Below, in pieces: positions 1 to 64,000 of a stretch of DNA of 64,000 nt. Below the pieces are notes generated by a model. It did not search any database. It was given only the letters and a program-made list of their open reading frames with translations, and had not been told where the DNA came from. The position numbers and the translations under genes were made by a program. Location of the stretch: assembly GCA_947172415.1 (NCBI GenBank), contig OX359196.1, forward strand, positions 870,501 through 934,500, written 5' to 3'. How positions within the stretch are numbered: position 1 is the stretch's first letter; the number at the start of each line of letters is the position of its first letter. The DNA is from Chondrosia reniformis (taxonomy: Eukaryota > Porifera > Demospongiae > Chondrillida > Chondrillidae).

Positions 1-83
1 TACCTTTAGGTTGTATACGTATATGCCTCAGACTTGTTTTGGGACACACTACACTTGAGGAATGTATTACAATAATTACTTAC

Positions 84-3000
84 TGCCATCTTGAAGACTT
101 TCTGGACTGAAAGGTCCCATCCCAACACTTGTGTTTGCTGCTATCTGTACATATATACTACTTCCCTTTAGAATCACTGAAGTGGCATTGCTCTGTGTGA
201 CCACTCTCATGTACCCCACTTCACTCTCCAGCCTATACCTAATAGTGTAGCTTGTGATGATCCCATTACGACCACGCCCATCTGCCAACCTCAATGGAGG
301 ATGCTGCAAACAAGAGAAATATAAGGGAGGAGCTTAATCTGTGAGGAGCCTACAGTAACTGTTGTGGTAAGTAAACCTGAGGTATACACATACTGTACAG
401 TAAATGCATTTGATCATTGAATACTGTGTCTGCTACTATTATAATAATATCACTTGCTGATAAAGACCCGAAACATTGAAAGGTTAGTTATTGTCCAAAG
501 AAGAAACAAGCTGTGTCTTTAGACACTCGGAAGTTCAGAAGCTGAATTATGTATTTCAAAAGAAAGTTTGATGTTGTGTGAATGAGTCTGTATTTCACTG
601 GAATACTGAATTGCAGTGTTGTGGTACTAACCAATGGATGTTAGGATCCATACACCAACTCACACAAGGTCACACCCTCTGGTGTGGGTAGACACTCACA
701 AGGACACACCCTCTGGTGTGGGTAGACACTCACAAGGTCACACCCTCTGGTGTAGGTATACACTCACAAGGACACACCCTCTGGTGTAGGTAGACACTCA
801 CAAGGTCACACCCTCTGGTGTAGGTAGACACTCACAAGGTCACACCCTCTGGTGTGGGTAGACACTCACAAGGACACACCCTCTGGTGTGGGTAGACACT
901 CACAAGGTCACACCCTCTGGTGTAGGTAGACACTCACAAGGTCACACCCTCTGGTGTGGGTAGACACTCACAAGGTCACACCCTCTGGTGTAGGTAGACA
1001 CTCACAAGGTCACACCCTCTGGTGTGGGTAGACACTCACAAGGTCACACCCTCTGGTGTAGGTAGACACTCACAAGGTCACACCCTCTGGTGTAGGTAGA
1101 CACTCACAAGGACACACCCTCTGGTGTGGGTAGACACTCACAAGGTCACACCCTCTGGTGTAGGTATACACTCACAAGGACACACCCTCTGGTGTAGGGA
1201 GACACTCACAAGGTCACACCCTCTGGTGTGGGTAGACACTCACAAGGTCACACCCTCTGGTGTGGGTAGACACTCACAAGATCACACCCTCTGGTGTAGG
1301 TAGACACTCACAAGATCACACCTTCTGGTGTAGGTAGACACTCACAAGGTCACACCCTCTGGTGTGGGTAGACACTCACAAGGTCACACCCTCTGGTGTG
1401 GGTAGACACTCACAAGATCACACCCTCTGGTGTGGGTAGACACTCACAAGGTCACACCCTCTGGTGTAGGTAGACACTCACAAGGTCACACCCTCTGGTG
1501 TAGGTAGACACTCACAAGGTCACACCCTCTGGTGTGGGTAGACACTCACAAGGTCACACCCTCTGGTGTAGGTAGACACTCACAAGGTCACACCCTCTGG
1601 TGTAGGTAGACACTCACAAGGTCACACCCTCTGGTGTGGGTAGACACTCACAAGGTCACACCCTCTGGTGTGGGTAGACACTCACAAGGACACACCCTCT
1701 GGTGTAGGTAGACACTCACAAGGACACACCCTCTGGTGTGGGTAGACACTCACAAGGTCACACCCTCTGGTGTAGGTAGACACTCACAAGGACACACCCT
1801 CTGGTGTAGGTAGACACTCACAAGGTCACACCCTCTGGTGTGGGTAGACACTCACAAGGTCACACCCTCTGGTGTAGGTAGACACTCACAAGGTCACACC
1901 CTCTGGTGTGGGTAGACACTCACAAGGTCACACCCTCTGGTGTAGGTAGACACTCACAAGGACACACCCTCTGGTGTAGGTAGACACTCACAAGGTCACA
2001 CCCTCTGGTGTAGGTAGACACTCACAAGGTCACACCCTCTGGTGTAGGTAGACACTCACAAGGTCACACCCTCTGGTGTGGGTAGACACTCACAAGGTCA
2101 CACCCTCTGGTGTAGGTATACACTCACAAGGTCACACCCTCTGGTGTAGGTAGACACTCACAAGGTCACACCCTCTGGTGTAGGTAGACACTCACAAGGA
2201 CACACCCTCTGGTGTGGGTAGACACTCACAAGGTCACACCCTCTGGTGTAGGTAGACACTCACAAGGTCACACCCTCTGGTGTAGGTAGACACTCACAAG
2301 GTCACACCCTCTGGTGTGGGTAGACACTCACAAGGACACACCCTCTGGTGTAGGTAGACACTCATAAGGACACACCCTCTGGTGTAGGTAGACACTCACA
2401 AGGACACACCCTCTGGTGTGGGTAGACACTCACAAGGTCACACCCTCTGGTGTAGGTAGACACTCACAAGGTCACACCCTCTGGTGTAGGTAGACACTCA
2501 CAAGGTCACACCCTCTGGTGTGGGTAGACACTCACAAGGACACACCCTCTGGTGTAGGTAGACACTCACAAGGACACACCCTCTGGTGTAGGTAGACACT
2601 CACAAGGACACACCCTCTGGTGTGGGTATACACTCACAAGGACACACCCTCTGGTGTGGGGAGACACTCACAAGGTCACACCCTCTGGTGTAGGTAGACA
2701 CTCACAAGGTCACACCCTCTGGTGTGGGTAGACACTCACAAGGTCACACCCTCTGGTGTAGGTAGACACTCACAAGGTCACACCCTCTGGTGTAGGTAGA
2801 CACTCACAAGGTCACACCCTCTGGTGTAGGTAGACACTCACAAGGACACACCCTCTGGTGTAGGTAGACACTCACAAGGACACACCCTCTGGTGTAGGTA
2901 GACACTCACAAGGACACACCCTCTGGTGTAGGTAGACACTCACAAGGTCACACCCTCTGGTGTGGGTAGACACTCACAAGGACACACCCTCTGGTGTAGG

Positions 3001-6000
3001 TAGACACTCACAAGGACACACCCTCTGGTGTAGGTAGACACTCACAAGGTCACACCCTCTGGTGTAGGTAGACACTCACAAGGTCACACCCTCTGGTGTG
3101 GGTAGACACTCACAAGGACACACCCTCTGGTGTGGGTAGACACTCACAAGGACACACCCTCTGGTGTAGGTAGACACTCACAAGGTCACACCCTCTGGTG
3201 TAGGTAGACACTCACAAGGTCACACCCTCTGGTGTAGGTAGACACTCACAAGATCACACCCTCTGGTGTGGGTAGACACTCACAAGGACACACCCTCTGG
3301 TGTGGGTAGACACTCACAAGGTCACACCCTCTGGTGTGGGTATACACTCACAAGGACACACCCTCTGGTGTGGGTAGACACTCACAAGGACACACCCTCT
3401 GGTGTGGGTAGACACTCACAAGGACACACCCTCTGGTGTGGGTAGACACTCACAAGGTCACACCCTCTGGTGTGGGTATACACTCACAAGGACACACCCT
3501 CTGGTGTGGGTAGACACTCACAAGGACACACCCTCTGGTGTAGGTAGACACTCACAAAGTCACACGCTCTGGTGTAGGTAGACACTCACAAGGACACACC
3601 CTCTGGTGTAGGTAGACACTCACAAGGTCACACCCTCTGGTGTAGGTAGACACTCACAAGGTCACACCCTCTGGTGTAGGTAGACACTCACAAGGACACA
3701 CCCTCTGGTGTAGGTAGACACTCACAAGGACACACCCTCTGGTGTAGGTAGACACTCACAAGGTCACACCCTCTGGTGTAGGTAGACACTCACAAGGACA
3801 CACCCTCTGGTGTAGGTAGACACTCACAAGGTCACACCCTCTGGTGTAGGTAGACACTCACAAGGACACACCCTCTGGTGTAGGTAGACACTCACAAGGA
3901 CACACCCTCTGGTGTAGGTAGACACTCACAAGGACACACCCTCTGGTGTAGGTAGACACTCACAAGGACACACCCTCTGGTGTAGGTAGACACTAACCTG
4001 CCAAAATATCCGTAAATGTGTACTGTTGACCTCTTCGGAGGCAACATTTCCTGGAGCTGCAGTAGGTACAGACTCGCTAGTTCTGATAAAGCCTGACACT
4101 TGAGAAGCAGTGTGCAAATTATTATCCATTGCCTCTATCCTGACTCTGTATTGCGTGTAAGGGAAGAGACCCGATATGGTGGAATTTATTATATTCCTGT
4201 TAACTATTTGAATGCTTTTTTCAAATTCTTCTCCTGAACCTTCTCTTTGTATATATATAGCATAGCTCAAGATGGCTTCAAGATCTCCTTCATACAGCCA
4301 CAAGATGGAGATCGCTGAGTCATTTAGAGTCACTACTTCATTTATGGTTGGTGGGGCAGGAATATCTACAAATACAGAGGCAGACCACTTCAACTATACA
4401 TACATATATATGTACGTACACACATATGTACAAATATTGGGATGTTTAATGTGTGCATGTGTAAGCAAATAAACACAAATTAATTAGGTGGGTCTAATGA
4501 GGATGAGAGGCAACTGTGAAAAGGGGCATATTTGCACATCAAATGGATATTCTGGAATCTTTTAACTATAATAGAGTAAGGATTCCTTCTTAAGAAGACC
4601 CTCATGGTCGAAACGTCTGACAGCAAGAAGTAACAAGAAAATTGCATCTTTAGACGCTCTAAAAGTTGAAAGATGATCCTTTCAAAAGATAACTTTTAAC
4701 TATTTTATAATACTATAATTCCATTACTCGTGTCAAACATTTCAATTCTGTTCTAAAATGTTCATTCTGTACAGATGGTCACATATTGTACGTACATACA
4801 ATAACACAGTGATCTATATACGTACGTACATACACACATACTGTATGTGCATTTGATATTGTTGGCTCACCTGTGACGGTTAGATTTACAGAAGTGGAGG
4901 TGACTCTTGACTCAGCAGCAGGTAAGGTGTCAATAGAAGTGCTCACTTCACATTTGTACACACCACTGTCTGACATTGACCATTGTAAGAATTGAAAACT
5001 GCCTGACGCTGAGGACTGTCTCTGCAACCTGCCACCAGGAATGTTGATATCAAACGGTTCTCCATTCTTGTACCAGCGATACTCAACCCTTGAATTATTT
5101 GCTGAAGTGGTAGCACACTTCAATTCTATTGTGTTTGAAGCAGAATTAGTCTGTCGATAGACATGGGGACCGGATATATCAGTGAACACTGTCGGCAATA
5201 TAACAACTACTTGTGCTGTAGATTGTACAGAAGTGCTGAATGTTGATCCAGTGTCCGGTAGCACTGTCTCAGCGATGCACGTATAGTCTCCTGTGTCTCC
5301 ATTGGACACTTCCTCTATGATTAGATGACCAGGCAGAGGAAACTGAAAACGCTCATTTGGTGTAGCAATTTCTGTGTTGTTGCTCAACCATCTATAGGAA
5401 GGGGGCGGGGCTCCATCAGCCTCACAAGTCAATTCCAACCTCTCTCCAATAAAGGCAATCGTATCAACGAGCTCACCTCCATCCACAAATGATGGCTCAA
5501 GTACTATATGTGGGTACATATGACATGTATACGTTATAGGTATACAAGTTGTGAAGAAAATTACATAGGTATTTACGATACAAATATGTATAACAGTTTG
5601 AATGGATGTATTGTGGCTGAAATTGGCTTTAATACATTATATAAGTACTGTATGTATACAATGAAGAGACAAGAGAATAGCCAAAAACCCTAACCCTTTA
5701 TACATTAACCTGTTGACTGTGTTGACTGGAAGCTACGTATACGTACTCATGTACGTATACTATAAATATACGTATAAACCTACATATAATTACATATGTA
5801 CGTACGTATGTACAATACTTTATAAATGGATACACCAAGTACATATACGCATGTAGTGATATACGTACGTACATTTCCATTTCTGTTGTTGTGAGTTACA
5901 GACTCTTATTTGCAAGCAGTACACATACACCTACTTGTAATGTCTACATATGAAGTGCCCACTGCTGATCCTGCAGGATTACGTGCAATACATTGATAGT

Positions 6001-9000
6001 AACCAGTGTCTGCAAACACCATACTAGTGATGGTCAGCACTGCACCAGACACTGCTGTGCGATTCTACAGGGACAGGAGAGTGGTACTAACGACATGAGG
6101 TACTCATTAAAGAGAAGATGTGTCGCACTAAATGAGAATACATTACTACAACACAGTAAAGAGAATATGATACACATTGGAGGAATACAGATAATACAAT
6201 ATATTACTACTGCATCTAGTTGTAGAAATATACAGTTGTAGAGAAAGTTCATTCCAGACTAAAAGTATATCAATATGCCTTCCTTAGCAAATATGACATT
6301 GAGATAGCTTCCTCACATCATTGTTAATCTCAGTTCCATTTGCTAGCCACTTCCACTCTAAAGGTACTTCCATCGCTGGTGAGGCACACTCCAGCTGCAG
6401 GGTTGCCCCGTAGAGCAAGGTCACATTCTCACTGCTAATGGACACAACTGGGACTCCTACATAAGATTACAGAGAAAACGGGTGTGTCTATATTATGCAA
6501 TACTCAGAGAGAAAGCAGAATATGTAAATAATCTGTAAAGGCTACAAAGCACTGTAGAACTTAAGAAGAGAAAGAGGGCCCTTCTATTAGTATAATGATA
6601 TCAGCATAAGCCCTTTACATACCTACATAGACACTTTATAAGTATAAGTTGCCACTGAATAGGATTTCAGCCCCCTAGCCAAGTAGACAATTGTCACTTG
6701 GTTGGTTGGCGTAATATCCAGTGGTGTTTATTATTTGCAATGATAGCCCAGCACAGGCTCAAGTGCAATAAACTCCCCTTTTTATAAGCACTGTATACAA
6801 CTGTACATATCAAGTGTGTTTCCCTACCTATCACAGAAATAGTGGCAGTGTAGTTCAATCCATTCCATGTACATCCATAGCTGCCTTCATCTTCCTTGCT
6901 GATTGAACTGTACTGAATGACCTGAGTGACTCCTAGTGGTGGCGGGAACATTGCACTGTTCTGTGGGTTGTTCTCCTTATACCACACCACAGGAGGTGTT
7001 GGGCTGCAAGACAGTGAGAAAGCGAGAGATGTGCTCACCTCATACAGCTCATGCACAAATATGAATCTGTTGCACTAATACTACGTACATGATACATACC
7101 ATACATACAGTACATACAGTATTCTGTACTTTGAAATGATAGGAGGTGTCTACTCAAGTATCCTAGCTTTAGCAAGCCTCAACAATGAATATTAATGTTT
7201 CAATCAGAGATCTTCATAAGTATAATGAATGATGAAGACTCACTGGATCAAAACATTCAAGTTTTACTTTGAGAATAATTAGGTATATATACGTATGTAT
7301 ACGTATACTACTCCATATGTACATACAGTACTTAAGTACGTACTGTATATCAACAAAAAGTAACATTCTACTTAGAGCAATGTACATATGATTTATTCCC
7401 TCCTTCCATGTTTCCAATAGCTCACATGTACCTATTAAGAGATACTAGGTACATCCCTGACTCACTTTCCGGGTGGAATGCACTGTGAGTGCACCATAGC
7501 CGCTCCGTCTGCCACTGTGATGTCGTGAGGAAGTGAGAGCAGAGTGGTGTGCTCTGTTGGGGTGCCAGGCACTACTGTTACATTGAAATGGCGTGTTACA
7601 GGTGGTCGTCCAACAACTGTTATTGTACAAGAGTAGCGTCCAGCTTGATCAGAGTTGATTGCAGTAAAGTAGAGTTTAAAGTCAGTTAGTCCTGTTATAA
7701 CTCCTGCATCTGGCTGAAAGTTGATATTAGTGATAAATGAAGTTCTTGACTGCCAAATAACTGTTGGAAGTGAGGAAGACACAAACTCGTAGTTGCTACA
7801 ATCTAGAACCAGTGGATCTCCTTCTGTAACAGTCAAATGTTGAGTATTGGGTATTGCTACGTTAAATATTTCTGTGAAAAATAAGAAATACATTACAGCA
7901 GTTAATAGAGAGGCAATGAAATCTAATGTATTACACTCATAAGGCTAATCATAATATATTATGTACATAGGTATAATGTAATAACAACCTGATATACATA
8001 CGTATGTCTTTACATGAATAATCTAATACACCATTTTTCTTACATGCTACATACATCTATGTACTTTAGAATAAAGGCCTATAGGAAACCTAGTGAGAGC
8101 TTTGGATGAAGATACAAGAGTTTTCTCCTTCTCCTTCTTCTCCACAGGGCCAGACAGCTGTTTCTGGGAACTCCACCCTTCCCCACATGTCTAGGAGTGC
8201 CATTGATAGGTACGGATACACAGGTACGTACATGGCAGCATGATTCAGGTTTGCTCTTACTTGCAGTCTGTATTCTTGCAGTTCTGGAACTCACAACTCC
8301 AGAGGAAGTTTGCACTAAGCAGGCATAGTCGCCTTCTGTTGCATCATCTACAGATGTGATTGTGTAATCTTGTCCAGTCCCAACCTCAACACCATTCAAG
8401 GTCCATACATAGGAGATTGGAGTATCACCTACATACGTACATGTATATGTATTGGGCAAGGATAAAATATGGAATGTGATGATCAAACAAAACCATATAT
8501 ACACATACATACGTATGTACATTTAACATACTATAGTTGCTATACTGGCATTTAACAAACTTTCTGACATGCTGGCAATTATCAAAATGCTATGACTTTA
8601 TGACTGCCATACTGATGACATCTTAACAAAGTGTTATTTAAAATAGTACAATATATGTATGTACGTACATAATGAGATACGCCTAGTATCTATTAATACC
8701 CCCCTTTTTATCTACTAATACTGTTAACTATACATATACCAATGTATAGATCTCAATTTCATGATTGTATAGCTTCATTCTAAAAGGTCTTCTAAGACTA
8801 GCAATATAGCCACAACACACAACATGGATCATTAATAGATGGAACATTTGATGCAACCATCTAAAGTCTTTGTCACATTCCAAGCCATATTCACAGGCTG
8901 CAATCTAACCACAGCCTCACTATCTACCATGCCCCTGCCACACCCACTACTCAATAGCATGTCATAACAATAACAGCACTTGTGTCTCTATATATAGTGA

Positions 9001-10573
9001 TGTATTGAAAAAGTGCGATTCAAATTACTCAATTAAGTATGTATTCTACAAACTGTAGACTTAAATGGATTAAAGACAATACTAATATTTATGGTATATA
9101 AACACGTGTAGCTTTAAAGACTTGGAAAAACTTGCTCCCTTGTATAAATACATAGTTTAGTGGCCTTAGATATACATACATACATACATACATAGGTACA
9201 TTGATGAGAAGCCATTTATATAATCTGATGAGAAGCTATTTATATAATCTGTTTTGAGGTTGTAGCATTTAATGTCATCAATAATAAAACATCATTTTTA
9301 CAAAAGATTTGACCACAAGATCCAACGGTATTTAGAACCTTTGTTGCTTTTGCTGCAACCAGCCACTAGGCAATGCAAACTAATAAGGTGAGCTATCTCT
9401 GATACTGTGACCCTACAAATAACTGGACTGCCAAGAAGTGCGTACATACACATACGTATGTACGTATATATGATTTTAAAGTTAAAATTTGAACTGAAGA
9501 CATGTTACTATTTATAATTTGTAACACAAGTACGTACATACGTATGTACATATATTTAGATATTTAGAGGGGTTTCTTTCAACTATTTCTTCCAAAATAT
9601 CTTTGAGATGGTTCATCTTTGGTCTTTTGAACGTATGTATAGAGATGCAGTTTGTTGTCAAAGGTGACCCCAGGATTGAAATGTCCGACTCTCCAGAAAA
9701 CAAACTGTCTTTAACTGCTCAAAAAGACCAAAGATGAACCATCTCAAAGGCAGTTATATCTAATTTGAAAGCAGCTGGCAGCCTGTAGTAATGCAGTGAT
9801 TGGCAGACGTGAACATGTATGGCATTGTGGTACTCTTCTGCTGACTCACTCTGAGCGGCACACCGTAACATGTGACTAGTTTCAAATTCTACTATTGCAT
9901 CTTTTGGTTCCAATGTAAACGTCACAAAAGCTGCCTTGCCTGAGAGAATAAGAAACTCGTGAAGCTAAAAGTACACATATAATACCACAAACTATAGAAT
10001 AGAGGAATACTGAGTTATGTAAGAGGTCAATCATCACTACAGTGAGTAAGCTAGCCATTAACTAGAACTACATACTTACCACTGCTACACAAAACAGATT
10101 ATGTAAACACGATATATCACTCCATTAACTGTATGTGACTATTGGATACAAGTCTACTTACAGTACATACGTATATATATTCGTATCCTTTGTAAACTGC
10201 ACAAATGATAGGTAAAGTGTACTTATATACGTTAGGATATATTTATTTATTGCGTTTGTGATGAAGAAGAAGTATTTATGAGTCATACGAACAAAATTGA
10301 ATGATTCAACTTGGAGGTACTTTCCTTCATGCAGAAGAAGACCTGCTGGTTTAAGCCTGTGCAAAGGCTATGATGATAAGCATATTATATATATTCACTG
10401 GTAAACATTAGACTGCAACAGTCACTTGGCTGGTTTGGTGTAATATTTTCCAGTGCTTATATGCTTATTATATATGCTCTCACTCTCTCACACTCTCACA
10501 CTCTCTCACTCTCACCTTTGGTCAGCCACAGCAATGAGCAGCAGAAGAGGACGACAGACTTGTGAGATAACAT
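84..10573 (-). CDS. Ig/fibronectin-III cell-surface receptor, 5' part (3' end outside window)
   Basis: Reads right to left. Exons: 10516-10573, 9850-9939, 8261-8428, 7466-7871, 6828-7003, 6317-6456, 5935-6064, 4871-5503, 3998-4365, 84-303; junction phases agree throughout and 796 codons are present. Exon 1 starts with MLSHKSVVLFCCSLLWLTKG, a signal peptide, so the protein is secreted or membrane-bound. Six Ig domains follow, each with the B-strand Cys, core Trp and a [D/E/Q]xGxYxC-type F-strand motif (EGDYAC, AGRYSC, EGSYGC, TGYYQC, TGDYTC, SGVYKC). Ig1, Ig3 and Ig4 are split by introns. One complete FN3 (exon 3998-4365) and a second FN3 split by the minisatellite intron follow. The architecture resembles adhesion or guidance receptors and receptor tyrosine phosphatases; the membrane and cytoplasmic parts lie outside the window, so the subfamily cannot be named. 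The start is the only ATG in frame with the signal peptide. Confidence 0.87.
655..3993. repeat. 34-bp minisatellite, about 98 copies, filling an intron of the Ig/FN3 gene
   Basis: The unit is 34 bp, with the core CACACCCTCTGGTGTG on the plus strand. Copies differ mainly at GGT/GGA (AAGGTCAC versus AAGGACAC) and GTGG/GTAG. Many copies contain a perfect 6-bp stem with a 4-base loop (CACACC-CTCT-GGTGTG). On the transcribed minus strand most copies contain GTGAGTGTCTACC, closely matching the genuine donor GTTAGTGTCTACC at 3985-3997, where the array ends. The array takes up about 90 % of the phase-0 intron (304-3997) that splits FN3 domain 2. Confidence 0.97.
8016..8190 (-). repeat. Dispersed short repeat family, copy 1
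   Basis: Shares a roughly 170-bp block with copies near 30059-30251, 39770-39965, 62309-62465 and, in part, 32620-32730 and 23505-23545. Recognisable pieces are GGCCTATAGG, CCTAGTGAGAG, TTTGGATGA and CAGCTGTTTCTGGGAA. This copy lies in an Ig-receptor intron beside the 8261-8428 exon. It leaves chance open frames in several places; none is a gene. The family is probably a non-autonomous mobile element. Confidence 0.8.
8429..9849. other. Intron of the Ig/FN3 gene; no coding content
   Basis: AT-rich intron. It holds the fold-back element at 9580-9757, a 25-bp unit present twice (about 9203-9254, TGATGAGAAG..TTTATATAATC) and TACGTA-type palindromic stretches. The short open frames at 9512-9703 and 9719-9925 are mostly the fold-back element; only 9850-9939 of the second is a real exon. 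Confidence 0.6.
9580..9757. mobile_element. Fold-back (MITE-like) element with 'TTTGAGATGGTTCATCTTTGG' arms
   Basis: Left arm ATCTTTGAGATGGTTCATC at about 9599 and right arm GATGAACCATCTCAAAG at about 9733 are inverted copies. They enclose a centre with GGTGACCCCAGGATTGAAA. The same arm sequence recurs at 38288-38402 and 42722-42966, so this is a family of short hairpin elements. This copy lies in the Ig-receptor intron between exons 9850-9939 and 8261-8428. It has no coding capacity. Confidence 0.7.
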
Positions 10574-10590
10574 TCTAAATCAGCAAATTC

Positions 10591-13273
10591 CTACAGTGTA
10601 GACAAAATAATCAACTTTCACACTTCATATAAGAGATATAACCACACTACATGATAATATATTATGTTGGTATGTATGCATATATGTATGTACATACATA
10701 CATATGATGTAAATTCAACAAGTTAACTATGAATATTATCAACCAATAAAAGAATGATATTCAATTTATTGTAAATACGTAGCAGTGTGCCAGACACACA
10801 GGTATTAAAGTCAGTGGAGAAAAGGCTCCTTTCCCATGATCAAACCTGATTAGTGCTGCACAAGATATCAAATAGAAACTATGAATGAAGCTATACACAT
10901 GAATATGTCAGCTTGGCCAAAGAAGGGTACTTTACAGAAACACAGGTGCGTATCCATTTAAAGTCACACCAGCCTTGAGGTGTGTAATACAATGCAGAGG
11001 TCAGTATTTCAAGGACATTGCAGGAGACAAAGATAGTCCAAACAAGGCAAAGCCAGACACAAGTGCCTGAGAATTGTATTCAAGTCTCAAAAGTGGGAAA
11101 TCACACCAGACAATGAGTCTAGCTAACCCTGGTACAAATGTACTAGTTAGACTACTAATACAATATTGACTAGCACAATTAATCAGATTTTACATGAAAT
11201 CTCTTGTTAGGTAATGTTAGGTAATGGGTGTGAATAGCCTCATTATAAGTATTCAACTCTTAAATAAGTCTATAGTACATAGATTGAGGCAATTGTTAAG
11301 AAACTGCAGTAATTCATAGGGAGAAAATCAAATTAGCAAGTGAACACATCTAGACGTTACAATGAGTAAAGTAAAATTGACATGCTTTATGTATGGTATG
11401 GATGGCTCATTGACCTGGGACTGCGTCAACAGGACCTAACCTTATATGAAGTATCTGAAACATATTATTTAAACATGGATACTTCCTTACCATTGAACCT
11501 CTATTATATTAATATATGAATACATTGAATATTTAAACATTGTTATTTCCTTGGTACATTGAACCTCTATAATATATATGGTATATATGATATATTGAAC
11601 TTCCATTATGTGGATATATGGTACATTGAATTTCTATAATATGGTATATTGAACCTCTATAATATGGTACATTGAACCTCTATAATATGGTACATTAATA
11701 GTACGGATACTTATGGACCCAAAAAATTATCTTAATTTCAAAGGCTGAAAAGACACATGGGTTGATACCAGAAATGTTAAAGGACTGGGAGAGAGTGAGG
11801 TTGGCTGGAACAATATTTCAGTCTAAATATTACATCACAAGGTGACAATAAGTACTGTTTGAAATTCCTAACATCTTAGGTCAGATAAACAAACATTCAA
11901 AGTAAACAGGTCTACTTCAAAGGTAAAGACAATAATAAAGTTTAACTTTTTCTTTACATGAACTTGGCATAGATTTGCAAATGATGGTCATTGGAGTCAA
12001 AGTTTTGTTGCTATTTAAATATGGTGGCCACTCTTAGCAGTGCCCTCACTGCCATAATGGAGTTTACTTTTACTCCTAGTATATCCAAAAGTTACAAGTT
12101 TAATTATAATACTGAACACTCTGCATGTGCATAGAAGTTGTGAATAGGAAGCAGATGTAGTAGATATAGTCACTCTGAAGTGTTCATTGAAGAGGAATTG
12201 GTCATGAAAGCTCTTCCTATGAGCAAAGTGCTGCATTAGATTTACATCCAGTATTAAGGTATTGGGACATTCATTGATATTTACACAAATCTTGTAAGTA
12301 TGCAACACTTTAAGTGTTTATGAAGCAATTTTTGAATAAAACTATACATCAATTCAATGACATGTATACATTCACAAAAAGCAATAAATTGCATAATCGA
12401 GTATGTCTGAGCATAATATTATAATTTGTACAGATGATCACTGTATAAAGCTTCTAAAACCATTTGAATGTGGGGACATATACTGTCTTGTGACTTTATT
12501 CAGACATAGTGATATGCTAGCTGAAAACTAACCATTTCAAGATAAAATTGTGTGTACAACTGTCAACTGAAGGGAAAACACTTTTTATTGAACAAAATTG
12601 AAAATAGTTTGGAAAATGACCATTGAAGAGTATTTCACTTCTATGCAACCATTGCACCATCAGACGTAGGTCAGACAGCTATTGCAAAACCATTCCATTG
12701 AAACATTCACAATGGACAAGTCATGAGTTCTAGTCTTGTATACAATCAATACACATAATATCATTGATGGGCCATCATACATAGTATATTAACTATTTAC
12801 TGTTCGCTTATACAGTCTACTAACACCTTCTAGAGTGTCCTAGGAACGCATCTGAGGCGGTACCTGTACACACAATGATGTACCTCCTCTCCTCACAAGC
12901 AGTCAAAATGATACACAATGAACAAGTTAGCTTAAGTTAATAACAGGGTCTCCTTAAGCTCGCCAAATCTACACAATCTCGTTTGGTGCCCGTAGAATCC
13001 GCAAAAGTGCATTACGACACAAACTGGAAACATAAGCTGGTAACAGTAAGAGCCTTATCTCAGTAAAGAGAGAGAGAAATCCTTTCAAACTAGCGAGAGT
13101 TACCAAAACTTTCCTTACTACGCTATGTATTACTGAAATAGCACCAAAAATAGATCCTAGCTATATCGTATGAAGCTAAACGGAAACCATGTTACGAAAA
13201 GAAAGCCAAACACGTAGGAACTTGCTGCAGAAAACACAGCACAGTTTAAATGCTAACAGTCAAGTCAACTCAC
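10591..13273. other. Probable 5' UTR intron with no recognisable gene
   Basis: AT-rich sequence without a convincing exon. Its only structure is a degenerate 23-bp repeat (core ACATTGAACCTCTATAATAT) between about 11480 and 11702, copied three to five times. The 97-codon open frame at 12015-12308 matches nothing I recognise and lacks splice-site support. Confidence 0.5.
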
Positions 13274-13335
13274 CGTATCTTGCTGAGGAGGATAGACTGA
13301 AGCTTGCGGTTGTAACTTAGCGGACCTCCCCCCAG
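13274..13335 (-). other. Probable 5' UTR exon of the Ig/FN3 receptor
   Basis: A consensus donor (ACG followed by GTGAGT) lies at 13273-13268 on the minus strand. A matching acceptor (GTAG) at 10591-10592 sits 17 bases upstream of the receptor start codon. This suggests a non-coding first exon ending at 13274, a 5' UTR intron at 10591-13273 and transcription starting near 13.3 kb. The right limit is a guess. Splice signals only; no transcript evidence. Confidence 0.4.
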
Positions 13336-13339
13336 GATT

Positions 13340-15909
13340 GGAGCGTTTACACAAGTACACGAATAGGTCGGGGTTTTGACCTATTAAGCTTAAACAGATA
13401 TTCTCTTATCAGTGCAGATACTTAACAACTATCGGATAATCCAAGCGAGCTCTACCACTGCCTTGGAATCGTCCTCCTTGATGGTTGCCTTGAGAAATAA
13501 TGATATTCATAAGGTTCGATGGGAATTCACAGACCTGTACGGGAAGTCAGCAAGGAAAGTTAAACAATGAATCTGATTATATTACACCTCAAATGTTATA
13601 TTGAAGTGGTAAATGCAGTATTATTTCTTTAAAGTCTAGTCAATGCATAGGTCAATGTTTGTATGCATAATGCTCCCTTAAACGGATTTCATCTATTACA
13701 CACATAAAATAGTTCATTGTTACATGTTACATAAGCAAAATAGTATATTACAGTGTTTGATTTAGTATAATTGTTGTGAGCACGAAAGTGAAACAATCAC
13801 AAAAGGTAAAAAAGTATTGAACAACAATTCTTGACCATATGCCATTTGAGTTGCAGTACTATATGATGTAAATATGAGTGAACTTCAAAATTGGTATTAA
13901 CAGAAGCCAGCTAGCTTAACTTACATAGTATCAATTGATTAGGCATAAATGGCGTGATTCAATGGTTGGAAATCTAGCTAGAAAGGCAAAATGTTGCCTG
14001 GTTTTTACATAATTGCGTAATACTATAAATGGCCGACCGTGATAGGGTGTTAGAAAAATGACAATTGCACTTATATTAATTATTCAATACGGTAAATTTC
14101 CAAGTGACAAAATGTGCTTTTTATAAAACTATGTATGTTAAATATTCCTGCAATTAGGATATGTGAATGGCTATATAGCCATAAAAACAACTCATTCAAA
14201 TGTCAAATTGTAAAGCATGGTACAAAGTGACTTCATTGGCACAGTCAAACATGAAAAAAATCTGCATATACCATATACATACACACAATTTGTATTTCAC
14301 AAAATAGCTCGAGACAACAGCTCCTCCACATACTACAGAATACATAAAAACACATAATGATGAAATTAGATGTTTTATAAGTGACTTAACTTGTGAAAAC
14401 TAGATGTTAAAACTGGTCATGTACTTCTCTCAGCACAACTCAAGTAGAGCTGCCCCAGGGCACACCACGAGGAGGTGAAAGTACATCGTGCCCCACCCCA
14501 CAGCGTTGACACTAACTATTGTGTAACAGAAGCTGTAACTGCGCAGTAATCTGCACTCATGGAGTTACTAGCCATGACATAGGAATCGATCAGCGTTAGC
14601 CTCTCTTTCAGCCTATGCCAAGTCCGACCCTCCCGAACCGCAAACTGCCCCGATGAGAATCAGTGTGTTGCCACACCTTTAACTCCTCAGGATCGGATGA
14701 CGTCCTTGAAGTGGGGACTGGCGAAACAACTGCCCAAATCAGGTGTCGACAACCGACTTCAACTTACATAGTTACGTGATCACCTCAATCTCCGTGCCGT
14801 CAGACCCCAGCCGAAGCCAGAGCTAGTGAGGACCAATCCCAAGCACCAACCCTCCCACTGAGTTCCTGATCAGATTGCATATCCAACGTGACACCAGGCC
14901 GCATTCTCAGCTCGCTGGCGGAGCCGAGGGGAATCCTGGGTCTACTTGTCTAGCGCTCCGAACAGGACTACTCGGGATAAGGAAAGACCACCGTCAGGCA
15001 CAGAAACTTTAGCAATCTCACGCGTCAAGTAAGCCACTGGGGGTAAACTGAGATTTTTCACACCTCGCCATCTTTTATATGGCTGCATTACATTTTCCCG
15101 CGCAAACTCCAAATTAGGAAATGACGGTGAGGTGTTAAGATGACGTCAGCCTTAATTATCTTGGCTCGACATCACTTTCGCAATAGATACAAAATGGCTG
15201 ACGAGTGTTAACTGTTAAAATTGAAGAGAGGCGCGATTCCTCGCGAGAACGATTTTCATCACAGTCCTTGGTGAACTTGGTTGAGATTTTACAAATTTGT
15301 GATGCATAAAGGAGTCCTCTGTCGAATCTCTCATAAGCTTTTTTAATCCCACGCTAGCGAGCAATTAAACGTAGATTAATCTGTAAGATTAAAGCGGTGA
15401 AGCAGAGGTTTGTGAGTTCTAAATTCAAAATTAGATAGAGTTAGGCACAAGAGGCACTTCTGCTGAGAATTATTACCTCTTAAAATTATTACCTCATTTA
15501 CAGTGAGAGTTCACAAACCAACTAGTACTCTGCATGCCCACCTATCATATCACTAATAGAAATCATTGATCAGATTGTAGATGTCTGTGAATGCTGACAC
15601 CAAATATTTGCTTCATATCTGTCCATTCATAAAGTTGCAGTACTAAATATAGCATATCTGATGAGTATTGGAAATTCTGATTTTCACTCATATATTTGCC
15701 CTATATATAGTACAAGTTACAATATACTAATATATACGTATATATATATATATCTCATTACTGACACTAATGTGAAAGTGCTGACATATCAATAAATACA
15801 CATTATGGTACAAATGAAATCAAGAAATAGCTAGAAAATGTAATAGAAGTTTTTGAGATAAAAAGAGCTCTTATGTAGAAAAAAGAACATGAAATGGGCA
15901 GTTCCTCCA
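13340..15909. other. Intergenic region between the Ig/FN3 gene and BICD, with a GC-rich block
   Basis: No supported coding sequence. About 14440-15060 is clearly richer in G+C and CpG than the AT-rich flanks and has stop codons in all frames. It is not a tRNA, 5S RNA or other RNA that I can recognise. A perfect CRE palindrome, TGACGTCA, lies at 15141-15148. The edges on both sides are ordinary AT-rich DNA. Confidence 0.5.
15141..15148. promoter_or_regulatory. CRE palindrome TGACGTCA
   Basis: A perfect 8-bp CREB/ATF-type site just right of the GC-rich block, in a CpG-containing stretch. No gene has its start codon nearby, so its role is unclear. A chance match is possible. Confidence 0.35.
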
Positions 15910-18900
15910 TCAGACTCTGGATGATGTAATGTTCTTGGGAATGCTAATGAGTCTTTCTCTTTCAATCTCATATTCTTCCAACTTTTCCTGAAGTTCAATC
16001 TTTTTTCTAATTGTTGCATTCAAGTACATTTCAAGTTCCTCCTTGTCGTCCCTCATCTTGTGAAACTCCTTTCTTGACACTTGAAGCTTGGCGGAATACT
16101 CCTTTAAACTATCTTGAAATGTCATTATTGTGTATTCCCTATCTCTAAGGGCGGCCAGCTGCTGCCTTATCTCGTATCGTAATCTAAACTGCTCGGACTG
16201 GTTTGCCTTGCTCTCACTCTCCAGTTTACTTTTCAGCTGACTGATCACCACATCCTGAGTAGCAGTGCGTGCTCGTAATATAATTTTCAAATTTTCTATT
16301 TCTTCTACTTTTGCTTTCAGTTTGGCATTGACCTTGGCCAATTCCAGTTCTCCTTGATCTTTTTCTTCTTGATGCAAGGAAGACTTTGAGGCACTTAATG
16401 AAGACTCCAAAATAGCTTTCTTAAATGTCTCCAAAGGTTCCTTCAAAGTGAACGCCAGTTCTCTAGCACTCAGAATGGACAGCAAACAGCGTTTTTCAAC
16501 CTGGACGTCAACTTGACTTCCTATGTTCTCTAATGGCAATTTCCCAGTTGGCTCTTCTGAAAGATAGCTTATGTCAGGACTACTTATACGCTCATTAGAG
16601 AGGTCTTTCATCTTGGACAACTGAGCATTTTTGATGGATTTTAGGAATTTCTTTAACTCTGAAACGACTCCTCTTGTCACCTTCTCAGTGTTAAGTATAA
16701 CAACTTCCAATGCTCGGCTGACATCTTCCTCTTCAGTCAACTTGTGTTGTAGTCCCTGCAGTCGCTCATGTAGTACCACCATCTCCTTCTCCTTGTTAGC
16801 TACCTCTTCCTTCTTCTCTCCAACCTCAGCTGTCCTCAGCTTCAAGGCCTCGTCCAAAGAAGATTTTAATTTGTCAATCTCACTCTCTAATTGTGCGTTT
16901 TTCATCGAAGTATCCTCCACTTTGCTTCGCATCTGTTCAACCATTTGCTCTTTAGTGGCAACTTGCTCCTGCAGATCTCTTACCTGACGAAGGAGACCAC
17001 TTATCTCACTATTCGTGTCTCCTTCCTTTCGAGCCGTGGCTACCTCTCTTACTTCACTCAGCTTCTTCTCCAGAGTCGCCTTCTCTGCCTCCATTTTTTC
17101 AAGCTTGAGTTTGTAAGATTTCAAATCAGCTCTTAGAGTAACCAATTCTTTAGCTTCATCTGAAGATGTTGAACTGTTCAGCTCATCAAAGAGGCTGTGA
17201 GATACGGCATTTTGCTGTTGTGGTCGGGAGGATTGATACTTTGGGGAATCCCCCACAGACATTTCTTTGCTACTCTCTGAAGATGTTGAAAGATCCTTTC
17301 TCAATGAAATACTATCAGTTACTAGTTGGCTCGGAGCCAAGCTCTGATTTGTGGAGAGGTCTCGCAGCCTGTCTTCCAGGATAGCTTTTGCCTCCCTCTC
17401 ATCATTCAATGCTTCTGATAAGTCTTGATATCTCTGCTCCATCTCCTCTTTATCCTCATCAGCTGTTTGTAGCTGATGTTGCATGTCCTCAAACTCACTC
17501 CTCAGACTTTCTATTTTGTCTCTAAGGACTTCATTATATTTCTCCAATTTTCCTTTATCACTCATTCTCTCTCGAAGTTTTTCAAGATCTTGTGTAAGAT
17601 CTTTGTTGGAATCTTTTTGCTTCAATCCTTCATCCTCTAAGCTGCTAATTTTATTCCTCAAGCGTTCTTCAGTTCTCATCAATTTTTCAACTTTGACCAT
17701 CAGCTGGGCATTCAAATCATTCAGATGGTCTATCTCTGAGGCTTGGTGTTTCATCTGTTTCTGTATCTGCCGACGATTATCCTCCAGCGTTGTAGTTTTG
17801 TTGACCAGAGAACTTTCCCGAGATTCAAGTTCCTGAAGAAGATTAGCTTCTCTAGACTCAACCTCTTTCAGTCGTTTCTCATAGTCATCCTGAATGTCTT
17901 TGAATCCCTATGTAGACAAACATACAAAGATATGAAAGAATTAATTTTTGCATAGGTACGTAAGAACCAATATTAATTGGTCCTGCAAATATATACATGC
18001 ATAGGTATTCAGAGTGTAATTATAGGGCTATACTCTCATGGCCAGGCAGGTCTATGGGAGGTACAGTTGTAGTGCTTCCTTATTACTTCTAGTGGCAATC
18101 ACACTAATGTACCCATTAGTCAAAACACACACACACCTCCTGTATAATTGCATATAATATGTATCATAACATACAATGTGTAGTATAATGATAAGATCAA
18201 ATAAGTTCAGGAGCTCATTAAATCTACAATTAATGGCATTCCATTTCCATTGACACAGACCCTCCCCGTGTGTAGCTGCGGTCTAGTGGCATATGGCATT
18301 TCTGTATACATCTATACATGATCATTATACTCTACACAGTACAGTATGTATGTGTAACTGTCAACATGGAGCAAGTTCACCATCTGAATCTTTGGAGTAT
18401 CAAAGGTACAGTTGGTTAGAAGTTTTGGTTTTTGACCTGAGTCTTTATCAATGGATAGTGATGCTTTAGAACCAAAAGATGTAGGTTTGACTCAGGAGAA
18501 TCCATATTTATCTTTTGAAAGGATCATGACAACCAAGAAGTAACAACGCTCTAAAAGTCGAATGATGATCTTTCAAAAGATACGTAAGTTCGACGCAGTT
18601 AGAAGAAATCCTTAAATCCATATTTATTTATTATGTAATACATAGAGCAATCTATATTATAACAGAATGTTCAAGAAAGTTAGTTACTTTACAGTTCACT
18701 ATCTTATCTCACATATGTACATGTACATAGTAACATACAGCCAGCGAGGGTTAGTAGATTAATGTGTTAACTTCTACAAAACACATCATTCTATCCCATA
18801 GCTGTTAGCAGGACTAGAACGAATATAGTTTACACTGCCAGCGGATATACTAATACCATACTGTATACACACATGCATATACTAATGCCATACTGTATAC

Positions 18901-20205
18901 ACACATGCATATACTAATGCCATACTGTATACACACATTCATATACATATATACATATGTTAACCATTAGTCCATAGAAATGGTGTTTTATTAGATAATT
19001 AACATATGTGTAAAGGTTGCCGTATAACTGTATACAAGTGACAGGCCTGAATGATCATCACATAAATCCAGTTAAAGACTACAAAACACTACTTCATAGT
19101 ATAAATGCTACTTTTTTCATAGTATATCATCCATGTACATATTTATACCATGATTTCAAGTCAAGCCTTACTAATGCTGCTACATATTGACATTCCATTG
19201 AAATGAGTTGTATATTGGATATAGGCAATGACATGTTTGCATATGCACTGTACATACAGTAGGTAATAGGTAGTATGGAGCATCTAATGTACGTATGCAC
19301 ATCTCTATATTAGTAATGTAGTAAATTATCATTTGCCCAGCATCATGTCCTTGTGAATATGCCTATCACATGTGTCAAAGAGGATGAGGAGACTGATGTA
19401 TACATATACAAGCAAGTCAATATTGTAGATCATGTGTGATGTAACAAAACATATGTAGATACATTCAGGAAAAGCTACATTCATCCACGTATATATTTAA
19501 CAGTAGGAAGGGAAGCAGAATATTAGCAGACAAATACTATCTTGACCGCCATGAAATGTTCTTAGTTACAGATGGTCTATGAATGTAATTGTGGATTCAA
19601 AAGGGATGGTTTGGGTCCCGAACATCTCCCCCTTTGAGATTTTAGCCATATTTCAAACATTTGGCAAAATACTAGCCGAACCGCCTCTTACCCTTCAACG
19701 CCTAGAACTTCGAACCTCCCATCTATCTTTCATATTTCAAGATCCGCCCTTGATATATGTAAGTACGTATATGACATATTTATAAGACTGGCAATGGACT
19801 ACAGGACATATCCGACTAACAAGGAGGTGTTGGCGCACGGTCAAAGTTCCGCTGGGTATGGACATGCGGGGCAGACCGACCCTCTGCTGAGTATCATACA
19901 TAAAAAAAGGAATTACCACCACCAGTTTCAGTTCGTTCATGACAGCCTTTGATTGATGTACATATACACACGAGACCTTTCTACGTATGTACACTTACAC
20001 TGGCTGTAGTCTCCAGTTCTCGTCTAGTCGATTCGTACAAAGTAGTTAATTCTTCAAATTGTTGTTGAAGCGCCTGTTTCTCTTCTAGTACATTAAGCCC
20101 ATACTCGGCTGCCTGAGCGCGTTCTTCGTTTGCTTCAGTTAGTTCGCGTTTCAACCTCTCGATTTCCTCTTTCAACGCCGAAATATCCTCTGGAGTAGAA
20201 GACAT
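15910..20205 (-). CDS. BICD: Bicaudal-D family dynein adaptor
   Basis: Two exons: 19999-20205 (69 codons) and 15910-17907 (665 codons plus stop), joined in phase 0 by a GTAAGT donor and a TAG acceptor; 734 aa, against roughly 820-980 for vertebrate BICD proteins. BICD proteins link cytoplasmic dynein-dynactin to cargo such as Rab6 vesicles. Almost the whole protein is predicted coiled coil. Exon 1 carries the CC1-box signature AAEYG at residues 32-36 followed by LNVLEEKQALQQQFEEL, the segment that binds the dynein light intermediate chain. The last 150 or so residues match the BICD cargo-binding coiled coil (LRARTATQDVVISQLKSKLE; then IRQQLAALRDREYTIMTFQD). A Ser-rich linker (SLFDELNSSTSS) separates the coils. 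The start ATG gives a normal BICD N-terminus and lies only 157 bp beyond the RtcB stop codon, on the same strand. Confidence 0.92.
17908..19998. other. BICD intron 1
   Basis: A 2.1-kb intron with no exon I can support. It contains a degraded dispersed element at about 18380-18610 (with CGCTCTAAAAGTCGAATGATG and TTTCAAAAGATA, also seen near 4660-4700 and 28100-28170) and a 32-bp unit repeated three times at 18846-18948. A somewhat GC-richer patch at 19600-19930 looks like an old insertion; its open frames on both strands match nothing I know. Confidence 0.5.
18846..18948. repeat. 32-bp tandem repeat, three copies
   Basis: Unit contains ATACTAATGCCATACTGTAT followed by ACACACAT. Three head-to-tail copies, the first slightly diverged (ACTAATACC). 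Intronic within BICD. Confidence 0.85.
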
Positions 20206-20362
20206 TGTTCACATTTACACTCCCCTTATTCTATGCTATGTCAGGAACGCATTAAAATTGATTATACTGCTTTTATACATTAACACTAGCATAATATCTG
20301 TATAAAATAGAAGTTCAATAGAGAAAGAGCGTATGCATACAGTATATTGATCGATGTCATTA

Positions 20363-33363
<13,001 letters not shown>

Positions 33364-33503
33364 TGTGATGTCGTTAGCAGATTAACGCATTAACGCAAAT
33401 ATGCGAGTAACGTAAAATTTGTAAGGTTTTAAGTAAAGCACGCAGAGTTAATCAGTTAGCCACAAGAGGTGTCATCAATATATACTTGGCCGTACAGGTG
33501 GAA
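33364..33503. promoter_or_regulatory. Divergent promoter between RtcB and CaMKI
   Basis: Only 140 bp separate the start codons of RtcB (minus, 33363) and CaMKI (plus, 33504). The segment must hold both 5' UTRs and the core promoter elements. It contains the direct repeat ATTAACGCATTAACGCA. No TATA box is obvious at a useful spacing. Confidence 0.6.
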
Positions 33504-44006
<10,503 letters not shown>

Positions 44007-44551
44007 GTGTTGAACAGCTTGCATGAATGAACTGTACCTTATTTGTAGAACTTTTTTCATTCACCGATCAACTATATAGTATTATAATTCATTGTCATAA
44101 TTATACATATATGGTGATCAGATAGAATACTTTACGAATGCTGCAATGTACTTTGCTGATTTATTTTAACTATCAGCAATAATTGAAAATGTATTCTATA
44201 TAGCGATTTTAATTCTGTATTTTTAGATGTACGTATATAAGCATTCCAATTTATATATATAATTATACTCCATCACTCCTATGCATACATTGTGCATGTG
44301 TTTTTATCCTAAATTGCTTGAACAATAATTTAAACACAAGTTAAACCATTTAATTAAGAAATTAAAGAATTAGGGACGGTATGTATAATGTACAGTGCAT
44401 ACATGGACACCTTCATGAGATGATCAATGTAGCTCTAAAATCTTCCATGAAATATATAGTGAATAATATAATATTATGCTGATCAGCCATATATGTGTAG
44501 TTACCAAAGTTCTATATATCTTGGCCGAGGACCTACGTATATATATATGCA

Positions 44552-44690
44552 GTATATTAAAGGGCAACCATGGCCAGATCGCCTCCCAGTCATCAAAGAT
44601 GAAAACAAGTAGTTTGAGTTTAAAAACTCGTGGGGCTGCCGCCCCGAATTAACTTGAACTACTTGGCCTCATCGTTGGGCTTTAATATAT
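44552..44690. mobile_element. Small terminal-inverted-repeat element downstream of CaMKI
   Basis: Ends TATATTAAAGGGCAAC and GTTGGGCTTTAATATA are inverted copies with two mismatches. An inner pair (AAGTAGTTTGAGTT and AACTTGAACTACTT) pairs as well. About 140 bp, no coding capacity: a MITE-like insertion in the CaMKI-NLR intergenic region. Confidence 0.7.
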
Positions 44691-45371
44691 ATATTCTTAA
44701 TCCTAACGATTGAGGACGCTTAAGTGTCCTGAACATTATAAATAGCGACAGAAAAGCTTCGTTAACTAATGCTTCCTGAACGCCGCCATTTGCAAAAACG
44801 ATGTATTGACGTATAAATTAAGTGTTACAATAGTTGCGTATGAACTCGTATTATACATATATCGATGTATAAAATAAGTGTTATAATATATAGTTGCGTA
44901 TCAACTCGTTATATATATATATATTCATAATATATATATAATCAATCACACAGCCAACTGTTTCTCTTTGTGCTCATCAGTACACTTTGGTGGTGAATTG
45001 GATGACTTGCTATTGCAAATGAACTAAGGAGATGCTTGCATTATCACTATACACAATATGTTCCACGGAGGCACATTACATTATACAATGTGTTTTAATA
45101 TGAGTTATGTTCATGTATATTATCAATATAAATATGTAATAACTTGTGTTAATGAATGTGGAAATGGTGTCATGTTCTGGTGATTGTGCATTACTATGTG
45201 GTCTTGAGTTAGGAATCTTTTAGGATGAGGGCTTGAATGGAACATATTTCAGGGTGCATGGGATTTGGAATAATTATAATACTATAATGAAGTCGTTTCT
45301 GGAATAATTGCAATCTTGATCATACTGATATGGTGTGTGTGTCCCTAGAGACAAGTACAACACAATCTCTG

Positions 45372-46110
45372 GTCAGCTGGTCTCTGTTGGTCTACTGGTC
45401 TTGGTTGGTCAGCTGGTCTTGGCTGGTCAGCTGGTCTTGGCTGGTCAGCTGGTCTTGGCTGGTCAGCTGGTCTTGGCTGGTCAGCTGGTCTTGGTTGGTC
45501 AACTGGTCTTGGCTGGTCAGTTGTTCTTTGTTGGTCAGCTGGTCTTGGTTGGTCAGCTGGTCTTGGTTGGTCAGCTGGTCTTGGTTGGTCAGCTGGTCTT
45601 GGATGGTCAGCTGGTCTTGGTTGGTCAGCTGGTCTTGGTTGGTCAGCTGGTCTTTGTTGGTCTACTGGTCTTGGTTGGTCAGCTGGTCTTGGTTGGTCAA
45701 CTGGTCTTGGTTGGTCAGCTGGTCTTGGCTGGTCAGCTGGTCTTGGCTGGTCAGTTGTTCTTTGTTGGTCAGCTGGTCTTGGTTGGTCAGCTGGTCTTGG
45801 CTGGTCAGCTGGTCTTGGCTGGTCAGCTGGTCTTGGTTGGTCAACTGGTCTTGGCTGGTCAGTTGTTCTTTGTTGGTCAGCTGGTCTTGGTTGGTCAGCT
45901 GGTCTTGGATGGTCAGCTGGTCTTGGTTGGTCAGCTGGTCTTGGCTGGTCAGCTGGTCTTGGTTGGTCAACTGGTCTTGGTTGGTCAACTGGTCTTGGCT
46001 GGTCAGTTGTTCTTGGCTGGTCAGTTGTTCTTTGTTGGTCAGCTGGTCTTGGCTGGTCAGCTGGTCTTGGCTGGTCAGCTGGTCTTGGTTGGTCAACTGG
46101 TCTTGGCTGA
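45372..46110. repeat. 18-bp intergenic minisatellite, about 41 copies
   Basis: Unit CTGGTCTTGGTTGGTCAG with variants TTGGCT, TTGGAT, TTTGTT and CAGTTGTTC. Variant copies recur in the same order in places (for example AACTGGTCTTGGCTGGTCAG, then TTGTTCTTTG), indicating higher-order duplications of several units. Because 18 is a multiple of 3 several frames stay open, giving false proteins rich in SWSWLV, VGQLVL or DQLTNQ. Confidence 0.96.
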
Positions 46111-46247
46111 TCTATAGAATTTAAAATAAAAGTTTTACACTACATACATTATAATTTACTATTGTAAACACATTGTCATCCCATATAATAACACACAATA
46201 CGTACACTCATGCTGGGTCTCCAGCATATAAATATGCAAAGAACATG

Positions 46248-49200
46248 TTATTTGATTTTCTTTGATTTAATTATCTTTACATTTGCACAGGGTAACTCAC
46301 TCAATGACTGCCTTATCTCAAGTGGTTGTAAGACAACATTATTCTTACTCCATCTAAACATCTGTCTTAATGATGGGGATAGTTGATCATGAATTTGAAA
46401 GCCATAATATGCCAATGTAAACTTAATGCTTGGAAGGTAAGTTGCTACTCCATCCAAAAGTGTCAACGTCAGTGTCCTCATTGCCTAAAAAGGGAACAAT
46501 CCTTTAAATTAGTTCAATGACAACTATTACACACTCTAATCAGCCCTGTTGTCCATCTAGTGTCATATCTACATCACCACTATTTAATAAATATAAGAAT
46601 GGGATCCAGTAAATATCAATAAAGGAAAGATGGCTCTCTTATAGAATGTCAATATAAAAATTGAAGGGATAATCACAACTTTTGCAACATTATGACACAC
46701 AATAGTGACTGAGGACATGACACTGCAATATAATGTTATCATTAATGTACAATACACTAAAGTTGTTAATAGCAAAACAATATTCAAGGTATACAATTAA
46801 CTTAATAAGGCATAATCATTGGCCTATAAGCACATTATTAAGGTCAATATAAATGTTTTACTTATAACCATATTAACCACAAAGAGCCACATCCTACTAA
46901 CCTCATCAAGTGCAGGTGCACATGGTATACTTGTGAGCCTGATATCCATTTTCTTTATTTTACTGAGCCTGATATCCATTTTCTTTATTTTACTATGTTC
47001 AAATGCTTCTTTAGTTGAGTGAGGTTTTTAGAGTGAGGTAAATGACCCTTTTGAATAGAAATAAAAATAATTACATATTCATGTAATCTGAATCCTTGAA
47101 TTACCCAATATGGATGCCATTTTGAATATTACATAACATAGTGTAATATTGCCTATATCACAATACATTAATTACCTAATAGCAAACAGCTAGAGATGAT
47201 GGCAAGCACTAGCTCTACTAATGTATCAAACACGGCGAGAAAAAAAGCAGTTGTTTTAATCTTTGTGTATAGTATACGTATTATAGTACTGTACATTCTG
47301 TATGATTCACTTAACTAAGCTATATTAAAGACATCACTGTTACTGTCTCTCTTCACATGTATAATACCATATGATATGTTAGGTTTTACATAAATAATAA
47401 TACATAGCATTAATATGTGATGTGATGTGAATCTAATAATTACAAAGCTTCATCCAAAAAATAAAATTCAACAATACAGTGTGTATAGCTTTACTTTCGA
47501 CTAGTGTGTGACCAAGTGGTGTCTACAAGTCAAATGTACCTACTATAGATTATCAGTGTATGGTAACATTAGATGTTAGTACCTCACTAATCTCTGCATA
47601 CACCTCAATCTGTTCCAACCTCTCTGATTGTGCAATACAAAGAAACACATCCACCCACTCATGTACTGTGAGTCTCAGTTCCAGTGTACACTTTAAAGAT
47701 GATGAATTGGGAACCACATCAGTGTTACCTTTCCAGAGGTAATAAAATGTTCTATAATCTGTAAAGAAACAGATGAAATGACACAGTAAAGATAGACAAG
47801 TATTCATTTCCACAAATCAGTCAATAAGTTAAACAACAGATATTAATATCATGATAAAACTCTTAGTTAGCCTATAGTTTTATGTACTTCAGGCCACAAT
47901 CTTGCTTCCATTTTTAATTGCTTAGATAAGGTCTGGTCTTCAGTGCATGTGCATACACATAATAATCCTTTGAAAACCCTTTGAAAGTTGGCCTCATTAA
48001 TATGCAACCTAGCTGACAGTCCCTACTTCATTATCATGTGGGTGAAGGGAAGTAGGATCTAGCAACTATTGGCAATTTCACCTCGCACAATCACCACTCA
48101 TAAGTTACTATTATAAAGACAACATACAGATGGACTGAAACAGGGACTGTAGAGATTACACAAGGGACATGGTTCCCTTGACCTCCAAGTGAGATAATTA
48201 TCAGTGTCAACTGGAGTTGAAGCAGTTTCATTGGTAAGTTTGAGATGGTAAATTGACAATAGTTTCTATTATGACTATCATGTTCCTGTGTAAGGAGAAG
48301 TACGGGCTAGGGGCTAAACTGGCAGTTGCCATGGTAATAATAACATGATTATGTTGCATTGATGAACTGGGATAAAGCATCTATATCTATGATTGACATT
48401 TCTTAATTTATATAGCTGTTATTACCATGGTAACTGTAGTGAACCCATCTGAAGAGGGGCTCGTAACAAAATTGGTATATAATGTTGACCAGACCATCCT
48501 CATCAAACACTTTGTGTGTGTACACTTACAAACAGAGCTGTTACTGATGAACACTTCTGTGGTACTTTTATTGCATAATGTACCAAGTAACAGTGACCTC
48601 ATCAAAGGACACTCGAATGACCTGCTGAACACAGCAAATCTTTTCAATGAATGCATTCTTTTCAGTGAGGATGTCAATTTTTCATAAAATGCTGGATCAT
48701 CTTGATTGGTTCCCTTAAATACAAACAACATTAACAATTGAAATGTCTTATATACACACATGTACACTCAACCTCCGATGTGACATGTTAACTACAGTGG
48801 GGTCAGGTTTTACATATTTAAAAGATTCTAATAGCAAATTAAAAACCTTCTTAAAAATTCTCAAGAATACAGTGTGTAGCTTTACTTGTGACTAGTGTGT
48901 GACCAAGTGGTGTCTACAAGTCAAATGTACCTACTATAGACTATCAGTGTATGGTAACATTAGATATTAGTACCTCACTAATCTCTGCAGACACCTCAAT
49001 CTGTTCCAACCTCTCTGATTGCGCAATACAAAGAAACACATCCACCCACTCATGTACTGTGAGTCTCAGTTCCAGTGTACACTTTAAAAATGATGAAATG
49101 GGAACCACATCAATGTTACCTTTCCAGAGTTCATAAAATGTTGTATAATCTGTAAAGAAACAGATGAAATGACACAGTCATGACAAGTATTCATTCACAC

Positions 49201-52200
49201 ATATCAGTCAATAAGTTAAACAAAAGTTACTAATAATTAATACCATGATAAAACTCTTAGTTAGCCTATAGTTTTATGTACTTCAGGCCACAATCTTGCT
49301 TCCATTTTTAATTGCTTAGACATGGTCTGGTCTTCAGTGCATGTGCATACACATAAAAATCCTTTGAAAATCCTTTGAAAGTTGGCCTCATTAATATGCA
49401 ACCTAGCTGACAGTCCCTACTCCATTACCATGTGGATGAAGAGAAGTAGGATCTAGCAACTAGTGTCAATTTCACCTGCAGTCACCACTCATAAGAAGGA
49501 TAACATACAGATGGTTTTAATAAGGCAAAGGTGTCATTCACTTGTTGGTATAGTCTAGATGTAGCAGACAAGATGGATTTCACAGGGCTCCATGGACTGA
49601 AGCAGGGACTGTAGAGATTGTGCAAGGGACATGGTCCCCTTGTGTCACTAGATACGGTACAGGTCAAAAGAAACTTGGCGATTTCCGCAAGGGTTTGTAA
49701 GGGAATCCGCAAATTTTCTGCGTACTGCTGTACAGCCATTTGCGGTTTGCCAAATCATCATCTGCGGGTATCGTCAGCGATGTTTGTAAACAAACGAACA
49801 ATACGTACGTACGTACGTAAGGTGTCGATAGGGAAGCCATGCAATCTACGAAGAAAATTCTTCACAGCTTCCAGTTTCCTTCCATCTGGCAAGAGTATTC
49901 AAAACAGTTTGCTTTGTTGTATAGATTCTTTCAATTGCTAAAAGTTTTAAAATATTGGATGCTGACCCTTTACTTTAGAGATGGAGAGACACAATTCTTT
50001 CTCTTTGATACTTAGTTAATGGCATATAGTTTATTACTGGAAACTCATACGTATTATTCATTATCATTATTCATATTATTTATAGAATATTACAGGATAC
50101 TCATATTATTTAATTCGCCAATCAAAACTCTACGATAAAACACTGAGGTCCGCCGAAAGAATCTGTGAAAATCCTCGGAATTCGTATAGATTCGCAGATT
50201 AACACCTATATTCTGAGGATTTTTACAGATTCCTTCGGCGGACCTCAGTGTTTTATCGTAGAGTTTTGATTGGCGAATTAAATAACATGAGTATCCTGTA
50301 ATATTCTATAAATATTCGTACATGCATTTGGGCGTTATGAATCATTGCGATTAGAAGAAGCAATTAAGAGCGAGATGGCAAGCAAAATTATGGTAGAATG
50401 GATCGAAGGAAGGGCAGCTGGCAAAAGATCGTATGTATTTATAAATTCGTTACGGACGTATATATACCATGTACGCATACGGACAAGGAACATTAGAAGT
50501 CTACGTGTCTAAAAAACGCATATATATACGTACATATGTACGTATTCGCAAATTTCCGCACTTGCAGCTTTCCTCAGTTGCTCTCCCAAAATCCCTCAGA
50601 CAGCTGCGTGGCCAACTGCAGACGGTGGCATTGTCCAACAGCGGAAAAATGCAAAAATCGCCAAGTTTCTTTTTACCTGTACCGTACCTCCAAGTGAGAT
50701 GATTATCAGTGTAAACTGGAGTTGAAGCAGTTTCATTGGTAAGTTTGAGATGGTAAGTTGACAATAGTTTCTATTATGACTATCATGCTCCTGTGTAAGG
50801 AGAAGTACGGGCTAGGGGCTAAACTGGCAGTTGCCATGGTAATAATAATGATAACATGATTATATTGCATTGATGAACTGGGATAAAGCACCTATATCTA
50901 TGATTAACATTTATTAATTTTTATAGCCACTATTACCATGGTAACCGTAGTAAACCCTTCTGAAGAGGGGCTCGTAACAAAATTGGTATATAATGTTGAC
51001 CAGACCATCCTCATCAAACACTTAGTGTGTGTACACTTACAAACAGATCTGTTAGTGATGAACACTTCTGTGGTACTTTTATTGCATAATGTACCAAGTA
51101 ACAGTGACCTCATCAAAGGATACTTCCATGACTCGCCGGACACAGCAAATCTTTTCAATGAATGCATTCTTTTTAGTGAGGATATCAATTTTTCATACAA
51201 TGCTGGATCAACTTGATTGGTTCCCTTAAATACAAACAACATTAACAATTAAAATGTCTACGATTCATTATATACACACACATGTACACTCAACATACAA
51301 TGTGACATGCTAACTACAGTAGGTCAGGTTTTGCATACTTACAAGATTCAACTAATAGCAAATTAAAAGGGCTTCCTTAAAAATTCAACAATACAGTATG
51401 TAGCTTTACTTTTGAGTGGTGTGTGACCAAGTGGTGTCTGCAAGTCAAATGTACCTACTACAGACTATCAGTGTATGGTAACATTAGATATTAGTACCTC
51501 ACTAATCTCTGCAGACACCTTAATCTGTTCCAACCTCTCTGATTGTGCAATACAAAGAAACACATCCATCCACTCATGTACTGTGAGTGTCAGGTTCAGT
51601 GTACACTTTAGAGATGATGAGATGGGAACCACATCAGTGTTACCTTTCCAGAGGTTACGAAATGTTTCAGAATCTGTAAAGAAACAGATGAAATGACACA
51701 GTCATGTCACGACAAGTATTCATTCACACAAATCGGTCAGATAAAACTCTTAGTTAGCCAATAGTGTTATGTGCTTCAAGCCACAATCTTGTTTCCATTT
51801 TTAATTGCTTAGATAAGGTCTGGTCTTCAGTGCATGTGCATACAATAATAATCCTTTGAAAACCCTTTGAAAGTTGGCCTCATTAATATGCAACCTAGCT
51901 GACAGTCCCTACTTCATTATCATGTGGATGAAGAGAAGTAGGATCTAGCAACTATTGGCAATTTCACCTGCAGTCACCACTCATAAGAAGGATAACATAC
52001 AGATGGTTTTGATAAGGCAAAGGTGTCATTTACTTGTTGGTATAGTCTAGATGTAGCAGACAAGACAGATGTTACAGGGCTCCATGGACTGAAGCAGGGA
52101 CTGTAGAGATTGCACAAGGGACATGGTCCCCTTGTGTCACTAGATACCTCCAAGTGAGATGATTATCAGTGTAAACTGGAGTTGAAGCAGTTTTATTGGT

Positions 52201-55200
52201 AAGTTTGAGATGGTAAGTTGACAATAGTTTCTATTATGACTATCATGCTCCTGTGTAAGGAGAAGTACGGGCTAGGCGCTAAACTGGCAGTTGCCATGGT
52301 AATAATAATGATAACATGATTATATTGCATTGATGAACTGGGATAAAGCACCTATATCTATGATTAACATTTATTAATTTTTATAGCAACTATTACCATG
52401 GTTACCGTAATAAACCCCTCTGAAGAGGGGCTCGTAACAAAATTGGTATATAATGTTGACCAGACCATCCTCATCAAACACTTTGTGTGTGTACACTTAC
52501 AAACAGAGCTGTTACTGATGAACACTTCTGTGGTACTTTTATTGCATAATGTACCAAGTAACAGTGACCTCATCAAAGGATACTTCCATGACTCGCCGGA
52601 CACAGCAAATCTTTTCAATGAATGCATTCTTTTCAGTGAGGATGTCAATGTTTCATACAATGCTGGATCAACTTGATTGGTTCCCTTAAATACAAACAAC
52701 ATTAACAATTAAAATGTCTACGATTCATTATATACACACACATGTACACTCAACATACAATGTGACATGCTAACTACAGTAGGGTCAGGTTTTACATATT
52801 TACAAGATTCAACTAATAGCAAATTAAAAGGCCTTCCTTAAAAATTTCAAAAATACAGTATGTAGCTTTACTTTTGAGTGGTGTGTGACCAAGTGGTGTC
52901 TGCAAGTCAAATGTACCTACTACAGACTATCAGTGCATGGGAAAATTAGATATTAGTACCTCAATTATCACTGCATACACCTTAAACTGTTCCAACCTCT
53001 CTGATTGTGCAATACAAAGAAACACATCCACACACTCATGTACTGTGAGTGTCAGGTTCAGTGAACACTTTAGAGATGATGAGATGGGAACCACATCAGT
53101 GTTACCTTCCCAGAGGTTAACAAAACTGGTATAATCTGTAAAGAAACAGATGAAATGGCACAGTCACGACAAGTATTCATTCACACAAATCAGTCAATAA
53201 GTTAAACAGCAGTTATTAATGCCACGAGAAAATTCTTAGTTAGCCTATACTTTTATGTACTTCAGGCTACAATCTTGCTTCCATTTTTAATTGCTTAGAT
53301 ATGGTCTGGTCTTCAGTACATGTGCATACAATAATAATCCTTTGAAACCCTTTGAAAGTTGGCCTCATTAATATGCAGCCTAGCTGACGGTCCCTACTTC
53401 ATTATCATGTTGGTGAAGAGAAGTAGGATCTAGCAACTATTGGCAATTTCACCTCGCACAGTCACCACTCATAAGTTACTATTATAAAGACAACATACAG
53501 ATGGACTAAAACAGGGACTGTAGAGATTGCACAAGGGACATGGTCCCCTTGTCTCACTAGACACCTCCAAGTGAGATAATTATCAGTGTCAACTGGAGTT
53601 AAAGCAGTTTCATTGGTAAGTTTGAGATGTCAAATTGACAATAGTTTCTAGATTACAGAACTACTATGCTCCTGTGTAAGGAGAAGTACGGGCTAGGGGC
53701 TAAACTGGCAGTTGCCATGGTAATAATAACATGATTATGTTGCATTGATGAACTGGGATAAAGCATCTATATCTATGATTGACATTTCTTAATTTATATA
53801 GCCGTTATTACCATGGTAACTGTAGTGAACCCATCTGAAGAGGGGCTCGTAACAAAATTGGTATATAATGTTGACCAGACCATCCTCATCAAACACTTAG
53901 TGCATGTACCTTACCAGCAGATTTGTCACTGATGGACACTTCTGTGGTACTTTTATTGCATAATGTACCAAGTAACAGTGACCTCATCAAAGGAGAATTC
54001 CATGGCAAGCTGAACACAGCAAATCTTTTCAATAAATGCATTCCTTCCAGTGAGGATGTCAATGTTTCATACAATGCTGGATCAACTTGATTGGTTCCCT
54101 TAAATACAAACAACATTAACAATTGAAATGTCTACAATTCATTATATACACACACGTACACTCATCATACAATGTGACATGTTAACTACAGTAGGGTCAG
54201 GTTTTACATATTTACAAGATTCAACTAATAGCAAATTAAAAGGCCTTCCTTAAAAATTTCAACAATACAGTGTGTATCTGTACTTTTGAGTGGTGTGTGA
54301 CCAAGTGGTGTCTGCAAGTCAAATGTACCTACTACAGACTATCAGTGCATGGGAAAATTAGATATTAGTACCTCAATAATCCTTGCCTCCACCTTAATCT
54401 GTTCCAACCTCTCTGATTGTGCAATACAAAGAAACACATCCACACACTCATGTACTGTGAGTATCAGGCCCAGTGTACACTTTAGAGATGATGAGATGGG
54501 AACCACATCAGTGTTACCTTTCCAGAGGTCACGAAATGTTTCAGAATCTGTAAAGAAACAGATGAAATGACACAGTCACGACAAGTATTCATTCACACAA
54601 ATCAGTCAATAAGTTAAACAGCAGTTATTAATGCCACGAGAAAATTCTTAGTTAGCCTATACTTTTATGTACTTTAGGCTACAATCTTGCTTCCATTTTT
54701 AATTGCTTAGATATGGTCTGGTCTTCAGTGCATGTGCATAAAATAAAAATCCTTTGAAAGTTGGCCTCATTAATATGCAGCCTAGCTGACAGTCCCTACT
54801 TCATTATCATGTGGGTGAAGAGAAGTAGGATCTAGTAACTATTGGCAATTTCACCTCGCACAATCACCACTCATAAGTTACTATTATAAAGACAACATAC
54901 AGATGGACTGAAACAGGGACTGTAGAGATTGCACAAGGGACATGGTTCCCTTGACCTCCAAGTGAGATAATTATCAGTGTCAACTGGAGTTGAAGCAGTT
55001 TCATTGGTAATTTTGAGATGTCAAATTGACAATAGTTTCTATGATCACAGAACTACTATGCTCCTGTGTAAGGAGAAGTACGGGCTAGGGGATAAACTGG
55101 TAGTTGCCATGGTAATAATAACATGATTATGTTGCATTGATGAACTGGGATAAAGCATCTATATCTATGATTGACATTTCTTAATTTATATAGCCGTTAT

Positions 55201-58200
55201 TACCATGGTAACTGTAGTGAACCCATCTGAAGAGGGGCTCGTAACAAAATTGGTATATAATGTTGACCAGACCATCCTCATCAAACACTTAGTGTATGTA
55301 CACTTACCAGCAGATCTGTTACTGATGTACACTTCTGTGGTACTTGTATTGCATAATGTACCAAGTAACAGTGACCTCATCAAAGGAAACTCCAATGACC
55401 TGCTGAACACAGCAAATCTTTTCAATGAATGCATTCCTTCCAGTGAGGATGTCAATGTTTCATACAATGCTGGATCAACTTGATTGGTTCCCTTAAATGC
55501 AAACAACATTAACAATTAAAATGTCTATGATTCATTATATACACACATGTACACTCAACATACAATGTGACATGCTAACTACAGTAGGTCAGGTTTTGCA
55601 TACTTACAAGATTCTAATAGCAAATTAAAAGGCCTTCCTTAAAAATTTCAACAATACAGTATGTAGCTTTACTTGTGACTAGTGTGTGACCAAGTGGTGT
55701 CTACAAGTCAAATGTACCTAATATAGACTATCAGTGTATGGTAACACTAGATAGTAGTACCTCACTAATCATTGGATACACCTTAATCTGTTCCAATCTC
55801 TCTGATTGTGCAATACAAAGAAACACATCCACCCACTCATGTACTGTGAGTGTCAGGTTCAGTGTACACTTTAGAGATGATGAGATGGGAACCACATCAG
55901 TACTACCTTCCCAGAGCTTATCAAAAAGTTTAGAATCTGTAAAGAAACAGACGAAATAACACAGTCATGACAGTATTCATTCACACAAATCAGTCAATAA
56001 GTTAAACTACAGATATTAATGCCATGATAAAACTCTTATATAGTTAGCCTATAGTTTTATGTACTTCAGGCCACAATAATCTTGCCTCCATTTTTAATTG
56101 CTTAGATAAGGTCTGGTCTTCAGTGCATGTGCATACACATAATAATCCTTTGAAAACCCTTTGAAAGTTGGCCTCATTAATATGCAACCTAGCTGACAGT
56201 CCCTACTTCATTATCATGTGGGTGAGGAGAAGTAGGATCTAGCAACTGTAGGCCAATTTCACCTGCAGTCACCACTCATAAGAAGGATAACATACAGATG
56301 ATTTTGATAAGGCTAAGATGTTATTCACTTGTTGGTATAGTCTAGATGTAGCAGACAAGACAGATGTCACAGGGCTCCATAGACTAAAGCAGGGACTGTA
56401 GAGATTGCACAAGGGACATGGTCCCTTTGTGTCTTTAGACACCTCCAAGTGAGATAATTATCAGTGTGAACTGGAGTTGAAACAGTTTCATTGGCAAGTT
56501 TGAGATGTTAAATTGACAATAGTTTCTAGATCACAGAACTACTATGCTCCTGTGTAAGGAGAAGTACTAGGGGCTAAACTGGCAGTTGCAATGGTAATAA
56601 TAACATGATTATTTTGCATTGATGAACTGGGATAAAGCATCTACGTATATCTGTGATTAACATATATTAATTAAATATAGTCATCCTCATTAAACACTTT
56701 GTGTATGTACACTTACCAGCAGATCTGTTACTGATGTACACTTCTGTGGTACTTGTATTGCATAATGTACCAAGTAACAGTGACCTCATCAAAGGAAACT
56801 CCAATGACCTGCTGAACACAGCAAATCTTTTCAAAGAATGCATACTCCTCAGTGAGGATGTCAATGTTTCATACAATGCTGGATCAACTTGATTGGTTCC
56901 CTTAAATACAAACAGCATTAACAATTTAAGTGCTTAAGAATGAATGTAAACAGTTGTAAACTCTCCATACACATGTGACATGTCAACTATACATTAGGTC
57001 AGGTTTAGACAATTAAATTTCTGTTTAGTATTTCCTTATACAGAATTTTGTTCCTACTTAAATTGTAAAAGGACACTATATGGAACAACTGATCATACTT
57101 TGAGAAATGATTGCCCATAAACTTAGAAACGATCATCTATACTTGACAAAGTATAAAACATTTGATGTTAATTATTGGAAATGAAAACAAAATTATGTTA
57201 ATTGTTCTGCATGGCTTAGTATTAACAGGCCATTAACCCTATATAACATTAAAGTGGTAATCAAAGTGAATAAGTATTAAGTTATTGTGAACAACTGTCT
57301 CATGTACTGAAGATAATAGCTAAGCTTATTACAAACCTTCTCCTTGGTAGAAATGTCGAGTTTGACTTGCTCCAAAGTCTGGGATTTAGCAATACCATTT
57401 ACAAGATCTATCCACTGTTTTGTAGTGAGTGACATTTGAAGGTAGCACTTCTTACAGCTCACAAGACACTCTTTAGGTATGGCAAGAGTCGACTCATATT
57501 TTTCTGAATATAATTACAAAAAAGACAAATTGACATGTACAGTAACTGTATAGTCACCATCAACATAATTACGTAACATACGTAACATGTATGTATGTAA
57601 TATTTACATTTCACAGTACAATAAACAACCATTTTAGTACACTTTGGTGTCATTAACATGGCCTTACATACGTATACATTTCTGCTATGTATGTATAAGG
57701 CCTAGCATTCAATGTGGTATTGCTTAGAAATCATTTTCTGAGTGAACAAGCGTAATAGAATTTCATAGCTTTGTATACATCCATTGTATTAAATATTGCA
57801 TGGCAGCATATTTGTCAACATACGTATGTAGGAGCTATTGATATTCTCAAATAGATGATGGATGTTGTTTAGAGGACAGGGACAATGTACATAGGTTAAT
57901 CATTAGAATTACGTAGTCTGAATAACTAGCAGAATTAGCACTACATACTGCATGTACACAGACAGTAAGATTTAAAAATAATATTCAAATATAATTCAGT
58001 GGTTGAAATAAAGTCCAGTTCAAGTCAATTTCTATACATTTTATTATAATGGCTGCACATTATTCTACATGGTTGGTAAGTGTGCCTGGCAAAAATACGT
58101 TACAAGTGTTGTAATACGTTAGTTGTGTTTGCACTGACCACTGCATGATAAGGTAATTAATTAAGTGGCTAGTTTCAGTGCACGTGGACACAACCAATGA

Positions 58201-61200
58201 ATACACAAAGTTTCTTGCTAGGCCCAGTTCCTTCCATATTCACAGTGCATAAAACTGTGTGTTATTGATCACTCTATCAACGAACACCTTCGAATTTCGA
58301 ATCTAGTATAACGATATTGTAGCTTGGACATATTCGGTAGCTCAAAGCTTGGACGTCTTTGGTAGTTCGTATATGTACTGTAAATGCGTATGTGGCCTAC
58401 AATGATGCAATATTTTACCTTAAATGAATATCATTAAACGTACCACCCCATACGTGCGTACTGCTACCTGGCACTATGTCTAGGCACTGTGGTGCCAAGA
58501 CAAAAAGTTAATGTACAGTATGTATTACACCCATTGATGCACCCGTATAATATGTTAAGCAGGTGCATCTATCCTTTTTACAAATACATGGTAAAAGAAC
58601 GTAGACACTGGATTCTTTGCCAACAATAGGAGGTTCAGTAAGAGCTATACAACACTCACACAATCCTCTGTAGGCCAATATACGAGTGCATAGTAATATT
58701 GCAGCTTCGTCGTGGCTTTTAGTGTACTTCTCAAGCTCATTATTCTTCTTCGAGATCTTGATTCTTCGTTACAATAATAATTACTAATTGTCACACCGCC
58801 TTTAATTTATTCCAAGCTATAAAAATACTAAAGGATTAACACGTCTTTGATATTAGGACGTAGTGATTTAGGCTATATGTTAGTATGTACCCATAGCACT
58901 AACCACAGCAGAGACAGCAAATTTATTTTATTTGGAAATGATATAAATGACCAAACAAAGTAATGAGCTAGGTTATCACAATCATTAAACCTTATTACCT
59001 CTCTGTAATTCCATATAACAAATACAATTACTGACACACAATAAGACTTACCATTTAGTTCAATTCCACTAATTTCCAGTTCTGTCAAACTCTGTAGTAA
59101 CAGTATTGTAGGTAGAACAAGATGGAAATGAGTCTTGATACTCTTTGGTGACGTAATCTTCAACACACGAATTCCATCATGATGTTGGAGTGTGTACTGT
59201 AAAACTACAGTCTCGTAGGATGAACTGATTTGAAAGGTAAGCTCATTTGAGATGACTTGTGGAAGATAATGTTTTGATAGATCCTCACTGTCAGCTTCAA
59301 AGAATGAAAGCATCAAAAGCACATTCCTGTTATGTGATCGTTCATCACTTGCTTGTTTGGTTATGGCAAATTGTCTTAACCGCTCTTTTATAAAAGCATT
59401 TGGGCGTTGTGTCTTATAAAAAAAGTGATCAGGATAGATGGGGTCAAAACAGTGATCTGATCGGTCAACACTGGCTTGTAGAAGAGAGAGGAAATCAATG
59501 TTCTCAAGTTTACTAAAGTTACAATAGAACTTCCACACTTCAACCATTTCGGGTCTCACAAACTGCTCCCTCCAGATCCTCTCTTGTTCGGGTTTGGTCT
59601 GTTTGGCAATATGGACAGCTGCTAGAGCCTCTTGGATCGTCTTGTGGAGGAACATGTACAGCTGGACAGGAGAGGCGGCATCAAAGTCATCTGCTGACTC
59701 AGCAAACAGGAGCTCATAGATACTACCACGTTTGACATGCTTCACCAAATCTTCTCCAAGGTCTTCTACTGACAGAACTAGCTTCTGTGTCTTGCTAAAG
59801 TCATAGGAGACTTGACACAATGGGGAAAACCCTGGTAGTAAGTGGTCTGGGATTTTGAGAATGTCAGCAATTTTCAAATCTTTAGAAGCATAAAGCAACT
59901 GCCTCTTTATATACAGCCTGTAGATCCCTCCCATGGTACGTGGTAGCCCTTCGTCCTCTAGGTACTCCTGCACTTTACAGATAATCTTCAACACCACTGG
60001 TAGCCGACACATCCCTTGAACTGAAGGAAGGCTCTGCAATCTCTCTTTCAGTTGATCAGACATTTTCTTGTTTGGTACTCTACTTTTACTGAAGTAGTTG
60101 TCAATAAAGAGATTAATCTTCTCTTCTGTAAAACCAAGTATTTCTACATGAAGACAGCGATGTCCCATTCCAGATAGTACTTCGGGACAGGTAAAGGGTC
60201 GTGTGGTGACAATCAAGTCACACTCATCCAAGTAATGGGAGTCACGAGACAGCAGGGCCTTCATGACTTGACTCTTCTTCATCTGTTCACTTATCTCATC
60301 GTAGCCATCGAGAATGAGAAGGACACCTTTGCCTTTTGACTTCTGCAATGTTTGAGCAATAGAAGGATTATCACAGGAATATTTGGCTAGGAAATGATTC
60401 AGTGTTAACTTCTCATTTTCCTTCAAATGATGAGCCACTTCACGAAGGTGACACAAGATGATTAGTTGGTAGTCATTTGGGAGTGTTCCTAATGAGAGGT
60501 CCTTACAGTACTTTCTGGAGAGAGTGGTCTTGCCACAACCTGGAGCTCCACTGATGACTATTCTTTTTCCAGATGTATGTTTACCTAGAGAGAGAACATC
60601 TTCATATCTGATAGATTCTGATTGTTCATAAAATTTGTCAATTCCTTCTAGTGCTGCATGAATAAAGTTGGTAACGTCTTTCTTCCTCTTCAAGTGTTCT
60701 GAAGACTTTACAACGGCTAGCTCTACAAATATCAGTTCTTTAGTAGTCATGTCAGGAGGTACCACTATGAGCTGTGCATTCTTCTTTCTCACCAAATTAC
60801 CAAATGAAATGAGGAGACTCTAAAAGTGATGAATAAGAAAATACTTGTGGTCCAGGAATATCATATCATATTAGATGCTGAATATCATACCACATAATCA
60901 ATATAATACTGATTACATTGGATGTTGTACTACATGTTATATAGTAAACTCACAAAAAGTTAAAACAAATGACTATATTTTTTAATCAGAACAGGGAGGG
61001 AGGTGTAATGGATCTACTGTAATGATGATACAAAAGTGTGACTTGTTGTGCTTCCCTCCCAGGACACTAGTCTGAGCTAAGACCTTATGTACATACAGTA
61101 GGTTATGGGAACACAATTAGGTATAGAATGGAACTAAGTGATCACTGCATGATGATGGGATTTCAGTACTACTATGTATATAAATGAAGTAGGTATAGGA

Positions 61201-61628
61201 ATCTCATGATTTGTGTGTGTTACAACATCATTTGCAATTAGAAATGCATACACAGTATTTGTATAACTTACTTCAGGCTGTCCTGGTAATGACTGAACCG
61301 TCACGTTATGGACTCTCAGAGCGCCTTCTAATGTTTTAGCAATCTCCTCGTGTACTTCATAGCTCGAAGAGGTATCTCGGAGAACTTGAATGAATCTCTT
61401 GACCAACCCTACTGTCCCGCTAGTATACAAGTGATCGACCAGTGATACGTTCGCCTCTTTGGAATTGCTCTTGTTCTGAATGGTCTGTTTAAGCGGCATG
61501 TCGATAATTTCTTTAGCAAAGAGGTCTTCTTTGATATCCTTTGCGCAGAGCTGATTCACCAAGATGGTGTAAACCGACTGAATGGCATCTTGTAATGGAG
61601 TCGATGTGGTAGAGCGAGAGAGAGCCAT
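46248..61628 (-). CDS. NLR immune receptor: CARD-like, NACHT and expanded LRR domains
   Basis: Exons: 61272-61628; 59052-60819; 57337-57503; then pairs A/B 56717-56900/55761-55936, 55308-55491/54372-54547, 53915-54098/52960-53135, 52501-52684/51498-51673, 51041-51224/48974-49149, 48530-48713/47583-47758; terminal 46248-46484, probably preceded by 46902-47008 (its entry phase does not fit, so an exon may be missing). About 1,600 aa. Exon 1 resembles a CARD-type death fold. Exon 2 has NACHT Walker A GAPGCGKTT (about residues 210-218), Walker B LLILDGYDEI (about 286-295) and TTRP. Such NLRs are cytosolic sensors that oligomerise on ligand detection, the LRRs being the usual sensing part; sponges are known to have large NLR families. 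Each A exon is 184 nt (phase 0 in, 1 out), each B exon 176 nt (1 in, 0 out), so pairs can be added or skipped without a frameshift. Start: first ATG in frame, MALSRSTTS. Confidence 0.92.
46902..47008 (-). CDS. Probable penultimate NLR exon with internal 30-bp duplication
   Basis: Reads EAFEHSKIKKMDIRLS, then KIKKMDIRLT and SIPCAPALDE, and ends at a GAG/GTTAGT donor in phase 0, which fits the terminal exon. It needs a phase-1 entry, whereas the preceding B exon leaves in phase 0, so the acceptor or a missing exon is uncertain. The KIKKMDIRL stretch is a 30-bp direct duplication. LRR-like pattern. Confidence 0.5.
49655..50684. mobile_element. TA-flanked 1,030-bp transposon with 35-bp terminal inverted repeats
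   Basis: Left end CGGTACAGGTCAAAAGAAAC; the inverted right end is CGGTACAGGTAAAAAGAAAC. Over 35 bp the two ends differ at three positions. TA flanks both sides (49653-49654 and 50685-50686). Sister cassettes of the NLR show the uninterrupted site GATACCTCC (for example near 52143), which fixes the boundaries. No transposase is recognisable, so it is non-autonomous. TA duplication fits Tc1/mariner-type insertion. Confidence 0.92.
50081..50310. mobile_element. Fold-back hairpin nested in the TA-flanked transposon
   Basis: Arms of roughly 95-100 bp, nearly perfect: left starts TATAGAATATTACAGGATAC and right ends GTATCCTGTAATATTCTATA. They surround a centre of some 30 bp. The arms contain CACTGAGGTCCGCCGAA. 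It may be an independent insertion or the core of the larger element. Confidence 0.85.
57504..59051. other. NLR intron between NACHT and first LRR exon
   Basis: AT-rich intron of 1.5 kb without supported exons, arrays or elements. A few TACGTA-rich stretches. Confidence 0.5.
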
Positions 61629-61927
61629 TTCGAAATTCGAACAAACACGCTCAAGGGATCTTCGAGAACGCACGTTCTTCTACATTGCTGATCTCTTCAG
61701 TGGTTTAGGTGGGTGTGTCAGTATTGGCTACGCCCACTTCCTGGGGCAACTCCCTGCTTACTAAAAACGGTTAATGATGTTGTTTTATGCGAAGAAACTA
61801 GACATCAAAGCGCCAGCACTTCCTATTTACAATACACAATACAAAACAATGTTTATGTAATATTATTAGAACTAATACATAATATACAGATATCTGTCAG
61901 AAGATCGTTTGTGTTTCCATGGCAACC

Positions 61928-62635
61928 TCATAGAAGAAGCTGTAAGGTAAGGCTTATCATGCCGAGGATGAGGAAGGAGAAAGGTAACAGAACATGGAAG
62001 GAGCCAGTTGGAGTCTCCTGAGTGGGATTGCCAACGTTGGGGGGTGGAGTTACAGAGTTGAGACTGCTCGGACGATCATCAATGCTTCTATCCATACAGT
62101 AGTCCTCAGTATTAGCTAATTGAAAACAGTAGACAATACAAGTATATATATGATGTACAGTAGAAACAGACACATTCAAAATTCAATGCATAAATACTCT
62201 GATGATATGAGCAGAGTTTTCAATGTACCAACAAATTATCTCTAGTATGCATGGCTACATGAAAATAGGATATATAGAGAACCAATTGCAAGGATTACAG
62301 TAACTTCACAAAAGATTAAAAAGACGGCAAAGATTCCCAGGGTCACTGATGAATGGTGGAATTCCCAGAAAAAGCTGTCTGGCCCAGTGGAGAAGAAGAA
62401 GGAGAAGAAGTTCTCACTAGGTTTAGTTCCCTATAGGCCTTTTAGCATATTGATTGTTAGATTATCCATAAACACTTTACGTGATGACTGTTAGTGTCTT
62501 ACTGTTAGTAGAGGATTCACTGACTGCTATTCGGACATAAGTTTGGTAGGAGTCAAGGTCACCACATGCATCAGTTTCTCTACACTGAAATGTCACCTGA
62601 ACTGATGTACCAGGTGAATTACCACAGGAATAGCC
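61928..62635 (-). CDS. 3' part of a probable GPI-anchored surface protein
   Basis: Two exons are visible: 62503-62635 (GYSCGNSPGTSVQVTFQCRE onward, four Cys) and 61928-62115, joined through a GTAAGA donor and TAG acceptor in phase 1. The last exon encodes a Ser/Pro/Thr-rich stalk (SLNSVTPPPNVGNPTQETP) and ends with a hydrophobic stretch (FSFLILGMISLTLQLLL) with no polar tail after it, the pattern of a GPI-attachment signal. The upstream exons lie beyond the window or in sequence I could not resolve. Family not recognised. The stop is 300 bp from the NLR start on the same strand. Confidence 0.65.
62309..62465 (+). repeat. Dispersed short repeat family, copy 4
   Basis: Contains CAGGGTCACTGATGAATGGT, CTGTCTGGCCCAGTGGAGAA and TAGTTCCCTATAGGCC, in plus orientation, inside the intron 62116-62502 of the GPI-type gene. 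Confidence 0.85.
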
Positions 62636-63217
62636 CTAAAGAGCAGTTGGAATCACATGGAGACACTGAGAATATAGAGTGAACATTTGTCACTTCACTC
62701 GTACAAATTCATACTTAAAAAGCAGTTCCTGCATACTGTCTATAATATGTCTATAATATGTTTGACTCATAAATGTTGACATATTTTAATGAATAAATCT
62801 GCTTAGAGAGGTTTCATGTACTATACACTACTAATTGTACAAATACTTGTTTGATCATCAAATCTGAGACTACAGCAAAGACTGAAATTAAAATCATAAA
62901 TTATAATTCCAGTTACTTCTAATAAATCGACATTATACGTACAGTACATGTTGCTACTCCACCACTAGAATTTGACTATTGTAAACAGTAAGCTAACAAG
63001 TGTGAAGCTACATATTGGCAATGTCAATCAAAATTCTAATTCCTCGTCACTACTATTTATCATGAAAAATTGTGAATTTATTGTAGATACATACGTATCA
63101 ATTTTACATCTTCCTTGACAACTATAATATTTTCCCAGAAATATTGATTAATAACTCAAAGCTTCATAAAACTGTAATTGTGGAAAGAAAGTCAACTTTA
63201 GCTTTAAAACTGTTACA
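62636..63217. other. AT-rich sequence without a recognisable feature
   Basis: No supported exon on either strand, no array and no element. It is presumably intron of the minus-strand GPI-type gene. Confidence 0.4.
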
Positions 63218-64000
63218 ATGGTACCAATTGTTCAATTTCGCAACTGCCACTTTAGTACTGCTACGTACACTATAATAACCAACTGGAGAACGCTTACACT
63301 CAAAAGTAATGATTACATTCTGCAGAGGAATTTGGTCACCTTTTCAGTTTTGCTTACAAATTCTAGTGTTTTATTTTCTTCAGGTAAAGCAATTAGTGTT
63401 TCAAAAAGTGCAATTATGTTCAGAGGTATAAATACAATAACTGCAACAAATGCTAGCTTACAAAGAGAATTCCTATATAGTGGTATTCTAAGTTATAGAA
63501 ATGAAACTAAAGGACTATTTGAAAATAATTCAAAACTTATAATTAATTATACATAATACCCCTAACAGTGCTATTAACGTTCATTCTGCCAAAGAAGGTA
63601 TACATTTAATGACTATGTCCAATGTCTGACAGGAAGGAAGAGAGGTTGTGATATATAGTGGATGCTTTTTTCAATTTGTTGATAAAGATGGAAGATACCT
63701 AAGACACACAGCAATGATACCCTTCTTTAATGCATCAATAGAACTAAGTAACAGCTACTCTACAGCTATGGATAATGAAATGGGTTTACAGATTTTCAAT
63801 GGACATTTGCTTAATTGCACACTTCATACGCAAGCAGGACCCACTTCAACAGGAACTGCATTTCTTAGAAAGCTTATCCATATTGCCAATGATTTATGGC
63901 CTTGGTCATCAAGACATGTCTCTTCTCCACCGTATTTCATGTGTCTATGTGACATCCACAATCACAGTCAGGAGTTATGGGACTGTAAACAAACAGCACC
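63218..64000 (+). pseudogene. Broken coding remnant, plus strand, running off the window
   Basis: An open frame (63218-63556) gives MVPIVQFRNCHFSTATYTII and continues with Asn/Ser/Thr-rich short strands (SGKAISVSKSAIMFRGINTI), like a right-handed parallel beta-helix protein. After its stop the likely continuation is in another frame from about 63564 (NSAINVHSAKEGIHLMTMSN), broken by one TGA at 63627-63629, then open to the end (FFQFVDKDGRYLRHTAMIPF; WDCKQTA). One frameshift and one stop make it a probable pseudogene; a small intron near 63557-63635 is the alternative. Family not named. Confidence 0.5.

Follow-up and report, generated by a model that had tools for sequence, protein, structure and literature searches.

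Diversification of fungal NLRs and of algal LRR genes proceeds through selection on shuffled repeats that closely resemble one another. The brown-algal LRR-ROCO genes are reportedly treated in Zambounis 2012, and the sponge NLR repertoire, in Amphimedon, is said to be covered by Yuen 2014. In lampreys, the variable lymphocyte receptors are assembled somatically from LRR cassettes in lymphocyte-like cells; the sponge gene described here resembles them in outcome only, with variable residues on a repeat solenoid that is predicted in the sponge. In its working, this gene, located in a window of 64,000 nt (the whole stretch analyzed) on chromosome 8 of Chondrosia reniformis, is closest to the fungal HNWD receptors and the brown-algal LRR-ROCO genes.

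The HNWD NLRs of Podospora (het-d, het-e, and het-r) and the other fungal NLRs with high internal conservation are described as sharing with this gene very similar C-terminal repeats on an NLR-type receptor, concerted evolution both within and among the members of the family, and positive selection at binding-surface positions (predicted positions in the sponge), and can also be likened to it in repeat-number variation (among paralogues in the sponge) and strong allelic diversity (PMC4986451, PMC12222747). However, the fungal repeats are of the WD40, ANK, or TPR type, none of which was matched in Pfam by a query of the B0 exon and four of the six sponge cassettes, whereas the sponge repeats are of a strand–helix type, lie on exon pairs, and belong to an animal; in the fungal survey, no LRR motifs were reported (PMC4986451). 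The threshold given there, more than 85% identity over at least 100 amino acids (PMC4986451), is exceeded by three of 15 pairs of window cassettes, their mean of 81% being near the 80–100% given for HNWD (PMC12222747).

The LRR-ROCO genes are described as having in-phase repeat-unit exons, exon shuffling, and positive selection on concave LRR sites, all as in the sponge, where the fold is predicted (PMC11378527). In the algae, the exons are 72 bp long, encode single LRRs, and lie N-terminal to ROC-COR, with alternative splicing shown (PMC11378527), whereas the sponge cassettes are 360 bp long with four predicted repeats and lie C-terminal to NACHT in an animal. Among animals, the zebrafish NLR-B30.2 family is likewise expanded and shows variable LRR number, gene conversion, and positive selection; there, the selected module is B30.2, argued to be the recognition module over the LRRs, while in the sponge it is the repeats (PMC4852459). 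The clearest animal NLR case in the literature compared has selection on another domain; a sponge NLR with strand–helix repeat exons would be an animal counterpart of the fungal and algal systems, in a phylum that branched off among the earliest of the animals. Human NLRP3 and other NLRs with LRR exons share exon-modular LRRs permitting alternative splicing, in an account whose relevant passages make no mention of recent module duplication or diversification (PMC6642158). The demosponge Dysidea avara shares an expansion of CARD/DEATH-NACHT-LRR genes, with LRR number differing between NLR clusters, and the main text of that report does not contain the terms "exon," "tandem," or "positive selection" (PMC12909245).

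The gene model, on the minus strand, comprises 16 exons encoding a CARD-like/NACHT protein of 1562 amino acids, with all 1562 codons open and every exon junction in frame (Table 1). It is wider than the range 47583–56900 originally noted, running from a start at 61628 to a stop at 46248; that range is exactly the cassette array of 12 exons, in which A and B alternate from A1 (56900–56717) to B6 (47758–47583). The six A exons (each 184 bp, phase 0-1) and six B exons (each 176 bp, phase 1-0) of the preliminary description are all present at exact coordinates, the 11 introns among them are all GT..AG, and the six 120-codon cassettes contain no stops. The phases are compatible with inclusion of all cassettes or with skipping of A+B pairs; all six are joined in frame within the model, which derives from a single assembly, and are presumably spliced into one mRNA. 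The single B0 exon shows 44% identity to the B query across 34 residues, and an exon resembling the terminal one was found with tblastn at five of seven paralogous loci read. A short open stretch, T0 (46949–46902), was rejected as an exon because the reading frame runs on from B6 into the terminal exon when it is omitted.

Table 1. Features of the NLR gene, in positions of the window.
Feature	Position	Strand	Basis
Exon 1: start codon and CARD-like death-fold region, 119 codons	61272..61628	-	Gene model; Pfam CARD
Exon 2: NACHT NTPase exon, phase 0-1	59052..60819	-	Pfam NACHT; gene model
Exon 3 (B0): single divergent B-type repeat exon, phase 1-0	57337..57503	-	Gene model
Cassette 1 exon A	56717..56900	-	Exon mapping
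Cassette 1 exon B	55761..55936	-	Exon mapping
Cassette 2 exon A	55308..55491	-	Exon mapping
Cassette 2 exon B	54372..54547	-	Exon mapping
Cassette 3 exon A	53915..54098	-	Exon mapping
Cassette 3 exon B	52960..53135	-	Exon mapping
Cassette 4 exon A	52501..52684	-	Exon mapping
Cassette 4 exon B	51498..51673	-	Exon mapping
Cassette 5 exon A	51041..51224	-	Exon mapping
Cassette 5 exon B	48974..49149	-	Exon mapping
Cassette 6 exon A	48530..48713	-	Exon mapping
Cassette 6 exon B	47583..47758	-	Exon mapping
Terminal exon: C-terminal repeat/cap, 78 codons and stop	46248..46484	-	Gene model
Inserted element in A5–B5 intron, 40-nt terminal inverted repeats	49650..50689	.	Intron-length comparison

Exon 2 matches Pfam NACHT, the domain sought for an animal NLR, with an E-value of 6.8e-22 (78.5 bits versus a cut-off of 26.7), and the N-terminus matches CARD at E 0.0027, its 18.1 bits lying under the curated cut-off of 23.9. 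For the cassettes, a Pfam search with B0 and four of the six matched no LRR family, and a single-sequence search with B0 and two cassettes matched no PDB entry; a PDB profile search returned four chance-level hits only, and profile–profile comparison with NLRs bearing Pfam LRR labels gave no match, the best alignment being a chance one in their NACHT region. When the exon A model was compared by Foldseek, none of the 50 listed matches, out of 302, was an LRR protein and no E-value fell below 0.001, a result that is uninformative at that model confidence and length. The structure models of the two exons are of low confidence (mean pLDDT 67.7 and 65.5) and place strands at residues 25–29, 53–57, 85–91, and 112–118, with helices between them and a strand spacing in exon A of 28 residues. 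From the periodicity and these low-confidence models, we infer a leucine-rich-repeat fold for the cassettes.

The cassettes had been called almost invariant, which slightly overstates the case: 78 of the 120 positions do not vary and 42 do, but over the whole cassettes pairwise amino-acid identities are 73–88% (nucleotide identities 88–94%) in 15 pairs; the variant residues quoted for them are present in the exons. Variation had further been assigned mainly to the predicted ligand face. Of the 40 strand-face and loop positions 23 are variable, and of the 80 others 19, a clustering beyond chance (Fisher p 3e-4), while the strict strand face alone, in a fixed register, does not differ significantly (10/20 versus 32/100, p 0.10). 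Mapping onto the exon models, as had been suggested, yielded the same enrichment as far as low-confidence models allow: outward strand residues are variable at 9 of 12 positions and inward ones at 2 of 12 (p 0.006), and the model strands with the six residues after each at 25 of 48 versus 17 of 72 (p 0.001). The outward side of the predicted strand and the following loop are enriched, but in exon A variation peaks in that loop (9/10 positions) more than in the strand itself (3/10). High variability is also seen at exon B positions 64, 65, 67, and 68, which lie in a helix modeled with low confidence. When the strand register was slid by 0–29 as a control, the number of variable face and loop positions was highest at shift 0 (23), followed by shift 2 (22), with shift 2 slightly above shift 0 (36 versus 35) when counted by residue number. 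For the strand face alone, the maximum (13) was reached at shifts 4 and 6, which puts the center of variation at the end of the strand and in the loop after it.

The duplicated introns provide a built-in neutral control, so that selection can be measured copy by copy. Over the 15 cassette pairs, pN was 0.103, pS was 0.050, and A–B intron divergence was 0.071 (0.060–0.083). At face and loop positions, pN rose to 0.174 (95% bootstrap 0.121–0.232)—that is, 2.5-fold the intron rate—with a pS of only 0.018. The codon alignment proposed earlier thus revealed a nonsynonymous excess concentrated at these positions. Comparison of models M1a and M2a gave 2dlnL values of 69–90 across four topologies, with a positive-class omega of 17.6–21. 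In neutral recombining simulations (n=24), the maximum 2dlnL was 21 on a tree and 30 on a star, and the nominal 5% cut-off was passed by four of 24 (tree) and six of 24 (star), so that nominal p-values mislead. The NACHT exon, by contrast, is constrained (dN/dS 0.25–0.63 in 15 pairs from six of eight genes; CARD comparisons with G3 were excluded as misaligned). Redundant cassettes whose variable positions are free to drift would account for the pN outside the face and loop (0.066), which approximates the intron rate; such relaxed constraint is nevertheless very improbable in view of the face and loop excess with almost no synonymous change, the high omega, the six open cassettes of six, and the variation of other arrays at the same sites. 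Duplication of cassettes within the gene is supported, as originally proposed, and so is diversifying selection, which centers on one side of each predicted strand and its following loop. As in the fungal receptors, positive selection falls on surface positions, their placement on the surface resting here on low-confidence models. Change at such positions faster than in neutral DNA suggests that a simple animal may diversify recognition surfaces within single genes.

Paralogues carry from 0 to about 6 cassettes, and the nearest relative switches from segment to segment across the array, the neighboring gene G2 being the closest to the W4 and W5 A–B introns in their 5′ portion. Per-site variability in the window cassettes correlates with that in own paralogues (rho 0.51) and in a second assembly (rho 0.52; 119 sites; 13 A and 18 B rows, excluding P0056, P0088, and P0094, which lie on other contigs). 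Some of these A rows carry intron residues at positions 59–61 and only 8 of the 18 B rows cover positions 63–72, so that the second-assembly entropies there are rough. In an array on chromosome 11 (C11), one cassette pair shows 9 differences across about 1,570 positions, yet in one patch every one of the 11 columns differs; this patch coincides with the main variable run of the window gene. Cassettes 2 and 3 differ at 11 of the 18 patch columns, these forming one block of adjacent columns that includes a 6-nt in-frame gap, and at none of the remaining 174 columns of exon A or the 176 of exon B. The patches of the four C11 cassettes are all different, and their lengths differ by 3 and 6 nt, always by a multiple of three. 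The pair compared in the C8b array showed several scattered replacements and a 9-nt gap instead of one patch.

These observations bear on the source of the variants. The patches may come from divergent alleles by short-tract gene conversion instead of arising as new point mutations, with selection then retaining them—a possibility held tentatively and at somewhat less than even chances, compatible with positive selection on the cassettes, and favored by the single block separating otherwise identical C11 exons and by haplotypes that appear diverged enough to act as donors. A search of the assembled genome for two of the patch variants, allowing up to 3 mismatches, however, returned the source copy as the only match. 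It is considered unlikely that a CDR-like patch within the repeats undergoes focused block-wise diversification, being exchanged as a unit by short-tract conversion from alleles or altered by targeted mutation; if patches were so exchanged, sponges would own a dedicated means of generating receptor diversity. Tandem arrays are prone to assembly artefacts, and collapsed or mis-joined copies could in principle mimic such patterns. This is extremely improbable here, given the in-frame C11 length differences and an assembly built on PacBio data, whose primary haplotype has a reported QV of 69.8 (PMC12181767). Four A exons of the cluster are also listed on a 979,001-base contig, which adds little because it is probably from the same assembly.

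In the second, apparently conspecific assembly, the chromosome-8 cluster appears strongly diverged, the best match of the window NACHT ORF reaching 89% (P0002), whereas for the relatives on chromosomes 7 and 6 identity is complete or almost complete. Cassette ORF tallies differ between the two assemblies among the matches listed; cassette number perhaps differs between their chromosomes, and would then presumably be polymorphic in populations. Such divergence would suit a polymorphic self/non-self locus like het-d/het-e of Podospora, with faces reading proteins of other individuals rather than of microbes, and fungal allorecognition NLRs are described as carrying near-identical diversified repeats (PMC4986451, PMC12222747). 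Allorecognition is nonetheless considered unlikely, as pathogen-driven NLRs are expected to show the same pattern and the conspecificity of the second assembly is itself inferred. The gene offers concrete sites and loci for weighing microbe recognition against allorecognition in sponges.

Taken as a single whole, the following explanation is considered likely: that the gene is an intact germline NLR of C. reniformis with a tandem sensor array of two-exon cassettes, each forming four strand–helix repeats per 120 residues, subject to cassette turnover and bearing a selected surface of a non-self receptor. Cassettes would be added, removed, and homogenized through gene conversion and unequal exchange, both among themselves and with neighboring paralogues, as the mosaic intron and exon relationships suggest. 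Positive selection would keep altering residues on one strand side and the loop after each strand, with the scaffold and NACHT motor meanwhile kept under constraint. The product would be an intracellular receptor whose predicted binding surface keeps up with variable non-self ligands, for example proteins of microbes, and which signals via its CARD-like domain; this is the most likely function, with ligand binding and an immune role presumed.

The A5–B5 intron measures 1891 nt, compared with 760–827 nt in the other five A–B introns, and the element inserted in it is probably younger than the cassette duplication.

The minus-strand NLR-type gene was modeled as 1484 stop-free residues running through the last of its six B exons (B6), followed by 78 residues in the terminal exon, with all junctions in frame. 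The preliminary description had proposed that the reading frame survives the addition, loss, or skipping of cassettes; by exon length, this is so for an A–B pair (184 bp + 176 bp = 360 bp) and impossible for A or B alone, a phase compatibility that is a property of the sequence and not evidence of splicing. Five of the A–B introns measure 760–827 nt, and that between A5 and B5 carries an inserted element whose terminal inverted repeats are 40 nt long (90%), with a further inverted repeat of 105 nt inside it. Because its flanks suggest a TA target duplication, we take this element to be non-autonomous and Tc1/mariner-like. Directly downstream of the stop of the gene, an 18-bp minisatellite of ~41 copies (45370–46106) was observed, with several frames open.

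Table. Features of the window gene and its cassette-bearing relatives (cassette, one exon A plus one exon B; B0, single divergent B-type exon; cassettes of relatives located by tblastn)
Feature	Location	Strand	Remarks
Window	G000 (assembly) chromosome 8, 870501-934500
Exon 1, CARD-like	61628-61272	minus
Exon 2, NACHT	60819-59052	minus
B0	57503-57337	minus
Six A/B cassettes (W1-W6)	between B0 and terminal exon	minus
Inserted element	49650-50689		A5-B5 intron, ~1.04 kb
Terminal exon	46484-46248	minus
G2, neighboring paralogue	chromosome 8, 940-947 kb		one cassette
G3, neighboring paralogue	chromosome 8, 954-963 kb		two cassettes
Chromosome-8 array	2.14-2.18 Mb		about five or six cassettes, if one gene
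Chromosome-12 relative			two cassettes
Chromosome-11 relative			four cassettes
Chromosome-6 relative			two cassettes

The six window cassettes share 73–88% amino-acid identity and vary at 42 of their 120 positions. Over 15 pairs, mean pN was 0.103, with a pS of 0.050 and an A–B intron divergence of 0.071 (bootstrap 0.060–0.083); between copies 2 and 3, dN was 0.118, with a dS of 0.024 and an intron divergence of 0.025. With the LxxLxLxx register set by conserved hydrophobic residues, the predicted strand face and following loop were variable at 23 of 40 positions versus 19 of 80 elsewhere (p = 3 × 10−4), and the face alone at 10 of 20 versus 32 of 100 elsewhere (p = 0.10). At face plus loop, pN was 0.174 (bootstrap 0.121–0.232) and pS 0.018; pN outside this region was 0.066—that is, approximately the intron rate—indicating that the nonsynonymous excess is local.

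The diversifying selection suspected in the A and B exons was supported by codon models, fitted with home-made code rather than PAML: overall omega was 2.6–3.2, and M2a was favored over M1a with 2ΔlnL of 69–90 on four topologies. Since recombination can mimic selection, 24 neutral recombining data sets (five random trees each; mean of 39 variable amino-acid sites) were simulated and fitted with the same code, using fewer optimizer steps. Simulated 2ΔlnL was below 12 on both topologies in 23 of the 24, with maxima of 21 (tree) and 30 (star), and the real data on these topologies, at 78 and 90, exceeded all 24 simulations. The nominal 5% cut-off was exceeded by four (tree) and six (star) neutral data sets, so nominal p-values are untrustworthy. 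Furthermore, dN/dS in the NACHT exon was 0.25–0.63 (15 pairs, six of eight genes); the excess therefore belongs to the cassettes.

No match was found by Pfam LRR searches (B0 and four cassettes), PDB sequence searches (B0 and two cassettes), or profile searches with the window repeats, and no LRR protein appeared among the 50 fold matches listed, of 302, for the exon A model. Folded alone, exon A (22-row alignment; mean pLDDT 67.7) was predicted to form helix 7–21, strand 25–29, helix 36–47, and strand 53–57, and exon B (27 rows; mean pLDDT 65.5, with the first 18 residues below 50) helix 2–9, strand 23–29, helix 31–43, and strand 50–56. The model strands approximately coincide with the positions from the hydrophobic register, and the repeats may be LRR-like. 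By these strands, outward residues were variable at 9 of 12 positions versus 2 of 12 for inward ones (p = 0.006; low-confidence models), and in sequences from an apparent second assembly mean entropy was 1.10 bits outward versus 0.38 inward (p = 5 × 10−4). Thus, the proposed location of the variation on the ligand face appears to hold in outline, but the main site in exon A would be a rim loop, the loop after the strand being variable at 9 of 10 positions and the strand at 3 of 10.

Between the second and third cassettes of the chromosome-11 array, 20 of 1636 alignment columns differ, namely 11 adjacent exon A columns (five substitutions and a 6-nt gap) and nine others. By region, differences fall at 11 of 18 columns in this patch, 0 of 174 in the remaining exon A, 0 of 176 in exon B, and 4 of 225 in the A–B intron; with 15 randomly placed events, six fell inside an 11-nt window in none of 200,000 trials. 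The patch, which corresponds in position to the variable run after LKRFAV in the window gene, has a different sequence in each of the four cassettes, gaps being 3 or 6 nt long; cassettes 1 and 4 differ outside it too. The patch can be accounted for by strong selection on mutations together with homogenization of the flanks; blocks acquired from other alleles would explain it at least as well. For one patch variant from this array and one from the window, no near copies were found elsewhere in this haplotype.

At least 94 NACHT exon matches occur in the genome (121 candidates, 74 scored), and the loci of seven close relatives were examined. Genome-wide, exon A has 23 matches and exon B 22, none on chromosome 7, where tblastn found no cassette in the 10 kb examined around the relative. 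The nearest relative of the window cassettes shifts among B–A intron, A, A–B intron, and B, crossing gene boundaries: in the 5′ part of the A–B intron, W4 (1.5%) and W5 (0.8%) are nearest to G2, and in the 3′ part W4 is still nearest G2 (2.1%) and W5 nearest W4 (4.5%). Such segment-wise switching is the trace expected of unequal exchange and conversion.

Several relatives have further peculiarities. In the distant chromosome-8 array (G000:C8:2140001-2177000), five or six cassettes extend over >20 kb, and two adjacent B exons differ by an in-frame gap of 9 nt. An extra B0-like exon lies between NACHT and B0 in five relatives (chromosome 8, 944545 and 2174838; chromosome 12, 4236318; chromosome 11, 6326942; chromosome 6, 2636686), and was not found by the same search in the window gene or G3. 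In the chromosome-6 relative (P0013), a 12-residue minisatellite (QLPARDDQSDNT) is repeated ~20 times, in frame, within the NACHT exon frame.

In the protein collection, an 8,594,859-base contig of the apparent second assembly, which seems to be a whole chromosome, has at least five NACHT ORFs of the window subfamily among 52 matches, and at least 13 of the 18 exon A and 18 of the 25 exon B ORFs listed; a 979,001-base contig with the window's own ORFs has at least 4 and 5, respectively. The window gene, G2, and G3 together contain nine A and nine B exons, so the ORF listings hold about half, and these tallies are lower bounds. The larger contig may include relatives of the distant 2.15-Mb array; at ≥75% (A) and ≥80% (B) identity to the queries, the larger and smaller contigs have 7 versus 3 A and 16 versus 5 B ORFs. 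The chromosome-8 cluster of the second assembly probably carries more cassettes. Its best NACHT ORF of the five (P0002) is 89% identical to that of the window, and the counterparts of the chromosome-11, -6, and -7 relatives show 88% identity (P0012), 100% identity (P0013), and one mismatch in 1312, at the first residue (P0009). The second assembly would appear to represent the same species, in another individual or haplotype, with a strongly diverged chromosome-8 cluster. Per-site variability of the window array correlates with that of the second-assembly exons (rho 0.52, 119 sites) and of its own paralogues (rho 0.51).

The product is proposed to be a cytosolic NLR with a CARD-like signaling end, an NTPase, and a long arm of interchangeable 120-residue blocks, whose number would be altered by exchange and whose ligand-facing rim and strands by selection. 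Microbial ligands seem likelier than other targets, the main rival being a function in allorecognition; the specimen's metagenome yielded 53 binned bacterial genomes (PMC12181767). Among open-licence papers, no report was found of this locus or of an animal NLR whose closely similar repeat cassettes are under selection at their surface. Fungal NLRs whose internal repeats are highly conserved (PMC4986451, PMC12222747) and brown-algal LRR-ROCO exon arrays (PMC11378527) undergo the same kind of process in other domains.

Elsewhere in the window, a long coiled-coil frame (15910–17904, minus) weakly matches Bicaudal-D, scoring under the Pfam cut-off. An open frame at 24612–25403 shows RtcB homology in two stretches split by an in-frame 24-bp minisatellite; the repeat may fill an intron or belong to the protein itself. 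Minus-strand receptor exons of immunoglobulin and fn3 type lie next to a 34-bp minisatellite of 98 copies (663–3994).
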